Below, piece by piece: positions 1 to 64,000 of a stretch of 64,000 nucleotides of DNA. The DNA is taken from assembly GCF_001713355.1 (NCBI RefSeq), contig NZ_CP016448.1, forward strand, positions 2,294,001-2,358,000, in the 5' to 3' direction. The position numbers and the translations under genes are program-made. This DNA is from Methyloversatilis sp. RAC08. Its GTDB lineage: Bacteria; Pseudomonadota; Gammaproteobacteria; Burkholderiales; Rhodocyclaceae. How positions within the stretch are numbered: the first letter of the stretch is position 1; each line of letters starts with the position of its first letter. Under the pieces are notes generated by a model that ran no database searches, was not told the origin of the DNA, and saw only the letters and a list, made by a program, of their open reading frames with translations.

Positions 1-463
1 GCAGGTTCAGGTAGGCCTTGCCGTCGTTGAGGCCGGCCAGCAGCGCGCTGTAGGCGCTGTCTGCTGTGCCGCCGTTCGCGGTGATGAAAGCGGCGTTGTA
101 GCTCGTTGCCAGCTTCATGTCGAAGGTTTCCATGTAGCTGCCGGACGTCACGCCAGCCGGAAACCCCGGAAACGTGGGCGTCGGGGTCGCAACGCCTGCG
201 GTGCCTTCGCCGGCGAGGGCCGTACAGCAATGGATGTGCGCCACGGTCAGCGTACCGAGCAATCCGCTGAAGCTGGCGTCGATGGTCATCATCCGCAGAT
301 CGAGATCCAGTGTCAGCGTAACGCTGCCGGTCCCAGGCGACTCATTGGGCGGCGCCTCTGCCGGGCCGCTGAGCGTGGCGAAATATTCGACTTCCTGGGC
401 GAGGGCGGGCGATGCAAGGGTGGTGGCGGCAAGCAGTGCGGCAACAACGCGAATCCTGTTCAT
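1..463 (-). CDS. CHRD-domain exported protein (3' end outside window)
   Basis: The reading frame starts at an ATG at 463 and runs off the left edge, so only about 154 N-terminal residues are visible. The first ~22 residues are a clear Sec signal peptide ending in SPALAQ. The rest matches the CHRD (chordin-like) domain: a GPAEAPPNESPGTG opening, an AHIH motif near residue 76 and a closing NDGKAYLNL stretch. CHRD proteins are exported and of largely unknown function. In betaproteobacteria many carry a C-terminal PEP-CTERM sorting tail, which would lie beyond the edge here. It is divergent from the helicase gene, with ~210 bp between the two starts. Domain call is fairly sure; function is unknown. 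Confidence 0.75.
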   Translation of the reverse strand, partial: MNRIRVVAALLAATTLASPALAQEVEYFATLSGPAEAPPNESPGTGSVTLTLDLDLRMMTIDASFSGLLGTLTVAHIHCCTALAGEGTAGVATPTPTFPGFPAGVTSGSYMETFDMKLATSYNAAFITANGGTADSAYSALLAGLNDGKAYLNL

Positions 464-674
464 GGGTCTGACCTCCGGAAGGGGTGAAACGACAGAAGAC
501 GGTATGAACGGACCCAGGGTGCCGACAGGCCTGCATGGATCCGGTCCTTACTGGATAGTGCAAAAATGTTACGGGCGATAGCGGTATATGGATGCAGTCG
601 TGCACCCGGGAGGCGGGATAACCGGGTTAACATCAAGGCGCCCCGTATCCAGCGTCATCCGACGCGACCTCCCC

Positions 675-2681
675 ATGCTGTCCGACCTGAACGCACCGCA
701 ACGCGAGGCGGTGAAATACCTCGACGGTCCGTTGCTGGTGCTCGCCGGCGCCGGCTCGGGCAAGACGCGCGTCATCACGCGCAAGATCGGCTATCTGGTG
801 AACGAGTGCGGCATCGAGCCGCGCCACATCGCGGCCATCACCTTCACCAACAAGGCGGCGAAGGAAATGCAGGAGCGCGCGTCGCATCTGCTCGACGGCC
901 GCGCCGGCCGGCAGCTCAACATATCGACCTTCCATGCGCTGGGTGCAAAGATGCTGCGCATCGAGGCCAAGGCGGCCGGACTGAAGCCGGCGTTTTCCAT
1001 CCTGGACGCGTCCGACGCGCTGTCGGTCGTGCAGGACATATCGAAGGAATCCGACAAGGCGCGGCTGCGTGCGCTGGTGTCGCGCATGTCCGGCTGGAAG
1101 AACGCGCTGTTGACCCCCGCGGCCGTTGCGCCGCTCGTCACCAACGAAGCGGAGGCGATCACGCTGCGCGTCTATGAAGAGTACGAACGAACGCTGCGCG
1201 CGTATCAGGCGGTCGATTTCGACGACCTGATCGGTCTGCCGGCGCGTCTGCTCGAAACTGACCCCGACCTGCTGGCGCGCTGGCAGTCGCGGTTGCGCTA
1301 CCTGCTGATCGACGAATACCAGGACACCAACCGCTGTCAGTACCAGATCGTGAAGCTGCTGGCCGGCAGCCGCGGCGCGTTCACCGCGGTCGGCGACGAC
1401 GATCAGGCCATCTACGCCTGGCGCGGCGCCGACGTGGAAAACCTGCGCACGCTGCAGACCGACTACCCCAAGCTCAAGGTGATCAAGCTGGAACAGAACT
1501 ACCGTTCGATGCAGCGCATCCTCGCAGCGGCGAACACGCTCATTTCCAGCAACCAGAAGCTGTTCGAGAAGAAGCTGTGGTCCGACATGGGGCGCGGCGA
1601 CCCGATCACGCTGATGGTGGCGCGCGACGCCGAGCACGAAGCCGAATGCATCGCCATGCGCATCGCGGCGCACAAGTTCGAACACCGCGGCAAGTTCGGC
1701 GACTACGCGGTGCTGTATCGCGGCAACCATCAGGCGCGCGTCATCGAAACCGCGCTGCGCGAACAGAAGATTCCGTATCTGGTCAGCGGCGGGCAGTCCT
1801 TCTTCGATCGCGCCGAAATCAAGGACGTGATGGCCTATCTGCGACTGGTCGCCAACAGCAACGACGACCCGGCCTTCATCCGCGCGGTGACCACGCCGCG
1901 CCGCGGCATCGGCGGCACCAGCCTGGAAGCGCTCGGCACCTATGCCGGCGAGCGCCACATCAGCCTGTTTGCCGCGCTGTTCGAAACCGGCGCCGAACAC
2001 GCGCTGCCGGCGCGCGCGCTGACGCCGCTGCGCGAATTCGGCGACTTCATCAACCGTCTCGAATGGCGTGCCCGCACCGAAGCACCGCGCCTGTTGCTGG
2101 AAGACCTGCTGCGCGGCATCGGCTACGAAACCTGGCTGTTCGAGCAGTTCGAACCGAAGGAGGCGGAAACGCGCTGGAACAATGTGCGCGATTTCGTCGA
2201 CTGGATGGGGCGCAAGGGCGAGGAAGACGGCAAGACCTTGCTCGAACTGACGCAGACCGTCGCGCTGATCACGATGCTCGACAAGCGCGACGACGACGAG
2301 GCGCGCGACGCGGTGCAGCTGTCCACACTGCATGCGTCCAAGGGGCTGGAATACCCGCACGTGTTCCTGGTCGGGCTGGAGGAGGGCATCCTGCCGCACC
2401 GCGAGTCGATCGAGGAAGGGCGCATCGAGGAAGAGCGCCGGCTGATGTATGTCGGCATCACGCGCGCCCGGCGCACGCTGACGCTGAGCCATTGCGAGCG
2501 TCGGCGCAGCGGGCGCGAATCGCGCGACTGCGAACCGTCGCGCTTCATCGCCGAAATGGGCGAAGACGTGCAGCGCCCGAACACCGACGCCGCGCCCAAA
2601 GCCGAACAGCGCGCCGCCAACGTGGCGCGGCTGGAATCGCTCAAGGCCTTGCTGGGCGGCACGCCACCGCCCAAGGCGTAG
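675..2681 (+). CDS. rep: ATP-dependent DNA helicase Rep (UvrD/PcrA superfamily 1)
   Basis: A 668-residue SF1A 3'-5' helicase that unwinds DNA, probably at stalled replication forks. Visible motifs: Walker A AGAGSGKT near residue 25, AITFTNKAA (motif Ia), DEYQDT (Walker B, motif II), GDDDQAIYAWRGA (motif III), a QNYRS motif, and the C-terminal LSTLHASKGLEYPHV and YVGITRAR motifs. Length fits Rep (about 670) better than UvrD (about 720). The ATG at 675 was chosen over an upstream in-frame start at 588 because the protein then begins directly with the conserved LNAPQREAV segment. It ends just before a bidirectional hairpin terminator shared with the convergent cytochrome gene. Confidence 0.93.
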   Translation: MLSDLNAPQREAVKYLDGPLLVLAGAGSGKTRVITRKIGYLVNECGIEPRHIAAITFTNKAAKEMQERASHLLDGRAGRQLNISTFHALGAKMLRIEAKAAGLKPAFSILDASDALSVVQDISKESDKARLRALVSRMSGWKNALLTPAAVAPLVTNEAEAITLRVYEEYERTLRAYQAVDFDDLIGLPARLLETDPDLLARWQSRLRYLLIDEYQDTNRCQYQIVKLLAGSRGAFTAVGDDDQAIYAWRGADVENLRTLQTDYPKLKVIKLEQNYRSMQRILAAANTLISSNQKLFEKKLWSDMGRGDPITLMVARDAEHEAECIAMRIAAHKFEHRGKFGDYAVLYRGNHQARVIETALREQKIPYLVSGGQSFFDRAEIKDVMAYLRLVANSNDDPAFIRAVTTPRRGIGGTSLEALGTYAGERHISLFAALFETGAEHALPARALTPLREFGDFINRLEWRARTEAPRLLLEDLLRGIGYETWLFEQFEPKEAETRWNNVRDFVDWMGRKGEEDGKTLLELTQTVALITMLDKRDDDEARDAVQLSTLHASKGLEYPHVFLVGLEEGILPHRESIEEGRIEEERRLMYVGITRARRTLTLSHCERRRSGRESRDCEPSRFIAEMGEDVQRPNTDAAPKAEQRAANVARLESLKALLGGTPPPKA

Positions 2682-2721
2682 GTGGGCGCGACGGCGTGGA
2701 GCGCCGGCACCGGATGGACGT

Positions 2722-2754
2722 AAAAAAGCCCGCCGGGTCGCGGCGGGCTTTTCC
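2722..2754. terminator. Bidirectional rho-independent terminator
   Basis: A run of A residues, a GC-rich stem (agcccgccg / cggcgggct) with a short ggtcg loop, and a run of T residues. The symmetric A and T tracts let it stop both rep from the left and the cytochrome gene from the right, which converge here. Confidence 0.75.
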
Positions 2755-2768
2755 GGAAGCGCGGTGCC

Positions 2769-3653
2769 TTACTTGACGGCCGCCACCATGACTTCAACGG
2801 CTGCCTTGACCTCGGCATCCTTCAACGTCACGTTGCCACCCTTGGCCGGCATCGCGCCCTTGCCCTTGATCGCGTTGTTAACCATCGAATCAAGTCCGGT
2901 CGCGAGCCGCGCCGACCACTGTCCCTTGTCGCCGAACTTCGGCGCACCGGCCACGCCCATCGCGTGGCAGGCGGCGCAGGCCTTGTTGTACACCGCCTGA
3001 CCGTCGATGCCGGCGGCCGGCGCAGCGGCAGGTGCGGCGGCAGCAACCGGTGCGTCGTCGTAGGCCGCGGCCGCGATCGCCGGCACTTCGATCGGCGTCG
3101 GGGCCGGTGCCGCGGCCGCAGGTTCGGGCGCCGGTGCGGCAGCCGCTGGCGCGGCATCTTCCATCGCGGGCTCGGCAAACTTGCCGCCCGATTCGTTCGC
3201 CATGTAGGCCACCGCGCGGGTGATTTCAGCTTCGGTCAGTGCAGCGTTGCCGCCCTTGGCGGGCATCGCGCCCTTGCCATTCACTGCCGAATGCACCAGC
3301 GCTTCCAGACCGGTCGCGATGCGGCTGGCCCAGCCCGCGTTGTCGCCCAGCTTCGGCGCGCCTGCGGCACCGGCGTCATGACAGGCCGCACAGGCCGCCT
3401 TGTACACCTGCACACCGGTCTTCGGACCTGCAGCGGCGGAATCCGCTTCACCGAGTTCGACCCGCGCCACCGGCTGGATACCCGCCGCGATGATTTCCGG
3501 ATTGGCCGTGTCAAGACCCTTGTAGCCCGACAGCACGAATTGGGCAACCAGCACTGCGATGCCCACAAACACCACAAACGACAGTACAACGACCGCCGCC
3601 AGCTGCTGCGGCGTCTTGATGAAAGACTCGTGTTCCTCGTGCGCGTCCGACAT
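2769..3653 (-). CDS. Membrane-anchored diheme cytochrome c (c5-like tandem)
   Basis: A 294-residue electron-transfer protein. One N-terminal membrane helix (residues ~20-42) anchors two periplasmic cytochrome c domains joined by an Ala/Pro-rich linker of about 60 residues (~165-220). Heme-binding CAACH motifs lie at 88-92 and 226-230. Each domain ends with a GAMPAKGG segment that supplies the Met axial ligand. The two domains are clearly homologous and probably arose by internal duplication. The ATG at 3653 has a good ribosome-binding site (aaagga) and starts just before the helix; the longer upstream frame runs into the promoter and tRNA region and was rejected. Its partner oxidase or reductase is not visible nearby. 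Confidence 0.9.
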   Translation of the reverse strand: MSDAHEEHESFIKTPQQLAAVVVLSFVVFVGIAVLVAQFVLSGYKGLDTANPEIIAAGIQPVARVELGEADSAAAGPKTGVQVYKAACAACHDAGAAGAPKLGDNAGWASRIATGLEALVHSAVNGKGAMPAKGGNAALTEAEITRAVAYMANESGGKFAEPAMEDAAPAAAAPAPEPAAAAPAPTPIEVPAIAAAAYDDAPVAAAAPAAAPAAGIDGQAVYNKACAACHAMGVAGAPKFGDKGQWSARLATGLDSMVNNAIKGKGAMPAKGGNVTLKDAEVKAAVEVMVAAVK

Positions 3654-3702
3654 GGTGTGCGTTCCTTTGAAAACCTTGTGACAGGTGAAAACAAAACGCG
3701 CC

Positions 3703-3708
3703 ATTATA
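3703..3708 (-). promoter_or_regulatory. Candidate -10 element of the cytochrome gene
   Basis: On the minus strand this reads TATAAT, the exact sigma-70 -10 consensus, about 50 nt upstream of the cytochrome start codon. I see no convincing -35 hexamer at 16-18 nt spacing, so this is only a candidate. Confidence 0.3.
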
Positions 3709-3842
3709 GCGGCAGCGAGCCGCTTTCGCCTCACCTGCAACAGCGCGCCATGGACGCGTCCGGGCAAAGCCGCTATCCTTTGCACCGTTCTGATCGTGTT
3801 TTCCGGTCGGTCCCCGGGGCTCCCCGCCCCCGATACACCCAA

Positions 3843-3919
3843 GCGCCTGTAGCTCAGCTGGATAGAGTACTGCCCTCCGAAGGCAGGGGTCGTGCGTTCG
3901 AATCGCGCCAGGCGCGCCA
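3843..3919 (+). tRNA. tRNA-Arg (anticodon CCG)
   Basis: A 77-nt cloverleaf. Acceptor stem gcgcctg pairs with caggcgc; the D-arm contains the agctggata loop; the anticodon stem ctgcc/ggcag encloses ctccgaa, giving anticodon CCG; the T-arm has the ttcgaat loop. The CCA end is encoded. CCG reads the CGG arginine codon. It is followed at once by a strong terminator, so it looks like a single-gene transcription unit. Confidence 0.95.
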
Positions 3920-3926
3920 GATTCAA

Positions 3927-3964
3927 GAAAGGGCCGGATCTTTGCGATCCGGCCCTTTTTGTCT
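3927..3964 (+). terminator. Rho-independent terminator of tRNA-Arg
   Basis: A perfect 10-bp stem (gggccggatc / gatccggccc) with a tttgc loop, followed by a run of five Ts and more T-rich sequence, 8-12 nt after the tRNA CCA end. Confidence 0.85.
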
Positions 3965-4100
3965 TTCAACAGTGTCGCGGGCGGTCATGTCCACCAGCGG
4001 ATTCGTTCCGTATTCGCCCCACGATTCGCGCCGTCAACATGAATCGCATTGTTCTTCCAGACACCCTGCAGCCTCGCGACAGAGGCGGGACGAAGGCTTC

Positions 4101-5246
4101 ATGAAATCCACGCTGCTCGCATCGACCCTTTCGCTTATCGTCGCATTGCCACTTGCCGTAGGCGCTGCCGACCCCGCACCGGGCGAATTTGCCTTCAGCG
4201 GCGACGCGCGGCTGGGCTACTTCGGTCGCGAGCGCGAAGATCGCAACGGCAGTCGCAGCGACGAAAGTGACTGGCGTATCCGGGTTCGCCCCGGTGTCCT
4301 CTGGCAGGTGACCACGGAACTGAGCGCCAAGGCCCGCTTCGCGGGGCGCTACTCGACCGACGACAGCAACGACAACCACTACGAATTCTTCACCGCGATC
4401 CCGCAGAGCGACGGCCTGGGCTTCGGCGATTCGACCATCGACGAGCTCCATCTGCGTTACAAGCCCGGCAACTGGGACGTGAAGGTGGGTCGCATGCAGA
4501 CCAGCTTCGAACTGGAGGGCATCGCGAAGAAATCGCTGAGCCGCAACGATTCGCCCAACACCGACATCACGTGGACAGACGGCATTCACGCCCGCTACGT
4601 CGACGCCGCAGGCTGGAACTACCACGTCATCCTCCAGCGCAGCGAGGACGACGGCCCCACCACCGTTCGGCGCAGTCCGCTGGCGTTCACGGAGTCGGCC
4701 AGCCACGCCACTTACTATTTCGGCATGGAACGGAAGGACCCGAACGGTCGCTTCCTGCAGCTCGGATGGGATATCACCTACATACCCAGCGCGCTGCGCA
4801 CGGACGGCACCGCAGCCGGTCGCATCGACGATTATCTGGGCATCGCCGGCCGCATGGCGCTGCAATGGCGGCTCGCCGGTGGGATGCGGTTCGTCTGGGC
4901 AGGTGAAGCCGGCTTCGCGCCCAATACATCGACCGAAGCGGCGCTGCGTCTGTCGGGCTCCGGAGATGCGAGCGGGCTGGCTTTCCAGACCTCGGTCAAT
5001 CTCGTGGATTTCGCACCCGGCCATGGTGTCGGGCTCGTCTATGGTCAGGCGGGCGGAGGCTGGCTGCTGTCACCCGATTTCGGCAACAATCAGGAACTGC
5101 TGGAACTGCGCTACCAGTGGAAACTGTCCGCCACGCAGTCGATCGAGACACGGGTGCGCCAGCGGCGCGATCTGGAGCAGCGAACCGATGCGGCCCGGAA
5201 GCGTGTCGACGACGATGTCTACGTCCGGTTCACGCAGCGCTTCTGA
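4101..5246 (+). CDS. Porin-like outer-membrane beta-barrel protein
   Basis: A 381-residue protein with a signal peptide (MKSTLLASTL start, cleavage near VGAA-DPA). The rest alternates polar and hydrophobic residues in short strands rich in Gly and aromatic residues, and it ends in Phe (RFTQRF), the usual signature for BAM-assembled outer-membrane barrels. The segments DELHLRYKPGNWDVKVGRMQ and LELRYQWKLS resemble strands of alginate-type or phosphate-selective porins. The exact family and substrate cannot be told by eye. The ATG at 4101 precedes the signal peptide directly. It stands alone between the tRNA and a small hypothetical gene. Confidence 0.7.
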   Translation: MKSTLLASTLSLIVALPLAVGAADPAPGEFAFSGDARLGYFGREREDRNGSRSDESDWRIRVRPGVLWQVTTELSAKARFAGRYSTDDSNDNHYEFFTAIPQSDGLGFGDSTIDELHLRYKPGNWDVKVGRMQTSFELEGIAKKSLSRNDSPNTDITWTDGIHARYVDAAGWNYHVILQRSEDDGPTTVRRSPLAFTESASHATYYFGMERKDPNGRFLQLGWDITYIPSALRTDGTAAGRIDDYLGIAGRMALQWRLAGGMRFVWAGEAGFAPNTSTEAALRLSGSGDASGLAFQTSVNLVDFAPGHGVGLVYGQAGGGWLLSPDFGNNQELLELRYQWKLSATQSIETRVRQRRDLEQRTDAARKRVDDDVYVRFTQRF

Positions 5247-5312
5247 CAGCGTCGGCGGGCGCCGGACCCGGTGATCGATAATCCGCAATTTGCCGCTTCA
5301 TCATTCAAGTCC

Positions 5313-5948
5313 GTGAAGTCACTTCTTTACTTCGCTGTTGCCTGTGTCATCTGCACCGGCGTGCTGGCCGAAACCCATCTGGGCATCCGGCCGCTCGATT
5401 CGCTGGGCGAGGTACGGGCGCGTTTCCCGGATGCGCAGTTCGTGCGTATGGCGCCAGACTGGGCCGACGAGTCGCAGGTGCTGTTCTCGCTCACCGGCGG
5501 TGCGCTTCAGGGCCAGCTCCTCGTGCTGTTCATCGATGGGCGCCCGGACTACCGGCGTGAAATCGCGGATGGCTTCGCCGACGATCTCGATGCGCTGAAG
5601 TTGCTCGCGGCCGAGCGCGACGACCAGGCGCTGCGCGTGAGATGGGTGAGATGGGTGCCAGCCACGCCGCTGCGGGTGCAGGACGTGGTCGCGAAATACG
5701 GCCGGTGGGACGCGAGCGGGTTGTCGGACGACGGCGTCAGACTCTACCGGAGCTGGGACGCCCGGGGCATCACGGTGCTGCTGTCGGAAGACGAACAGTC
5801 GGTGCTGATGCTGGACTTCGTGTTTTCCGAAGACGAACAGCGCGACGCCTTCATTCGGCGTTACGGTCAGTTGCCGGCGTGGCTCAGGCCCGAGGTCGGG
5901 GCCACGGACGCACCGGGTGCGACGCCCCGGATCACGCCCGCACGGTGA
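5313..5948 (+). CDS. Hypothetical exported protein
   Basis: A protein of about 211 residues that I do not recognise. Starting at the GTG at 5313 gives a clean signal peptide (MKSLLYFAVACVICTGVLA, cleavage before ETHLG). Another GTG at 5271 would add 14 residues and spoil it, so 5313 is preferred. The mature part begins LGIRPLDSLGEVRARFPDA, as in small periplasmic proteins that recognise a partner through an N-terminal helix, and continues as a mixed alpha/beta domain with a Pro-rich tail. It follows the porin-like gene by about 65 nt on the same strand, so the two may be co-transcribed. No function proposed. Confidence 0.6.
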   Translation: MKSLLYFAVACVICTGVLAETHLGIRPLDSLGEVRARFPDAQFVRMAPDWADESQVLFSLTGGALQGQLLVLFIDGRPDYRREIADGFADDLDALKLLAAERDDQALRVRWVRWVPATPLRVQDVVAKYGRWDASGLSDDGVRLYRSWDARGITVLLSEDEQSVLMLDFVFSEDEQRDAFIRRYGQLPAWLRPEVGATDAPGATPRITPAR

Positions 5949-5975
5949 CGCCGCCCGGTGCGGGCGGGTGGCCTT

Positions 5976-6629
5976 TCAACCGTCGCCGCGCGCCACCTTC
6001 GCTTCGTAGTCTTCAAGCGTGATGACGCCTTCCTTTTCAGCGCGCGCGACCTCGTGTCCGGGCAGCACGTCCTGCACCATGTCGAGCCGCTTCCACAGCG
6101 CGAGCGGCGTTTCGCAGGCGGCCCTGGGCACGTACTTCGACTGATCCAGCTTCCTGTAGCGATGAATGTAGCGCGGGCAATTCACCCACACCTTCGTGAC
6201 GGTCACCCGCACCAGATACTTCGCTTCGGTGTATTCGGCCATCAGCGGATGGTCACGCAGAAATTCGGCGGTGCCTTGAACACGCACGCGGTGCGGCGTT
6301 TCGAAGTCGATGAACAGCAGGCCGACGCGCGCCTGGCCGACGATATTGCCCATCGAGTAAAACATGCCGTTGCCGTCGTAGCCGGGGAACACCAGTGTCT
6401 GTGCGTCGATCACCTTCACGACGCCGGTCGGCCCGCCCTTGTACGACACGGTCGGGTTGCCTTCGGGATCGACGGTCGACAGAAAAAACATGTCGCGCCC
6501 CTCGATGAAGGCTTTTTCCTCGTCGGTGATCGTTTCGTGGATCCAGTTCTGGTCCAGCATGTCGGCCAGTTTCGTGGTGCCGAATTCCTGCTGCAGCGCG
6601 CGGTGTTCGTCGGCGTAGATTGAAGCCAT
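5976..6629 (-). CDS. Pyridoxamine 5'-phosphate oxidase-family flavoprotein
   Basis: A 217-residue split-barrel protein of the PNPOx-like superfamily. The core FLSTVDPEGNPTVSYKGG and the following VFPGYDGNGMFYSMGNI and VGLLFIDFETPHRVRVQG segments form the FMN-binding barrel; residues after ~140 form a helical extension (KVWVNCPRYIHRYRKL) typical of the stress-related subgroup and not of true PdxH. It probably binds FMN or F420-like flavin; the substrate is unknown. Start at 6629 is supported by an excellent ribosome-binding site (aggagg) directly upstream. Confidence 0.8.
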   Translation of the reverse strand: MASIYADEHRALQQEFGTTKLADMLDQNWIHETITDEEKAFIEGRDMFFLSTVDPEGNPTVSYKGGPTGVVKVIDAQTLVFPGYDGNGMFYSMGNIVGQARVGLLFIDFETPHRVRVQGTAEFLRDHPLMAEYTEAKYLVRVTVTKVWVNCPRYIHRYRKLDQSKYVPRAACETPLALWKRLDMVQDVLPGHEVARAEKEGVITLEDYEAKVARGDG

Positions 6630-6718
6630 GTCTCCTCCTGAGGTCTGTGTTCCGGCGTACGGCGTCAGCCGTCGCGCGCATCCGGTGCCCGGGCGCCGGT
6701 GGAGGATACCCCAGCGGA

Positions 6719-6743
6719 ACACCCGGCCGTGCGGGCCGGGTGC
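6719..6743 (-). terminator. GC-rich hairpin downstream of the beta-barrel gene
   Basis: An inverted repeat acccggcc / ggccgggt around a 5-nt loop, about 35 nt past the stop codon of the upstream minus-strand gene. There is no real T tract, so it may stall rather than terminate transcription. Confidence 0.3.
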
Positions 6744-6775
6744 GGGAGCGGGCTGGCTGCCGGAAGGTGGGCGGA

Positions 6776-7402
6776 TCAGAAGCGGAAGAGCGCGCCGAGT
6801 GACCAGGTGTCCACGTCACCGCTGCCGGTGTTGCTGCCGCCAAGGCTGTCGTAGCGGGTGAATTCGCCGCGCAGCCCGATCGATGGCGTCAGCGCATAAC
6901 CCACGCCCAGGCCATACAGGCCGCTCCAGTCGCGGTCCTGTCCCGTGCCGGCGGCCGCACCGCCGGGGCCGGTTACGTCGACATCGGCTTCGACCTTGGC
7001 GTGGATGCCGCCGAGCCGGCCGAATACCGAAAACTTCTCGCCCACCGGCAGGATGCCCAGTACCGATGCGGTCCAGCCATGGGCATCGATCTGCGCACGC
7101 GCACTGCCACCGGTGAAGCCGGCCCGGTAGCGCGCGCTGCCGAAGTCGGCGTAACCAAGTTCGAATGCCAGATAGGGGTTGAGCTGATAGCCGAGCGACA
7201 CGCCGTAGTGCGTGTCGTGCTCATCCACGCTGGAACGCAGACCGGTGGCACCGGCCGATACCAGTGCTGCATCGGTCTCGCTGCGACCCATGTCGACGTT
7301 CGAGCGGCCGATCGAGGCGCCGACATAGAAGTCGCCCGCCAGCGTGGACGACGCGGCGAGCGACAGCAGGGCACCACACAGCAGCGAAGGTTTGGTCATC
7401 AT
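6776..7402 (-). CDS. OmpA-like outer-membrane beta-barrel protein
   Basis: A 208-residue small outer-membrane barrel. A signal peptide of ~22 residues ends at STLAG; the mature protein begins DFYVGASIGRS and shows eight amphipathic strands such as YGVSLGYQLNPYLAFELGYAD, a YGLGVGYALTPSIGLRGEF strand near the end and a terminal WSLGALFRF ending in Phe. This is the OmpA membrane-domain / beta-barrel_2 family, without a periplasmic domain. Start codon at 7402 (tandem ATG ATG) has a good aaggag ribosome-binding site. It is divergent from the hydrolase gene; the shared ~200-bp spacer is notably AT-rich (agtatatacatatgac) near this gene's start. Confidence 0.82.
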   Translation of the reverse strand: MMTKPSLLCGALLSLAASSTLAGDFYVGASIGRSNVDMGRSETDAALVSAGATGLRSSVDEHDTHYGVSLGYQLNPYLAFELGYADFGSARYRAGFTGGSARAQIDAHGWTASVLGILPVGEKFSVFGRLGGIHAKVEADVDVTGPGGAAAGTGQDRDWSGLYGLGVGYALTPSIGLRGEFTRYDSLGGSNTGSGDVDTWSLGALFRF

Positions 7403-7606
7403 CGAATACTCCTTTGGAATGGAGCGGCGGAGTATATACATATGACAATGAGAAATGACTTCGGCATAACAATATGTGTCGCTGCTGCAACACCGGGGAA
7501 TTCCGGCGGCACATCGATGTCGATCAGCGCGATACCCGCTTGCACCCGCGGGCGGCCCGGTGCATCGTGCCCCGGCCACACCGCACGGCTACGCAGGAGA
7601 TTCAGC

Positions 7607-8497
7607 ATGAAACGCAAGACAGCCAAGGATTTCGCGCCCGAAGTGATGGCGCTGTTCGATCACTATGTGCACGGCGCCATCGACCGGCGCGGCTTTCTCG
7701 ATGCCGCCGCGCGCTTCGCGGTGGGTGGCGTGACGGCGTCGATGCTGCTCGAGGCGCTCAGTCCGAACTTCGCGCAGGCGCAGCAGGTGAAACCGGACGA
7801 CCCGGCGCTGAAGACCGACTACGTCGAGTACGCCACGCGTGGCGGCTACGGCAAGGTGCGCGGTTACCTCGCACAACCGGCGCAGGCGACCGGCCCGCTG
7901 CCGGCGGTTCTCGTGGTGCACGAAAACCGCGGCCTGAACCCGCACATCGAAGACGTTACGCGCCGGCTCGCGCTGGAGGGCTATCTCGCGCTGGCACCCG
8001 ACGCGCTGCATCCGCTCGGGGGATATCCGGGCAATGAAGACATGGCGCGCGAACTGTTCCAGCAGCTGGACCAGAAGAAGACGCGCGAAGACTTCGTGTC
8101 ACTGGCGCTCGCCTTCCGTGCGCACGATCTCGGCAACGGCAGGCTGGGGGTGGTCGGCTTCTGCTATGGCGGCGCCATCGCCAATTTCCTCGCGACGAAA
8201 CTGCCCGACCTGAATGCCGCGGTGCCGTTCTACGGCAGCCAGCCCCCGCTGGAAGACGTGCCGGCGATTGGTTCGCCGCTGTTGATCCACTACGCCGACC
8301 AGGACGAAAAGGTGAATGCCGGCGCCACCCGCTACGACGCTGCGCTGGTCACTGCCGGCAAGGCGTATCAGACCTATGTCTATCCGGGCACGCTGCACGG
8401 CTTCCACAACGACACCACGCCCCGCTACGACGAGCGCGCCGCCAGACTGGCCTGGCAGCGCACGCTGGATTTCTTCGCGCAGCATTTGCGCACCTGA
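7607..8497 (+). CDS. Dienelactone hydrolase-family alpha/beta hydrolase, exported
   Basis: A 296-residue alpha/beta hydrolase. The catalytic triad is readable: Cys186 in GFCYGG, Asp in HYADQDE (~231-233) and His264 in GTLHGF, with the conserved Glu106 in HENRG that interacts with the nucleophile in dienelactone hydrolases. The N-terminus holds DRRGFLDAAARFAVGG (26-41) followed by a cleavable Ala-rich stretch, which looks like a twin-arginine (Tat) export signal, so the enzyme probably acts in the periplasm. The family hydrolyses lactones and esters; the substrate here is not evident. Ribosome-binding site caggaga lies 7 nt before the ATG. Confidence 0.85.
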   Translation: MKRKTAKDFAPEVMALFDHYVHGAIDRRGFLDAAARFAVGGVTASMLLEALSPNFAQAQQVKPDDPALKTDYVEYATRGGYGKVRGYLAQPAQATGPLPAVLVVHENRGLNPHIEDVTRRLALEGYLALAPDALHPLGGYPGNEDMARELFQQLDQKKTREDFVSLALAFRAHDLGNGRLGVVGFCYGGAIANFLATKLPDLNAAVPFYGSQPPLEDVPAIGSPLLIHYADQDEKVNAGATRYDAALVTAGKAYQTYVYPGTLHGFHNDTTPRYDERAARLAWQRTLDFFAQHLRT

Positions 8498-8534
8498 AAA
8501 GGGCTGGATGCAGAGGCTGTGGGCAACTGCGGAA

Positions 8535-8659
8535 GCGGCGGCCTATGGGAGCGGCGGCCTGTGGGAGCGGCGGCCTGTGGGAGCGGCGGCCTCGCCGCGA
8601 TCGGCGCGTTGATCAACGATCATCGCGGCATCAATCGCGGCGAGGCCGCCGCTCCCACA
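8535..8659. repeat. REP-type palindrome with short tandem lead-in
   Basis: Three direct 16-bp units (gcggcggcct followed by gtggga or atggga) at 8535, 8551 and 8567 run into a large inverted repeat whose perfect 26-bp arms are at 8576-8601 and 8634-8659. The same 26-bp arms occur again at 35043-35068 and 35100-35125. This is the arrangement of paired repetitive extragenic palindromes. It fills much of the 400-bp gap between the hydrolase gene and the decayed IS element. Confidence 0.8.
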
Positions 8660-8700
8660 GGCGCCGCTTGTATGTTCTGCCTCGGCAAGTTGTAGTGAGA

Positions 8701-8868
8701 ACTTGTCGGGGTGGAGGGACTAACGCCGCTTCTGGCTTTTGCACAGACCGTGGGAGATATCGTCCCGCCCCTCACCATCGAGCACCCATGAGGAATCCAT
8801 CGACGCGGCCCTCGCCGGCCCTGATCGACCATATCCTGCAAGCGATTGCCTGGTGAGTCCCGACAAGT
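8701..8868 (+). ncRNA. Candidate bridge-RNA region of the IS110 element
   Basis: The non-coding stretch before the transposase is bounded by an inverted repeat, acttgtcggg (8701-8710) and cccgacaagt (8859-8868), and is about 168 nt long. IS110-group elements encode a structured guide ('bridge') RNA of roughly this size upstream of the transposase. This is positional inference only; I have not folded the RNA, and since the transposase is broken any RNA may be a relic. Confidence 0.2.
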
Positions 8869-8897
8869 CCCTAAACCTTAGTCGGGAGCGCCTGTTC

Positions 8898-9717
8898 ATG
8901 ACAAGTCAGCCTTCGCCGATTCACATCGGCATCGACGTATCCAAAGCCAGCCTCGATATCGCACTGGGCGAGCACGGCCCGGTGCAGCGCATCGACAACA
9001 CCCCTCTAGCCATCCGGGCCTGGCTGCGCACCTTGCCCAGCGGCCCGCTGCACATCGGCTGCGAGGCCACCGGCACCTACCACCTCGCGCTGCGCGACGC
9101 CGTGATCAAGGCCGGGCACCCGCTCTACCTGATCGACGGCTACCGCCTCTCGCGCTACCGCGGCGCCACCAGCGTGCGGGCCAAGACCGACCCGATCGAC
9201 GCCCGGCTCATCGCCCGCTACGTCGCCAAAGAGGGCACGCACCTGCGCCCCTACACGCTGCCGCCCGAGGCCACGCAACGCGTGCAGCAACTGCTGCGTC
9301 GTCGCGCCACCCTGGTCCGGACCGCCGTCATCTTGCGCCAGAGCCTGTCCGATCTGCCCGGCTTCAAGCGCGAGGTGCGCGACCTTCCATCGGGGCGCCT
9401 TCACCCGTGCAGACGCCTTCATCGCCTATCTCGGCCTCGATGTGTGCGTGCGCCAATCGGGCAACCAGCACGCCCGCGGCACCCTGAGCAAAAAGGGCGA
9501 CCCGGAGCTACGCCGACTCCTGCACAACGCCGCCATGGCAGCCAGCCGATCCGACACCTGGAAGCCTACCTACCAAGCCTTCATCGCCCGCGGCTTCTCC
9601 CGCACCCAGGCCCTTGTCGCCCTGGCACGAAAGATCGCTCGCGTTGCCTTCTCTCTGATGAAAACCGGCACTCAATACCAACCCGGAGGGCTCAAAAACA
9701 CTTGTGCTCAGACATAG
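8898..9717 (+). pseudogene. IS110-family transposase, internally deleted and frameshifted
   Basis: The N-terminal DEDD (RuvC-like) domain starts at the ATG at 8898: GIDVSKASLDIAL, EATGTYH and KTDPIDARLIARY supply its acidic residues. After LPGFKREVRD (near 9380) the frame is lost. The C-terminal transposase_20 part resumes in the +1 frame from about 9394 (GAFTRADAFIAYLGLDV) and continues through GTLSKKGDPELRRLLHNAA to a stop at 9717. Both parts total ~270 residues, whereas intact members have more than 300, so an internal segment with the helix-hairpin-helix region between the domains has been deleted and the frame shifted. The enzyme is almost certainly dead. Confidence 0.85.
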
Positions 9718-9825
9718 AATCTCCCACAGAAGAGCTCCCACAGAAGAGCTCCCATGGCCGGAGCTATGCTCAACGCCTCTGCGGTCACGACAGCGGCTTC
9801 CTTGGCTGCTGCCAGGCGGGTCCCT

Positions 9826-12549
9826 TCAGTGCGCCTCGTCCCAGTTCAGGCCGACACCGGCTTCGACCTTCAGCGGCACCGACAGCTGGGCCACGCCTTC
9901 CATCAGCGCCGGCACGCGCTCGCGCACGAGGTCGATTTCGACGTCCGGCACTTCGAGCACCAGTTCGTCATGCACCTGCAGCACCAGCCGCGTGCCGAGC
10001 TGTTCGCGGTCGAGCCAGCCTGATACCGCGATCATCGCCAGCTTGATCAGGTCGGCGGCCGTACCCTGCATCGGCGCATTGATCGCGGCCCGCTCGGCGC
10101 CCTGTCGGCGGGCGACCTGGGCGGCGCGGATTTCCGGCAGCTGCAGCCGGCGGCCGAACACCGTTTCGACCCAGCCCTGCTCCCGCGCCAGCGCACGGGT
10201 TTCGTCCATGTAGCGTGCGACGCCGGGGTAGCGCGCGAAATAGCGGTCGATCCAGCCCGCAGCCGCGGCGCGTTCGATGCCCAGGTTCTTCGCCAGCCCG
10301 TGCGCGCTCATGCCGTAGATCAGGCCGAAATTGATCACCTTGGCGTAGCGGCGCTGTTCACTGCTGACCTCGCCCGGCGGTACGCCGAACACTTCCGACG
10401 CGGTCGCGCGGTGCACGTCTTCGCCATCGGCGAAGGCCTGCAGCAGGCGTGCGTCCTGCGACAGGTGGGCCATGATGCGCAGCTCGATCTGCGAATAGTC
10501 GGCGCTCACCAGTACATGGCCGGGCGGCGCAATGAATGCGGAGCGGATGCGCCGGCCTTCCGCGGTGCGTACCGGAATGTTCTGCAGATTGGGGTCGACC
10601 GACGACAGCCGACCGGTCACCGCGACCGCCTGGCTGAAGCTGGTGTGCACGCGGCCGGTGTCGGCGCGCACCATGCGCGGCAGCTTGTCGGTGTAAGTAC
10701 CCTTGAGCTTGGCCAGGCTGCGGTATTCGAGGATGAGCGCCGGCAGCGGGTAGTCGAGCGCCAGTTGCGACAGCACTTCTTCGTCGGTCGAGGGTGTGCC
10801 GCTCGGCGTCTTCTTGATCACCGGCAGCTTTTCGCGCTCGAACAGGATTTCCGCCAGCTGCTTCGGCGAGTTGATGTTGAACGGCTGCTTCGCTGCCGCG
10901 TGGGCGCGCGCTTCCAGATCGATCATCTTCTGACCCAGCTCGTTGCTCTGCGCGGCCAGCGAGCCGACGTCAAGCAGCACGCCGGTGCGCTCCATGTCGA
11001 ACAGGATCTGCGACACCGGCAGTTCGATGTCTCTATATATATAGGCAAGCTTGGGGTCGGACTGGATGCGCGGCGCGAGCACCGCGTGCACGCGCAGCGT
11101 TACGTCGGCGTCTTCGGCCGCATAGTCGGTGGCGCGGTCGACCGCGACCTGATCGAAGCCGATGCGCGACGCGCCCTTGCCGGTCACCTCGTCGTAGCTG
11201 ATCACCTTGATGCCGAGGTGGCGGGTGACCAGCGCATCCAGGCTGTGGCTGCGGTCGGCATCGAGCACATAGCTTTCCAGCAGCGTGTCATCGACCACGC
11301 CGGCCAGCCGGATGCCATGGTTGGCGAATACGTGGCGGTCGTACTTGAGGTTCTGTCCGAGCTTGCCGTGTGCAGCCGATTCCAGCCAGGGCTTGAGCTT
11401 TGCCAGCACCTCGTCGCGCGGCAGCTGTTCCGGCGCGTCCGGATAGCAGTGCGCCAGCGGCAGATAGGCCGCGACGCCTGCTTCCAGCGCGAAGCTCATG
11501 CCGACCAGTTGCGCCTCCATCGGCTCCAGGCTGGTGGTTTCGGTGTCCAGCGACACCACCGCGGCAGCGTCGAGCAGCGCCAGCCAGCGCTCGAGCGCCG
11601 GCCAGTCGAGCAGCGTTTCGTAGTGCGTACGGTGGCTGCCTTCCGGTTCGGTGGACGGCGTGGCGTCCGCGGCCGGCGCCGGCGCGTTGATCGTCTTCTT
11701 CGGTCCCTTCGCCAGTTCTTCCAGCAGGCCGCGGAAACCGTAGCGCTCGTAGATCGGCCTCAGCGCGTCGGCGTTTTCGCCGTCCGAGGTCAGCGATTCG
11801 AGCGGCTGCGGCAGTTCGACGTCGCACTTCACCGTCAGCAGGCGGCGCGCCAGCGGCAGGAAGCCCAGGTGGGCGCGCAGGTTTTCGCCCACCTTGCCGC
11901 TGATTTCGTCGGCATGCGCGACGATGTCGTCGAGCGAGCCGTACTGCTGCATCCACTTCACGGCGGTCTTCGGACCGCACTTGTCTACGCCGGGCACGTT
12001 GTCCACGCTGTCGCCGATCAGCGCGAGGTAGTCGACGATGCCGGCCGGCGTCACGCCGAACTTGGCCAGCACGCCGGCTTCGTCCAGCTTTTCCTCGCTC
12101 ATCGTGTTCACCAGCGTCACGTGCCGGTTCACCAGCTGCGCCAGATCCTTGTCGCCGGTGGAAATGACGCAGTCGATGCCGCGTGTGGTGGCCTGGGCCG
12201 ACAAGGTGCCGATCACGTCGTCGGCTTCCACGCCGTCGATCATCAGCAGCGGCCAGCCGAGCGCGCGCACCGCGTCGTGGATGGGTGCAATCTGTGCCGC
12301 GAGTTCTTCCGGCATCGGCGGGCGGTGGCTCTTGTAGTCCGGATACCAGTCGTCGCGGAAGGTCGGACCCTTGGCGTCGAACACACAGGCGCGGTAGTCC
12401 GCCTTGTAGTCGCTTGCCAGCCGCCTTAGCATGTTGATGACTCCGCGCAGTGCGCCGGTCGGCTCGCCCTGGGCATTGCGCAGGTCGGGCATGGCGTGGA
12501 AGGCGCGGTACAGGTAGGACGAACCATCGACAAGCAGCAGCGTGGGCAT
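9826..12549 (-). CDS. polA: DNA polymerase I
   Basis: A full-length 907-residue polymerase for gap filling and Okazaki-fragment processing. The N-terminal ~290 residues are the 5' nuclease (LLLVDGSSYLYRAFHA, VEADDVIGTLS, STGDKDLAQLV). The 3'-5' exonuclease domain keeps its acidic residues: DTETTS near 335, GQNLKYDRHV and YAAEDADVT, so proofreading should be active. The polymerase domain has SADYSQIELR (~683), RRYAKVINFGLIYG and QVHDELVLEV (~858). Start ATG at 12549 gives the canonical MPTLLLVDGSSYLYRAFH. It is divergent from the LOG-family gene, with a 53-bp spacer that must hold both promoters. Confidence 0.97.
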   Translation of the reverse strand: MPTLLLVDGSSYLYRAFHAMPDLRNAQGEPTGALRGVINMLRRLASDYKADYRACVFDAKGPTFRDDWYPDYKSHRPPMPEELAAQIAPIHDAVRALGWPLLMIDGVEADDVIGTLSAQATTRGIDCVISTGDKDLAQLVNRHVTLVNTMSEEKLDEAGVLAKFGVTPAGIVDYLALIGDSVDNVPGVDKCGPKTAVKWMQQYGSLDDIVAHADEISGKVGENLRAHLGFLPLARRLLTVKCDVELPQPLESLTSDGENADALRPIYERYGFRGLLEELAKGPKKTINAPAPAADATPSTEPEGSHRTHYETLLDWPALERWLALLDAAAVVSLDTETTSLEPMEAQLVGMSFALEAGVAAYLPLAHCYPDAPEQLPRDEVLAKLKPWLESAAHGKLGQNLKYDRHVFANHGIRLAGVVDDTLLESYVLDADRSHSLDALVTRHLGIKVISYDEVTGKGASRIGFDQVAVDRATDYAAEDADVTLRVHAVLAPRIQSDPKLAYIYRDIELPVSQILFDMERTGVLLDVGSLAAQSNELGQKMIDLEARAHAAAKQPFNINSPKQLAEILFEREKLPVIKKTPSGTPSTDEEVLSQLALDYPLPALILEYRSLAKLKGTYTDKLPRMVRADTGRVHTSFSQAVAVTGRLSSVDPNLQNIPVRTAEGRRIRSAFIAPPGHVLVSADYSQIELRIMAHLSQDARLLQAFADGEDVHRATASEVFGVPPGEVSSEQRRYAKVINFGLIYGMSAHGLAKNLGIERAAAAGWIDRYFARYPGVARYMDETRALAREQGWVETVFGRRLQLPEIRAAQVARRQGAERAAINAPMQGTAADLIKLAMIAVSGWLDREQLGTRLVLQVHDELVLEVPDVEIDLVRERVPALMEGVAQLSVPLKVEAGVGLNWDEAH

Positions 12550-12602
12550 GGCGGATTCCGTGATTGCTCAGCGCGCCATTATCAACCCCGGACCCCCTCC
12601 CC

Positions 12603-13331
12603 ATGAGCGCGAAAGACAAACTTCCCGGCATGATCGACCCCGGTGACGCGGCACGCGCCAGCAGTGCGCGCGAGGCCTGGCGCATCTTCGGCATCATGGC
12701 CGAATTCGTCGAGGCGACCGAAAGGCTGCAGGCCATCCGCCCGGCGGTCAGCATTTTCGGCAGCGCTCGCACGCCGCGCGAGCACCCCTACTACGACCTG
12801 ACCGAGCGCATCGCGCGCCAGTTGTCGGACGCCGGCTTTTCGGTCATTTCCGGTGGCGGCCCGGGCATCATGGAAGCCGCCAACAAGGGCGCCTTCCACG
12901 GCAAATCGCCCAGTGTCGGGCTGAACATCCAGCTGCCGATGGAACAGAGCGCGAACGTCTATCAGGACATTTCGCATTCCTTCGAGCACTTCTTTGCCCG
13001 CAAGTACATGTTCGTGCGCTTCGCCGCCGCCTATGTCGTGATGCCCGGCGGTTTCGGCACGCTGGACGAGCTGATGGAAGCGCTGACGCTGATCCAGACC
13101 CGCAAGAGCCGCAGCATTCCCATCATCCTGGTGCATACACCGTTCTGGCAGGGGCTGATCGACTGGTTCCGCAGCACGCTGGTGACCGAAGGCATGATTT
13201 CCGCGTCCGACATCGATCTGGTGCAGCTGATCGACGATCCGGCCGAGGTGGTCGAGGCGATCTTCCGTCATTACGAGAACCGCAGCTTCCTGCCGTTGCC
13301 TGAGGAGCATGAAGCCATGCTGAATCTGTAG
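12603..13331 (+). CDS. LOG-family nucleotide 5'-monophosphate phosphoribohydrolase (TIGR00730)
   Basis: A 242-residue Rossmann-fold protein of the lysine-decarboxylase-like/LOG family. Signature motifs SGGGPGIMEAA (83-93) and PGGFGTLDE (148-156) are intact. Characterised relatives cleave the N-glycosidic bond of cytokinin ribotides or nucleotide 5'-monophosphates; the common 'lysine decarboxylase' label is historical. An N-terminal extension of about 45 residues precedes the fold, as in the larger bacterial subgroup. ATG at 12603 was chosen; an in-frame TTG at 12564 would overlap the promoter region of polA. Confidence 0.85.
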   Translation: MSAKDKLPGMIDPGDAARASSAREAWRIFGIMAEFVEATERLQAIRPAVSIFGSARTPREHPYYDLTERIARQLSDAGFSVISGGGPGIMEAANKGAFHGKSPSVGLNIQLPMEQSANVYQDISHSFEHFFARKYMFVRFAAAYVVMPGGFGTLDELMEALTLIQTRKSRSIPIILVHTPFWQGLIDWFRSTLVTEGMISASDIDLVQLIDDPAEVVEAIFRHYENRSFLPLPEEHEAMLNL

Positions 13332-13436
13332 GTTCAGGACGCAGGATCAAAGATGCAAGGAAACAACGGGCCGGTCCATGCGTCACCGGGAAGCGCGGGG
13401 GCCTCTGTTAAACTGCCGAATCACAAAGGATTTTCG

Positions 13437-13796
13437 ATGCGACTGCTCCTATCTGCCGCCCTGATCGCCGCCTCGCTGGCGCTTGCTGCCCCGCCGGTTT
13501 TCGCCCAGGCCGACCGGCCGGCAGATCTGCAGCCCATTCCGGAACCACCGCCGCCGCCGCTGCCGCTCGAGGGCGGCGACGTGACGACCGAGCCGCAGGT
13601 GACCATCATCCAGAAGGCGGACGAGCGGGTCGAGGAGTACCGCATGAACGGCAAGCTCTACATGATCAAGGTGACGCCGTCGCACGGCGTGCCCTACTAC
13701 CTGATGGACGAGAACGGTGGCGGCGTGATGACACGCTACGACGATCTCGATCAGGGTCTGCGCGTCCCGAAATGGGTCATTTTCTCGTTCGACTGA
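13437..13796 (+). CDS. DUF2782 exported protein
   Basis: A 119-residue protein with a signal peptide (cleavage near VFAQA) and a proline run (PEPPPPPLPL). The mature domain contains VTIIQKADERVEEYRMNG and VPYYLMDENGGG, which I recognise as DUF2782, a small family found beside polA and thrB in betaproteobacteria. Function unknown; probably periplasmic. The ribosome-binding site aaagga is well placed before the ATG. Next gene is thrB, 44 nt downstream. Confidence 0.82.
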   Translation: MRLLLSAALIAASLALAAPPVFAQADRPADLQPIPEPPPPPLPLEGGDVTTEPQVTIIQKADERVEEYRMNGKLYMIKVTPSHGVPYYLMDENGGGVMTRYDDLDQGLRVPKWVIFSFD

Positions 13797-13840
13797 CCTG
13801 CATGCGCCGTCGGCGCGTGCCCAACTTCCGAAACTGATAC

Positions 13841-14797
13841 GTGTCTGTCTTCACCACCGTCACCGCAGACGAGATGCGCGACTGGCTGAAGAATTACTCC
13901 ATCGGCCATCTGCTGTCGCTGGAGGGAATTCCGGCCGGCATCGAAAACACCAATTACTTCGTCGACACTTCGAACGGTCGCTACGTGCTGACGCTGTTCG
14001 AAAAGCTGACGCGCGCCGAACTGCCGTTCTACGTGCACCTGATGGCGCACCTGTCGCGCCACGGCATTCCGTGCCCCGCGCCGATCGCCGATCGCGACAA
14101 CGAATACCTCGGCACGCTCAACGGCAAGCCGGCGATGCTCGCCACAAGACTGGCCGGGAAATCGCAGATGGCACCGCAGGCGCCGCACTGCGCTGCGGTC
14201 GGCGGCATGCTGGCGACGATGCATGTGGCCGGCCAGAGCTACGGGCGGCGCTTCGCCAATCCGCGCGGCTACGACTGGTGGCGCGCCGCCGCGCCGCAGC
14301 TGCTGGGTTTCCTCGACGCCGATGACCGCGCACTGCTCGAATCCGAGATGGCGTTCCAGATCGCGGCGCGCGAGGGGGGCGCCTGCGCCGGGCTGCCGGC
14401 CGGCGTGGTGCACGCCGACCTGTTTCGCGACAACTGCCTGATGGACGGCGAGCGCATCGGCGGCATCATCGATTTCTACTTCGCCGGCGATGACTTCCTG
14501 CTGTTCGATCTCGCGGTGACGATGAATGACTGGTGCTCCGATGAGTCCGGCGAACTGGTGGCCGACCGCGCCGAAGCGATGCTTGAAGCCTACCGCGACG
14601 AGCGTCCGCTGACCGACGCCGAACACGGTGCGTGGCCGCTGATGCTGCGCGCCGCCGCGCTGCGCTTCTGGCTGTCGCGCCTTTATGACTTCCACCTGCC
14701 GCGTGATGGAGAGATGGTGCACAAGCACGACCCGAAGCGCTTCCGCGACATCCTGCGCGCCCGCATCCATGCCGGCGACGCCCTGCCATGGCAGTGA
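13841..14797 (+). CDS. thrB: Homoserine kinase (APH-fold type)
   Basis: A 318-residue kinase that phosphorylates L-homoserine in threonine biosynthesis. It belongs to the aminoglycoside-phosphotransferase-like form of ThrB, not the GHMP form of enteric bacteria. Visible: the family opening MSVFTTVTADEMRDWL, SLEGIPAGIENTNYFV, the catalytic loop VHADLFRDNC and the metal-binding IIDFYFAGDDFLLFDLA. The start is GTG at 13841. The end overlaps the next gene by 10 nt, so translation is probably coupled. Confidence 0.93.
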   Translation: MSVFTTVTADEMRDWLKNYSIGHLLSLEGIPAGIENTNYFVDTSNGRYVLTLFEKLTRAELPFYVHLMAHLSRHGIPCPAPIADRDNEYLGTLNGKPAMLATRLAGKSQMAPQAPHCAAVGGMLATMHVAGQSYGRRFANPRGYDWWRAAAPQLLGFLDADDRALLESEMAFQIAAREGGACAGLPAGVVHADLFRDNCLMDGERIGGIIDFYFAGDDFLLFDLAVTMNDWCSDESGELVADRAEAMLEAYRDERPLTDAEHGAWPLMLRAAALRFWLSRLYDFHLPRDGEMVHKHDPKRFRDILRARIHAGDALPWQ

Positions 14798-15648
14798 ATC
14801 TGCAGGCACGCGCGCTGCCGGCGCTGGCCGGCTGGTCCTGGATCAGCGGTGGCTTCGCGCTGTTCCGCCGCAATCCGCCGCTGATGACCGCGCTCACCAT
14901 GGGCTATCTGCTGGTGATGGTGTTCCTGAACATCGTGCCGTTGATCGGCCCGGTGCTGGTCGCTGTCTGCCTGCCGGTCATGTCGGTCATCGTATTCAAC
15001 GGCGCCCGCCTGCTCGACAAGCAGCTCGATGTATCGACCGAAGTGCTCAAGACCGGACTGGCCGAGAACCTACGGCCGCTGGTCCAGCTCGGCTTCGTGC
15101 ATCTGGCGGGTTCGCTGGTCGTGGTGCTGATCCATACCCTGTTGTTCGCCGCGCCCGACGTGCCGCTGGCCGAAGCCGACGAGGAGGCGTTCACGCGCAC
15201 GCTGATGCAACTGCTGCCGCTGGTGCTGCCGCTGATCCTGATCATGTGGTTTCCGCCCTATCTGATCGCGACCCAGGGCATCAAGCTCGGCAAGGCGCTG
15301 TTTTTCGGCGCAGTTGCGGTGCTGCGCAATGCCGGTGCCTTCATCGTGTATTTCGCCGGCGCGGCGGTTCTCGGCGTCGGCCTGCCGGTGCTGGTGATCC
15401 AGCTGATCGGCAACGACGAAGGCATCGCCAGCCTGTTGCGCATCGGCGTGCGCATGACGTTGCTGTTCGTGCTGGTGCCGACGCTGGCAGCCAGCCTGTA
15501 CGTGAGCTTCCAGCAGGTGTTCGCGCAATTGCCCGAACCGGAGCCTGAGCCCGAAGCAGAAGCAGAAGCCGATTCCGAGCCCGATCTCGAGCCCGACGCC
15601 CGATCCGGGCCGGATTCCGGACCGCGCAAAGACGCCGCCGATGAGTGA
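14788..15648 (+). CDS. BPSS1780-family integral membrane protein
   Basis: A 286-residue inner-membrane protein with about six predicted helices (for example MTALTMGYLLVMVFLNIVPL and LMQLLPLVLPLILIMWFPP). It opens with a GWSWISGGFALFRRNPP segment that is characteristic of the BPSS1780 family. The last ~45 residues are a cytoplasmic tail of alternating Glu, Pro and Asp (PEPEPEPEAEAEAD). Function unknown. It overlaps thrB by 10 nt and nadD by 8 nt, placing it in the same operon. Confidence 0.8.
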   Translation: MAVNLQARALPALAGWSWISGGFALFRRNPPLMTALTMGYLLVMVFLNIVPLIGPVLVAVCLPVMSVIVFNGARLLDKQLDVSTEVLKTGLAENLRPLVQLGFVHLAGSLVVVLIHTLLFAAPDVPLAEADEEAFTRTLMQLLPLVLPLILIMWFPPYLIATQGIKLGKALFFGAVAVLRNAGAFIVYFAGAAVLGVGLPVLVIQLIGNDEGIASLLRIGVRMTLLFVLVPTLAASLYVSFQQVFAQLPEPEPEPEAEAEADSEPDLEPDARSGPDSGPRKDAADE

Positions 15649-16315
15649 GCCACGGCCGGCCGGTGCAGGCTCCGGCATGCCTCTGGGTATTTTCGGCGGG
15701 TCGTTCGACCCGGTGCACCTGGGCCATCTGCGGCTGGCCGAAGAAGCGCTTGAAACACTGCAGCTCGAGCGTGTGCGCTGGATTCCGGCCGGTCAGCCCT
15801 GGCACCGCGATGCGTTGCGCACCGACGCGGCGCATCGGCTCGCCATGGTGCGACTGGCCACCGCGTCCAACCCCGCGTTCGAGGTCGATGCGCGCGAAGC
15901 GGAGGCTGGCGCACCGGGCTACACGGCCGATACGCTGCAGGCGCTGCGCGCCGAGCTGGGCCTTGAGCGTCCGCTGGTGCTCATCCTGGGTGCCGACGCG
16001 TTCAGCCAGCTGCATACCTGGCAGCGCTGGAAGTCGCTGTTCGAACTGGCGCACATCGGACTGGCGACGCGTGCCGGGCAGGCGGTCGATCCGGCCGCGC
16101 TCGACGGCGCGCTGGCGACCGAACTTTCCGCCCGTCTGCAGCGCGACCCGGCGGCGCTGTGCGCGGCACCGGCCGGCGCCGTTATACCGTTCGACATGAC
16201 CGCACTGGCCATTTCGGCCACCGATCTGCGGGCACGACTGGCGCGCGGCGCCAGCTGCCGCTATCTTGCCCCGACAGGCGTGCTCGATTACATCCGCCAT
16301 CACCGGCTTTACTGA
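15641..16315 (+). CDS. nadD: Nicotinate-nucleotide adenylyltransferase
   Basis: A 224-residue enzyme that adenylates nicotinate mononucleotide in NAD synthesis. The nucleotidyltransferase signature GIFGGSFDPVHLGHL lies at about 16-30; LILGADAFSQLHTW and the C-terminal ISATDLRARLARG motif complete the active site. It overlaps the preceding membrane-protein gene by 8 nt and is followed after 8 nt by rsfS, the standard nadD-rsfS-rlmH order. Confidence 0.96.
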   Translation: MSEPRPAGAGSGMPLGIFGGSFDPVHLGHLRLAEEALETLQLERVRWIPAGQPWHRDALRTDAAHRLAMVRLATASNPAFEVDAREAEAGAPGYTADTLQALRAELGLERPLVLILGADAFSQLHTWQRWKSLFELAHIGLATRAGQAVDPAALDGALATELSARLQRDPAALCAAPAGAVIPFDMTALAISATDLRARLARGASCRYLAPTGVLDYIRHHRLY

Positions 16316-16323
16316 GAGAATTC

Positions 16324-16719
16324 ATGGAAATCAATGCATTGCAGGCGCTGGTGGTCGACGCGCTGGAAGACATCAAGGGCAAGGACATCGAAGTGATCGA
16401 TACCTCGAACTTCAATGCCCTGTTCGACCGGCTGGTCATCGCCAGCGGTGACTCGAATCGGCAGACGCGCGCACTGGCGCGCCACGTGCAGGACAAGGCC
16501 CGGGAAGCCGGCGCGCACGTGATCAGCGTCGAAGGCGAAGAAACCGGCGAGTGGGTGCTGGTCGATCTGGGCGATCTGGTGGTGCATGTCATGCAGCCGG
16601 CGGTGCGTGCCTATTACAACCTGGAAGAATTGTGGTCGGGCTCGGCCAAGCCGTCCGATCGTTCGGCCGCTGCCGCGCGCAGCCCGGGCGTACGCGGTCG
16701 CGGACCGGACGCGCGTTGA
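16324..16719 (+). CDS. rsfS: Ribosome silencing factor RsfS
   Basis: A 131-residue protein of the RsfS/Iojap family, which binds uL14 on the 50S subunit and blocks subunit joining during starvation. Seen: [18 protein letters not shown] at the start, [18 protein letters not shown] and [19 protein letters not shown] basic, low-complexity tail of about 20 residues follows the domain. Its stop codon overlaps the TTG start of rlmH (TTGA), indicating translational coupling. Confidence 0.95.
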
Positions 16720-17186
16720 AGCTGCGGGTGATCTGTGTCGGGCACCGCATGCCCGGCTGGGTCGATGCCGGCGTCGAAGAATTTGCCCGCCGCATGCCGC
16801 GCGAGTCGCCATTCGTCGTCACCGAAATCAAGGCCGAGCCGAGAACGCAGGGCAAGCCGGTCGAGGCCCTCCTCGACGCCGAGCGCGTGCGCATCGAACA
16901 GGCGATTCCGCCGCGCGCCCGCATCGTCGCTCTCGACGAACGCGGCGACGACCTGACCACCGTGGCGCTGGCCGAGCGGCTGCGCAGCTGGCGTGACGGC
17001 GGTGACGACGTGGCGTTGCTGATCGGCGGTCCGGACGGCCTCGCGCCAGCGCTCAAGGCGCGTGCCCACGAGCTGATCCGCCTGTCCAGCCTCACCCTGC
17101 CGCACGCACTCGCCCGCCTGTTGCTCGCGGAAGCGTTGTATCGTGCAGCCAGCCTCGAATCCAACCATCCGTATCACAGAGAATGA
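16716..17186 (+). CDS. rlmH: 23S rRNA pseudouridine-1915 N3-methyltransferase RlmH
   Basis: A 156-residue SPOUT-class methyltransferase acting on position 1915 of helix 69 of 23S rRNA. The start is a TTG at 16716, chosen because it gives the expected [16 protein letters not shown] opening and the family length of about 155. The SAM-binding knot is shown by [11 protein letters not shown] and the C-terminal [12 protein letters not shown] and SNHPYHRE. Overlaps rsfS by 4 nt and maf by 4 nt. Confidence 0.95.
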
Positions 17187-17809
17187 GTCTGTCGACCACC
17201 GTACCGCCCGCGCTTTATCTGGCATCGCGCAGCCCGCGCCGGCGTGAATTGCTGACCCAGATCGGCGCACCCTTCCTCGTACTGCCCTTTCGTGGCCTGC
17301 CGCGCGAAGACATCGACGTACTGGAAGATGTGCGCGACGGCGAAGACGCGGAAGGCTACGTCGTGCGCGTGGCGCGCGCCAAGGCCCTTGGCGGCGAGCA
17401 GCGCCTGTCCTGGCGGCGTCTGTCTTCCGGGCTGGTGCTGTCGGCCGACACCACGGTCGAAGTCGATGGCGAAATACTGGGCAAGCCGGCCGACGCGGCC
17501 GACGCCACCCGCATGCTCGGGCTGCTGTCGGGCCGCAGTCACCGCGTGCTGACCGCGGTCGCGGTCAGCGACGGACGCCGGCTCGAACACGTGCTGTCGA
17601 TCTCCACCGTGCGATTTTCTGCGCTCGACGCGCGCGACATCGAACGTTATGTCGCGTCCGGCGAACCGATGGACAAGGCCGGTGCCTATGGCATTCAGGG
17701 CCGCGCCGGTGCGTTCGTCGAACACATCGACGGCTCCTACACCGGCATCGTCGGCCTGCCGCTGAATGAAACCTGGCAGCTGCTGCGCCGCTTCGGCCTC
17801 CATTTCTGA
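17183..17809 (+). CDS. maf: Maf-family nucleoside triphosphate pyrophosphatase (YhdE type)
   Basis: A 208-residue housecleaning pyrophosphatase, probably hydrolysing dTTP/UTP and modified nucleotides. Motifs: [12 protein letters not shown] near the N-terminus, [17 protein letters not shown] in the middle and [12 protein letters not shown] near 160. The YGIQG form fits the YhdE branch rather than YceF. Translation is coupled to rlmH through an ATGA overlap, and rng follows after 52 nt. Confidence 0.92.
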
Positions 17810-17861
17810 CTGAATTTTCGAGCGAGATTCCGCCATCCCACCCTTCCCGGTCCGTGCAGTC

Positions 17862-19316
17862 ATGAACGATCAATTCCTCATCAACTTCACGCCGCAGGAA
17901 ACGCGGGTGGCGCTGCTGCAGCAGGGTGCCGTGCAGGAGCTGCACATCGAGCGCAGCAGCGCGCGCGGCATCGTCGGCAATATCTATCTCGGCCGCGTGG
18001 TGCGCGTGCTGCCCGGCATGCAGTCGGCCTTCATCGACGTCGGGCTCGAACGCACCGCCTTCCTGCATGTGGCCGACATCTGGGAAGCGCGCCAGAACGG
18101 TGACGCGCCGAAACCGATCGAGCGCCTGCTGACCGAAGGCCAGAGCGTGCTGGTGCAGGCGCTGAAAGACCCGATCGGCACCAAGGGCGCGCGCATGTCG
18201 ACCCAGATCAGCATCGCCGGCCGGCTGCTTGTGCATCTGCCGCAGGACCGCCACATCGGCATTTCGCAGCGCATCGAGGTGACCGAAGAGCGCGAGGCGC
18301 TGCGCACGCGCATCCAGGCGCTGCTGCCACAGGAAGATCCGGGCGGGTACATCGTGCGCACCATGGCCGAATGCGCAAGTGATGAAGAGCTGTCGGCCGA
18401 CATCGCCTACCTGCGCAAGATATGGCAGGAAATCCGCAACCGCGCCAAGACCGCCAAGCCGCCGTCACTGGTGTTCGAAGACCTGACGCTGGGCCAGCGC
18501 GTGCTGCGCGACCTGGTGTGCGCCGACACGCAGAGCATCCAGGTCGACTCGCGCGAAAACTACGTCAAGCTGCGCGCCTTCGCCGAGGAATACATGCCGC
18601 AGCTGACCAAGCTGCTGGAGCACTACACCGGCGAGCGGCCGCTGTTCGAACTGCACAGCGTCGAAGAGGAAATCGAAAAGGCGCTGGCGCGCCGCGTCGA
18701 CCTGAAGTCGGGCGGTTACCTGATCTTCGATCAGACCGAAGCGATGACCACCATCGACGTGAACACCGGCGGCTTCGTCGGCTCGCGCAACTTCGACGAA
18801 ACCATCTTCAAGACCAACCTCGAAGCGGCGCATCAGATCGCGCGCCACCTGCGGCTGCGCAATCTGGGCGGCATCATCCTGATCGATTTCATCGACATGG
18901 AAAACGACGAGCACCGCACCCAGGTGCTGGCCGAACTGAACAAGGCGCTGTCGCGCGACCACACCAAGATTTCGGTCAGCGGCTTCACCTCGCTCGGTCT
19001 GGTCGAAATGACCCGCAAGCGCACCCGCGAATCGATCGCCCATGTGCTGTGCGAAGCCTGTCCGACCTGCGGCGGCCGCGGCGAAGTGAAGACCGCGCAG
19101 ACCATGAGTTTCGACATCCTGCGCGAGCTGCTGCGCGAAGCGCGCCAGTTCAGCGCCCGCGAATTCCGCATCCTCGCCCACCCCAAGGTGGTCGACCTCT
19201 TCCTGGAAGAAGAGTCGCAGGCACTGGCCATGCTGTCGGACTTCATCGGCAAGCCGATCTCGCTGCACGCCGAATCGAGCTATTCGCAGGAGCAGTTCGA
19301 CATCGTGCTGCTCTAG
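17862..19316 (+). CDS. rng: Ribonuclease G
   Basis: A 484-residue endoribonuclease of the RNase E/G family that matures the 5' end of 16S rRNA. An S1 domain near residues 35-130 (GNIYLGRVVRVLPGMQSAFIDVG) is followed by the catalytic DNase I-like part with TTIDVNTGGFVG and IILIDFIDM, which bring the Mg-binding acidic residues, and the Zn-link CPTCGGRG. The length and lack of a long C-terminal scaffold mean RNase G, not RNase E. Position after maf is typical. Confidence 0.95.
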   Translation: MNDQFLINFTPQETRVALLQQGAVQELHIERSSARGIVGNIYLGRVVRVLPGMQSAFIDVGLERTAFLHVADIWEARQNGDAPKPIERLLTEGQSVLVQALKDPIGTKGARMSTQISIAGRLLVHLPQDRHIGISQRIEVTEEREALRTRIQALLPQEDPGGYIVRTMAECASDEELSADIAYLRKIWQEIRNRAKTAKPPSLVFEDLTLGQRVLRDLVCADTQSIQVDSRENYVKLRAFAEEYMPQLTKLLEHYTGERPLFELHSVEEEIEKALARRVDLKSGGYLIFDQTEAMTTIDVNTGGFVGSRNFDETIFKTNLEAAHQIARHLRLRNLGGIILIDFIDMENDEHRTQVLAELNKALSRDHTKISVSGFTSLGLVEMTRKRTRESIAHVLCEACPTCGGRGEVKTAQTMSFDILRELLREARQFSAREFRILAHPKVVDLFLEEESQALAMLSDFIGKPISLHAESSYSQEQFDIVLL

Positions 19317-19456
19317 GGCCCCGGACGTCTCCGGCCGCTCCATCGCCCCGATGCGTGACAGACGGTCACCGATTCCACCTCGCAATGGCTGACGCCGGGG
19401 CGTGTTTTGTGGTTTGATCGTATTCGGGCTCAAAACACTGACAAAACCTGGTTGCC

Positions 19457-19843
19457 ATGGGACTCAAGGACCGCATCCGCGCTATTAAGCTCGAATTGAT
19501 GGCGCTTGCGATTGCAGCGCAGGACACGCGCACGCCGCGGCGAGCGAAAATACTTCTGCTTTTCCTGCTCGCCTACGCGGCCAGCCCGATCGACCTTATT
19601 CCTGACTTCATCCCGGTGCTCGGTCTGCTCGACGAGGTCGTCCTGCTGCCGATCGGTGTCTGGATCGTGGTCGGCATGATTCCGCCGGATGTAATGGAGG
19701 CGGCGCGGGCGCGGGCACGCGAAGGCAAGCTGCCGGCGAACTGGATCGCCGGCGTGATCGTGCTGCTGCTGTGGGCAGCCAGCATCGCGGCCATCGTGTG
19801 GTGGTGGATGAATCATCAGGGCGCCGGTCAAGCAGATAGCTGA
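19457..19843 (+). CDS. DUF1232 (YkvA-like) membrane protein
   Basis: A 128-residue protein with the DUF1232 signature SPIDLIPDFIPVLGLLDE followed by a hydrophobic helix VVLLPIGVWIVVGMI, plus a second C-terminal helix (WIAGVIVLLLWAASIAAIVWWW). The family is small, membrane-bound and of unknown role. It stands alone between rng and the heme-sensor gene. Confidence 0.85.
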   Translation: MGLKDRIRAIKLELMALAIAAQDTRTPRRAKILLLFLLAYAASPIDLIPDFIPVLGLLDEVVLLPIGVWIVVGMIPPDVMEAARARAREGKLPANWIAGVIVLLLWAASIAAIVWWWMNHQGAGQADS

Positions 19844-20034
19844 GCGGCAGCCGGGCGGCGCTGCCCGCCTTCTGTTTCCTGCCGTGGCCCATCGACGGGC
19901 GGCGGCCTTACTCCCCGGGTGTCAATCTTTTACAATCCGGCGTCGCCATGTCCGCGGGTCGAATGCGGGTGGGTGATGCGCGTGCCGGGAACGCGCTGCG
20001 AATCACCCACACCTGACCGAAAGGCCTTGCGAAG

Positions 20035-20907
20035 ATGGGACTCAGACTCAAGTTCAACCTGGTGCTGATCGGCGTGTTCGCTATCGGTCTGGCGGCCTGC
20101 GCCGCGTTGTCGCACCAGTTGCTGCACGACAATGCGCGCGCCGAGGTCGAGCGCAATGCGCGGTTGATGATGGAAACCGCGCTCGCCATTCGCGCCTACA
20201 CGGTCAGCCAGATCAAGCCGCACCTCGATCCGCTGCTGTCCGAGCAGTTCCTGCCGCAGACCGTGCCGGCCTATGCCGCGACCGAAACGATCAACGAGCT
20301 GCGCAAGAACCACCCCGAGTACGCCTACAAGGAGGCGACGCTGAACCCGACCAATCCGCGCGATCGCGCGTCGGACTGGGAAACGGACATCGTCACCAGC
20401 TTCCGCAACGCCGAGGACACGAAGGAACTGACCGGCGTGCGCGAAACACCGACCGGCCGCCACATGTATATCGCACGGCCGATCAAGATCACCAATCCGG
20501 CCTGCCTGGCCTGTCACAACACGGCCGCCACGGCGCCGCCGACGATGGTGAAGGTGTATGGCGAGGCGAATGGCTTCGGCTGGAAGCTGAATGAAATCAT
20601 AGGCGCGCAGGTGGTGTCGGTGCCGATGACGCTGCCGGTAACCAACGCCGACCGTGCCTTCAACACCTTCATGCTGTCGCTGCTCGGCGTGTTCGTGTTC
20701 GTCATGGTGGCGCTCAACCTGATGCTCGAATGGCTGATCATCCGTCCGGTGGCGCGCCTGTCGGCCGCGGCCGACCAGATCAGCACCGGCGACTTTTCGG
20801 TGCCCGAGTTCCGCGATTCCGGCAAGGACGAAGTGTCGGTGCTCGGAGCGTCCTTCAACCGCATGCGGCGCAGCCTTGAAACGGCGATGCGCATGATAGA
20901 CAGCTGA
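20035..20907 (+). CDS. Heme-c sensor protein (DUF3365/Tll0287-like) with HAMP domain
   Basis: A 290-residue membrane protein. Helix 1 (residues ~7-27) and helix 2 (~218-240) flank a periplasmic DUF3365 domain, which carries a c-type heme motif CLACH at 157-161 and the surrounding ARPIKITNPACLACHN and NGFGWKLNEIIGAQVVSV segments. After helix 2 comes a HAMP linker (IIRPVARLSAAADQISTGDF) and then the protein stops. There is no kinase, cyclase or methyl-accepting output domain. Its stop is only 2 nt before the Ser/Thr kinase gene, so the output is probably that kinase. Such domains are thought to sense redox state or gases. Confidence 0.85.
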   Translation: MGLRLKFNLVLIGVFAIGLAACAALSHQLLHDNARAEVERNARLMMETALAIRAYTVSQIKPHLDPLLSEQFLPQTVPAYAATETINELRKNHPEYAYKEATLNPTNPRDRASDWETDIVTSFRNAEDTKELTGVRETPTGRHMYIARPIKITNPACLACHNTAATAPPTMVKVYGEANGFGWKLNEIIGAQVVSVPMTLPVTNADRAFNTFMLSLLGVFVFVMVALNLMLEWLIIRPVARLSAAADQISTGDFSVPEFRDSGKDEVSVLGASFNRMRRSLETAMRMIDS

Positions 20908-20909
20908 CC

Positions 20910-23039
20910 GTGACGACCGGTCTGCAGCCGCCGTCGGGTGACGGGGACGAGTCGTTCACAGAAGACAGCGTGAACGCCGAGGTGCTGGCGGGCAGCGGCT
21001 TCCTGCCGACTGCCAACGCCAGCCCCGGCGCGCTGCCGGCCGGCTGGGCGCTGAACGAATACCGCATCGAATCGCTGCTCGGCGGCGGCGGCTTCGGTCT
21101 GACCTATCTGGCGCACGACACGCTGCTCGACTGCAAGGTCGCCATCAAGGAATTCCTGCCGACCGACATCGCGATCCGCGGCGACGGCCAGCGCGTGCTG
21201 CCGCGCAGCGGTCCGGCGGTCGAAATGTTCGAGCAGGGGCTGCGCCGCTTTCTCGATGAATCGCGCGCGCTGGCCAATTTCCGTCATCCGCACATCGTGC
21301 GCGTCAGCCGTTTTTTCGAGGCGAATGGCAGCGCCTACATGGTGATGGACTACGAGCGGGGCCGGCCGTTGAACCAGTGGGTGCGCGAGCGTGGCGCGCG
21401 CATCGACCGCGTCACGCTGCTGGCCATCGTACGGCCGCTGCTCGAAGGTCTGCAGGTGATCCACGACGGCGGCTTCCTGCATCGCGACATCAAGCCGCCC
21501 AATATCTGCATCCGCGACGACGGTACGCCGGTGCTGCTCGATTTCGGCGCCGCCCGCCGCTATCACGACACCGAGCACACACTGACGGCCATCGTCACGC
21601 CCGGCTTCGCGCCATTCGAGCAGTACCACTCGCACGGCAATCAGGGGCCGTGGACCGACATCTATTCGCTGTCGGCCGTCATGTACTGGCTGGTCACCGG
21701 CCAGCGTCCGATCGAATCGGCTGCGCGCATCCAGAACGACCCGCTGATTCCTGCGTCGCGGCTGGCCGACGCTTCGGTGTTCGGCGCCTCGCTGCTGCGC
21801 GCCATCGACTGGGGGCTGGAGCCGCACGATTCCAAGCGACCGCGCAGCATCGCCGATTTCCGCCGGGTGTTTACCGCCGCGCCGGCAACCGCCCGCGGCC
21901 CGCTGGCGGCGGGCGCTGCATCGGCACCCGTCGCTGCGCCGGTCCGCGCGATCGGCGCGTCGGAAGAGCGGCGCACCATCGTGTGCAGCGTGCTGTATGC
22001 GCAGATCGGAGACAGCCAGCGGCTGGACACGGCGCAGCGGCTGGCCTGCAAGTCGGAGCTCGACGATGCGCTGGCGCGTGCCGCGCGCTCGGTCGACGCC
22101 GACAGCCGGCTCATTCTCGACACGCCGGACGGCACCGCGCTGTGCCTGCTCGGCCAGCCGGAAGACGCCTGCGTCGTCGCCCAGCATCTGCGCAAGCTCG
22201 ACTTCGCCGATGACGGCGGCCCGACGGGCCAGGGTCTGAAGCAGGGCATCAATCTGGGCCCGGTGCGCGTGTCGCGCTCCGGCAGCGGTGCGCTCGACCT
22301 GCATGGCGACGGTCTGGACGCCGCTCGCGCGCTGGCCAGTCTGGCGCATGCCGGCCAGGTGCTGGTGTCGCGCGCTTACTACGAAACCGTGTCGGCGCTG
22401 GGCAGCGGTGCGCCGGAAGGCCTGCACATCACCGGCCAGCGGGTCGAGATTGCGTCGCGCAGCCAGGAGGTGTTCGAACTCGACAGCCGCAGCGGCATCA
22501 CACGGCGCACTGACGTCGCGCAACCTGTACTGGCGCCGGACGCGCTGACGCCGCTGCTCGAATCGCTGCTGGCACGCCACATCGGGCCGATGGCACGCGT
22601 GCTGGTGACGCGCATCGCGCCGCAGGCAACATCGGCGCCGCAGTTGATCGAACAGCTGGCGGCGCACATTCCGAACGACGCGCAGCGCGCCGGCTTCCTG
22701 ATCGAGGCGAAGCGCCACGTCGTGCAGACCGGCGCGACGACGTCGCGCTCATCGCAGTCGATGTCCGGTGCCGCGGCTTCCGGTGCCATATCGACCTCGC
22801 GCAGCAGCCTGCCGTCGACCGCCACGTCGAGCCGCTACGTATCGTCCGCGCCGCGGCCGCTCGACGACGCGGTGATCGCCGACATCGAGCGCCGTCTGGC
22901 GCGGCTGATCGGTCCGGTGGCGCGCATTCTGGTGGGTCGCGCGCTCAAGCGCACCGGCACCGAACAGGCACTGCTGGAAGAGCTGGCGCGCGACATTCCC
23001 GATCCGGTGCAGCGCGCCGCGTTCGTCGCGGGCAAATAG
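20910..23039 (+). CDS. Ser/Thr protein kinase fused to a degenerate class III cyclase-like domain
   Basis: A 709-residue protein starting at GTG 20910. The eukaryotic-type kinase domain (~50-310) looks active: GGGGFG loop (58-63), Lys80 in VAIKEFLP, HRDIKPPN (191-198) and DFGAAR (211-216). Residues ~350-520 resemble a class III adenylate/guanylate cyclase domain: SVLYAQIGDS aligns with the usual VLFADIVGFT block, but Gln365 replaces the metal-binding Asp, and HGDGLDAARAL (465-475) matches the later conserved block. The C-terminus carries two copies (~545-605 and ~645-705) of a helical repeat with IGPxARxLV and DxxQRAxF cores (DUF8082-like). No membrane helix. It is coupled to the heme-sensor gene upstream. 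Confidence 0.85.
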   Translation: MTTGLQPPSGDGDESFTEDSVNAEVLAGSGFLPTANASPGALPAGWALNEYRIESLLGGGGFGLTYLAHDTLLDCKVAIKEFLPTDIAIRGDGQRVLPRSGPAVEMFEQGLRRFLDESRALANFRHPHIVRVSRFFEANGSAYMVMDYERGRPLNQWVRERGARIDRVTLLAIVRPLLEGLQVIHDGGFLHRDIKPPNICIRDDGTPVLLDFGAARRYHDTEHTLTAIVTPGFAPFEQYHSHGNQGPWTDIYSLSAVMYWLVTGQRPIESAARIQNDPLIPASRLADASVFGASLLRAIDWGLEPHDSKRPRSIADFRRVFTAAPATARGPLAAGAASAPVAAPVRAIGASEERRTIVCSVLYAQIGDSQRLDTAQRLACKSELDDALARAARSVDADSRLILDTPDGTALCLLGQPEDACVVAQHLRKLDFADDGGPTGQGLKQGINLGPVRVSRSGSGALDLHGDGLDAARALASLAHAGQVLVSRAYYETVSALGSGAPEGLHITGQRVEIASRSQEVFELDSRSGITRRTDVAQPVLAPDALTPLLESLLARHIGPMARVLVTRIAPQATSAPQLIEQLAAHIPNDAQRAGFLIEAKRHVVQTGATTSRSSQSMSGAAASGAISTSRSSLPSTATSSRYVSSAPRPLDDAVIADIERRLARLIGPVARILVGRALKRTGTEQALLEELARDIPDPVQRAAFVAGK

Positions 23040-23041
23040 CG

Positions 23042-23428
23042 GTGGCCAAACTTTCGCGCTGTCCGCACTGCGGACAGGACACGATTGCGCGTCTGGTCAA
23101 GCTGATGGCGCGCGCCAGGGCGCCGGCGATCTGCCCGGCCTGCGGCGGGCGCTCATGCACCGGCATCACGCCGCTGTCGCTGCTGTCGTTCTTCGTGCTG
23201 ATTCTGGTGTGCGGCACCCTGCTGCGTGCGGCCGGCCGTCTGGGCAACCGGTGGACGCTGCTGGGCGTGCTGGCGCTGTTCGTCGGCGGCTTTCTGTACA
23301 TCAGCTTTCACACCGGGCTGGTGAAGCTGGAGCGCTACCCGATGCAGCGCAATATCGCCATCGCTGTCGTGGCGCTGATGGCGATCGGCTTTTCGTGGTG
23401 GTGGTTCAGTCGCGGCACCGCAAGCTGA
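23042..23428 (+). CDS. Small membrane protein with N-terminal zinc ribbon
   Basis: A 128-residue protein beginning with two CxxC pairs (CPHCG at 7-11 and CPACGG near 32) that would bind zinc, then three hydrophobic helices (LSLLSFFVLILVCGTLL, WTLLGVLALFVGGFLYI and IAIAVVALMAIGFSWWW). I do not recognise the family. Start is GTG at 23042, 2 nt after the kinase stop, so it is the third gene of the heme-sensor/kinase operon and may be a membrane partner of it. It converges with tolC 16 nt away. Confidence 0.65.
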   Translation: MAKLSRCPHCGQDTIARLVKLMARARAPAICPACGGRSCTGITPLSLLSFFVLILVCGTLLRAAGRLGNRWTLLGVLALFVGGFLYISFHTGLVKLERYPMQRNIAIAVVALMAIGFSWWWFSRGTAS

Positions 23429-23444
23429 AGGCCGCGGGCGCGCG

Positions 23445-24788
23445 CTACTCGAGCAACGCATTCACCACGGCGATTTCCTCTTCGCCGAGCTGGCCGGCGG
23501 CGGCTTTCAGCCTGAGCTGCGCAAGCATCGTGTCGTATTGCGCCTTCGCCATGTCGCGCCGCGTGGCGAACAACTGCTGCTGTGCGTTGAGCACATCGAT
23601 ATTGATGCGCACGCCGACCTCGTAACCCAGCTTGTTCGAATCCAGTGCGGACTGCGACGACACCTGCGCGGCGCGCAGGGCCGCTGTCTGCGCGATGCCG
23701 TTGGCCACGCCCAGATAGGCCTGACGTGCCTGCAGAGCGGCGTTGCGCCGCGCCAGATCGACCTCGGCGCGCGCCCGGTCGAGCAGGTAGGCCGACTCGC
23801 GCACGCGCGATTCCTGCCCGAAACCCTGGAAGATCGGCACCGACACCTGCACGCCAACGGTGGCGGTTTCGGTCTGGTTCGAGATCGGGTTGCCGGCGAA
23901 GGTGACCACGTTCTTGTTCTGGCCATAGGTCGCCACCAGATCGACGCTCGGATAGTGGCCGGCACGCTGGCGCTCGATTTCGCGCGCCGCGATCTCCTGA
24001 TTCGCCAGCTGGGTCAGCACCGCCAGTCCGTCGGTCTGCGCACGTTCCACCCAGTCGTCCATGCGCGCCGGCTCCGGCATCGCGAACGCGACGTCGCGCC
24101 GCATGCGGCGCAGCTCGGCCGGTGCGCCACCGGTGATCAGCGACAGCGCGTGGCGCTTCACTTCGATGTCGCTCGCTGCCGCGATGCCCTGCGCGTTCGC
24201 CAGATCGAAGCGCGACTGCGCTTCATGCACGTCGGTGATGGTGACGGTGCCCACTTCGAAGCTCTTGCGCGCCAGTGCGAGCTGCTGCGATGCGGCGTCC
24301 TTCTGGGCTTCGATCGACGCCAGCACGTCGTGCGCGTACAGCAGATCGAAGTAGGCCTGTGCAGCACGCAGCAGCACGTCCTGCCGCGCCTGCGCCAGCT
24401 GCGCCTCGGCCGCCGCGACCTGCAGCTTGCCCTGTTCGAACTGCACCCAGTTGGCCCAGCGGAACAGCGGTTGCGTCAACTGGAAGTTGAAGTTGTGCGA
24501 GTTGTGCTGCGAGGCGGCATTGACCGGCTGCTTCACGGTCACGTCGTTCCATTGCGTGGTGCCGCTTACGGTCAGGCTGGGCAGCAGGCCGGCGCGCGCC
24601 TGCGGCAGCTTCTCGGAGGTCGCCAGGCTTTGCGAGCGCGCCGACTGGTATTGCGCATCGTTGGCGAGCGCCGCCCGCGCGATCGCGACCAGATCGTCGG
24701 CCGCGTGCGCCGCCGGCATGACTGCGAAACTGGCTGGAAACGCGGCCGACAGCACGGCGTACAGCGACAGACGTCGCAACAGGGTCAT
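23445..24788 (-). CDS. tolC: TolC-family outer-membrane efflux channel
   Basis: A 447-residue channel with a signal peptide (cleavage near AAHAA) and two repeats of the TolC OEP fold: VAIARAALANDAQYQSA at the start, long coiled-coil helices rich in Ala and Gln, and strand segments such as TATVGVQVSVPIFQGF. The first repeat ends near NSHNFNFQLTQPLFRW. It would trimerise and dock on an RND adaptor or type I exporter. It is the last gene of the minus-strand operon that begins with tetR and the RND pump genes, so it probably completes that pump. The start codon follows the rhodanese stop by 4 nt. Confidence 0.92.
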   Translation of the reverse strand: MTLLRRLSLYAVLSAAFPASFAVMPAAHAADDLVAIARAALANDAQYQSARSQSLATSEKLPQARAGLLPSLTVSGTTQWNDVTVKQPVNAASQHNSHNFNFQLTQPLFRWANWVQFEQGKLQVAAAEAQLAQARQDVLLRAAQAYFDLLYAHDVLASIEAQKDAASQQLALARKSFEVGTVTITDVHEAQSRFDLANAQGIAAASDIEVKRHALSLITGGAPAELRRMRRDVAFAMPEPARMDDWVERAQTDGLAVLTQLANQEIAAREIERQRAGHYPSVDLVATYGQNKNVVTFAGNPISNQTETATVGVQVSVPIFQGFGQESRVRESAYLLDRARAEVDLARRNAALQARQAYLGVANGIAQTAALRAAQVSSQSALDSNKLGYEVGVRINIDVLNAQQQLFATRRDMAKAQYDTMLAQLRLKAAAGQLGEEEIAVVNALLE

Positions 24789-24792
24789 TGCA

Positions 24793-25116
24793 TCAGTACC
24801 GCGCCATCGACGGATCGACCTGCAGCGCCCAGGCGTCGACGCCCCCGGCCAGGTTGTACACCTCGCCGAAGCCGTTGCGCTCAAGAAAGATCGCCACCTG
24901 CATCGACCGCCCGCCGTGGTGGCAGATGCACACCAGCGGTCGCGCCGGATCGAGCGCATCGAGGCGCGACGGGATGGTGCCCATCGGAATGTGCTGGCTG
25001 CCTTCGACCCGGCAGATCGCCCACTCGTGCGCTTCGCGCACATCGAGCAACTGCGGCTTCTCGCCCTGCGGTTCTGCCAGCCACGCCGCCAGCTCGGCCA
25101 CCGTCATCTGCTTCAT
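24793..25116 (-). CDS. Rhodanese-like domain protein
   Basis: A 107-residue single-domain sulfurtransferase-like protein. LLDVREAHEWAICRV and the active loop CHHGGRS (Cys65-Ser71) are intact, so it can form a persulfide. Proteins of this kind transfer sulfur from thiosulfate or other donors in the cytoplasm. ATG at 25116 was chosen over an upstream start at 25158 that would overlap pcm. Lies between pcm and tolC with gaps of 10 and 4 nt, an order that recurs in betaproteobacteria. Confidence 0.9.
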   Translation of the reverse strand: MKQMTVAELAAWLAEPQGEKPQLLDVREAHEWAICRVEGSQHIPMGTIPSRLDALDPARPLVCICHHGGRSMQVAIFLERNGFGEVYNLAGGVDAWALQVDPSMARY

Positions 25117-25126
25117 CGACGGCGTC

Positions 25127-25780
25127 TCAGAACACGAAACGCTGGGCGCCGCGCGCATTGCGCAGCGTCGGCAACAGCGTTTCGAACAGGATTTCCTGCG
25201 TCTGGCTGCCGTCGGCGTTCAGCGTCACCAGCGTGGCATTCATCAGCGGTGCTTCGCCGATGAAAGCGATCAGCCGGCCGCCCGGACGCAGTTGCGCGAC
25301 CAGTTCCTGCGGCAGCACCGGCAGGCCGCCTGACACCAGGATCACGTCGTACGGCGCATGCACCGGCCAGCCCTGCGCCGCATCGCCGACTTCGACACGC
25401 ACGTTCAGCGCGCCGGCGGCGATCAGGTTTTCGCGCGCACGCTCGGCCAGCGCCGGTTCGATTTCGACCGTCGTCACCTGACTGGCGCGTGCGCCGAGCA
25501 GTGCCGCCATGTAGCCGGAGCCGGTGCCGATCTCAAGCGCCGTATCGGTGCTGCGCACGTGCAGTTCCTGCAGCACGCGGGCTTCGATCTTGGGTTCCAG
25601 CATTTCCGCGCCGTGGCCGAGCGGAATCGGCGTATCGACGAAGGCCAGATCGCGCAACGCGGCCGGCACGAAGTTTTCACGTCTGACGACGAACAGCAGG
25701 TCGAGAATGTCCTGATCCAGCACGTCCCACGGCCGGATCTGCTGTTCCACCATATTGAAGCGAGCCTGCTCGATATCCAT
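25127..25780 (-). CDS. pcm: Protein-L-isoaspartate O-methyltransferase
   Basis: A 217-residue SAM-dependent methyltransferase that starts repair of isoaspartyl residues in aged proteins. The family opening MDIEQARFNMVEQQIRPW fixes the start at 25780; the ATG nine nt upstream (25789) lacks space for a ribosome-binding site, whereas gagggg lies well before 25780. SAM-binding EIGTGSGYMAALLG and VILVSGGLPVLP are visible. It lies 17 nt after the RND pump gene and 10 nt before the rhodanese gene, hence in the same operon. Confidence 0.92.
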   Translation of the reverse strand: MDIEQARFNMVEQQIRPWDVLDQDILDLLFVVRRENFVPAALRDLAFVDTPIPLGHGAEMLEPKIEARVLQELHVRSTDTALEIGTGSGYMAALLGARASQVTTVEIEPALAERARENLIAAGALNVRVEVGDAAQGWPVHAPYDVILVSGGLPVLPQELVAQLRPGGRLIAFIGEAPLMNATLVTLNADGSQTQEILFETLLPTLRNARGAQRFVF

Positions 25781-25797
25781 TGTTTCCATCCCCTCGG

Positions 25798-28700
25798 TCA
25801 AGCCGTGATTGTAGCCTGCTGCGCTGCGTCAGCGACCCGGCGCAGCAGCACGCTGCGCCGCATGCAGGCGATGTACAGCGCCGGCATCACGAACAGCGTG
25901 AGCACGGTTGCCACGCCCAGTCCCCACACGATGGCGCCCGCCACCGGCCCCCATAGCATCGAATAGCCGCCGATGCCGGCCGCCAGCGAAAACAGGCCGC
26001 CGACCGTCGTGCTGGTCGTGATGATGATGGGCACGACGCGCCGGCGCGCCGCGTAGATCGCCGCGTGCATCACGCTCATGCCGGCCTTCAGGCGCTCGTT
26101 GGCGGCGTCGATCAGCACGATGGCCGAATTGACGACGATGCCGGTCAGCGCGATCACGCCGTACAGCGTGTAGAGCGACAGCGGCGACCCGCTGACCAGC
26201 AGGCCGACCGCCACGCCGGTGAACGCCAGCGGCACGGTGGCCAGAATCATCATCGGCTGCCAGTAGCTGCGGAACTGCGCGGCGAGGATCAGATAGATCA
26301 GGCCGAGGCCGAGCAGGAACAGCACCTTCATCGCGTCCAGGCTTTCCTGCACGTCTTCCAGTTCGCCGGAAAAGTCGAGATCGGTGCGCGGGAAGCGCGT
26401 GCGCTGGGCTTCCCACGCGACGCGCACCGACTCGGCGACGCCGATCGAATTGAGCTTTTCGGTATCGAGGTTGGCTTCCAGCGTGATGGTGCGGCGCAGG
26501 TTGTAGTGCTTGATGACGCCGGGGCCCCGCGTCGATTCGCTGCCGACCAGCGCGCGCAGCGTGGTGGCCCCCCCATTCGGCAGTGCGATCGGTGCGTCGA
26601 GCACCCGCATCACGTCGTCGTCGGTCACGCCGGCCGCTGCCACGCGCACCTCCAGTTTTGCACCCTGATCGCGGGTGATGGCGACGATTTCGCCTTCGAC
26701 CTGCAGGCGCACCGCGCGCGCCACCTGCGACGCGCTGAGCCCCGCGTCGCGCAGCGCATCGCGGTCCAGCCGCAGTGCCAGCTGCGGGCGGCCCGGCGTG
26801 TCGTCGTCGGTGATGTCGCGCGTGCCATCCATTGATTCCAGGATGCGCCGCACCTCGGCGGTGGCGGCGCGCAACTCGGCCAGGTCGTCGCCCCGCACAC
26901 GGATCTTGACCGGCTTCTGCACCGGCGGCCCGCCCGACAGCTGGGTGAAGCTGATCGTGCCGGGGCCGGGCAGGGCGGTGACGGCGGCGCGCATGCCTTC
27001 GACCATGTCGCCGACTTCGCGTCCGTCCCCGGCACGCGGCAGCAGTGCGACCACCACCTGACCGTAGGAATCGCCGAACAGGGCTTCGGCGTCGGTGAAC
27101 TTGGCGCCGGCGATCGATGCGATGCGCCGTGCCTCGCCGTCCTGCATCTGCCGGCGTACTTCGGTTTCGAGCTGTTCGACCCGCGCCAGCGTGGCGCTGA
27201 TCGGGCTGCCGGCCGGCATGTCGACATTGACGTAGAAGATGCGCATCGGGTCGAAGGCGAAGAACTGCACCCTGATCAGGCCGGTCGCGGCCGCGCCGAT
27301 GGCGCCGGCGATCAGCGAGGCAACGATCAGGCACAGCACGATCCAGTGGCGCACCGCCCAGGCCAGCGCCTGCGCGTAGCGGTGGCGCAGCACGCGCGTG
27401 AAGGCGATGCGCGCGCGCTGTTCGCGGCCGGGCGCCCGTGCCACCGGGCCGAGCGACAGCACATGCGCCGGCAGCATCCAGAACGCCTCGATCAGGCTGA
27501 TCGCAAGCGCCAGGGTCACGACGAATGGAATGACGAACATGAAGTCGCCGACGATGCCGGGCAGCAGCATCAGCGGCAGGAAGGCGGCCATCGTCGTGGC
27601 GACGGAGGCGACGACCGGCGTCCACACCTCGCGCACGCCGTCGGCGACCGCTTCGATCGGCGAGGCGCCGCGCTGCAGCCGGTAGTAGATCGCCTCGACC
27701 ACCACCACGGCATCGTCCACCAGCATGCCGAGCGCGATCACCACGCCCAGCAGCACGGATATGTTCAGCGTGTCGCCGGTGGCCGACAGCACGGCAAAGG
27801 TGCCGGCGAGCGAGAACGGCACGCCGAGACCGACCAGCAGCGCGATGCGCGTGCCGAGAAAAATCCAGCACAGGCCGATGACGCACATCAGGCCGAACAG
27901 CGCATTCCACTCCATGATGGAAATGGCTTCGCGCGTCGGCACGGTCTGGTCGTCCATCAGTTCGAGCTTCAGGCCCTGCGGAGTCAGCACCGCATTCTTG
28001 CGTTCGACGTAGTCGTTGATGCGCTCGACCATGGCCAGCGTATTCACGCCCGCCTTCTTGCTGACCGAAAAAAGCACGCTGGCCTGACCGCCGGATGACA
28101 CCATCTGGGTCGGGCGCGCCCGCGCCCGCACGACGCCCGCCACCTCGTCGAGCTTCACCATCGCGCCGCCCCGGGTCGACGCGGCGACGCCGACGTCGGC
28201 CAGCCAGGCCGGATCGGCGTCCTGGCCGACCACGCGCACCAGCCATTCCTGCTCGCCGGCGCGCTGCCGGCCGGCAAACACGTCGCGGAACCAGCCGGCC
28301 ACGCCATCGGCGATGTCGGTCGGCAGCAGGCCGCGCGCCTGCGCCGCCTGCGCTGAATACTCGATGCGCAGTTCCGGGTCGTGCAGGCCGAGCGCGAACA
28401 CGCGGTCGACGCCGCGCATGCGTTCGAGATCGGTGCGCAGTTCGCGGCCGATCGCGCGCAGTACCTCGTCGTCCGCCTGTCCGGTCAGCAGCACCTGTGC
28501 CGTCGGGAATCCGTTCGAGCTGGTCACCTCGATGATCTGCGGTTCCTTCGCCTCGACCGGCAGTTCGGCCCGCGCCTTGTTCTGTATTTCGCGCCGCAGG
28601 TCATTGATGCGCTTGTCGAACACCGCCGGCTCGATGTCGTCGAAACGCACCAGGATGCCGGCCAGTCCGTCGCGCGCCGCCGACGAAATGAAGCGGATGT

Positions 28701-28926
28701 CGGACACGTTCTTGATCGCGTCCTCCAGCGGCTGCAGCACCCGCTTCTCGACGTCTTCCGGCGACGCGCCGGGCAGTGCGGCGGTGATCTGCACCCAGTT
28801 GAAATTGATTTCCGGGTCCTGCTCGCGTGGCAGCCCGAGGTAGCTGATCAGGCCGAGCAGCAGCACCACGACGAAGGTGATGTTGGCCAGCGGATGATTG
28901 CTGATGAAACGCGCGTAGGCGCTCAT
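25798..28926 (-). CDS. RND efflux pump permease subunit (AcrB/HAE-1-like)
   Basis: A 1042-residue inner-membrane proton-driven exporter. The N-terminal helix (ITFVVVLLLGLISYLGLP) is followed by a periplasmic porter loop, six helices, a second loop and six more helices. Helix 4 reads GMLVDDAVVVVEAIYY, containing the paired Asp residues of the proton relay. The ending ALYIACMRRSVLLRR is typical. Substrate probably hydrophobic drugs or similar; not predictable by eye. It overlaps the adaptor gene by 4 nt (ATGA) and is expected to work with that adaptor and the TolC channel encoded downstream. Confidence 0.93.
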   Translation of the reverse strand: MSAYARFISNHPLANITFVVVLLLGLISYLGLPREQDPEINFNWVQITAALPGASPEDVEKRVLQPLEDAIKNVSDIRFISSAARDGLAGILVRFDDIEPAVFDKRINDLRREIQNKARAELPVEAKEPQIIEVTSSNGFPTAQVLLTGQADDEVLRAIGRELRTDLERMRGVDRVFALGLHDPELRIEYSAQAAQARGLLPTDIADGVAGWFRDVFAGRQRAGEQEWLVRVVGQDADPAWLADVGVAASTRGGAMVKLDEVAGVVRARARPTQMVSSGGQASVLFSVSKKAGVNTLAMVERINDYVERKNAVLTPQGLKLELMDDQTVPTREAISIMEWNALFGLMCVIGLCWIFLGTRIALLVGLGVPFSLAGTFAVLSATGDTLNISVLLGVVIALGMLVDDAVVVVEAIYYRLQRGASPIEAVADGVREVWTPVVASVATTMAAFLPLMLLPGIVGDFMFVIPFVVTLALAISLIEAFWMLPAHVLSLGPVARAPGREQRARIAFTRVLRHRYAQALAWAVRHWIVLCLIVASLIAGAIGAAATGLIRVQFFAFDPMRIFYVNVDMPAGSPISATLARVEQLETEVRRQMQDGEARRIASIAGAKFTDAEALFGDSYGQVVVALLPRAGDGREVGDMVEGMRAAVTALPGPGTISFTQLSGGPPVQKPVKIRVRGDDLAELRAATAEVRRILESMDGTRDITDDDTPGRPQLALRLDRDALRDAGLSASQVARAVRLQVEGEIVAITRDQGAKLEVRVAAAGVTDDDVMRVLDAPIALPNGGATTLRALVGSESTRGPGVIKHYNLRRTITLEANLDTEKLNSIGVAESVRVAWEAQRTRFPRTDLDFSGELEDVQESLDAMKVLFLLGLGLIYLILAAQFRSYWQPMMILATVPLAFTGVAVGLLVSGSPLSLYTLYGVIALTGIVVNSAIVLIDAANERLKAGMSVMHAAIYAARRRVVPIIITTSTTVGGLFSLAAGIGGYSMLWGPVAGAIVWGLGVATVLTLFVMPALYIACMRRSVLLRRVADAAQQATITA

Positions 28927-29969
28927 GGCATTTTCTGTCCGTCGCGCAGGCTGTTGCGGCCTTCGGTTGCGATGCGGGCGTCGAGCGGCAGATCGGTCGC
29001 GGCCGGGCGCCCTTCCTGCGCACCCGGCAGTTCGACGAAGCGGGCTGCACCGTCGCGCAGCACGAATACGCCGAGCAGGCTGCGACCGCCATTACCGTCG
29101 CGCCGGGTCACCAGTTCTGCCGGCACGTGCGGCGCCGGATCCGTCCAGGCCAGCCGGCCTTCTGCCCCCGCCGGCGCACGCGTGCCGGTGAAGGCGGCGC
29201 GCACCTCGTGCGTGCGGCTGGCGTCGTCGATGGCCGGCGACACGCGGGCGATGCGCACCGCGCTGCGTCCGGCCGGCGACACGAACTCGACCGACTTCGC
29301 GGCGCGCAGCGACGCCAGGTCGCGCGGCGCCACGCGGGCGCTCACCTCGACCCGCGTCGCATCTTCCAGCGTCATCAGCACCATGCCGGCGCCGGCCAGC
29401 GAACCCGCCGATGCGTCACGCGTGCGCACGATGGCGTCGTAGGGCGCACGCAGAACGCACTTGTCGAGATTGCGCTGTGCCAGATCGACCGCATTGGCCG
29501 CCACCGACACGTCGGCGCGCACCACTTCGACTTCGGTTTCGCGCTGGGTCAGCGCCTCGGGCGACACGAAATTCTGTGCCTGCAACGTTCGCGTACGGCG
29601 CAATTGCGCGTCGGCCTGCGCCAGACGCGCCTCGGCCGCCTTGCGCTGCGCCAGCGCGCGCTCCAGCGCGAGCTGGTAGTCACGCGTATCGAGCCGCACC
29701 AGCACCTGCCCCTTGTTCACCCGTTCGCCCGGGTCGGCATGCGTCGACGCCACGCGGGCACTCACTTCGGCTGCGAGCTGGGTGCGGTTCAGCGCCACTG
29801 CCTGCGCCGGCGCGTCGCGTCCGGGGTAGGTGGCGACCTCGGCGAAGGGCTTGAAGACGACGGCAGGCGAAGTCGGCGGCGTGGCCGTGGTCTGCGCGTG
29901 GCCGGCGAAGACGGTGAAGCCGAGGCAGAACGCGGCAGCGCGCGCGGCCTGCCGGAAAAAATCAGTCAT
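28923..29969 (-). CDS. RND efflux periplasmic adaptor subunit
   Basis: A 348-residue membrane-fusion protein. A signal peptide ends near GHAQT; the beta-barrel and lipoyl halves are visible as VSARVASTHADPGERVNKGQV and DKCVLRAPYDAIVRTRDAS, flanking a coiled coil (residues ~105-170, ALERALAQRKAAEARLAQA). It joins the RND pump to the outer-membrane channel. Start at 29969 (MTDFFRQ) overlaps the end of tetR by 8 nt; a longer frame from 30059 lies within tetR and was rejected. Confidence 0.9.
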   Translation of the reverse strand: MTDFFRQAARAAAFCLGFTVFAGHAQTTATPPTSPAVVFKPFAEVATYPGRDAPAQAVALNRTQLAAEVSARVASTHADPGERVNKGQVLVRLDTRDYQLALERALAQRKAAEARLAQADAQLRRTRTLQAQNFVSPEALTQRETEVEVVRADVSVAANAVDLAQRNLDKCVLRAPYDAIVRTRDASAGSLAGAGMVLMTLEDATRVEVSARVAPRDLASLRAAKSVEFVSPAGRSAVRIARVSPAIDDASRTHEVRAAFTGTRAPAGAEGRLAWTDPAPHVPAELVTRRDGNGGRSLLGVFVLRDGAARFVELPGAQEGRPAATDLPLDARIATEGRNSLRDGQKMP

Positions 29970-30645
29970 GTTCGAGCGCCCGGATGACGAATTCGATGGA
30001 AGCGGCAATGTCGGTCGATTCAGCAGACGCATCCCCCGCAGGCGCAGCGTGATCGACACAGCCGAAGGAATGTTTCATCAGCACGCGCAGCAGCAGCGGC
30101 GCCATGACGGCCTGCACCGTGCAGGGGTCGCCGGCCACGCGGAACTCGCCGCGCGCATGGCCGTAATCGATGGCGCGGCCGACAAGTACGCAGCCGCGCG
30201 CCATCACTTCGCGGTGGTAGAGCTCGGCGATGTCCGGGAAGTTGCGTGCTTCGGCGACCATCAGCTTGGGCAGCCCGCCCAGCCGCGTGGCGCCGATCAG
30301 TCGCCACCAGCCCCACAGCAGTTCGCGCATCAGGTCGGCGCCGCTGCCGTGATGGCTGTCCAGCAAGGCCTCACCGCCGGCCAGGGCCGGCACCAGCCCC
30401 TGGCGCACGACAGCGGCGAACAGTGCGGCCTTGGAATCGAAATACAGATAGAGCGTGCCCTTGGATACGCCTGCCGCAAGCGCCACGTCCTCGAGGCGGG
30501 TCGCGGCGTAGCCCTTTTCGACGAACAGGTCGAGCGCGCACGCCACCAGCGTGGCCGGGTCGACCAGTGCCGGCCGGCCGCGCCGGACGAGCGGATGCGA
30601 GTCTGCGGAATCCGGAACGGGAAGCAGGGGCGAGTGCTCTGACAT
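29962..30645 (-). CDS. TetR/AcrR-family transcriptional repressor
   Basis: A 227-residue regulator, first gene of the efflux operon. The N-terminal helix-turn-helix spans about 25-75 (DPATLVACALDLFVEKGYA, LEDVALAAGVSKGTLYLYF), followed by a ligand-binding helical domain resembling the TetR_C_33-type fold. It presumably represses its own operon and responds to a pump substrate. A palindrome 20 bp upstream of its start is a likely operator. Overlaps the adaptor gene by 8 nt. Confidence 0.9.
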   Translation of the reverse strand: MSEHSPLLPVPDSADSHPLVRRGRPALVDPATLVACALDLFVEKGYAATRLEDVALAAGVSKGTLYLYFDSKAALFAAVVRQGLVPALAGGEALLDSHHGSGADLMRELLWGWWRLIGATRLGGLPKLMVAEARNFPDIAELYHREVMARGCVLVGRAIDYGHARGEFRVAGDPCTVQAVMAPLLLRVLMKHSFGCVDHAAPAGDASAESTDIAASIEFVIRALEHD

Positions 30646-30665
30646 AGGGTGACGCGCTTTTAATG

Positions 30666-30679
30666 ACTGAATGTTCAGT
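30666..30679. promoter_or_regulatory. Candidate TetR operator
   Basis: The inverted repeat actgaa-tg-ttcagt sits in an AT-rich patch (ttaatg...ttaataa) about 20 bp upstream of the tetR start and 140 bp upstream of gcvT. Six-bp arms about a 2-bp centre fit AcrR-like operators. It is the only such palindrome I see in this divergent spacer. Confidence 0.55.
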
Positions 30680-30820
30680 TAATAACCGGGTCGCGTCAAT
30701 ATGAAGCGGCATTCGTTGCGTGCCGACCGGGCGTGGCATCATCGCGCCCTCGCTGGCCTACCCGGCCGGCAGACCCGCGGACCGGTCACCCTCCGGCCCG
30801 CCACCGAGGAGATTCTGACG

Positions 30821-31945
30821 ATGGCAATCCCGGATCAGGCCGCACTGCAGCGCACGCCTTTCCACGACCTTCACCTCGCCGCCGGGGCGAAGATGGTGCC
30901 GTTCGCCGGCTGGTCGATGCCGATCCAGTACGCGCCGGGCATCCTCCAGGAGCACCTGCACACGCGCAGCCAGGCCGGCTTGTTCGACGTGTCGCACATG
31001 GGGCAGATCGACGTCACCGGAAGTGGCGCCTGCGCCTGGCTGGAATCGCTGACCACCGCCGATCTGGCCGCGCTGCCGCCCGGCCGCCAGACCTATTCAC
31101 TGCTGCCCAACACGGCCGGCGGCCTCATCGACGATCTGATGATCCAGCGGCTGGGCGACGGCTTTCACGTGGTGTGCAACGCCTCGCGCTGCGCCGACGT
31201 GCTGGCCTGGCTGGCCGCGCACCTGCCTGGCGCCGATTGCCAGTACGCGCTGCGCGAAGACCTTGCGCTGCTCGCGCTGCAGGGCCCGCTGGCCGAAAGC
31301 GTGCTGCAGCCGCTGGTTGACGTGGCCGTCATGCGCTTTCTGGATGTGCGCACCGCGTTGTACGGCGACGTGGCGCTGCGCATCAGCCGCAGCGGCTACA
31401 CCGGCGAGGACGGCTTCGAAATTTCGCTGCCTGCGGCGTCGGCTGCCCGGTTTGCGCAGCGACTGCTCGACCACGAAAACGTACGCTGGACCGGACTGGG
31501 CGCGCGCGACACGCTGCGCCTCGAAGCCGGCATGTGCCTGTACGGCAACGACATCGACGACACGACGACGCCGGTGTCGGCATCGATCGGCTGGGCGGTC
31601 GGTGCCGCGCGCCGCGCCGGTGGTGCGCGTGCCGGAGGGTTCCCCGGTGCAGCCGTCATTCTCGGCGAATTTCAGGAACCGCCGCCGCGCGTGCGCGTCG
31701 GACTGTTGCCGGACGGCCGCGCGCCACAGCGCGCCGGCACGAAGCTGCTCGGCGCAGACGGCCGGGAAGTCGGCGTCATCACCAGCGGCAACCACAGCCC
31801 GACGCTGGGCCGGCCGGTGGCCATGGGCTATCTCGACCGGGCGGTGAAACTGTCCGGCGAAGCGCTGCACATTGATTCGCGCGGACAGTCGGTATCCGTT
31901 TCCCTCACCTCGATGCCCTTCGTACCCACCCGCTACCGACGCTGA
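30821..31945 (+). CDS. gcvT: Glycine cleavage system T protein (aminomethyltransferase)
   Basis: A 374-residue folate-dependent enzyme that releases ammonia from the aminomethyl-lipoyl H protein and makes methylene-THF. Seen: [49 protein letters not shown], and the C-terminal barrel with [24 protein letters not shown] at 30821 has an excellent aggag site; the frame upstream to 30701 would enter the divergent promoter region. gcvP follows 106 nt later with no gcvH in between. Confidence 0.94.
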
Positions 31946-32051
31946 AGCGCCACACTGCCCACTCGACTCCGGTCAACGCCCTTCACGGGGGGCGGCGACC
32001 GGTACCTTCACACAGGGACTGCCAGAAGCGGCCCGGAAAGGACTGTTGACC

Positions 32052-34967
32052 ATGACCAAACGCCCCACCCTCGAAGCGCTGGAAGACCGTGGAGATTTCA
32101 TCCGCCGCCACATCGGTCCGGACGAGCGCGATCTCGCCGTCATGCTGGCGGCACTCGACGTCGCCAGTCTGGACGAACTGATCGCCCAGACCATCCCGGA
32201 CGACATCCTGTCGGACACGCCGCTGAACCTGCCGCCGCCGCGTTCCGAGCGGGTCGTTGATGACGCGCTGCGTCGCATGTTCGCGCGCAACGAACTGCAC
32301 ACCAGCCTGATCGGCATGGGCTATCACGACACCATCACGCCCAATGTCATCAAGCGCAACGTGCTGGAGAACCCGGGCTGGTACACCGCCTACACGCCCT
32401 ACCAGGCCGAGATTTCGCAGGGCCGGCTGGAAGCGCTGCTGAACTTCCAGCAGATGGTGATCGATCTGACCGGCCTGCCGGTCGCCAATGCGTCGCTGCT
32501 CGACGAGGCGACGGCGGCGGCCGAGGCGATGACCATGGCGCATCGCATTTCGAAGGTGAAGTCGCCGCGCTTCATCGTCGATGCCGACACCCACCCGCAG
32601 ACACTGGCCGTGGTGCGCACACGCGCCGAGCCGCTGGGCATCGAAGTCGTCGTGTGCGATCCGTGGGCCGGCGTCGAGGGCGACTACTTCGGCGTGCTGG
32701 CGAGCTACCCGGGTTCGAGCGGGCGGCTGCGCGATCCGGAGCCGGTGATCGCCGCAGCCCGCGCCGCCGGCGCGCTGTCGGCGATCGCGGCCGACCCGCT
32801 GGCACTGGTGTTGCTGAAGGAGCCGGGCGCGATGGGCGCTGCCGGCATGGGGGCCGACATCGTGTTCGGCAGCGCGCAGCGCTTCGGCGTGCCGATGGGC
32901 TATGGTGGCCCGCATGCCGCCTTCTTCGCCTGCCGCGATGAACACAAGCGGCAGATGCCCGGCCGCATCATCGGCGTGTCGACCGACGCACAGGGCAAGC
33001 CGGCGCTGCGCATGGCACTGCAGACGCGTGAGCAGCACATCCGGCGCGAAAAGGCGAACAGCAATATCTGCACCGCACAGGTGCTGCTGGCGGTGATCGC
33101 CGCGTTCTACGCGGTGTATCACGGTCCGAAAGGCCTGCGCACGATCGCCGACCGGGTTCATCGCATGGCGACGATCTTCGCGCTCGGTCTGCGCGAACTC
33201 GGTTTCGACGTCGTGCATGACTGCTTCTTCGACACGGTGCAGGTGCGTGTGCCCGGGGTCGCGCGTCGCATATCGGCGCGCGCCCGCGCCGCCGGCTTCA
33301 ATCTGCACGTCATCGATGCCGACCACCTGTCGGCCGCCTTCGACGAAACATCGCGGCGCAGCGAGCTGAAAAACCTGCTGGCCGTGTTCTCGACGCGCGC
33401 CGATGCACTGCTCGATCTGGCGCAGCTCGACGCGCGTGTGGTCGACTGCATTCCGCCGGCATTGCAGCGCGACAGCGCCATCCTGAGCCACCCGGTGTTC
33501 AACCGCTATCACTCCGAAACGGAAATGATGCGTTACCTGCGCCGGCTGGCCACGCGCGACATCGCGCTCGACCGGGCGATGATTCCGCTCGGCTCGTGCA
33601 CGATGAAGCTCAATTCGACCACCGAAATGACGCCGGTCACCTACCGGCTGTTCGCCGCACTGCATCCCTTCGTGCCGCTGGAACAGGCGCAGGGCTATCA
33701 GCAGCTGTTCGAGGAACTGGAAGAGCGGCTGTGCGAAATCACCGGCTTCGCCGCGATGTCGTTCCAGCCGAACGCCGGTTCGCAGGGCGAATACGCCGGC
33801 CTGCTGGTGATCCGCAAATATCACCGCACGCGCGGTGACCTGCATCGCACCGTTTGCCTGATCCCGGCCTCCGCGCACGGCACCAACCCGGCCAGCGCGG
33901 TGCTGGCCGGCATGGAGGTGGTCGTGGTCGCCTGCGACGCGCTCGGCAATATCGACGCAGCGGATCTCCAGGCCAAGGCCGAACAGCATGCCGACCGGCT
34001 GGCCGCGCTGATGATGACCTACCCGTCCACGCACGGCGTGTTCGAAGAAGGCGTGCGCGACATCTGCGCGCTGATCCACGCGTACGGCGGTCAGGTCTAC
34101 ATGGATGGCGCCAACATGAATGCCATGGTCGGGCTGGTGCGTCCGGGCGACATCGGCTTCGACGTGTGCCACCTGAATCTGCACAAGACCTTCTGCATTC
34201 CGCACGGCGGCGGCGGGCCCGGCATGGGGCCGATCGGTGTGGCGCCGCACCTGGCGCCCTTCCTGCCCGACCATCCGGTGGTGCAGGGCGTCAATCCGGT
34301 GGCCGGGGCGGACGGCACCATCGGCACCGTGTCGGCGGCACCGTGGGGCTCGGCCAGCATCCTGCCCATCGTGTGGGCCTACATCGCGCTGATGGGCGCG
34401 GCCGGCCTGCGCCGCGCCACCCAGGTCGCCATCCTGAACGCCAACTACATCGCACACCGTCTGGCGCCGCACTACCCCATCCTGTACAGCGGCAAGCACG
34501 GTCGCGTGGCGCACGAATGCATCATCGACCTGCGTGCCATCAAGGACGCGTGCGGCATCACGGTGGAAGACGTCGCCAAGCGGCTGATGGATTACGGCTT
34601 CCATGCGCCGACCGTTTCGTTCCCGGTACCCGGCACGATGATGATCGAGCCGACCGAGAGCGAGAACCGCGCCGAAATCGACCGTTTCTGCGACGCGATG
34701 ATCCACATCCGCGCTGAAATTGCCGAGGTCGAAGCCGGCCGTGCCGATCGCGAGGACAACCTGCTCAAGCACGCGCCGCACACCCACGAGCTGCTGATCG
34801 CCGACCAGTGGAACCGCCCGTACGGCCGTCGCGAAGCCTTCTTCCCGCACCCGTCGATCGACCGCGACAAGTACTGGCCGCCGGTCGCGCGCGTCGACAA
34901 CGTCGCCGGCGACCGCAACCTCGTGTGCACCTGCCCGCCGATGTCGGAGTACGAGGCGGCGAGCTGA
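32052..34967 (+). CDS. gcvP: Glycine dehydrogenase (decarboxylating), P protein
   Basis: A 971-residue PLP enzyme that decarboxylates glycine and loads the aminomethyl group onto lipoyl-H protein. It is the single-chain form with both halves fused: the N-terminal half contains FIRRHIGP and [17 protein letters not shown], the C-terminal half has the PLP lysine in [14 protein letters not shown] (Lys near 712). ATG at 32052 was chosen because FIRRHIGP normally sits ~20 residues from the start. Downstream lies a 400-bp gap with a REP palindrome. Confidence 0.95.
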
Positions 34968-34989
34968 GCGGCAACGGGTGCCGCCCTGC

Positions 34990-35125
34990 GGGAGTGGCCC
35001 CTGGGGAGCGGCCCTGTGCGAGCGGCCCTGTGGGAGCGGCCCTGTGGGAGCGGCGGCCTCGCCGCGATCGTGCAGCGATGGTCGTATTGCAAAGTGCGCA
35101 TCGCGGCGAGGCCGCCGCTCCCACA
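34990..35125. repeat. REP-type palindrome, second copy
   Basis: Short 14-bp direct units (gagcggccctgtgg and variants) at roughly 35007-35048 lead into an inverted repeat with perfect 26-bp arms at 35043-35068 and 35100-35125, identical to the arms at 8576-8601/8634-8659; the 31-bp loop differs. Fragments of the same element (ccgctcccacaaggac, gctccccacaaggac) recur at about 35184-35220. Apart from these and the promoter of the next gene I see nothing in the 34968-35367 gap. Confidence 0.8.
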
Positions 35126-35367
35126 AAAACCTCACTGCTCGCCGCCCGCAGAGCCGGCTGGCCATGCAGGGCCAGCAGTGGATCGCCGCTCCCACAAGGA
35201 CAGCTCCCCACAAGGACAACTCCCGCGCGGCCAGATCCGGTTCGCGCGCGAACGAATGTAAATTTCAGTGACGTGACAACGCTGTAACACGTCTGCAACC
35301 TTCCCCTGTTGTCGTGTCGGGTCAATGCGGCCGGACTGCCGGCCCGCTGACAACAGGAGAATCAATA

Positions 35368-36942
35368 ATGGTCAGAAAGATTGCAGCCGCCGCGATTGCG
35401 GCACTGTTTGTACCGGTTGTGCAGGCGGCCGGCTGGGAAAAACTGTGGACCTTCGAGCACGGCGCCGGCACCAGCGTCGCCGGCCAGACGTCGGAAATCC
35501 TCGCTTTCGACAGCCTGAACAACGAGCTGTGGGTGGCCGGGCTCAAGGGTGTGGACATCCTGAATGCCGCCACCGGCAGCTTCGTGCAGCACATCGACAC
35601 CACCGCCTTCGGCGAACTGAACAGTGTGGCCATCCGCAACGGTGTGGCCGCCTTCGCCATCGCCGCGCCGATCAAGACTGACGCCGGTTCGGTGCTGACC
35701 TATGACACCACGAGCCGCAGCTTCCAGCAGAGCTATCTGGTGGGTGCGCTGCCCGACATGGTCACCTTCACCGCCGACGGCCGCATCATGACCGCCAACG
35801 AAGGCGAGCCGCTGGCCCGCCCGGGTTTCGCCACCATCGAGGCACGCGGCTCGATCAGCATCATCGACACCACGAAGGATTCGGTCACCACGCTGGGCTT
35901 CAGCGGCTATGACGGCACGACCGGCCTCGGCCGCATCGTGTCGCCGGGCGCGAAGCCGTCGATCGACTGGGAGCCGGAGTACATCGCCCTGTCGAAGGAC
36001 GGCCAGTTCGCCATGGTGACGCTGCAGGAAGCCAATGCGGTCGCCAAGATCGACCTCATGTCGCAGCAGATCGTGTCGGTCACTTCGCTCGGCCTGAAGG
36101 ATCACAGCCTTCCGGGCAATGAACTCGACACCACGGACCGCGACCTTCCCGGCAACGTGTCGGTGGCCGGCAACTACCGCAATGCGCCGGTGTTCGGCAT
36201 GTACATGCCGGACACGATCGCCTCGTATGCGTCGGGCGGCAAGACCTATTACATCACCGCCAACGAAGGCGATTCGCGCAATCTCGAAGACTTCGTCAAT
36301 GGCGAATTCAACGAGGAAGTGCGCGTGGGGTCCAGCAGCTATGTGCTCGATCCGACGGCGTTCCCGGATGCCGCTGCGCTGAAGGCGACCAGCAATCTCG
36401 GCCGGTTGACGGTCACGACGTCGGGCGGCGATCTGGATGGCGACGGCGACTACGACCAGATCCATGTGTTCGGTGGCCGCTCGTTCTCCATCCTCGACGA
36501 GAACGGCAACCAGGTGTTCGACAGCGGCAACCAGCTCGAAGCGCTGCTGTTCGCCGACCCGGCCCTGCGTGCGCTGATCGATGACGGCCGCAGCGACAAC
36601 AAGGGCGTCGAGCCCGAAGGCGTCACGGTGCTCGAACTGGGTGACCGCACGCTGGCTTTCATCGGCTTTGAACGCACGCGGCAGAGTGTCATCGCGATCT
36701 ACGACGTGACCAACCCGACGGCCGCCACCTTCGTCGATTTCATCGTCGATGCGGATTCGCTGTCTCCGGAAGGTCTGTCCGCCTACGAATTCGGCGGCAA
36801 GTACTTCCTCGCGGTGGCGAACGAAGTGTCGGGCACGACGTCGCTGTTCTCGATCACGCCGGTGCCGGAACCGGAAACCTACGCCATGCTGCTGGCCGGC
36901 CTGGGCCTGATCGGCCTCGCAGCACGCCGTCGTCGTGGCTGA
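35368..36942 (+). CDS. Choice-of-anchor I family exported protein with PEP-CTERM tail
   Basis: A 524-residue exported protein. It has a signal peptide (cleavage near VQAAG), then a beta-propeller-like choice-of-anchor I domain with repeated blocks such as ANEGEPLARPGF, WEPEYIALSKDGQFAMVTLQ, YYITANEGDSRN and DLDGDGDYDQIHVFGGRSF. The end is a complete PEP-CTERM sorting signal: VPEPETYAML, a hydrophobic helix (LLAGLGLIGLAA) and RRRRG. Such proteins are processed by the exosortase/archaeosortase-like system and linked to exopolysaccharide biofilm matrix. Ribosome-binding site aggaga is well placed. The exosortase is not in this window. Confidence 0.9.
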   Translation: MVRKIAAAAIAALFVPVVQAAGWEKLWTFEHGAGTSVAGQTSEILAFDSLNNELWVAGLKGVDILNAATGSFVQHIDTTAFGELNSVAIRNGVAAFAIAAPIKTDAGSVLTYDTTSRSFQQSYLVGALPDMVTFTADGRIMTANEGEPLARPGFATIEARGSISIIDTTKDSVTTLGFSGYDGTTGLGRIVSPGAKPSIDWEPEYIALSKDGQFAMVTLQEANAVAKIDLMSQQIVSVTSLGLKDHSLPGNELDTTDRDLPGNVSVAGNYRNAPVFGMYMPDTIASYASGGKTYYITANEGDSRNLEDFVNGEFNEEVRVGSSSYVLDPTAFPDAAALKATSNLGRLTVTTSGGDLDGDGDYDQIHVFGGRSFSILDENGNQVFDSGNQLEALLFADPALRALIDDGRSDNKGVEPEGVTVLELGDRTLAFIGFERTRQSVIAIYDVTNPTAATFVDFIVDADSLSPEGLSAYEFGGKYFLAVANEVSGTTSLFSITPVPEPETYAMLLAGLGLIGLAARRRRG

Positions 36943-36965
36943 AACATCGCTGTAACATCCCGGCA

Positions 36966-36993
36966 CCCGGGCTTGAGCAAGGTCAAGCCCGGG
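36966..36993. terminator. Hairpin after the PEP-CTERM gene
   Basis: An 11-bp inverted repeat cccgggcttga / tcaagcccggg with a 6-nt loop, 23 nt past the stop codon. The stem is strong but no T tract follows, so termination is likely but unproven. Confidence 0.45.
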
Positions 36994-37055
36994 CGGCGGT
37001 CAGGCGGTTAAGGTGGAGCAGCCCATTTTCCGCCTGACCGCCGCCCAGCATTGCC

Positions 37056-38297
37056 ATGACAGAAACGTCGACTGCAAGCCTCCCGCCTCCCGTATCCGTT
37101 CCGGCTGCACCGCAGCCTTTCACACCACCTGTCGATCGCCTGCTCAACAGCGGGCTCGCGCCGCTGATGCTCGCGGGTCGCGCCCTGCTGCCCATCGTGC
37201 AGGGCGGCATGGGCGTGGGCGTATCGGCGCACCGGCTCGCCGGCAGCGTCGCAGCGCTCGGCGCCGTCGGCACGATTTCGTCGGTCGACCTGCGCCGGCT
37301 GCACCCCGATCTGATGGAACGCACGCGCGGCCTGTCGGGCGAACACGCCAAGGTTGAAATCAACGCCAACAACCTCGAAGCGCTGACGCGGGAAATCCGT
37401 GCGGCGCGACAGATCGCCGGCAGGAATGGCCTGCTGGCGGTGAACGTGATGCGCGCCGTGAGCGACTACGCGGCGCAGGTGCGCTGCGCGCTCGAAGGCG
37501 GCATCGACGCCGTCGTGGTGGGTGCCGGCCTGCCGCTCGACCTGCCCGACCTCGCGCGCGAACACCTGTCGGCGGCACTGATCCCCATCCTGTCGGATGC
37601 GCGCGGCGTGCAGCTGGTGGTGCGCAAGTGGGAACGCAAGCAGCGCGTGCCGGATGCCATCGTGCTCGAACACCCGGGCTGGGCGGGCGGTCACCTCGGT
37701 GCTGCAAAGGTGGCCGACGTGTCGAACGAGCGCTTCGATTTCGAGCGCGTGCTGCCGGAAACGCTCGCCTGGCTGCGCAGCGCCGGGCTGGAAGGTCGCG
37801 TGCCGTTGATCGTGGCGGGGGGGCTGCGCACGCATGACGACATCCGGCGCATGCAGTCGCTCGGGGCCGCGGCGGTGCAGTTCGGTACCGCGTTTGCCGT
37901 CACCGAAGAGTGCGACGCCTCTGACGCTTTCAAGCATGTTCTGGCCGACGCCGCCGACGATGACCTGGTCGAATTCACCAGCGTGGCCGGCCTGCCGGCG
38001 CGCGCGGTGCGCACGCCCTGGCTGCAGAAGTATCTGGCGGTGCTGGAGCGCACGCAGGCCGTCGTGCATGAGCGCTCGCGCTGTGCCAAGCATTTCGATT
38101 GCCTGGCGCAGTGCGGTCTGCGCGACGGTCTGGTCGGCTGGGGTCAGTTCTGCATCGACCACCAGCTGGCCGCCGCCCTGCGCGGCGACCTCAAGACCGG
38201 CCTGTTCTTCCGCGGTCGCGGCGCGCTGCCTTTCGGCAAGCGCATCGCCAGCGTGCGCGCGCTTATCGACTACCTGCTTACGCCTTTGGCCGCGTGA
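37056..38297 (+). CDS. Nitronate monooxygenase-like flavin oxidoreductase with Cys-rich C-terminus
   Basis: A 413-residue TIM-barrel flavoprotein of the 2-nitropropane dioxygenase family. FMN-binding features: LPIVQGGMGVGVSAHRLAG at the start, VVVGAGLPLDLP, LEHPGWAGGHLG and the phosphate-binding IVAGGLRTHDDI / GAAAVQFGTAFAVTEEC. The C-terminal ~90 residues carry closely spaced cysteines (RCAKHFDCLAQCGLRD and GQFC), absent from classical nitronate monooxygenases, that could bind an iron-sulfur cluster. The real substrate is unknown. Its 3' end overlaps the convergent transporter gene by 20 nt. Confidence 0.8.
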   Translation: MTETSTASLPPPVSVPAAPQPFTPPVDRLLNSGLAPLMLAGRALLPIVQGGMGVGVSAHRLAGSVAALGAVGTISSVDLRRLHPDLMERTRGLSGEHAKVEINANNLEALTREIRAARQIAGRNGLLAVNVMRAVSDYAAQVRCALEGGIDAVVVGAGLPLDLPDLAREHLSAALIPILSDARGVQLVVRKWERKQRVPDAIVLEHPGWAGGHLGAAKVADVSNERFDFERVLPETLAWLRSAGLEGRVPLIVAGGLRTHDDIRRMQSLGAAAVQFGTAFAVTEECDASDAFKHVLADAADDDLVEFTSVAGLPARAVRTPWLQKYLAVLERTQAVVHERSRCAKHFDCLAQCGLRDGLVGWGQFCIDHQLAAALRGDLKTGLFFRGRGALPFGKRIASVRALIDYLLTPLAA

Positions 38298-38694
38298 GCA
38301 TGGCGTGGGCCGTCATGCCGACCCCCATTGCGACAACAAACACGATGGCCGGCTGCGACGCCATGCCGAGCGACACCAGCGCGGGTCCCGGGCAGTATCC
38401 GGCCAAGCCCCAGCCGACACCGAAGGTCAGGCTGCCGAGCACCAGCGGCGCGTCGATCTGGCGCGCGGTCGGCAGCTGCAGGCGTTCGCCCGACCAGGCC
38501 ACGGACCGTGACTTCGCCCACGTGAAGGCGGGGAAAGCCACCGCAATGGCGCCGCCCATGACCAGCGCCAACGACGGATCCCACGCACCGGCGAGGTCGA
38601 GGAAGGCGATCACCTTGGCCGGATTGGCCATGCCCGACAGCAGCAGGCCGATACCCAGCAAAAGTCCTGCGAGCAGGGCGATGAAGGTTTTCAT
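38278..38694 (-). CDS. YeeE/YedE-family transporter subunit (DUF6691)
   Basis: A 138-residue membrane protein with four helices (FIALLAGLLLGIGLLLSGM, LALVMGGAIAVAFPAFTW, LVLGSLTFGVGWGLAGYCPG and IVFVVAMGVGMTAHAM). The GYCPGPALVSLG motif with its Cys is the signature of the short YeeE/YedE half that works with a second half in thiosulfate or persulfide import. It is the third gene of the arsR-yeeE-yedE operon, starting 1 nt after the previous stop. Confidence 0.85.
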   Translation of the reverse strand: MKTFIALLAGLLLGIGLLLSGMANPAKVIAFLDLAGAWDPSLALVMGGAIAVAFPAFTWAKSRSVAWSGERLQLPTARQIDAPLVLGSLTFGVGWGLAGYCPGPALVSLGMASQPAIVFVVAMGVGMTAHAMLTRPKA

Positions 38695-38695
38695 G

Positions 38696-39130
38696 TCAGG
38701 CTCCCGCGAGATGACGGACGAGATATACGGTGACGAAACCGGCGCCCATGAAGGCCAGCGTCGCCACCAGCGAACGCGGCGACAGGCGCGACAGGCCGCA
38801 TACGCCGTGACCGCTGGTGCAGCCCGAGCCGTAACGGGTGCCGACGCCGACCAGCAGGCCGGCGATGATCAGGGTCGCCGTGCCGGCGTCGGACTGCACG
38901 GCGGGCAGGGCGGCGAACAGCCCCCATACCAGCGGTGCCGCAATCAGGCCGACGACGAACGCGATCCGCCAGCCCGCGTCACCCGCGGCCGGTCTGAACA
39001 GTCCGCCGACAATGCCGCTGATGCCGGCGATGCGGCCGCTGCCCAGAATCAGCAGCGCGGCCGCGAGGCCGATCAGGGCGCCACCGGCCAGCGAGCTCCA
39101 GGGCGTGAAGGCGTCCCAGGCAATGTTCAT
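38696..39130 (-). CDS. YeeE/YedE-family transporter subunit
   Basis: A 144-residue membrane protein with four helices and the conserved Cys motif GSGCTSGHGVCGLSRLSPRS (near residues 100-120), which lines the sulfur-species path in characterised thiosulfate transporter YeeE. Two ATGs are possible (39136 and 39130); the second sits 6 nt after ggaga and is preferred. It is the partner half of the downstream gene, and both are controlled by the ArsR-type gene 2 nt upstream. Confidence 0.85.
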   Translation of the reverse strand: MNIAWDAFTPWSSLAGGALIGLAAALLILGSGRIAGISGIVGGLFRPAAGDAGWRIAFVVGLIAAPLVWGLFAALPAVQSDAGTATLIIAGLLVGVGTRYGSGCTSGHGVCGLSRLSPRSLVATLAFMGAGFVTVYLVRHLAGA

Positions 39131-39132
39131 GT

Positions 39133-39465
39133 TCATTCTCCGTGTGGATCTGCGCAGAAGCGCGCATGCAGGGTGTGCATCAGCGCCAGCGCGTCGTCGC
39201 TGGCGATGCGGTAATGGATGTGCTTGCCGTCGCGTCGCGTGCTGACCAGCCCTTCGCGCCGCAATACGCCGAGCTGCTGCGACAGCGTGGGTTGCGCAAT
39301 GCCCAGGCGTGCTTCGAGTTCGCCGACCGAATGTTCGCCCTGCGCCAGCTGGCACAGCAGGACGAGCCGATCATCGTGCGCCAGTGCGCGCAGCAGCGCG
39401 CATGCACGGCCGGCAGCGGCGCGCAGCGTGTCGAGATCGATGGCCGTAACGGATGTGCTACCCAT
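39133..39465 (-). CDS. ArsR-family repressor, BigR/SqrR-like persulfide sensor
   Basis: A 110-residue winged-helix regulator (LAQGEHSVGELEARLGIAQPTLSQQLGVL is the DNA-reading part). Cys38 (LLCQL) and Cys104 (RFCAD) are 66 residues apart, the same spacing as the Cys41/Cys107 pair that forms the tetrasulfide link in SqrR; the metal-binding residues of true ArsR/SmtB are lacking. It therefore probably derepresses the following YeeE/YedE pair when sulfide or persulfide accumulates. An AT-rich inverted repeat lies just upstream of its start. Confidence 0.85.
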   Translation of the reverse strand: MGSTSVTAIDLDTLRAAAGRACALLRALAHDDRLVLLCQLAQGEHSVGELEARLGIAQPTLSQQLGVLRREGLVSTRRDGKHIHYRIASDDALALMHTLHARFCADPHGE

Positions 39466-39470
39466 CCATA

Positions 39471-39507
39471 CAATATATCAGTAAATAAACTATCTTTAAG
39501 TATATTG
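39471..39507. promoter_or_regulatory. Candidate operator/promoter of the persulfide-sensor operon
   Basis: The inverted repeat caatata (39471-39477) / tatattg (39501-39507) lies 6 bp upstream of the regulator start, in a ~50-bp AT-rich island (aatatatcagtaaataaactatctttaagtatatt in part) that stands out from the GC-rich surroundings. BigR-type operators are similar AT-rich palindromes overlapping their own promoter. Confidence 0.5.
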
Positions 39508-39592
39508 AAGGAATGTGCCACGGTCGCGCAAGCGGCCGTTCAGCGCGATGATGCGCATGGCTGCCTCCTCACGAACCGATGAAGCGAATCCG

Positions 39593-41068
39593 ATGACATC
39601 CGATCTGCCCGTTTCGACCGACGCCGCACACGGCAGCGATCCGCACCTGAACCTGATCACCACGCCGGTGCGCAGCCTGATCCGGCGCCCAGCGATCAGC
39701 GTGTCGCCCTCGACCACCATCCGCGATGCGGCGACGCAGATGAGCGCGCAGCGGGTGTCGTCGGTGCTGGTGGTCGAGGCGGGTCGGCTGATCGGCGTGG
39801 TGACCGATCGCGACCTGCGCAACCGCGTCGTCGCGCAGGGGCTGGACAGCGCGCGGCCGGTGCTCGACATCGCAACGCTCGATCCGCTGACGATGGATGT
39901 GCGCAAGCCGGCCTTCGACGCGCTGCTGCTGATGGCGCGCCACAACATCCACCACGTGCCGGTGATGGACGGCGACAGCGTGGTAGGCATGATCACGGCG
40001 ACTGACGTCAGCGCGCAGCAGAACCTGTCGGCGGTGCATCTGGCGGGCGACATCTACAAGCAGACGAGCATCGAGGGGCTGGCCGAGGCCGCCCTGCAGG
40101 TACGCGCGCTGCAGCAAAGTCTGGCCGGTGCCGGCGCTACCGCCTACAGCACTGGCCACATCATCACCGCCATCACCGATGCGCTGACCTGCCGCCTGCT
40201 GCAGTTGGGCGAAGCGCAGTTCGGCCCGCCGCCGGTCGGCTATGTGTGGGTGGCCGCCGGTTCGCAGGCGCGCAACGAACAGACCGCGAAGTCGGACCAG
40301 GACAACTGTCTGGTCATCGACGACGCCTACGATCCCGCTGCTCACGGCGAATACTTCCGCGCGCTGGCCACCTTCGTGTGCGACGGTCTCGACGCCTGCG
40401 GCTACATCCACTGCCCGGGCGAAATGATGGCCATGACCGATCCGTGGCGGCAGCCGAAGGCGCGCTGGGAACAGTACTTCCGCAAATGGACGGCGGAGCC
40501 GGAACCCAAGGCGTTGATGCTCACCTGCGTGTTCTTCGACCTGCGCGCCATTCACGGGCAGACGGCGCTGCTCGACGCGCTGCGCGAGGACGTGCTGTCG
40601 CGCACCCGCGGCAACCGCATCTTCCTCGCCTACATGGTGGGCAATGCGCTGAAGCACCAGCCACCGCTTGGCCTGTTCAACCGCATGTCCACGCTGCGCT
40701 CGGGTGAGCACCGGGGCACGCTCGATCTCAAGCACAGCGGCATCGTGCCCATCGTCGATCTGGCGCGCGTGTATGCGCTGGCCGGCGGCCACGCCGCGGT
40801 GAACACGCACGACCGTCTGGCGGTGGCGGCGGCCAGCGGCGAAATCAGCGAACAGAGCGCGCACGACCTGCGCGACGCGCTCGAATACATCGCCACGCTG
40901 CGCATCCAGCACCAGGCGCGCCAGATGGCGGGTGGTGCCGGCGCCGACAACTTCCTGAAGCCGGACGAACTGTCCAATTTCGAACGCGGCCAGCTGAAGA
41001 ACGCGTTCGGCGTCGTGCAGACCCTGCAGAGCGTGCTCGGCCAGCGCTATCAGGCCGGGCGGTTCTGA
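39593..41068 (+). CDS. CBS-domain protein with DUF294 nucleotidyltransferase-like domain
   Basis: A 491-residue cytoplasmic protein. Two CBS motifs (residues ~30-140: VSPSTTIRDAATQMSAQRV and HHVPVMDGDSVVGMITATD) may bind adenosine nucleotides. Next comes the DUF294 nucleotidyltransferase domain with GSQARNEQTAKSDQDN near 223-238, then its C-terminal substrate-binding-like domain (FLKPDELSNFERGQLKNAF at the end). Relatives often lie beside a DNA polymerase III epsilon-like exonuclease; none is seen here. Start is uncertain: ATGs at 39548, 39551 and 39557 are also in frame, and 39593 is chosen because it leads into the conserved part. Confidence 0.82.
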   Translation: MTSDLPVSTDAAHGSDPHLNLITTPVRSLIRRPAISVSPSTTIRDAATQMSAQRVSSVLVVEAGRLIGVVTDRDLRNRVVAQGLDSARPVLDIATLDPLTMDVRKPAFDALLLMARHNIHHVPVMDGDSVVGMITATDVSAQQNLSAVHLAGDIYKQTSIEGLAEAALQVRALQQSLAGAGATAYSTGHIITAITDALTCRLLQLGEAQFGPPPVGYVWVAAGSQARNEQTAKSDQDNCLVIDDAYDPAAHGEYFRALATFVCDGLDACGYIHCPGEMMAMTDPWRQPKARWEQYFRKWTAEPEPKALMLTCVFFDLRAIHGQTALLDALREDVLSRTRGNRIFLAYMVGNALKHQPPLGLFNRMSTLRSGEHRGTLDLKHSGIVPIVDLARVYALAGGHAAVNTHDRLAVAAASGEISEQSAHDLRDALEYIATLRIQHQARQMAGGAGADNFLKPDELSNFERGQLKNAFGVVQTLQSVLGQRYQAGRF

Positions 41069-41155
41069 ACTTCGGCTTCACCTGCGGCAAACGACTTATT
41101 GCCCCCGCGGCCCGCCCGACCGAGCATCCAGCCAACCTTTCAAGCTGGAGTTGCC

Positions 41156-41932
41156 ATGAGAACCGTTCGTCAGTTGTACCGGTATCCGGTCAAGGGCCTG
41201 TCGGCCGAACCTCTCACAGAAGTCGCGCTGCGCGCTGGCGAGGGCGTGCCGCTGGACCGGCAGTGGGCGCTCACCAACGGCAGCTGGACGTTCGACGCAG
41301 GCAGCTACACGCCGCGCCCGAAGACCGATTTCATCGCGCTGATGGATCACGCCGCACTCGCGTCGCTGGCCACCCGCTACGACGACGCCGACAACTGCCT
41401 GCACGTCAGCGCACCCGACGGACGCCATCTGCGCATCGATGTCGATGACCCGGCCGCCTGTGGCGGACTGGCGCGCTTCATCGCGCAGCACATCAACGCA
41501 CGGCTGGAAGGCCCGCCTGCCTTCGTCAGCGGCGAGGGCTTCCGCTTCACCGACGTCAGCGTGCTGTCGCACGGCATGATGAATGCCGTGTCGTTGATCA
41601 ATCTGGCCACGGTGCGCGAAGTCGGCGCGGCGCTCGGTACGGACATCGACCCGATGCGCTTTCGCGCCAACATCTACATGGATGGTGGCGAGCCGTGGGA
41701 GGAATCAAGCTGGCTGGACCGCGAGGTCACGGTGGGTGAGGTGCGCGCGCGGGTCGTCATGCGCACGCCGCGCTGCAGCGCGACCAACGTGAATCCGGTG
41801 ACCGCCGAGCGCGACATGACGCTGCCGGCGACCATGATGGAGCGTTACGGACACCGCGAACTGGGCGTCTACCTGCAGGTGCTCGACGGCGGCGCCATTG
41901 CGCCGGGTGCCGTCGTGACGCCGCTGCCGTAA
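41156..41932 (+). CDS. MOSC-domain protein with N-terminal beta-barrel
   Basis: A 258-residue protein with the MOSC N-terminal barrel (VRQLYRYPVKGLSAEPL) and the MOSC core (SVLSHGMMNAVSLINLATV, MRFRANIYMDGGEPWEE, RTPRCSATNVNP). The Cys in RTPRCSATN is the residue that carries sulfur or ligates molybdenum in mARC and YcbX-type enzymes. A reductase of N-hydroxylated or other N-oxygenated compounds is plausible. No fused ferredoxin domain follows, unlike YcbX. Confidence 0.87.
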   Translation: MRTVRQLYRYPVKGLSAEPLTEVALRAGEGVPLDRQWALTNGSWTFDAGSYTPRPKTDFIALMDHAALASLATRYDDADNCLHVSAPDGRHLRIDVDDPAACGGLARFIAQHINARLEGPPAFVSGEGFRFTDVSVLSHGMMNAVSLINLATVREVGAALGTDIDPMRFRANIYMDGGEPWEESSWLDREVTVGEVRARVVMRTPRCSATNVNPVTAERDMTLPATMMERYGHRELGVYLQVLDGGAIAPGAVVTPLP

Positions 41933-41986
41933 CATCCGGGCACAGCAGCATCGGGAACGCCGACCGGCATTCACCGGTCCGCTGTG

Positions 41987-42012
41987 ACGCGGGCGCACGG
42001 TGCGCCCGCGTT
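41987..42012. terminator. GC-rich hairpin between the MOSC and TerB genes
   Basis: A near-perfect stem acgcgggcgca / tgcgcccgcgt with a 2-3-nt loop, 55 nt after the MOSC stop. No T tract; could be a weak terminator or an RNA-stabilising end. Confidence 0.3.
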
Positions 42013-42030
42013 CCGCCGACGAAAGACACG

Positions 42031-42495
42031 ATGCTGCGTACCCTGAAAGACCTGTTCGACAGTTTTGCCGCACCGGCGCCACTTGACGCCGCTGCCACCG
42101 AACACCAGCTGCAGCTCGCCACCGCGGTGCTGCTGGTCGAAGTGATGCGCGCCGACCCGGACATCGGCGACGCCGAGCGCGCCGCGGCCATGACCGCGCT
42201 GCGCGGCAAGTTCGCGCTGACCGAGGACGAAATCGAGCGCCTGATGGAGCTGGCGACCACCACGGCGCGCGAGGCCTACGACTATCAGCGCTTCACGGCG
42301 CTGATCAACCGGGCCTTCGACGCCGAGCGCAAGGCGCACATCGTCGAGCTGATGTGGCAGGTCGCGTACGCCGACGGCCACCTGCACGCGCATGAATCGC
42401 ATGTGATGCGCAAGGTGGCCGATCTGCTCTACATCCCGCACGCCGACTACATCACCGCCAAGCTGCGAGCGCGCGACGCGGCCGCGGCCGCCTGA
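42031..42495 (+). CDS. TerB-like tellurite-resistance-domain protein
   Basis: A 154-residue helical protein of the TerB/DjlA-N fold. Two acidic metal-binding-like segments are seen: EVMRADPDIGDAERAAAM (near 41-58) and WQVAYADGHLHAHESHVM (~110-128), the usual TerB duplication. Function of these single-domain versions is unknown; the name reflects family history and no other ter genes are present. Lies upstream of the pqi operon with a 72-nt gap. Confidence 0.85.
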   Translation: MLRTLKDLFDSFAAPAPLDAAATEHQLQLATAVLLVEVMRADPDIGDAERAAAMTALRGKFALTEDEIERLMELATTTAREAYDYQRFTALINRAFDAERKAHIVELMWQVAYADGHLHAHESHVMRKVADLLYIPHADYITAKLRARDAAAAA

Positions 42496-42567
42496 TCGCC
42501 ACGCCAGGGTCATTGCACCGGCCTGCGCTGCACCGCAGAATCGCGGTTCTTCCTGCCACCATCGGTC

Positions 42568-43227
42568 ATGCCTGCACCCGCCGCGCACCTGAAACTGCCT
42601 GCCGACCTGGTCGCCTGCCACGAGTGCGACCTGCTGCAGACCGAGCCGGCACTGCTGCCCGGGCAGAGCGCGCGCTGCGTGCGCTGCGACGCCTTTCTTG
42701 CACGCAACCCGCCGGACAGCCTCGACCGCACGCTGGCGCTGACGCTGACCGCGCTGGTGCTGTACGTGATTGCCAACGTGTATCCGCTGGTCCGCCTCGA
42801 CATGCAGGGCCGCGTGGTCGCGGTGACGCTGTTCGAGGCGGTGCAGGTGCTGTGGCGCGACGGCATGATGCCGGTCGCCGCCCTCGTGTTCGGCACTGCC
42901 ATCCTGTTTCCGCTGCTCGAACTGGTGATGATCCTGCTTGTGCTGGTGCCGCTGCGGCTGGGCCGCGTGACACCGCGCATGGCGCCCTTCTTCCGGCTGG
43001 TCCGTTCGCTCAAGCCGTGGGGCATGGTCGAGGTGTTCCTGCTCGGCATGCTGGTGTCGCTGGTCAAGCTGTCGCATCTGGCCTCGGTCATTCTGGGTAC
43101 CGCTTTCTGGGCCACGGCTGCACTCATCCTTGCGCTCACGTTCGCCGGCCGGGCTTTCGACACGCGACTGCTGTGGCAGACGCCGCTGCCAGACGAGGCT
43201 GAAGACGCCCTGGTGACGGACCGATGA
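42568..43227 (+). CDS. pqiA: Paraquat-inducible protein A, N-terminal half
   Basis: A 219-residue inner-membrane protein. An N-terminal zinc-ribbon-like segment (ACHECDLLQ, CVRCDAFL) is followed by four helices (LTALVLYVIANVYPLV, AALVFGTAILFPLLELVMI and so on). It corresponds to one half of E. coli PqiA, which is a single ~417-residue protein. Its stop overlaps the start of the second half (ATGA), which ensures coupled synthesis. Part of the Pqi lipid-transport system between inner and outer membranes. Confidence 0.88.
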   Translation: MPAPAAHLKLPADLVACHECDLLQTEPALLPGQSARCVRCDAFLARNPPDSLDRTLALTLTALVLYVIANVYPLVRLDMQGRVVAVTLFEAVQVLWRDGMMPVAALVFGTAILFPLLELVMILLVLVPLRLGRVTPRMAPFFRLVRSLKPWGMVEVFLLGMLVSLVKLSHLASVILGTAFWATAALILALTFAGRAFDTRLLWQTPLPDEAEDALVTDR

Positions 43228-43883
43228 GGCGCCGCGCGCTGACCGCCCGCGAAGCCGGGCTGCTGAGCTGCCATGTGTGCGGTCAGCTGGCGCGTCCGCC
43301 TGCAGAGGGCGCACACAGCCTGCGCTGCCCGCGCTGCCGCGCACCGATGCACCTGCGCAAGCCGGCCAGTGTGTCGACCACCTGGGCGCTGCTGATCGCA
43401 TCGATCGTCATGTTCCTTCCGGCCAACCTGCTGCCGGTCATGACTACCACATCGCTGCTCGGCAGCCAGCAGGACACGATCATGAGCGGCGTCATCTTTC
43501 TGTGGCAGTCAGGCTCCTGGCCGCTGGCAGCGGTGGTGTTCTTCGCCAGCGTGATGGTGCCGCTGCTGAAGATCGTCGCGCTGGTGTATCTGACGCTGTC
43601 GGTGCAGCGTCGCTCGACGCACAACCTGCTGCAGCGCACCCGGCTGTACCGGCTGGTCGAATTCGTCGGCCGCTGGTCGATGCTCGACATCTACGTGATC
43701 ACGATGCTGGTGGCACTGGTGAGCTTCCGCGGGCTGGCAACGATAGAAGCCGGTCCCGGCGCGATTGCCTTCGGCGCCGTCGTGGTGCTCACCATGTTTG
43801 CCGCCATGAGTTTCGACCCCCGACTGATCTGGGACCCGCTGGCCAGCGGGTCTGCCGACGCCCACACTGCACACCATGACTGA
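43224..43883 (+). CDS. pqiA: Paraquat-inducible protein A, C-terminal half
   Basis: A 219-residue second PqiA half with the same plan: zinc-ribbon segment (LLSCHVCGQLARP, CPRCRAPMHLR) and four helices (LLIASIVMFLPANLLPVM, LAAVVFFASVMVPLLKIVALV). The NLLPVMTT and YVITMLVALVSF segments are typical. It overlaps the first half by 4 nt and pqiB by 8 nt. Confidence 0.88.
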   Translation: MRRRALTAREAGLLSCHVCGQLARPPAEGAHSLRCPRCRAPMHLRKPASVSTTWALLIASIVMFLPANLLPVMTTTSLLGSQQDTIMSGVIFLWQSGSWPLAAVVFFASVMVPLLKIVALVYLTLSVQRRSTHNLLQRTRLYRLVEFVGRWSMLDIYVITMLVALVSFRGLATIEAGPGAIAFGAVVVLTMFAAMSFDPRLIWDPLASGSADAHTAHHD

Positions 43884-45513
43884 ACCCGAACTGCCGACCG
43901 CCACGGTCGACGCACCGCGCCGCTTCCACATTCCGCTGGTGTGGATCATCCCGCTGGTGGCGCTGCTGATCGGCGTATTCCTCGCCGCGCGTGCCTGGTA
44001 CGAACAGGGGCCGACCATCACGATCCAGTTCAACAGCGGCGCCGGGCTCGAGCCGGGCAAGACGCGCATCAAGTACAAGGATGTCGATGTCGGCCAGATC
44101 AGCGCGGTGGCGCTGGCCGACGATGGCGCCCACGTCATCGCCACCGCGCAACTGGTGCGCGAAGCCGATCGGCTGCTGGTGACGGACACGCGTTTCTGGG
44201 TGGTCAGCGCACGCGTGTCGGGGAGCGCGGTGACCGGTCTGGGTACCTTGCTGTCGGGCGCCTATGTCGGCATGGACGCCGGTCAGTCGACCGAGCCCGG
44301 CCGCACTTTCGTCGCGCTGGACGAGGCACCGGTCATCACGCTGGACGTGCCCGGGCGCGCCTTTGCGCTGCATGCCGAAACGCTGGGATCGATCGACGTC
44401 GGCACGCCGATCTACTTCCGCCGCATCCCGGCCGGTCAGGTCACCGGCTTCAAGCTTGACGACACCGGCCAGCATCTCGACATCCAGGTGTTCATCAAGT
44501 CGCCGTACGACCGCTACGTGACCACCGACAGCCGCTTCTGGAACGCCAGCGGCATCGATGTGAAGCTCGGTGCAGAAGGGCTGCAGATCAACACCGAATC
44601 GGCCACCTCCATCCTGGCCGGCGGGCTGGCGTTCGAAACACCGGACGCTGGCGATGCCGAGCCGGCGCCTGCCGGGCTGGATTTCAGGCTGTTCGGCTCG
44701 CGCGCCGAAGCCCTGAAGCAGCCCGGATCGGATGCCCAGATCGTGCAGCTTCGCTTCACCGAAAGCGTGCGCGGCCTGTCGGTCGGCGCGCCGGTCGATT
44801 TCCGCGGCACCCAGATCGGCGAAGTGATCGCGCTCGAACCCGATGTCGATCTCGACACCGCAGACGTCGGCCTGCTGGTCGATATCGCGGTATTCCCCGA
44901 TCGCATGCGCCCACGCGCGGGCGGCAAGGCGGACGACGACTTCGATGAAGCCGCCTTCCGCACCTTCGTCGACCGGCTGGTGGCGCGCGGCCTGCGCGCG
45001 CAGCTGCGCAATGGCAATCTGGTGACCGGGCAGCTCTATGTGGCGATGGATTTCTTCCCTCCGGTCGGCAAGCAGAAGGTCGACTGGGCCGCGCGTCCGC
45101 CGCAGCTGCCGACCCAGCGCGGCAGCCTGGACGAACTGCAGGCCACGCTGTCGCGCATCGCCGGCAAGTTCGACCGCCTGCCGCTGGACGACATCGCACA
45201 GGAGACCCGCGCCGCGATTGCCGGGCTGGCGCGCGCGGTCGAGCGCACCGATCAGCTGATGCAGCGGCTCGACGGCCTTGCGTCGAACGAAGTGAGCGCC
45301 GCCGCGACCGAAACGCAGCGCACGATGGCCGAGGCGCGCGCGGCGATCGCCGATACGCGCCATCTGCTGTCGAGCGATGCGCCGCTGCAGCAGGACCTGC
45401 GCGACAGCCTGCAGGAACTTTCGCGTGCGGCGCAGTCGCTGCGCCACCTGACCGACACGCTGGAACGCCACCCCGAAGCGCTGCTGCGCGGAAAGCCCGA
45501 GGAGAAACCGTGA
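43876..45513 (+). CDS. pqiB: PqiB-type MCE-domain protein
   Basis: A 545-residue protein, the same length as E. coli PqiB (546). One N-terminal membrane helix (WIIPLVALLIGVFLAARAW) precedes three MCE domains starting near residues 48 (GPTITIQFNSGAGLEPGKT), 158 and 290 (GLSVGAPVDFRGTQIGEV), then a long coiled-coil C-terminus from ~420. MCE proteins stack into hexameric tubes that carry lipids across the periplasm. Overlaps pqiA by 8 nt and touches pqiC. Confidence 0.92.
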   Translation: MTEPELPTATVDAPRRFHIPLVWIIPLVALLIGVFLAARAWYEQGPTITIQFNSGAGLEPGKTRIKYKDVDVGQISAVALADDGAHVIATAQLVREADRLLVTDTRFWVVSARVSGSAVTGLGTLLSGAYVGMDAGQSTEPGRTFVALDEAPVITLDVPGRAFALHAETLGSIDVGTPIYFRRIPAGQVTGFKLDDTGQHLDIQVFIKSPYDRYVTTDSRFWNASGIDVKLGAEGLQINTESATSILAGGLAFETPDAGDAEPAPAGLDFRLFGSRAEALKQPGSDAQIVQLRFTESVRGLSVGAPVDFRGTQIGEVIALEPDVDLDTADVGLLVDIAVFPDRMRPRAGGKADDDFDEAAFRTFVDRLVARGLRAQLRNGNLVTGQLYVAMDFFPPVGKQKVDWAARPPQLPTQRGSLDELQATLSRIAGKFDRLPLDDIAQETRAAIAGLARAVERTDQLMQRLDGLASNEVSAAATETQRTMAEARAAIADTRHLLSSDAPLQQDLRDSLQELSRAAQSLRHLTDTLERHPEALLRGKPEEKP

Positions 45514-46124
45514 TGTCGAACTCTTTCTGGCGCGTTACCGCCTTCTGCGCAATCGCGGCATTGCTTGCCGCCTGTGGCAGCACGCCGCCGATCCGTCATT
45601 ATTCGCTCGGTCCGGTGGTTGTCGCTCCCTCGGCTGCGCCGGTCGCTGCCGAAACCGATGCCCTGACAAGTATTGTGGTCGGGCCGGTTAGCCTGCCTGC
45701 AGGCATCGACCGGCTGCAGATCGTGCGCACCGTCGACGGTGCGCGCGTCGAGATTGCCGACAGCCACCGCTGGGCCGGTTCGCTGAAGGATGAAGTCACG
45801 CGCCGTCTGGCCAGCGGCATCGTGCGGCAGACCGGCATCGGCCGGGTCGTCGCCTGGCCGCAGTCCACGCTCGCGGTGCCCACGCTCACAGTACCCATCG
45901 ACATCCAGCGCTTCGACGCCGAAGGCTTTGATCGCGTGACGCTGGAAGCCGTCTGGACGCTGCGCAAGGCAGGCCGCGACATCGCTGGCCGCCGCTTTGC
46001 CGCGAGCGAAACCGTCAGCTCGCCCGACTACGGCGCGCTCACCGCCGCTCACGGCCGCTTGGTCGATGCGCTGGCGCGCGAAGTTTCAGAAGCCCTCGTC
46101 GCCGCACAGGCTCATCAGCGCTGA
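45513..46124 (+). CDS. pqiC: PqiC-like ABC-transport auxiliary lipoprotein
   Basis: A 203-residue lipoprotein. The lipobox LLAAC places the lipidated Cys at residue 21. HYSLGP and the DUF330/ABC_trans_aux segments GPVSLPAGIDRLQIV and DSHRWAGSLKDEVTRRLA are clear; this is the outer-membrane-anchored PqiC partner. The ATG at 45513 is preceded by ggaga; a GTG one codon earlier is possible. It ends in a 10-nt convergent overlap with the phosphopantetheinyl transferase gene. Confidence 0.88.
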   Translation: MSNSFWRVTAFCAIAALLAACGSTPPIRHYSLGPVVVAPSAAPVAAETDALTSIVVGPVSLPAGIDRLQIVRTVDGARVEIADSHRWAGSLKDEVTRRLASGIVRQTGIGRVVAWPQSTLAVPTLTVPIDIQRFDAEGFDRVTLEAVWTLRKAGRDIAGRRFAASETVSSPDYGALTAAHGRLVDALAREVSEALVAAQAHQR

Positions 46125-46870
46125 CGCAAAGACACGGCTGACCAGTGCCGGCAGGACAGCCTGCTGCCGGAACCCGCGACCGCAACGGCCGCCGCGTAGC
46201 CTTCAGGCACAGGTACGCTTCTGCAGTAGCCCAGCGTCTGTGTATCGACGTCCGGGCAAAGTATCGGAGATTCCGTCCATGCGTCGGTCGAGGGCAGCAC
46301 GCTGAAGCCGTGCAAAGGTATCTGCAGGCCCTTTCCCCAAGCCTTGACGCAGGCCTCCTTGCGCGTCCAGAGCATGTAGAACAGATCGGAGCGATCGGTG
46401 TCCCCCACCCGCGCTAGGGCTGTGCGCTCGCCCGGCGAAAAGAAATGGGCGGCAACGTTGGCCAGATCATCATGCGGCACCGCGGCTTCCACATCCACGC
46501 CGATCTCTCGTCGCTGCGAAATTCCCAGCAATGCCAGCCGGCCGGAGTGGGACAGGCTGAACTGCAGGCTGGAACCGTGCTGCCACGCGAGCCGCGGTTT
46601 CCCGCAAGCACCGGTTTCCAGCATGATTTCCGATGGCGTCAGACCCAGATAGCATCCGAGCACCTCTCGAAGCATCGTATGTGCCAGCACGAACAGCGCC
46701 CGGTCGCCCGGCTTCTGCAGACGATCCGCCCGGCACCGCTCGTCCGCCGAAATGCGGGTGATCAGACTTTCGTTACCGTACGCTTCGTCGAGGTGCGCGC
46801 GCCACAGATGAATGTCGTCGCCCGTCATCTGCGGGAAATGCGCCGGCACATCCCAGAGACAATCTTTCAT
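46115..46870 (-). CDS. Sfp-type 4'-phosphopantetheinyl transferase
   Basis: A 251-residue enzyme that moves phosphopantetheine from CoA to the Ser of carrier domains. Motifs: GKPRL (90-94), FSLSHS (104-109), IGVDVE (123-128) with Mg-binding Asp and Glu, and WTRKEA (168-173). The size and the WxxKEA form mark the broad-specificity Sfp/PcpS class. It overlaps the NRPS gene by 4 nt at its start, so it is the last gene of that operon and should activate the two NRPS carrier domains and the one fused to the ligase. Confidence 0.93.
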   Translation of the reverse strand: MKDCLWDVPAHFPQMTGDDIHLWRAHLDEAYGNESLITRISADERCRADRLQKPGDRALFVLAHTMLREVLGCYLGLTPSEIMLETGACGKPRLAWQHGSSLQFSLSHSGRLALLGISQRREIGVDVEAAVPHDDLANVAAHFFSPGERTALARVGDTDRSDLFYMLWTRKEACVKAWGKGLQIPLHGFSVLPSTDAWTESPILCPDVDTQTLGYCRSVPVPEGYAAAVAVAGSGSRLSCRHWSAVSLRQR

Positions 46871-49800
46871 GGTGCAGCGACACCCTGGAACATCGTCTCG
46901 GCCTCATCAAGGCGATTCTGCAATTGACGGGCCAGTTCGTTGACCAGTGGTGGTTTCACCATCAGACCGTGAGTGCCCGGGACGTTGTGAACCGAAAGGT
47001 GCGTGACAAAGGTCGACCAGCCGAGGCTCGGCTCGCTTGCCTCGCGTAGTGATTCCTCGGCAAGGTAAAGATCGACCTCACCCGAATAAGCCGAAGGATG
47101 ATATCCCCAGTGTGCCCACCAGTGCGCTGAGGCCGCATCCGGAAAGCCGCGTGATGGCGTCCTGCCGAGGGCACTCAGCGCCGCATGTGCGAGGCGCTGA
47201 CGATTCATGTAGGGGCGTACCCTGCAGCGCAACCAGTCAAGCACGCCGGGGCCGCGCGGGCGCAGATGTACGCCGGGGGCATAGGTATCCAGCAGCGCCA
47301 GCACACTGACGGTTTCGCCGGCGGCGCTCAACTGCTGTGCCATTTCGAATGCAACGGTTCCGCCGCTGGAAAAACCGGCAAGGCGATAAGGCCCGTATGG
47401 CTGTGCCTCGCGCATCGACGCCACGCAGTCGGCAGCGATGTCCGCCAGTCTGTGGTGAGGTGTTTCCCTTCCGCCCGCGCCCCTTGCGTTCAGGCCGAAG
47501 ACGGGCTGTCGGGGCGAAAGCGCGCGCGCCAGCTCGAAATAGTGAAAGAGGTTGCCGCCGATGGTGTGCACGCAGAACAGAGGTGGCTTGTCGCCGCCAG
47601 GCTTGATCGGAACGAGAAGCGGCCAGCGGGTACCGACGGTCTGACTGCGCACCGCAGCGGCGATGTCGCGTATCGAACTGCCGCGAAACCACAGTGTGTC
47701 CAGAGGCAGGCGCTCGCCGAACGTGCGGGCAATCGCATCGACCAGTCGTACAGCCATCAGCGAATGGCCACCGATTTCGAAGAAGTCCTGATCAAGGCCG
47801 ATGTCACTGCGTTCAAAAAGGGACTCCCATATCCCGAGCAGATGCCGTTCGACGATGTCTCCCGGGCGACCGGTGTCGGGCGACGATGGAATGCCCTTGG
47901 CGCGCGGACTGTCCTGCGGTGGCGGCAGTTTGTCGCGATCGAGTTTGCCGTTGGGTGTGATCGGGAAGGCGTCGAGGACGATGAAGGAAGAAGGGAGCAT
48001 GTGCGCAGGCAGGGTCAGTGCGAGTTGTGCGCGCAGCCGGGTTGGCTCGATGCTGTCGCCGGCGACGTAGGCGACGAGACGTGTTTCGCCGGGCCGGTCT
48101 TCACGCAGCATCACGGTGGCCTGATTCACGGCGGGAAGCGTGGTGAGTGCGGCTTCGATTTCACCGGGTTCTATGCGGAAACCCCGGAGCTTGATCTGTT
48201 GATCGAAGCGGCCGAGGAATTCGATGTTTCCGTCGTGTAGCCAGCGTACCCGGTCACCTGTGCGGTAGAGTCGGGCGCCTGGCCGGTCGCTGAAGGGGTG
48301 AGCGACGAATTTCTCCGAGGTCAGGTCGGGTCGTCCCAGATAGCCGCGTGCGAGGCCTGCGCCGCCGATGTAGAGCTCGCCTTCGACCCCGACCGGTACG
48401 GGTTGGCGCGAGGCATCGAGCACGAACACTTCCGTGTTCGCGATCGGCCGACCGATCGGGATCGAGCCGCGTGCAGTCAACAAACCGGATGGAATCCGGT
48501 GACAGCAGGTGAAGGTCGTACTTTCGGTCGGGCCGTAGCCATTGATCAGTTGCACGCCTGGCAGTGCGTCAAGCGCCCGCTGAACGTGTGCCACCGACAA
48601 CGCCTCTCCGCCCGTCAGCAATAGGCGCAGACCGCGCAGCGCCTCCGGGCGCTCGTCGATCACGGCGTTGAACAGTGCAGCCGTGAGCCATAGCGTGGTC
48701 ACGCCATTGCGCGAGATGACAGCCTCCAGACCGGCGGCGGTCGGCAGCTCATCCGGATAAATCACGCAGCGTGCGCCGTGCAGCAGCGCGCCCCACACTT
48801 CGAAGGTCGATGCATCGAAGGCCATCGGTGCCAGCTGCAGGAAGGTTTCTTCCGGCCCGAACGATGCGTAATCGGTATGGCAGACCAGTCGGGCGACGTT
48901 GCGTTGTTCAACCATCACGCCTTTTGGCTGACCGGTTGAACCGGAGGTGTAGATGACGTAGGCGAGGTTTTCGGAAGAGGCGGAGTGGAGCGGGTTGTCG
49001 TCAGGCTGTTGATCGAGTGCGGCATGGTCATCGACACAGAGCGTATGGCCTGGATGCCGTGGCAGTTTCGACATCAGGGCGTGCTGGGTGAGGACGACGG
49101 GTGCTGCGGTGTCCTGGAGCATGTAGGCGAGCCGTGCTACTGGATAGGCGGGATCGAGCGGTACGTAGGCACCGCCGGCCTTCACTATTCCGAGCAGTCC
49201 GGTGACCAGTTCGATGGAGCGCTGCAGATGGAGCCCGACCATGACGTCGGGCCCGACGCCGTGCGCGCGCAGGGCGTGGGCGATGCGGTTGGCCCGGGCG
49301 TTGAGTTCGGTGTAGGTGAGGGACTGTTCGGCGCAGACCAGCGCGATGGCATCGGGCGTGCGTGCGACCTGTGCTTCGAACAAAGAGGCGAGGGTGGCAT
49401 CGCGCGGGTAATCGGTCTGCGTTGCGTTCCACTGGACCAGCATGCGTTGCTGTTCGGCGGACGTGAGCAAAGGTAGCCGGCTGATCGGCGTATCCGGCTG
49501 TGCCACGACGGACTCGAGCAGCGTCTGGAAGTGGCCGGCCATGAGCCGGACGCGGCGCTCGTCGAAGAGGTCGGTTGCGTACTCGAACAAGCCCGACAGG
49601 CCGTCTGCCGTCTCGGTCAGCTCCAGCGTCAGGTCGAACTTCGCGATGCCGCTTTCGCGCACGAGCCGATGGCAGTGTGCGCCGTCGAGTTCGAGCGCAA
49701 CGTGAGGCGTGTTCTGAAGCGAGAACATGACCTGGAACAGGGGGTTTCGGCTCGGGTCGCGCACCGGTCGCAGCGCCTCCACCAGCTTCTCGAAAGGCAT

Positions 49801-52800
49801 CTGCGCATGGTCGAAGGCGCCCAGTGCTGTCTCGCGCACGTGCTCAAGCACCTCCCGAAACCTGGCATGGATCGGCAACTTGGTGCGCAGCACCAGCGTG
49901 TTCACGAAGAAGCCGATCAGCGTCTCGAGCTCGACCTGTCCGCGACCGGCCACGGGTGTTCCCACGGCGATGTCGCTGTGCCCGCTCGCGCGAGCGAGCA
50001 GGACCTTGAAGGCAGCAAGCAGCACCATGTAGAGCGTGCCGCCGGCGTCCCGACCGAGTCCGCGCAGGCGCGAGGTCAGCTCGGTGGCGATCTCGAAGGG
50101 CACCACGGCGCCGCGGTAGCTTGGCTGCGCGGGACGGGCATGATCGGTCGGCAGGGCGAGCAGCGGCAGATCGGCCAGCTGGGTACGCCAGTAATCGAGC
50201 TGCTTCTGTAGGATGGGTCCGGACAGCGTTTCGCGCTGCCACAACGCGTAGTCGGCGTACTGCACCGGCAGGTCAGGCAGCCTGGCGTCACCGCCCTGCA
50301 GCGCGGCTGAGTAGAGCGCACCGAGCTCGCGGTTGAGCACGCCTTGCGACCAGCCGTCGGAGCCGATGTGGTGAATGACCAGCTGTAGCACGTGCTCGTC
50401 CTGGCCCACGTGCCAGAGCGCGACGCGCATCAGCGGAGGGGTGCCCAGATCGAAGGGGTGCGCACCGTGTGACTGCATGCGTGACGCAAGCGCGCGCGCG
50501 CGCTCGGGTGCGTCGATGCTGCGCAGGTCCTGGACGGACAGCACGCAGCGTGCCGAGGGCACAATGCGCTGTGCCGGTTCGCCGGCGACCTCGATGAAAC
50601 CGGTGCGCAGCGACTCATGGCGTGCGACCAGCGCATCGAGCGCGTTCTGCAGCGCGGTGACATCGAGCGGGCCACGGACCTCCAGCTCCTGCACGATGTG
50701 ATACAGCGATGTGCCCGGCTCCCACTGCTCCAGAAACCACAGTCGGGACTGTGCGAACGAGCAGCGCACTGGCGCCGGGAAGGGCCGCGCGACCGGTGGA
50801 ATGGCGTCGGAAATCCCGTCCGTGCGTGCTTTCTGCAGCAGGCGTGCCATGCCTTCAATGGTCGGCGCATCGAACACGCTGCGTGGTGTCAGGTTGCAGT
50901 TGAACACGCTGCGCAGGCGGCTGACGAGCTTCGCCGCCAGTAGGGAATGTCCGCCCAGCTCGAAGAAATGATCGTGTATGCCCATCCGCTGCAAGCCGAG
51001 TGTGTCTGCCCAGATGTCGGTCAGCGCCTCCTCGATGGGCGTACGCGGTGCCGCATAGTCATCGGATGCGAGACTCGATTCCGATTTCGGCAATTTGTCG
51101 CGATCGAGTTTGCCGTTGGGTGTGATCGGGAAGGCGTCGAGGACGATGAAGGAAGAAGGGAGCATGTGCGCAGGCAGGGTCAGTGCGAGTTGTGCGCGCA
51201 GCCGGGTTGGCTCGATGCTGTCGCCGGCGACGTAGGCGACGAGACGTGTTTCGCCGGGCCGGTCTTCACGCAGCATCACGGTGGCCTGATTCACGGCGGG
51301 AAGCGTGGTGAGTGCGGCTTCGATTTCACCGGGTTCTATGCGGAAACCCCGGAGCTTGATCTGTTGATCGAAGCGGCCGAGGAATTCGATGTTTCCGTCG
51401 TGTAGCCAGCGTACCCGGTCACCTGTGCGGTAGAGTCGGGCGCCTGGCCGGTCGCTGAAGGGGTGAGCGACGAATTTCTCCGAGGTCAGGTCGGGTCGTC
51501 CCAGATAGCCGCGTGCGAGGCCTGCGCCGCCGATGTAGAGCTCGCCTTCGACCCCGACCGGTACGGGTTGGCGCGAGGCATCGAGCACGAACACTTCCGT
51601 GTTCGCGATCGGCCGACCGATCGGGATCGAATTCTGCTCGGTCCCGACAATAGTCCGGCAAGTCGCATCGATGGTGGTTTCCGTTGGGCCGTAGACGTTA
51701 TGCAGTGTTGCCTTCGTGCGGCTGCGGAAGGTATGTGCCAGGGAAGGATCGAGTACTTCACCGCCGCAGAACACGTGGCGCAGGGCAGCACAGGCTGTGA
51801 CGCCGGGTTCGTCCAGCATGGGTCTCAATGTCGACGGCGTCAGATCCCATATCGATACGCTATTGACGCGCGTCAGTTCAACCAGCGCTGCGCTGTCGGT
51901 ACGTTCGTCGTCGAGTGCAATCACACATCGGCCACCGGTAAACAGGCAGGCGAATAGCTGACCGACCGACACGTCGAAATTGATCGAAGCCTGCATCAGT
52001 ATTCCGTCGACATCGCTGATTCCGAATGTGTCGATCAGCCAGTGCATGCGATTGCTGACCGCTGCGTGACTGACCATCACGCCTTTTGGCTGACCGGTTG
52101 AACCGGAGGTGTAGATGACGTAGGCGAGGTTTTCGGAAGAGGCGGAGTGGAGCGGGTTGTCGTCAGGCTGTTGATCGAGTGCGGCATGGTCATCGACACA
52201 GAGCGTATGGCCTGGATGCCGTGGCAGTTTCGACATCAGGGCGTGCTGGGTGAGGACGACGGGTGCTGCGGTGTCCTGGAGCATGTAGGCGAGCCGTGCT
52301 ACCGGATAGGCGGGATCGAGCGGTACGTAGGCACCGCCGGCCTTCACTATTCCGAGCAGTCCGGTGACCAGTTCGATGGAGCGCTGCAGATGGAGCCCGA
52401 CCATGACGTCGGGCCCGACGCCGTGCGCGCGCAGGGCGTGGGCGATGCGGTTGGCCCGGGCGTTGAGTTCGGTGTAGGTGAGGGACTGTTCGGCGCAGAC
52501 CAGCGCGATGGCATCGGGCGTGCGTGCGACCTGTGCTTCGAACAAAGAGGCGAGGGTGGCATCGCGCGGGTAATCGGTCTGCGTTGCGTTCCACTGGACC
52601 AGCATGCGTTGCTGTTCGGCGGACGTGAGCAAAGGTAGCCGGCTGATCGGCGTATCCGGCTGTGCCACGACGGACTCGAGCAGCGTCTGGAAGTGGCCGG
52701 CCATGAGCCGGACGCGGCGCTCGTCGAAGAGGTCGGTTGCGTACTCGAACAAGCCCGACAGGCCGTCTGCCGTCTCGGTCAGCTCCAGCGTCAGGTCGAA

Positions 52801-54138
52801 CTTCGCGATGCCGCTTTCGCGCACGAGCCGATGGCAGTGTGCGCCGTCGAGTTCGAGCGCAACGTGAGGCGTGTTCTGAAGCGAGAACATGACCTGGAAC
52901 AGGGGGTTTCGGCTCGGGTCGCGCACCGGTCGCAGCGCCTCCACCAGCTTCTCGAAAGGCATCTGCGCATGGTCGAAGGCGCCCAGTGCTGTCTCGCGCA
53001 CGTGCTCAAGCACCTCCCGAAACCTGGCATGGATCGGCAACTTGGTGCGCAGCACCAGCGTGTTCACGAAGAAGCCGATCAGCGTCTCGAGCTCGACCTG
53101 TCCGCGACCGGCCACGGGTGTTCCCACGGCGATGTCGCTGTGCCCGCTCGCGCGAGCGAGCAGGACCTTGAAGGCAGCAAGCAGCACCATGTAGAGCGTG
53201 CCGCCGGCGTCCCGACCGAGTCCGCGCAGGCGCGAGGTCAGCTCGGTGGCGATCTCGAAGGGCACCACGGCGCCGCGGTAGCTTGGCTGCGCGGGACGGG
53301 CATGATCGGTCGGCAGGGCGAGCAGCGGCAGATCGGCCAGCTGGGTACGCCAGTAATCGAGCTGCTTCTGTAGGATGGGTCCGGACAGCGTTTCGCGCTG
53401 CCACAACGCGTAGTCGGCGTACTGCACCGGCAGGTCAGGCAGCCTGGCGTCACCGCCCTGCAGCGCGGCTGAGTAGAGCGCACCGAGCTCGCGGTTGAGC
53501 ACGCCTTGCGACCAGCCGTCGGAGCCGATGTGGTGAATGACCAGCTGTAGCACGTGCTCGTCCTGGCCCACGTGCCAGAGCGCGACGCGCATCAGCGGAG
53601 GGGTGCCCAGATCGAAGGGGTGCGCACCGTGTGACTGCATGCGTGACGCAAGCGCGCGCGCGCGCTCGGGTGCGTCGATGCTGCGCAGGTCCTGGACGGA
53701 CAGCACGCAGCGTGCCGAGGGCACAATGCGCTGTGCCGGTTCGCCGGCGACCTCGATGAAACCGGTGCGCAGCGACTCATGGCGTGCGACCAGCGCATCG
53801 AGCGCGTTCTGCAGCGCGGTGACATCGAGCGGGCCACGGACCTCCAGCTCCTGCACGATGTGATACAGCGATGTGCCCGGCTCCCACTGCTCCAGAAACC
53901 ACAGTCGGGACTGTGCCCAGGAGCAGGGTTGCCTATCTTCCCGCCGACCGTCTTGCTGTTCGGTCCATTGAGACTGCGGCCGGACGGATATCGTCGAATG
54001 CCGGGCAGCATGCGATTGCATTCGTGCCCTCAAGGCATCGAGTTGCCCGGTGCTCAGGGATGCAAAGCGGGAGCTGGGGTCACTCATTGGACGTAGGCTC
54101 TCGGGCATCGACTGTCTGGATGCTTGCTGCATGTGCAT
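46867..54138 (-). CDS. Two-module nonribosomal peptide synthetase (C-A-PCP-C-A-PCP-TE)
   Basis: A 2423-residue synthetase. Approximate domains: C1 70-500 (HHIGSDG ~200), A1 520-1020 (TSGSTGQPKG ~675), PCP1 1035-1110 (GGHSLLAA ~1063), C2 1120-1555 (HHIGSDG ~1257), A2 1575-2080, PCP2 2095-2165 (GGHSLMAV ~2123), thioesterase 2170-2410 (GFSSGG ~2256). No epimerase or MbtH gene. By-eye specificity codes: A1 DVGDFGVID-K (close to ornithine codes), A2 DAFWLGGTF-K (valine). Because it begins with a C domain it needs an acyl donor, probably the ligase-PCP protein of the operon. The start is uncertain: an in-frame ATG at 54087 is also possible. The two modules are almost identical outside the A cores. 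Confidence 0.95.
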   Translation of the reverse strand: MHMQQASRQSMPESLRPMSDPSSRFASLSTGQLDALRARMQSHAARHSTISVRPQSQWTEQQDGRREDRQPCSWAQSRLWFLEQWEPGTSLYHIVQELEVRGPLDVTALQNALDALVARHESLRTGFIEVAGEPAQRIVPSARCVLSVQDLRSIDAPERARALASRMQSHGAHPFDLGTPPLMRVALWHVGQDEHVLQLVIHHIGSDGWSQGVLNRELGALYSAALQGGDARLPDLPVQYADYALWQRETLSGPILQKQLDYWRTQLADLPLLALPTDHARPAQPSYRGAVVPFEIATELTSRLRGLGRDAGGTLYMVLLAAFKVLLARASGHSDIAVGTPVAGRGQVELETLIGFFVNTLVLRTKLPIHARFREVLEHVRETALGAFDHAQMPFEKLVEALRPVRDPSRNPLFQVMFSLQNTPHVALELDGAHCHRLVRESGIAKFDLTLELTETADGLSGLFEYATDLFDERRVRLMAGHFQTLLESVVAQPDTPISRLPLLTSAEQQRMLVQWNATQTDYPRDATLASLFEAQVARTPDAIALVCAEQSLTYTELNARANRIAHALRAHGVGPDVMVGLHLQRSIELVTGLLGIVKAGGAYVPLDPAYPVARLAYMLQDTAAPVVLTQHALMSKLPRHPGHTLCVDDHAALDQQPDDNPLHSASSENLAYVIYTSGSTGQPKGVMVSHAAVSNRMHWLIDTFGISDVDGILMQASINFDVSVGQLFACLFTGGRCVIALDDERTDSAALVELTRVNSVSIWDLTPSTLRPMLDEPGVTACAALRHVFCGGEVLDPSLAHTFRSRTKATLHNVYGPTETTIDATCRTIVGTEQNSIPIGRPIANTEVFVLDASRQPVPVGVEGELYIGGAGLARGYLGRPDLTSEKFVAHPFSDRPGARLYRTGDRVRWLHDGNIEFLGRFDQQIKLRGFRIEPGEIEAALTTLPAVNQATVMLREDRPGETRLVAYVAGDSIEPTRLRAQLALTLPAHMLPSSFIVLDAFPITPNGKLDRDKLPKSESSLASDDYAAPRTPIEEALTDIWADTLGLQRMGIHDHFFELGGHSLLAAKLVSRLRSVFNCNLTPRSVFDAPTIEGMARLLQKARTDGISDAIPPVARPFPAPVRCSFAQSRLWFLEQWEPGTSLYHIVQELEVRGPLDVTALQNALDALVARHESLRTGFIEVAGEPAQRIVPSARCVLSVQDLRSIDAPERARALASRMQSHGAHPFDLGTPPLMRVALWHVGQDEHVLQLVIHHIGSDGWSQGVLNRELGALYSAALQGGDARLPDLPVQYADYALWQRETLSGPILQKQLDYWRTQLADLPLLALPTDHARPAQPSYRGAVVPFEIATELTSRLRGLGRDAGGTLYMVLLAAFKVLLARASGHSDIAVGTPVAGRGQVELETLIGFFVNTLVLRTKLPIHARFREVLEHVRETALGAFDHAQMPFEKLVEALRPVRDPSRNPLFQVMFSLQNTPHVALELDGAHCHRLVRESGIAKFDLTLELTETADGLSGLFEYATDLFDERRVRLMAGHFQTLLESVVAQPDTPISRLPLLTSAEQQRMLVQWNATQTDYPRDATLASLFEAQVARTPDAIALVCAEQSLTYTELNARANRIAHALRAHGVGPDVMVGLHLQRSIELVTGLLGIVKAGGAYVPLDPAYPVARLAYMLQDTAAPVVLTQHALMSKLPRHPGHTLCVDDHAALDQQPDDNPLHSASSENLAYVIYTSGSTGQPKGVMVEQRNVARLVCHTDYASFGPEETFLQLAPMAFDASTFEVWGALLHGARCVIYPDELPTAAGLEAVISRNGVTTLWLTAALFNAVIDERPEALRGLRLLLTGGEALSVAHVQRALDALPGVQLINGYGPTESTTFTCCHRIPSGLLTARGSIPIGRPIANTEVFVLDASRQPVPVGVEGELYIGGAGLARGYLGRPDLTSEKFVAHPFSDRPGARLYRTGDRVRWLHDGNIEFLGRFDQQIKLRGFRIEPGEIEAALTTLPAVNQATVMLREDRPGETRLVAYVAGDSIEPTRLRAQLALTLPAHMLPSSFIVLDAFPITPNGKLDRDKLPPPQDSPRAKGIPSSPDTGRPGDIVERHLLGIWESLFERSDIGLDQDFFEIGGHSLMAVRLVDAIARTFGERLPLDTLWFRGSSIRDIAAAVRSQTVGTRWPLLVPIKPGGDKPPLFCVHTIGGNLFHYFELARALSPRQPVFGLNARGAGGRETPHHRLADIAADCVASMREAQPYGPYRLAGFSSGGTVAFEMAQQLSAAGETVSVLALLDTYAPGVHLRPRGPGVLDWLRCRVRPYMNRQRLAHAALSALGRTPSRGFPDAASAHWWAHWGYHPSAYSGEVDLYLAEESLREASEPSLGWSTFVTHLSVHNVPGTHGLMVKPPLVNELARQLQNRLDEAETMFQGVAAP
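47929..48465. repeat. NRPS module repeat, A-domain C-terminal segment (module 2 copy)
   Basis: 537 bp identical as far as I can see to 51094-51630 (offset 3165). Encodes the adenylation-domain part from IPIGRPI through PNGKLDRDKLP. Confidence 0.9.
48911..50754. repeat. NRPS module repeat, C domain and A-domain N-terminal segment (module 2 copy)
   Basis: 1844 bp matching 52073-53916 (offset 3162). The only difference I found is T at 49141 against C at 52303, a silent change in a Pro codon. Encodes from AQSRLWFLEQ of the C domain to TSGSTGQPKGVMV of the A domain. Confidence 0.9.
51094..51630. repeat. NRPS module repeat, A-domain C-terminal segment (module 1 copy)
   Basis: Partner of 47929-48465; sharp boundaries on both sides, beyond which the two modules differ. 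Confidence 0.9.
52073..53916. repeat. NRPS module repeat, C domain and A-domain N-terminal segment (module 1 copy)
   Basis: Partner of 48911-50754, with the single silent difference noted there. The intervening non-identical patch in this module is 51631-52072 (442 bp), against 48466-48910 (445 bp) in module 2. Confidence 0.9.
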
Positions 54139-54175
54139 GTTTCGTGTGCATTGATTCCGCCCGATTCACCTGTGA

Positions 54176-55900
54176 TTAACCTTCAAGCGGGTCGATCTGT
54201 ATCTGTATCAATGCCGGTCGTCGCAAGCTCAGCGCGCGCGCCAGCGCCTCGGGCAATGCATCGATCGCGTCCAGACAGACGGCATCCACCCCGAGTTGGC
54301 GCGCCATTTCGTCGTAACGCAGTCCCGCCTGATAGACAAGAATCCGTTCGTGGTGACCGGCCGGAAACGCGCTGCGCTGGCGTCGGGCGCCGGAAGGGCC
54401 ATCGTTGTTCGCCAGTACCACGACGACCGGCACGCCATGTCGTACCGCTGTTTCGAATTCAAAGAAGTTGAGGCTCAGCGCCATGTCTCCGGTGACGACG
54501 ATTACCGGACGTTCCGGACAGGCATGCGCAGCACCGATCGCGAACGGCAGCCCCGTACCCATGCAGCCGCTGGTACCGGGGGTCAGGCGCGACAGCGGAA
54601 TGCCGGCGGACAGGTGCTTCTGCACCGCAAGCAAAGTGATGTTGCCATCAAGCACCACGATGGCGTCTTGTGGCAGCACCCGCGCAAGTACTGCTGCAAG
54701 CTCGTCGGGAGTCGGGGGGCGACAGGGCGGGCGCTGAACGTTCCGGACCAGCGGTGCATCGGGCGGCCAGCTTGTCGATCTGCTGCGATGCGTACCGGCG
54801 TGTTCGCGCTGGCGCAAGCCCTCCAGCAGCGCCGGCAGGATGGCCGACGCGGCACCCCGGAGTGTCAAGGTCCGTGGTGGTCCGCCATGGAAGGCTTCAT
54901 CGGCGCAGTCGATATGGACGACGCGCGCGTCAGGCCGGATCTCGCTGCCATAGCGGAAGGTCCAGTTCAGGCGGGCTCCGACCACAAGCACCACATCTGC
55001 ATCGGCCAGTAATCGGCTCTGGTCTGCCGTGCGCGAAAGCGGATGGTCATCGGGCAACAATCCGCGCCCCATCGGCGATGCCACGAAGGGCAACGCCAGG
55101 TGTTCGGCAAGCTCACGTAGATGGAGGTAGGCATCGTCCCATCGCACACCCTTGCCGAACAGCATGAGTGGCCGTTGTGCCGCCAGCAGAAGATCAGCGG
55201 CCCGTCCGACCATCGCGGACAGTTCGCTCGTCACGGTGTTGTTGCGCACGCGCGCGGCCTCGAAACGGGGCTTTTCGGCAACAGAGCCGGACAGACAGTC
55301 GTCGGGCAGTTCAACGTAGACCGCACCGGGACGACCTTCCATCGCGGTGTGCACGGCATCGGCGAGCTGTGCTGCAATCGTGCCCGCAGAATCGATGCAC
55401 ACGCATGCCTTGGCGATCCGGCCTGCGACAGCGACGCCGTCAAGCTCCATGAAGGCGCCGGTGCCGCGGGCCGAACGTTCGACAGCGCCGGCCAGCAGTA
55501 CGACCGGCCAGCAGTTCTCTTGCGCAACGAGCAGGCCCGTCAACGCGTTCGTCACGGCAACGCCGCTGGACACCATGGCTACGCTTGCGAGGCGCCCCGC
55601 CATGTAGTTGTGCGCCGCTGCCATCATCACGGCTGCCTGCTGATGGCGAACGCCTGTCGTATCCATGCCGGCGCGCGCGCAGGCGCCGATCGTTTCGTCG
55701 GTCGGCAGGCCCGGCATGGCGTAAAGATGGGTCACGCCGAGGGAGTGGAGGCTGCGCGCGACGATGTCGTGGCCGCGCACGCGGCCCGCACGCAGCCTGA
55801 CTTCGAAAGCCTTGCGCTGGGTAGGACCGAGGCGTTGCAGACGTTCGATGACAGCGTCTGCGGGCAAACCGGGTTTGCCGTTGTCAGGGCGTGTGCTCAT
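54176..55900 (-). CDS. ThDP-dependent enzyme of the 2-hydroxyacyl-CoA lyase/oxalyl-CoA decarboxylase type
   Basis: A 574-residue thiamine-diphosphate enzyme with the three-domain fold of acetolactate synthase relatives. NCWPVVLLAGAVERS and GAFMELDGV resemble 2-hydroxyacyl-CoA lyases and oxalyl-CoA decarboxylases more than acetolactate synthase. The cofactor motif GDMALS...NND is intact near 471-500. The position that holds the catalytic Glu (RHE-Q) reads RHQQ: Gln87 replaces it (codon CAG). An extra ~40-residue N-terminal piece contains LQRLGPTQRKAFEVRLR, similar to the segments that precede C domains in NRPSs. Lies 22 nt after the ligase-PCP gene and 37 nt before the NRPS gene, so it is co-transcribed and probably acts on a carrier-bound acyl group. 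Confidence 0.85.
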   Translation of the reverse strand: MSTRPDNGKPGLPADAVIERLQRLGPTQRKAFEVRLRAGRVRGHDIVARSLHSLGVTHLYAMPGLPTDETIGACARAGMDTTGVRHQQAAVMMAAAHNYMAGRLASVAMVSSGVAVTNALTGLLVAQENCWPVVLLAGAVERSARGTGAFMELDGVAVAGRIAKACVCIDSAGTIAAQLADAVHTAMEGRPGAVYVELPDDCLSGSVAEKPRFEAARVRNNTVTSELSAMVGRAADLLLAAQRPLMLFGKGVRWDDAYLHLRELAEHLALPFVASPMGRGLLPDDHPLSRTADQSRLLADADVVLVVGARLNWTFRYGSEIRPDARVVHIDCADEAFHGGPPRTLTLRGAASAILPALLEGLRQREHAGTHRSRSTSWPPDAPLVRNVQRPPCRPPTPDELAAVLARVLPQDAIVVLDGNITLLAVQKHLSAGIPLSRLTPGTSGCMGTGLPFAIGAAHACPERPVIVVTGDMALSLNFFEFETAVRHGVPVVVVLANNDGPSGARRQRSAFPAGHHERILVYQAGLRYDEMARQLGVDAVCLDAIDALPEALARALSLRRPALIQIQIDPLEG

Positions 55901-55922
55901 CGGGCATGACCTCGGTACTTGA

Positions 55923-57749
55923 TCAATCGGGAACTGGCGTGATCTCGTCGAGGATGCGCTCCACCTCGGCTATGACGTCCGGCCCGAGCCGGTCGCATAT
56001 CGTTCGGGCCAGCCCGGCTGCGGTGGGCTGGTGGAAGATGTCGGTAGCGGATAGCTCGATCGGCAGCATCGACGCGATTCGCGCCGCAGCGCGTGTCGCT
56101 TTCAGTGAATCGCAGCCGAGGGCAAAGAAATTGTCGTCCATGCCGATGACGTCGACCTCCAGCACCTCGTTCCACACCTGCGCGAGGATGGCCTCGATCG
56201 CGTCCCTCGGTGCGACGAAAGCGTGCTGACGCGCTGCGCCGAGACGCTCGGCCATGCCAATGCGCTGCACCTTGCCGGTCGGACCTTTCGGAATCTCGAG
56301 CAGCAGGATGATTTCGCTGGGTACCTTGAAGCCGGCAAGGCAACCAAACAGGAACTCACGCAAGGTATCGGGGCCGACCGTACTGCCAGGGTGCAGAACC
56401 ACCGCTGCGGCAAGGTCCTCGCCAAGCGTCGGATGCGGCAGAGCGAACGCCACCGCCTCTTTGACCTCTGGGTGGGCGAGCAGGGCCTCGTCAATCTCGC
56501 GCGGCGCAATCTTCTCGCCGCCGCGATTGATCATTTCCTTGAGGCGGCCTGTAATGCGCAGGTAACCGTCCGCGTCGAAGCAGCCCTCATCGCCGGTGCG
56601 GAACCAGCCGTTCGTAAATGCGGCAAGGTTCGCTTCCGGATTGGCGTGATAGGCGCGCATCACGTTGTCGCCGCGGATGGCGATCTCGCCACACTCGCCG
56701 GAAGGCAGCGGAACACCGTGGGCCGAGAGGATCGCCATCTCGGGCCCGGCTGGAAGGCCGACAGAGCCGGGCTTTCTTTGAGCGGGTGGCAGCGGATTGC
56801 TGGCCATCTGATGTGTCGCTTCGGTCATGCCGTAGGCTTCGAGCACCGGACAGGCGAACCACGTTTCGAGCTGCGCCAGTGTGGCAGGTGCCAGGGCGGC
56901 GGACGATGAACGTATGAAGCGCAACAGGGGTGCGGACGGTTGCCGAATGCTCCCGCTCGCAGTGGCACCGATGATGGCCTGGTGCATGGTCGGCACAGCT
57001 GAATACCATGTCGCACCGAAGCGTTCGAGCCACTCGAAGAATGCCGGCAGCTGAAGCGAAGGCGCGCAGACGACGCTGCCACCGCCGGCAAGTGGCGCCA
57101 GCAAACCGGCCATCAGACCGTGAATGTGAAAGAGCGGCATCACATTGAGTGCCCGATCGGCTTGCGTCAGACGAAGCGAGGCGACGATGTTTGCCATGGA
57201 GGCCGCCAGATTCGCGTGGCTCAGAGGCACCTGCTTGGGCCGCGAAGTCGTCCCCGAGGTGTGCAGCACGAGTGCGATATCGTCGTTTCGGGGGAGGGTT
57301 CTGGGCCGCTCGGGAGCCGGTTCCGCGGCATCCCATAGCGACGGGCCAGCCTCGATGACGGGCACTCCGCGCTGGGCTGCGATAGCGCGAGCCAGTGGCG
57401 GGCTATCCGGCGTAACGACCAGTGCACGTGCTTCGAGATCGTGCAGGAAAAATTCAAGCTCCGCCTGCCGATAGCCCGGGTTGAGCGGCGCGCAGACCGA
57501 GGCGTGCATCACGCCAAGCAGGGCCGACGCCATGTCCGTGCTGTTCGGAGCGATGACGGCCACGCGGTCGGCAGTGCCGATACCGGCCTCGTTCAGGCGG
57601 GAGGCAAGTCGACGCATGCGTGCCGAGAGCGCTGCATGCGACACGCTGTTGCCATTGATGTCGAGCAGTGCCGGCAGGTCCGCCGAGGACGGTTGCGGGG
57701 CGTCGAACACACGATGGATCTGCGCCGGAGAGTGAAAGGTTGCTGGCAT
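55923..57749 (-). CDS. Acyl-adenylating ligase (oxalyl-CoA synthetase-like) fused to a carrier domain
   Basis: A 608-residue A-PCP protein. The adenylation part (1-510) has HTSGTTSRPK, MPLFHIHGL and FIRSSSAALAPATLAQLE...PVLEAYGMTEATHQMASNPLPP, which closely recalls plant AAE3 and yeast Pcs60 oxalyl-CoA synthetases, and the ending LKEMINRGGEKIAPREID and PTGKVQR. The C-terminal ~90 residues are a phosphopantetheine carrier with FFALGCDSLKA (Ser near 548). It most likely loads a small carboxylic acid onto its own carrier as the NRPS starter. ATG at 57749 fits the family start; an ATG at 57866 would add 39 unconserved residues. First gene of the NRPS operon. Confidence 0.87.
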   Translation of the reverse strand: MPATFHSPAQIHRVFDAPQPSSADLPALLDINGNSVSHAALSARMRRLASRLNEAGIGTADRVAVIAPNSTDMASALLGVMHASVCAPLNPGYRQAELEFFLHDLEARALVVTPDSPPLARAIAAQRGVPVIEAGPSLWDAAEPAPERPRTLPRNDDIALVLHTSGTTSRPKQVPLSHANLAASMANIVASLRLTQADRALNVMPLFHIHGLMAGLLAPLAGGGSVVCAPSLQLPAFFEWLERFGATWYSAVPTMHQAIIGATASGSIRQPSAPLLRFIRSSSAALAPATLAQLETWFACPVLEAYGMTEATHQMASNPLPPAQRKPGSVGLPAGPEMAILSAHGVPLPSGECGEIAIRGDNVMRAYHANPEANLAAFTNGWFRTGDEGCFDADGYLRITGRLKEMINRGGEKIAPREIDEALLAHPEVKEAVAFALPHPTLGEDLAAAVVLHPGSTVGPDTLREFLFGCLAGFKVPSEIILLLEIPKGPTGKVQRIGMAERLGAARQHAFVAPRDAIEAILAQVWNEVLEVDVIGMDDNFFALGCDSLKATRAAARIASMLPIELSATDIFHQPTAAGLARTICDRLGPDVIAEVERILDEITPVPD

Positions 57750-58021
57750 GGGTACCTTGCGTAAGAACGGGTCTGCACGGGCAGCGAAGGTGGGCCCGCC
57801 ATCGATCGGTCCGCCGTCTTCGGCGTCATCCGAACAGCCCCGATGGTTATACGAAATCGATCTCATATTAAGCAGCCCGCGGCATGCGCATCGTTACGAA
57901 TTGGCAACCCGATGAATGTGTCGGCGTGGCATGCCGACTGTCGTGAGGAAATCCGCACTCGGATCGGTCATCGGGTACGCTCGCGCCCTGACAAGGCACT
58001 CGCCGTGACCCATTGCGTCCC
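57750..58021. other. Divergent promoter region between NRPS operon and radical SAM gene
   Basis: 272 bp that must hold promoters for the minus-strand NRPS operon and the plus-strand radical SAM gene. It includes a relatively AT-rich stretch near 57840-57870 (ggttatacgaaatcgatctcatattaag). I see no clear palindromic operator, riboswitch or regulator gene. Confidence 0.4.
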
Positions 58022-59944
58022 ATGATTCCGCTTCAACCTGCCATCACGAAGGTGCCGCCGCGCGTGTTGTCCGTCATCCCGCCTATGACGCAGCTCAACA
58101 CGCCCTATCCGTCCACCGCCTATCTGACGGGCTTTCTGCGCGCACAGGGTGTCGACGCGGTGCAGGAGGACCTGGCGCTTGCGCTGGTGCTCGATCTGCT
58201 GTCGGCCGACGGTCTGCGCGCCGTGCGCGACGCCGTCGCCGACCTGCCGGAACATGAGCGACCGCCCAGCCTGACGAGTTTTGCCGTGCAGTTCGATCGC
58301 TACGCCGCGACGATGGCCGCCACCCTCGGTTTCCTGCAGGGTCGCGACCCCACGCTGGCGCATCGCATCGTGTCGCGCGGCTTCCTGCCCGAGGGGCCGC
58401 GTTTTGAATCGCTCGACGTCTATATCGATGAAGACGGCGGCGACCCGTTGGGCTGGGCATTCGGCGCGCTCGGCGTACAGGACCGCGCCCGCCACTTCGC
58501 CACGCTGTACCTGAACGATGTCGCCGACGCGATCCGACTGGCGGTCGACGCGCGCTTCGAGTTCGTGCGCTATGCCGAATCCCTGGCGCAGAGTCAGCCC
58601 ACCTTCGATCCGCTGGCGCAGGCGCTGGCCGCCCCGCCCACGCTGATCGACCGCGCGCTGCAGCGGCTCACGCAGGCTGCGATCGCTCGCCATGCACCGC
58701 GCATCGTGCTGCTGTCGGTGCCGTTCCCGGGCGCCGTGTATGCCGCCTTCCGCATCGCGCAGACGATCAAGGCGCATGACGCGTCCATCATCACCGTGCT
58801 GGGCGGCGGCTACGTGAATACCGAACTGCGCGCGTTGGCCGAGCCGCGCGTGTTCGACTATTTCGACTATGTCACGCTGGACGCAGGCGAGCGACCGCTG
58901 CTCGCGCTGCTCGATCATCTGGCCGGCCGGCGTTCCGCGCAGCGGCTGGTGCGCACCTACGTGCGCAACGATGCCGGCGCGGTGCAGTACGTCAATTTCG
59001 TCGAGCCCGATATCGCCTTCGACGACGTCGGCACGCCGACCTGGGACGGCCTGCCGCTCGACCGTTACCTTTCGCTGCTGGACATGCTCAATCCGATGCA
59101 CCGGCTGTGGTCGGACGGACGCTGGAACAAGCTCACCGTGGCGCACGGCTGCTACTGGAAGAAGTGCAGCTTCTGCGACGTCAGCCTCGATTACATTTCG
59201 CGCTACGACGCGGCCAGTGCGACCACGCTGGTCGACCGCGTGCAGGCCATCGTCGCCGAAACCGGCCAGACCGGGTTTCATCTGGTCGATGAAGCCGCAC
59301 CGCCGAAATCGCTGCGTGCCTTCGCCGCCGAACTGCAGCGGCGTGACGTCAGCATTTCTTGGTGGGGCAATATCCGCTTCGAAAAGTCCTTCACGCCCGA
59401 GCTCTGCCTGGAACTGGCCGACAGCGGCTGCATCGCGATTTCCGGCGGGCTGGAAGTGGCCAGCGACCGTCTGCTGAAGCTGATGAAGAAGGGCGTGTCG
59501 GTCGATCAGGTGGCGCGCGTCACCAAGGGCTTCGCCGACGCCGGCATCCTGGTGCATGCCTACCTCATGTACGGCTTTCCGACCCAGACCGTGCAGGACA
59601 CGGTGGATGCGCTCGAATACGTGCGCCAGCTGTTCGCCGCCGGCTGCATCCAGTCCGGCTTCTTCCACCGCTTCGTGTGCACCGTGCATTCGCCGGTCGG
59701 CCTCAACCCCGAAGAGTACGGCGTTACGCTGCTGCCGCTGCCGCCGGTGACTTTTGCGAAGAATGACGTCGGCTTCGTCGACCCGGTCGGCGCCGATCAC
59801 GACACGCTGGGTATCGCGCTCAACAAGGCGCTGTACAACTACATGCACGGCATCGGGCTCGACGAGGACGTGCGCAGCTGGTTCGGCGACCGCACGCCCA
59901 AGGCGCGTGTGCCGCGACACTTCATCGAGCGGGCGCTCGGCTGA
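58022..59944 (+). CDS. B12-binding-type radical SAM protein
   Basis: A 640-residue enzyme. The N-terminal ~300 residues resemble the cobalamin-binding Rossmann-like domain of class B radical SAM proteins (VLSVIPPMTQLNTPYPS, IVLLSVPFPGAVYAAF, ITVLGGGYVNTE). The radical SAM domain follows (~375-600): the cluster motif is GCYWKKCSFCD, i.e. CX4CX2C instead of the usual CX3CX2C, with SGGLEVASDRLL later. No DXHXXG cobalamin motif is evident, so B12 binding is unsure. ATG at 58022 is used; TTG at 58013 is possible. Transcribed divergently from the NRPS operon; whether it modifies that product is unknown. Confidence 0.82.
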   Translation: MIPLQPAITKVPPRVLSVIPPMTQLNTPYPSTAYLTGFLRAQGVDAVQEDLALALVLDLLSADGLRAVRDAVADLPEHERPPSLTSFAVQFDRYAATMAATLGFLQGRDPTLAHRIVSRGFLPEGPRFESLDVYIDEDGGDPLGWAFGALGVQDRARHFATLYLNDVADAIRLAVDARFEFVRYAESLAQSQPTFDPLAQALAAPPTLIDRALQRLTQAAIARHAPRIVLLSVPFPGAVYAAFRIAQTIKAHDASIITVLGGGYVNTELRALAEPRVFDYFDYVTLDAGERPLLALLDHLAGRRSAQRLVRTYVRNDAGAVQYVNFVEPDIAFDDVGTPTWDGLPLDRYLSLLDMLNPMHRLWSDGRWNKLTVAHGCYWKKCSFCDVSLDYISRYDAASATTLVDRVQAIVAETGQTGFHLVDEAAPPKSLRAFAAELQRRDVSISWWGNIRFEKSFTPELCLELADSGCIAISGGLEVASDRLLKLMKKGVSVDQVARVTKGFADAGILVHAYLMYGFPTQTVQDTVDALEYVRQLFAAGCIQSGFFHRFVCTVHSPVGLNPEEYGVTLLPLPPVTFAKNDVGFVDPVGADHDTLGIALNKALYNYMHGIGLDEDVRSWFGDRTPKARVPRHFIERALG

Positions 59945-59963
59945 CCCGCGCGGCGGGATGATT

Positions 59964-61175
59964 TCAGTCGGCGAGGCGTGACAGTTCGCCGCGCGCCACC
60001 AGCAGGCGCAGTTGTGCGCGCACCAGACCGGCTTCCAGCTCGATGCGGCGCAGCCGCGCCCGTTGCTGCGTGCGTACCGCGTCGAGCACATCGGCCAGAC
60101 TTGTCTGCGCCTCCGCATAGGCGTCTCCGGCAAGCTGCGACAGTGCAGCGAGGCGCGGCGCCACCTCGGCGTCAAACGATCCTAGCGCAGCCAGCCGCAG
60201 GTCCACCTCGGTCTGCTGGCTACGGACATCCGTATCGGTTTCGACTTCGAGCAGCTGGCGCCGCAGTCGCGCACCTGCCGCGAGGGCGCTGGCACGGTCG
60301 ACGGCGCCGCTGCGCGAATCGAAGAGGGGCAGCTCGACCGCCAAGCCCACCCCATCTGCAGTGCCATAGGGATCGTTGGTCCAGCTGCGGACCAGTGCGA
60401 CCGACACCTGCGGAGAGCGTTCGGCGCGTGCGGCGCGGATCGCGGCCTGTGCAGCGGATTCGTCAAGCCGGGCAGCGCGGATGGCCAGATGCTCAGCCGG
60501 CACCCCGGCGTCGGTCGGCGGCGCGAGAGGCTGCAGGGGTTCGACGACGACGCTGCGCCAGTCGTCAATGTCCAGCATGTCGGCCAGGCGCTGCTGCGCG
60601 GCTGCCAGTTCGGCGTCGGCCGCCGACAGTTCGGCCCGCCAGTCGGCCGATTCGAAGTCGAGCCGGAAATTCCGGTAGGCCTGCGCCCGACTGTCGGCCA
60701 GGCGCAGGCGCTCGGACAGTTGTGCGAGCGTACGTTCTGCATCGTCCACGGCGGCACGCCTGGCCTGGGCGGCCTGCAGGGCGACAAACGCCAGACCCGC
60801 TTCGGAAGCGCGTTCCAGCCGGGCGACTGCCTTGCGTGCGAGCGCCGCGTCGAGTGCACTGCTCGCGGCATCGATCCGCGCCGCGCGCTTGCCGCCGAGC
60901 AGCAGGGGCAGCTCGACGGCTACATCCTGCTGGCGCGATCCGTCGAACATTGTGCTCGCGCGACCGGGCCGCAACTGACCGTAGCTCACGACCGGATTCG
61001 GCCAGGCGCGCGCGCTGCGCTGATCCGCCTCGACCACAGCGACCGCAGCCGAATCAAGCGCACTGCGCAATTCGGCATCACGTGCCAGGCGCAGCGCGGT
61101 GCGCAGATCCAGCGGCGCGGCGGCCGCGAGGGCGCCGGATGCGGACAGTGCAAGCGCCAGCATGACGGTCGCCAT
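59964..61175 (-). CDS. CzcC/TolC-family outer-membrane efflux protein
   Basis: A 403-residue outer-membrane channel component with a signal peptide (VMLALALSASGALAAAAP) and two OEP repeats: LDLRTALRLARDAELRSALDS, a long coiled coil, WPNPVVSYGQL and DVAVELPLLLGGKRAARI, then GVGLAVELPLFDSRSGAVDRA. The strands and the LPLLLGGKR motif are those of CzcC/CusC metal-efflux channels. No CzcB or CzcA partner is adjacent. A longer start (TTG near 61252) is possible. Divergent from the two-component system, which may regulate it. Confidence 0.82.
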   Translation of the reverse strand: MATVMLALALSASGALAAAAPLDLRTALRLARDAELRSALDSAAVAVVEADQRSARAWPNPVVSYGQLRPGRASTMFDGSRQQDVAVELPLLLGGKRAARIDAASSALDAALARKAVARLERASEAGLAFVALQAAQARRAAVDDAERTLAQLSERLRLADSRAQAYRNFRLDFESADWRAELSAADAELAAAQQRLADMLDIDDWRSVVVEPLQPLAPPTDAGVPAEHLAIRAARLDESAAQAAIRAARAERSPQVSVALVRSWTNDPYGTADGVGLAVELPLFDSRSGAVDRASALAAGARLRRQLLEVETDTDVRSQQTEVDLRLAALGSFDAEVAPRLAALSQLAGDAYAEAQTSLADVLDAVRTQQRARLRRIELEAGLVRAQLRLLVARGELSRLAD

Positions 61176-61385
61176 GATTGCGCGCGAGCGGCGCAGGCTC
61201 GAACCGGTTGCTGTACAGGCTGGAGGCGATGGGACGGCGACGGTGTTCAATGCCCGGGATGTGACACAAATGAGGAACTCGAGACTAGGCGCCGAGGCCT
61301 TACAAAGTTCTTTCAGCCGCTCGCCCTGCGTTATTGCAACAGAAATCGCAACGGCGACGACCGGCGGGTCTGACACGGGAGAGTC

Positions 61386-62057
61386 ATGCGCATACTGGTA
61401 GTGGAAGACGACAGCGCCTTGCGCAGTACGCTGACCCACGCACTCAAGCTGTCCGGTTATGCCGTGGACGCCGTCGGCGACGGCTGCAGCGCGCTCGCTG
61501 CGCTGCAGGTGAGCGACTATGCGCTGGTGGTGCTCGATCTGGGGCTGCCGGACATCGACGGCATGCGCCTGCTGGCGCAGCTGCGCGAGCGCGGCAATGT
61601 CACGCCGGTGCTGGTGCTGTCGGCGCGCGACAGTGTCGATCAGCGGGTTCAGGGGCTGCGGCATGGCGCCGACGATTACCTGACGAAGCCCTTCGCGCTG
61701 CCGGAACTGGAAGCGCGCATCGCCGCACTGATCCGCCGGACCGGTGGCGGCGTGAGTCGGTTGATCCACGGTGCGCTGGAGTTCGACCCGGCGACCCGCC
61801 AGGCCAGTGCCGGCAGTGTCCCGCTTGATCTGTCTGCGCGTGAGGCCGCGATACTCGATGCACTGATGCAGCGTGCCGGCGAAGCCGTCATCAAGTCGCG
61901 CCTCGTGCGCAAGCTGAGCGACTGGGACAGCGAACTGGGATCGAATGCGATCGAGGTCTACATCCATCGTCTGCGGCGCAAGCTCGAACCGCATGGCATC
62001 CGCATTCGTACGCTGCACGGGTTGGGCTATCTGCTGGAGAAGCCGGATGCGCCCTGA
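61386..62057 (+). CDS. OmpR/PhoB-family response regulator
   Basis: A 223-residue regulator. The receiver domain (1-118) has EDDSALR, phosphoacceptor Asp51 in VVLDLGLPDIDG and Lys in DDYLTKPFALPELEARI; the winged-helix DNA-binding domain (~125-218) ends SNAIEVYIHRLRRKLEPHGIR-type. It overlaps the kinase gene by 11 nt and probably controls the facing CzcC-like gene across the 210-bp spacer. Confidence 0.93.
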   Translation: MRILVVEDDSALRSTLTHALKLSGYAVDAVGDGCSALAALQVSDYALVVLDLGLPDIDGMRLLAQLRERGNVTPVLVLSARDSVDQRVQGLRHGADDYLTKPFALPELEARIAALIRRTGGGVSRLIHGALEFDPATRQASAGSVPLDLSAREAAILDALMQRAGEAVIKSRLVRKLSDWDSELGSNAIEVYIHRLRRKLEPHGIRIRTLHGLGYLLEKPDAP

Positions 62058-63432
62058 ACGCACCCCGCTCAGACTGCGTCTGCTGCGCTGGCTGCTGCCA
62101 CCGGTGCTCGCGCTGACCGCACTGTGGATCTGGGCCACCCACGGCATCGTGCTGCACTTCGCCAACCTGGCCTATGACCGCGCACTGGAAGACACGGTGC
62201 GCACGCTGGCCGGCCGCATCCGGCCGGCGCTTGGCGGTGTTGATGTCGATCTTCCGCCGGCCGCACGGCAGATGCTCGTTTTCGACGAGATCGACACCGT
62301 CTATTACAGCGTCACCGACCGCAGTGGGCGTGCATTGGCCGGCAGTCACATACTGCCCGGCAATTCAGCCGACTCCGGCGGCGGGACCGTCATCTACGAC
62401 GGCAGCGTGGAGGGTCAGAGGGTGCGTCTGGCCGAGTTCGTGGTGCGCAGCGAACAAGCCGGTCAGGAACTGTTCGTACGGGTCGCCGAAACGCTGAAGA
62501 AGCGGGAGGTGATGGCACAGGAGGCCACCGCGTACATGCTCGCGCCGCAGGCCGTGTTCGTGGCCGGCCTGATCCTGCTGCTCTGGTACGGCGTGGGCCG
62601 GGGTATCGCGCCGCTGCATCGCATCAGTCGCTCGATTGCCCAGCGCAGCCACGCCGATCTCGGACCGATCGACGAAACCGACCTGCCGGCGGAAGTGTAT
62701 GACCAGGTCCATGTGATCAATGAGCTGATGGCCCGGCTGGGTCGCACGATCGTTGCCCAGCGACGCTTCATCGCCGATGCAACCCATCAGTTGCGTACGC
62801 CGGTCACCGTGTTGCGGACCTTGGCCGAGCTGGCCTTGCGCACGCCCGACGGGGCGCAGCGCGAGCAGGTGATGCGCGATCTGGAAGCGGCCAGCGCGCG
62901 CTTGTCGCGCGTGGCAAATCAGTTGCTCAACCTCAGTCGGGCGGAAGCCGGTGCAGCGGTGGCGCGCGATCCGATAGACCTGCGCGAGCTGGTCGAGGAT
63001 GTGGTCGCCGCCGCGATTCCCACTGCAGTCGCGTGCGGCACCGACGTGCGGATGGAATCCGCGTCCGACCTGCCGTTGCTGCACGGCGATCGCGTGCTGC
63101 TGCCGGAAATGCTGGCCAACATCATCGACAACGCGTTGCGCTACACACCGTCGGGTGGCCAGGTGGTCATCCGGGCCGACGCACACGAGAAGGGCGCGCT
63201 GATCAGCGTCAGCGACAGCGGTCCGGGCATCGCGCCGGCCCAGCGAACGCTCGTGCTCGGCCGCTTCGGCCGCGGCAAGGGCGAGCGCCGGGAAGGCAGC
63301 GGTCTGGGGCTCGCCATTGCGCGCGAAATCGCGCTCGCCCACGGCGGTCATCTCGACCTGCTGGACTGCGCGAAACTCGGCGGACTCCGGGTGGATATCT
63401 TTCTGCCGACGCCGACATCCGAGGCCGCCTGA
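62047..63432 (+). CDS. Sensor histidine kinase (TctE/QseC-like)
   Basis: A 461-residue membrane kinase. Helices at ~14-33 and ~172-192 flank a periplasmic 2CSK_N-like sensor domain (YDRALEDTVRTLAGRIRP). Then HAMP-like linker (GRGIAPLHRISRSIA), H-box ATHQLRTPVTVLRT with the phosphorylated His, N-box NIIDNALRYTP, G1 DSGPGIA and G2 GSGLGLAIAREI. Start ATG at 62047 overlaps the regulator gene; longer frames upstream are within that gene. Domain type resembles TctE, whose ligands are tricarboxylates, but the signal here is unknown. Confidence 0.92.
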   Translation: MRPERTPLRLRLLRWLLPPVLALTALWIWATHGIVLHFANLAYDRALEDTVRTLAGRIRPALGGVDVDLPPAARQMLVFDEIDTVYYSVTDRSGRALAGSHILPGNSADSGGGTVIYDGSVEGQRVRLAEFVVRSEQAGQELFVRVAETLKKREVMAQEATAYMLAPQAVFVAGLILLLWYGVGRGIAPLHRISRSIAQRSHADLGPIDETDLPAEVYDQVHVINELMARLGRTIVAQRRFIADATHQLRTPVTVLRTLAELALRTPDGAQREQVMRDLEAASARLSRVANQLLNLSRAEAGAAVARDPIDLRELVEDVVAAAIPTAVACGTDVRMESASDLPLLHGDRVLLPEMLANIIDNALRYTPSGGQVVIRADAHEKGALISVSDSGPGIAPAQRTLVLGRFGRGKGERREGSGLGLAIAREIALAHGGHLDLLDCAKLGGLRVDIFLPTPTSEAA

Positions 63433-63501
63433 CAGCAATCGCCTGCGCGTCCGGTCTTGACGGCTATCCCTCTGAGTACTGTCGCGTTACGCTTCCAGCC
63501 C

Positions 63502-63972
63502 ATGAAATCCGCCGTCCTGCTTCTCGCTTCCCATACTGCCGTGCTCGGCATCGGCTTTGCGCTGGGCATCTACGCGCTGCCCATCCTGACCGCACCCGCG
63601 CCACCCACCGCGGCCGAAGCCGCGTCGGCTGCGGGTGGCGCGATGTTCACCGGCGAGTTCCGGCGCGACCTGAAGGACAGCGATCTGCTGCACTGGGGCG
63701 AAGGCAGGGTGTCGATCGGTCGCGAGCGCATCGCGCTGACCGGCCGGCTGGCACCCGGGCCGGATTACAAGCTCTACCTGTCGCCCGAGTTCGTCGAGAC
63801 CGAAGTCGATTTCGCGCGCCTGAAATCGGCCATGGTGCGCGTGGGCGACGTGCGCACCTTCGACAACTTCGTCGTCGAGGTACCGCCTGCTATCGATGTC
63901 GCGCGCTACACGACAGTCATCGTCTGGTGCGAGTCCTTCGGCCAGTTCATCACCGCCGCCCGCTATCGCTGA
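63502..63972 (+). CDS. DM13-domain protein
   Basis: A 156-residue protein with one N-terminal membrane helix or signal anchor (SHTAVLGIGFALGIYALPIL) and a DM13 domain from ~55: FTGEFRRDLKDSDLLHWG, LTGRLAPGPDYKLYLSPEF, RTFDNFVVEVPP and VIVWCESFGQFITAARY. DM13 has a conserved Cys (VWCESF) and is thought to be an exported redox or electron-transfer-related domain. ATG at 63502 fits; 63457 would add 15 residues. About 70 nt after the kinase gene. Confidence 0.85.
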   Translation: MKSAVLLLASHTAVLGIGFALGIYALPILTAPAPPTAAEAASAAGGAMFTGEFRRDLKDSDLLHWGEGRVSIGRERIALTGRLAPGPDYKLYLSPEFVETEVDFARLKSAMVRVGDVRTFDNFVVEVPPAIDVARYTTVIVWCESFGQFITAARYR

Positions 63973-64000
63973 TGTCATCGGACCCCGCGCTGCGTCACGG

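Follow-up and report, generated by a model that had tools for sequence, protein, structure and literature searches.

An NRPS operon with a candidate oxalate-type starter and a ThDP enzyme clade carrying Gln in place of the catalytic Glu

Glyoxylate carboligase is a ThDP enzyme that joins two carbon units. The excerpted text of PMC3534367 places Val at the catalytic-Glu position of glyoxylate carboligases. In oxalyl-CoA decarboxylase (OXC), a Tyr-Glu pair is part of a network of waters that has been proposed as the route for protonating the intermediate, and the substitutions E135G, A415C, Y497F and S568G shifted an engineered OXC from decarboxylation to carboligation (PMC8411744, in the sections excerpted). 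The corresponding excerpt of PMC11271303 describes lid residues of HACL/S (R545, K546, Q548 and W552) that touch the acyl-CoA. Outside the ThDP enzymes, a conserved active-site Ser accompanies oxalate-forming activity (PMC8224569, excerpt).

The window, a 64,000-nucleotide stretch of the Methyloversatilis sp. RAC08 genome, contains a minus-strand operon of four genes related to several of these systems, in the order ligase-PCP, ThDP enzyme, NRPS and PPTase. The genes are separated by 22 and 37 bases and the last pair overlaps by 4 bases; our analysis confirms the four-gene operon as genuine. The ligase starts at 57866 or 57749; the latter, the start chosen in the first-pass annotation, is Met40 of the longest open reading frame and is the better match to three relatives from the same genus. 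The features are as follows.

55923..57749 (-): ligase-PCP, adenylate-forming, oxalate-CoA-ligase-like; longest ORF from 57866 (Pfam, solved relatives)
55998..56186 (-): ligase PCP (residues 561-623), with motif FALGCDSL (Pfam)
54176..55900 (-): ThDP enzyme, NRPS-linked clade adjoining OXC/HACL (Pfam, solved relatives, tree)
55640..55642 (-): Gln87 codon, at the place of the ThDP-enzyme catalytic Glu (alignment)
55787..55864 (-): leader-like N-terminal extension, approximately residues 13-38 of the ThDP enzyme (leader profile)
46867..54138 (-): NRPS, C-A-T-C-A-T-TE (Pfam)
52073..53926 (-): copy 1 of an NRPS-internal repeat, covering the C domain plus the N-terminal portion of A (1854 bases)
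48911..50764 (-): copy 2 of the same repeat (1854 bases)
46115..46870 (-): PPTase, Sfp/HetI-like (Pfam ACPS)

The ligase combines Pfam AMP-binding, AMP-binding_C and PP-binding domains. Of the solved acyl-CoA ligases, those for oxalate lie nearest to it: the three top structures are oxalate-CoA ligases (407, 385 and 360 bits), followed by linear gramicidin synthetase (278 bits) and malonyl-CoA synthetase (232 bits), and a profile of seven cluster ligases scores oxalate-CoA ligases at 544, 526 and 470 bits and the next solved structure at 378. The oxalate-CoA ligases/oxalyl-CoA synthetases (PDB 5ie0, 6qjz and 8aff) match it best over the adenylation domain, and it shares with them the stretch TEA-x-H-x-M-x-SN-x-LP, which is present as an exact pattern in 12 of the 13 cluster ligases, but it differs from them in having its own PCP and in belonging to an NRPS operon. 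A C-terminal PCP is found in all ten ThDP-linked and all three ThDP-free cluster ligases, none of which is thus a free-standing enzyme; in 12 of 13 Methyloversatilis genomes a paralogue lies at another site, and its match stops before the PCP. The ligase scores below the NCBIfam cut-off of its best-listed model (FadD7, 405 versus 650 bits). These solved relatives and the PP-binding domain bear out the first-pass annotation, which had read the gene as a ligase of the oxalyl-CoA-synthetase type with its own carrier. A long-chain fatty-acid (lipopeptide) starter is disfavored, because the ligase is far nearer to oxalate-CoA ligases than to the listed solved fatty-acyl ligases.

The ThDP enzyme has all three Pfam TPP_enzyme domains (N, M and C) and the GD...N cofactor motif, as expected of the POX/decarboxylase superfamily. 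Its nearest solved structures are HACL/OXC enzymes, and the ten NRPS-linked ThDP enzymes form a single clade (support 100/100) adjoining OXC/HACL, in line with the OXC/HACL relationship that had been proposed for this gene. The enzyme falls below the NCBIfam OXC equivalog cut-offs (287 versus 557 bits and 261 versus 739 bits). We rejected an acetolactate-synthase-type role, as acetolactate synthase structures score well under HACL/OXC.

The clade departs from its neighbors at several functional positions. Position 87 is Gln in all ten NRPS-linked enzymes and Glu in all 14 other rows of the alignment, which include four near-copies from Methyloversatilis; two further ThDP rows with internal stops (L032 and L033) were excluded. 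The cofactor-motif residues D472 and N499 are kept throughout the clade (10/10). The OXC Tyr-Glu pair, whose residues Y134 and E135 were assigned to alignment columns by us rather than by PMC8411744, occurs only in E. coli Oxc among the 14 other rows (1/14) and in no clade member. At these columns the clade has an invariant Phe150 (10/10) followed by Met, Thr or Gln (Gln in five of ten, Met or Thr in Methyloversatilis), and the window enzyme, with Gln87 and Phe150-Met151, has neither the catalytic Glu nor the Tyr-Glu of an OXC. Because 13 of the 14 other rows likewise have Phe-Gln there, including acetolactate-synthase-like ones and other non-HACL enzymes, the missing pair marks the clade as not OXC-like and nothing further. 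The lid tail RKPQxFxW is absent from all ten clade members and present in four of the 14 other rows, namely those with the HACL-type RNEQ stretch; it is also missing from the remaining ten, E. coli Oxc included, and CoA use is therefore compatible with a missing lid tail. Tail length was dropped as a criterion because one cluster's ThDP enzyme (L037) has a 19-residue tail.

Relative to HACL/S and OXC (PDB 8vza, 6xn8, 2q27 and 2c31), then, the clade is alike in nearest solved structure, tree group and three TPP domains but has Gln for Glu, lacks both RKPQxFxW and Tyr-Glu and, in several members, carries an NRPS-type leader. Glyoxylate carboligase (PDB 2pan) also lacks the canonical Glu, although it has Val where the clade has Gln and is much less similar (225 versus 426 bits). 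Since replacing the catalytic Glu by Gln usually cripples ThDP enzymes, the Gln87 protein could be slow or functionally changed. Gln87 and the missing Tyr-Glu and HACL lid motifs were not foreseen in the first-pass annotation.

The N-terminal extension of the ThDP enzyme contains a stretch resembling the leader that precedes NRPS C domains, clear in six relatives and weak in the window member. With a profile built from nine NRPS N-termini, six of the ten NRPS-linked ThDP enzymes exceed every reported shuffle (1000 shuffles, 618 reported, maximum 9.2 bits), the window enzyme (2.1 bits) and that of L039 (0.3 bits) score low, and none of the 14 other rows, six of them reported, rises above 0 bits. 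The six high scores speak for docking on the carrier, the low ones of the window enzyme and L039 against it. An AlphaFold2 model from a 4-row alignment is poor (mean pLDDT 60), and the helices drawn in the extension carry no weight because pLDDT there is below 50.

The NRPS comprises two Condensation, two AMP-binding, two PP-binding and one Thioesterase domain by Pfam, with HHxxxDG in C, as a C, A, T and TE assembly requires. The two copies of its internal 1854-base repeat are 99.8% identical. Read by eye at what we take to be the pocket positions, the adenylation domains give DVGDFGVIDK (A1, unassigned) and DAFWLGGTFK (A2), which, under the codes that we assume for Val, Gln and basic residues, are presumably basic-like and Val-like, respectively.

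The ligase, ThDP enzyme and NRPS occur together in five of 13 Methyloversatilis genomes and in five other genomes. All four genes are present in six of these ten, and the remaining four clusters are cut by contig ends. Because the set recurs elsewhere in shuffled order, it is not a chance neighborhood; its presence in other genomes also counts in favor of the first-pass reading, which our results support in part. Loci that duplicate genes of other loci (L001, L003-L006, L010, L017, L018, L024-L027) were left out, as was L038. A plasmid collection gave 992 matching records, none of which reached 60% identity; the 20 matches listed were at no more than 32%.

Three sister clusters (L055, L056 and L057) lack a ThDP gene but have the ligase-PCP, the NRPS and the PPTase, and the first two are nested among ThDP-bearing clusters. 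We rejected an assembly gap as the cause in these two, in which the NRPS directly follows the ligase on long contigs. In the genome of L057 (G799), a ThDP gene of the Gln type lies on a separate contig, so a ThDP enzyme could act from elsewhere there. Such clusters, whose starter does not need the ThDP step, had not been foreseen; given the three of them, this step looks like an optional edit rather than an obligatory one.

A gene resembling petal death protein (PDP)/oxaloacetate hydrolase lies inside three clusters outside Methyloversatilis (L011, L012 and L021), at three different positions, and a fourth non-Methyloversatilis genome has such a gene on another contig. The three cluster proteins are nearest to PDP; two have a PEP_mutase domain, and the third was placed in the ICL/PEP-mutase family by alignment. 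They match PDP and oxaloacetate acetylhydrolase (PDB 1zlp and 3lye) at Ser229, which aligns with the active-site Ser of both and is Pro in two methylisocitrate lyases and two other compared enzymes, but the window has no counterpart. No oxaloacetate-hydrolase-like gene was found in four of the five ThDP-bearing Methyloversatilis genomes, the window's own included, so oxalate would have to come from elsewhere in these four; G001 and G799 gave weak matches only. In the three clusters the extra gene would supply oxalate, which independently supports an oxalate-derived starter.

We therefore consider a short NRPS pathway that begins from an oxalate-type starter, uses ThDP carboligation on the carrier and adds a Val-like second residue to be plausible, if a little short of an even prospect. 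Oxalate is probably the source of its first building block. The ligase would adenylate oxalate, or a small acid closely resembling it, and would load this acid onto its own PCP as oxalyl-S-PCP. The ThDP enzyme would dock on the carrier instead of binding CoA and attack the oxalyl thioester; after decarboxylation, the carbanion/enamine would be transferred to an aldehyde or other carbonyl acceptor to give 2-hydroxyacyl-S-PCP or, as a second choice, undergo plain protonation to formyl-S-PCP. The first C domain would then acylate the module 1 residue, module 2 would add a Val-like residue, and the TE would release an acyl-dipeptide, with the PPTase activating the carriers. The genes, their domains, the clade, the Gln substitution, the missing HACL lid motif, the recurrence and the co-occurrence with an oxaloacetate-hydrolase-like gene are observed; we infer that oxalate is the substrate, that the chemistry is carrier-bound and proceeds by carboligation, and which amino acids and product are involved. 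A more specific version is possible but doubtful: that the Gln-for-Glu clade performs a nucleophilic one-carbon extension on a PCP, turning oxalyl-S-PCP into a formyl-anion equivalent that joins an aldehyde to form a 2-hydroxyacyl NRPS starter, with oxalate from a dedicated oxaloacetate hydrolase in the three non-Methyloversatilis clusters.

Gln in place of Glu and the missing Tyr-Glu and lid motifs make carboligation on the carrier appear more likely, and plain OXC chemistry on CoA less likely. We identified no aldehyde acceptor or aldehyde-making gene, which tells against carboligation. Decarboxylation might also take place on the carrier, with oxalyl-PCP becoming formyl-PCP and the first C domain yielding an N-formyl peptide, the option put first in the first-pass annotation; this would fit the pairing of the ligase with an OXC/HACL relative and the oxalate-supply gene, and it would require no second substrate. 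We regard it as unlikely, because the Tyr-Glu pair of the protonation network proposed in the excerpt of PMC8411744 is missing from all ten enzymes and the general Glu is Gln. Decarboxylation of oxalyl-PCP with carboligation to an aldehyde is thus favored over formyl-PCP release.

That the ligase loads glyoxylate, glycolate, malonate or a 2-hydroxy acid, with the ThDP enzyme cleaving or editing it or making a free building block off the carrier by 2-oxo acid chemistry, seems to us quite improbable. The superfamily of the PDP-like gene also has members that release glyoxylate or 2-oxo acids, and the ThDP-free sister clusters are compatible with such a starter, but the extra gene carries the oxalate-former Ser marker, oxalate-CoA ligases stand clearly first among the solved relatives of the ligase, and acetolactate synthases score under OXC/HACL. 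It is very improbable that the ThDP protein became non-catalytic upon the Glu-to-Gln change and acts only as a structural or docking partner: Gln in every clade member and the absence of the gene from three related clusters would agree with this, but the cofactor-motif residues are kept in all ten, conservation is deep in a clade spanning several families, and glyoxylate carboligases have Val at the Glu position (PMC3534367, excerpt).

A search of the open-access PMC literature found no such pathway among the papers listed, a result that applies to that corpus, with subscription papers mostly outside it, and does not show absence in print. If the favored carboligation on the carrier is true, the operon would represent a new kind of NRPS starter and a natural carrier-bound counterpart of the oxalyl/formyl-CoA chemistry now engineered for one-carbon carboligation. 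Glyoxylate carboligase already offers one natural test of ThDP catalysis without the canonical Glu; the Glu-to-Gln change, conserved across this clade, would add another. Natural pairs of sister clusters, one having the ThDP gene and one lacking it, make the question directly testable through metabolite comparison.

The operon under study occupies the minus strand in the order ligase-PCP, ThDP enzyme, NRPS and PPTase, the first three genes being 22 and 37 bases apart and the last two overlapping by 4 bases, in a genome assembled as one contig of 3.94 Mb. The ligase start adopted in the first-pass annotation, 57749, corresponds to Met40 of the longest ORF and agrees better with the starts of three relatives from the same genus. 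On the opposite strand, PqiA, MlaD-domain and ABC_trans_aux lipoprotein genes adjoin the operon (42568-46124, plus strand), and a divergent gene at 58013-59944 (plus strand) encodes a radical SAM protein whose B12-binding match is weak; the congeneric genome G005 has a similar gene close to its cluster (L016:12857-14779).

We compared ten NRPS-linked ThDP enzymes: those of the window and of G005 (83% identical to the window's), G001, G002 and G003 from the same genus, of two gammaproteobacterial MAGs (loci L011 and L012), of G372 and G392 from one family of the same class, and of G799 from the same order. All ten share a cluster with a ligase-PCP gene and an NRPS gene or its beginning. The complete four-gene set is visible in the window and in loci L011, L012, L013, L014 and L015; L016, L021, L037 and L039 are truncated by contig ends and show no PPTase gene. 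The gene set sought in other genomes recurs, and its order varies, an oxaloacetate-hydrolase-like gene (OAH) being interspersed in three loci:

L011: ligase, OAH, NRPS, ThDP enzyme, PPTase
L012: ligase, ThDP enzyme, OAH, NRPS, PPTase
L021: ligase, OAH, ThDP enzyme, C domain

That the genes stay together despite this reshuffling argues for their belonging to one pathway. Sulfotransferase-like and glycosyltransferase genes flank the L011 cluster (L011:12579-17428), L012 also has glycosyltransferases, and at L039:5293-7899 the neighbour of the ligase-PCP and ThDP genes encodes a TauD-type dioxygenase fused to a C domain.

The best solved relatives of the ThDP enzyme are HACL/S and OXC, consistent with its initial assignment. 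In a tree with 14 other ThDP sequences, including E. coli Oxc and four near-copies from Methyloversatilis, the ten NRPS-linked members form one clade (support 100/100). At position 87 (window numbering), the place of the catalytic Glu, all ten carry Gln and all 14 others Glu; every member of the clade retains D472 and N499, which belong to the cofactor site. Where E. coli Oxc has its Tyr-Glu pair, the clade has Phe followed by Met, Thr or Gln; because Phe-Gln also occupies this place in 13 of the 14 other sequences, the missing pair shows only that these enzymes are not OXC-like. The RKPQxFxW tail, counterpart of residues R545, K546, Q548 and W552 that touch acyl-CoA in one HACL/S (PMC11271303, in part), is present in none of the clade and in four other sequences, exactly those with the RNEQ stretch. 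Because E. coli Oxc and the nine remaining sequences also lack it, its absence counts against HACL-type CoA binding in the clade, not against CoA binding generally.

The ThDP gene occurs in 5 of 13 Methyloversatilis genomes. In wider searches, which scored no more than three first-look candidates for each genome so that misses are possible, 369 evenly sampled genomes of the class gave four matches at 1e-120 (G000, the window's own genome, and G372 with Gln; G225 and G326 with Glu), 398 genomes of the phylum gave only the window's own, and 399 genomes of the order gave 11, with G000 and G799 of Gln type, seven others all Glu, and two with internal stops kept out of the alignment. The order of G372 gave two matches in 23 genomes, and the family of G799 one in two. 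When 84,980 genomes, one per species, were scanned with a peptide pattern, a method sensitive to close relatives only, three relatives were confirmed and no member of the G001-G003 type appeared. From these counts, the Gln-type clade looks rare yet spread across several families.

The first-pass description of the ligase as resembling oxalyl-CoA synthetase with its own PCP is supported by its three best solved relatives, all oxalate-CoA ligases (407, 385 and 360 bits), followed by linear gramicidin synthetase (278 bits) and malonyl-CoA synthetase (232 bits). The gap is wider for a profile of seven cluster ligases (544, 526 and 470 bits; next, 378), and the ligase falls below the cut-offs of all NCBIfam models listed for it. 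Cluster ligases share a TEA-x-H-x-M-x-SN-x-LP stretch with the solved oxalate-CoA ligases; the exact pattern occurs in 12 of 13 PCP-bearing cluster ligases and two of four without PCP. Among 339 genomes of the class, the sole PCP-length match was the window's own, and matches in three other genomes stop before the PCP. Of the 13 Methyloversatilis genomes searched, 12 have an oxalate-ligase-like match without PCP; one such enzyme in G000 adjoins TctC and TctB genes of a carboxylate importer (L058, G000:C1 1763001-1780000).

When 18 genomes were searched with the ligase, seven of the 13 from Methyloversatilis had PCP-length matches, namely the five ThDP-bearing genomes plus G007 and G012, neither of which has a Gln-type ThDP gene; G799 had a second such match. 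The three corresponding regions of G007, G012 and G799 carry ligase-PCP, NRPS and PPTase, with no match to the ThDP proteins within them; the ThDP gene of G799 lies on a different contig. The ligase phylogeny joins G007 to the window pair as its sister (93/88) and G012, likewise as sister, to the group of G001-G003 (100/99), a distribution that either loss of the ThDP gene on two lineages or its transfer would explain. In both cases the assembly line can run without the ThDP step, which looks more like a modification of the starter than its source.

OXC and HACL proceed through a common carbanion/enamine intermediate, which OXC forms by decarboxylating oxalyl-CoA, and OXC engineered with E135G, A415C, Y497F and S568G shifts from decarboxylation to carboligation with formaldehyde, a change ascribed to a lost water network at the mutated residues (PMC8411744, in part). 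The OXC pair is missing from the cluster ThDP enzymes. Glyoxylate carboligases, in which Val replaces Glu (PMC3534367, in part), indicate that a ThDP enzyme can function without the catalytic Glu. On this basis we infer that the ThDP enzyme would decarboxylate oxalyl-PCP and join the resulting intermediate to an aldehyde; decarboxylation ending in formyl-PCP is the runner-up.

The OAH proteins of L011 (P0009) and L012 (P0014) match PEP_mutase and ICL, and that of L021 is 57% identical to P0009. Their best solved relative is the petal death protein, which also produces oxalate. In pairwise alignment, Ser229 falls on a Ser of the petal death protein and oxaloacetate acetylhydrolase, in contrast to the Pro of dimethylmalate lyase, carboxyphosphonate mutase and two methylisocitrate lyases. 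We read Ser229 as the probable counterpart of the conserved active-site Ser that accompanies oxaloacetate hydrolase activity (PMC8224569). Among ten genomes searched, strong matches occurred in G381, G382, G372 and G392 (that of G392 retains the Ser and sits on a different contig, at its end) and weak ones in G001 (77 bits) and G799 (70 bits), with none at 1e-15 in G000, G002, G003 and G005.

The ThDP enzymes also carry an N-terminal extension. A leader profile built solely on nine N-termini of NRPSs in these clusters gave six of the ten enzymes scores between 9.3 and 21.3 bits, against a maximum of 9.2 bits in shuffled controls (618 of 1000 shuffles reported), and scored above 0 in none of the 14 other ThDP sequences; the remaining four scored 7.2 (L016), 5.1 (L013), 2.1 (window) and 0.3 bits (L039). 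This is good evidence for a putative NRPS-type docking leader in several members and weak evidence for the window's.

The window NRPS contains two C, two A, two T and one TE domain (Pfam). Its pockets, read by eye, are DVGDFGVIDK (A1) and DAFWLGGTFK (A2), the latter presumably the valine code but for one letter; the NRPSs of G001-G003 have an additional domain with DAWQFGLIDK, which we take to be the glutamine code. The NRPSs at L014:2918-11767 (one of the G001-G003 loci) and L055:3591-12716 (the ThDP-free G007 cluster) have three A, three T and two C domains, one A-T unit lacking its own C; L013 and L015 likewise have three A but two C motifs. The G007 pockets are of the same kinds in a different order (script reading, last two code letters shifted one residue, some open). 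Within the window, the modules are 99.8% identical in DNA between 52073-53926 and 48911-50764 (1854 bases) and between 51088-51630 and 47923-48465 (543 bases), with an unrelated A-domain core between. The pattern suggests a recent duplication or conversion in which the A core was naturally exchanged, or may be an assembly effect; L055 has a 99.95% repeat across 1872 bases.

As first proposed, no described pathway with this gene set was found in the open-access literature, keyword matches being unrelated in the parts available (PMC12141560 and PMC5209427 contain the search words; PMC3870968 concerns a Methyloversatilis universalis PLP-domain protein). For an activated-sludge bin of Methyloversatilis, PMC10681181 counts three NRPS clusters, all lacking complete modules, and the consulted part does not show the present gene set. 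We regard the system as a variation on known NRPS pathways whose unusual starter route would include a distinct ThDP clade.
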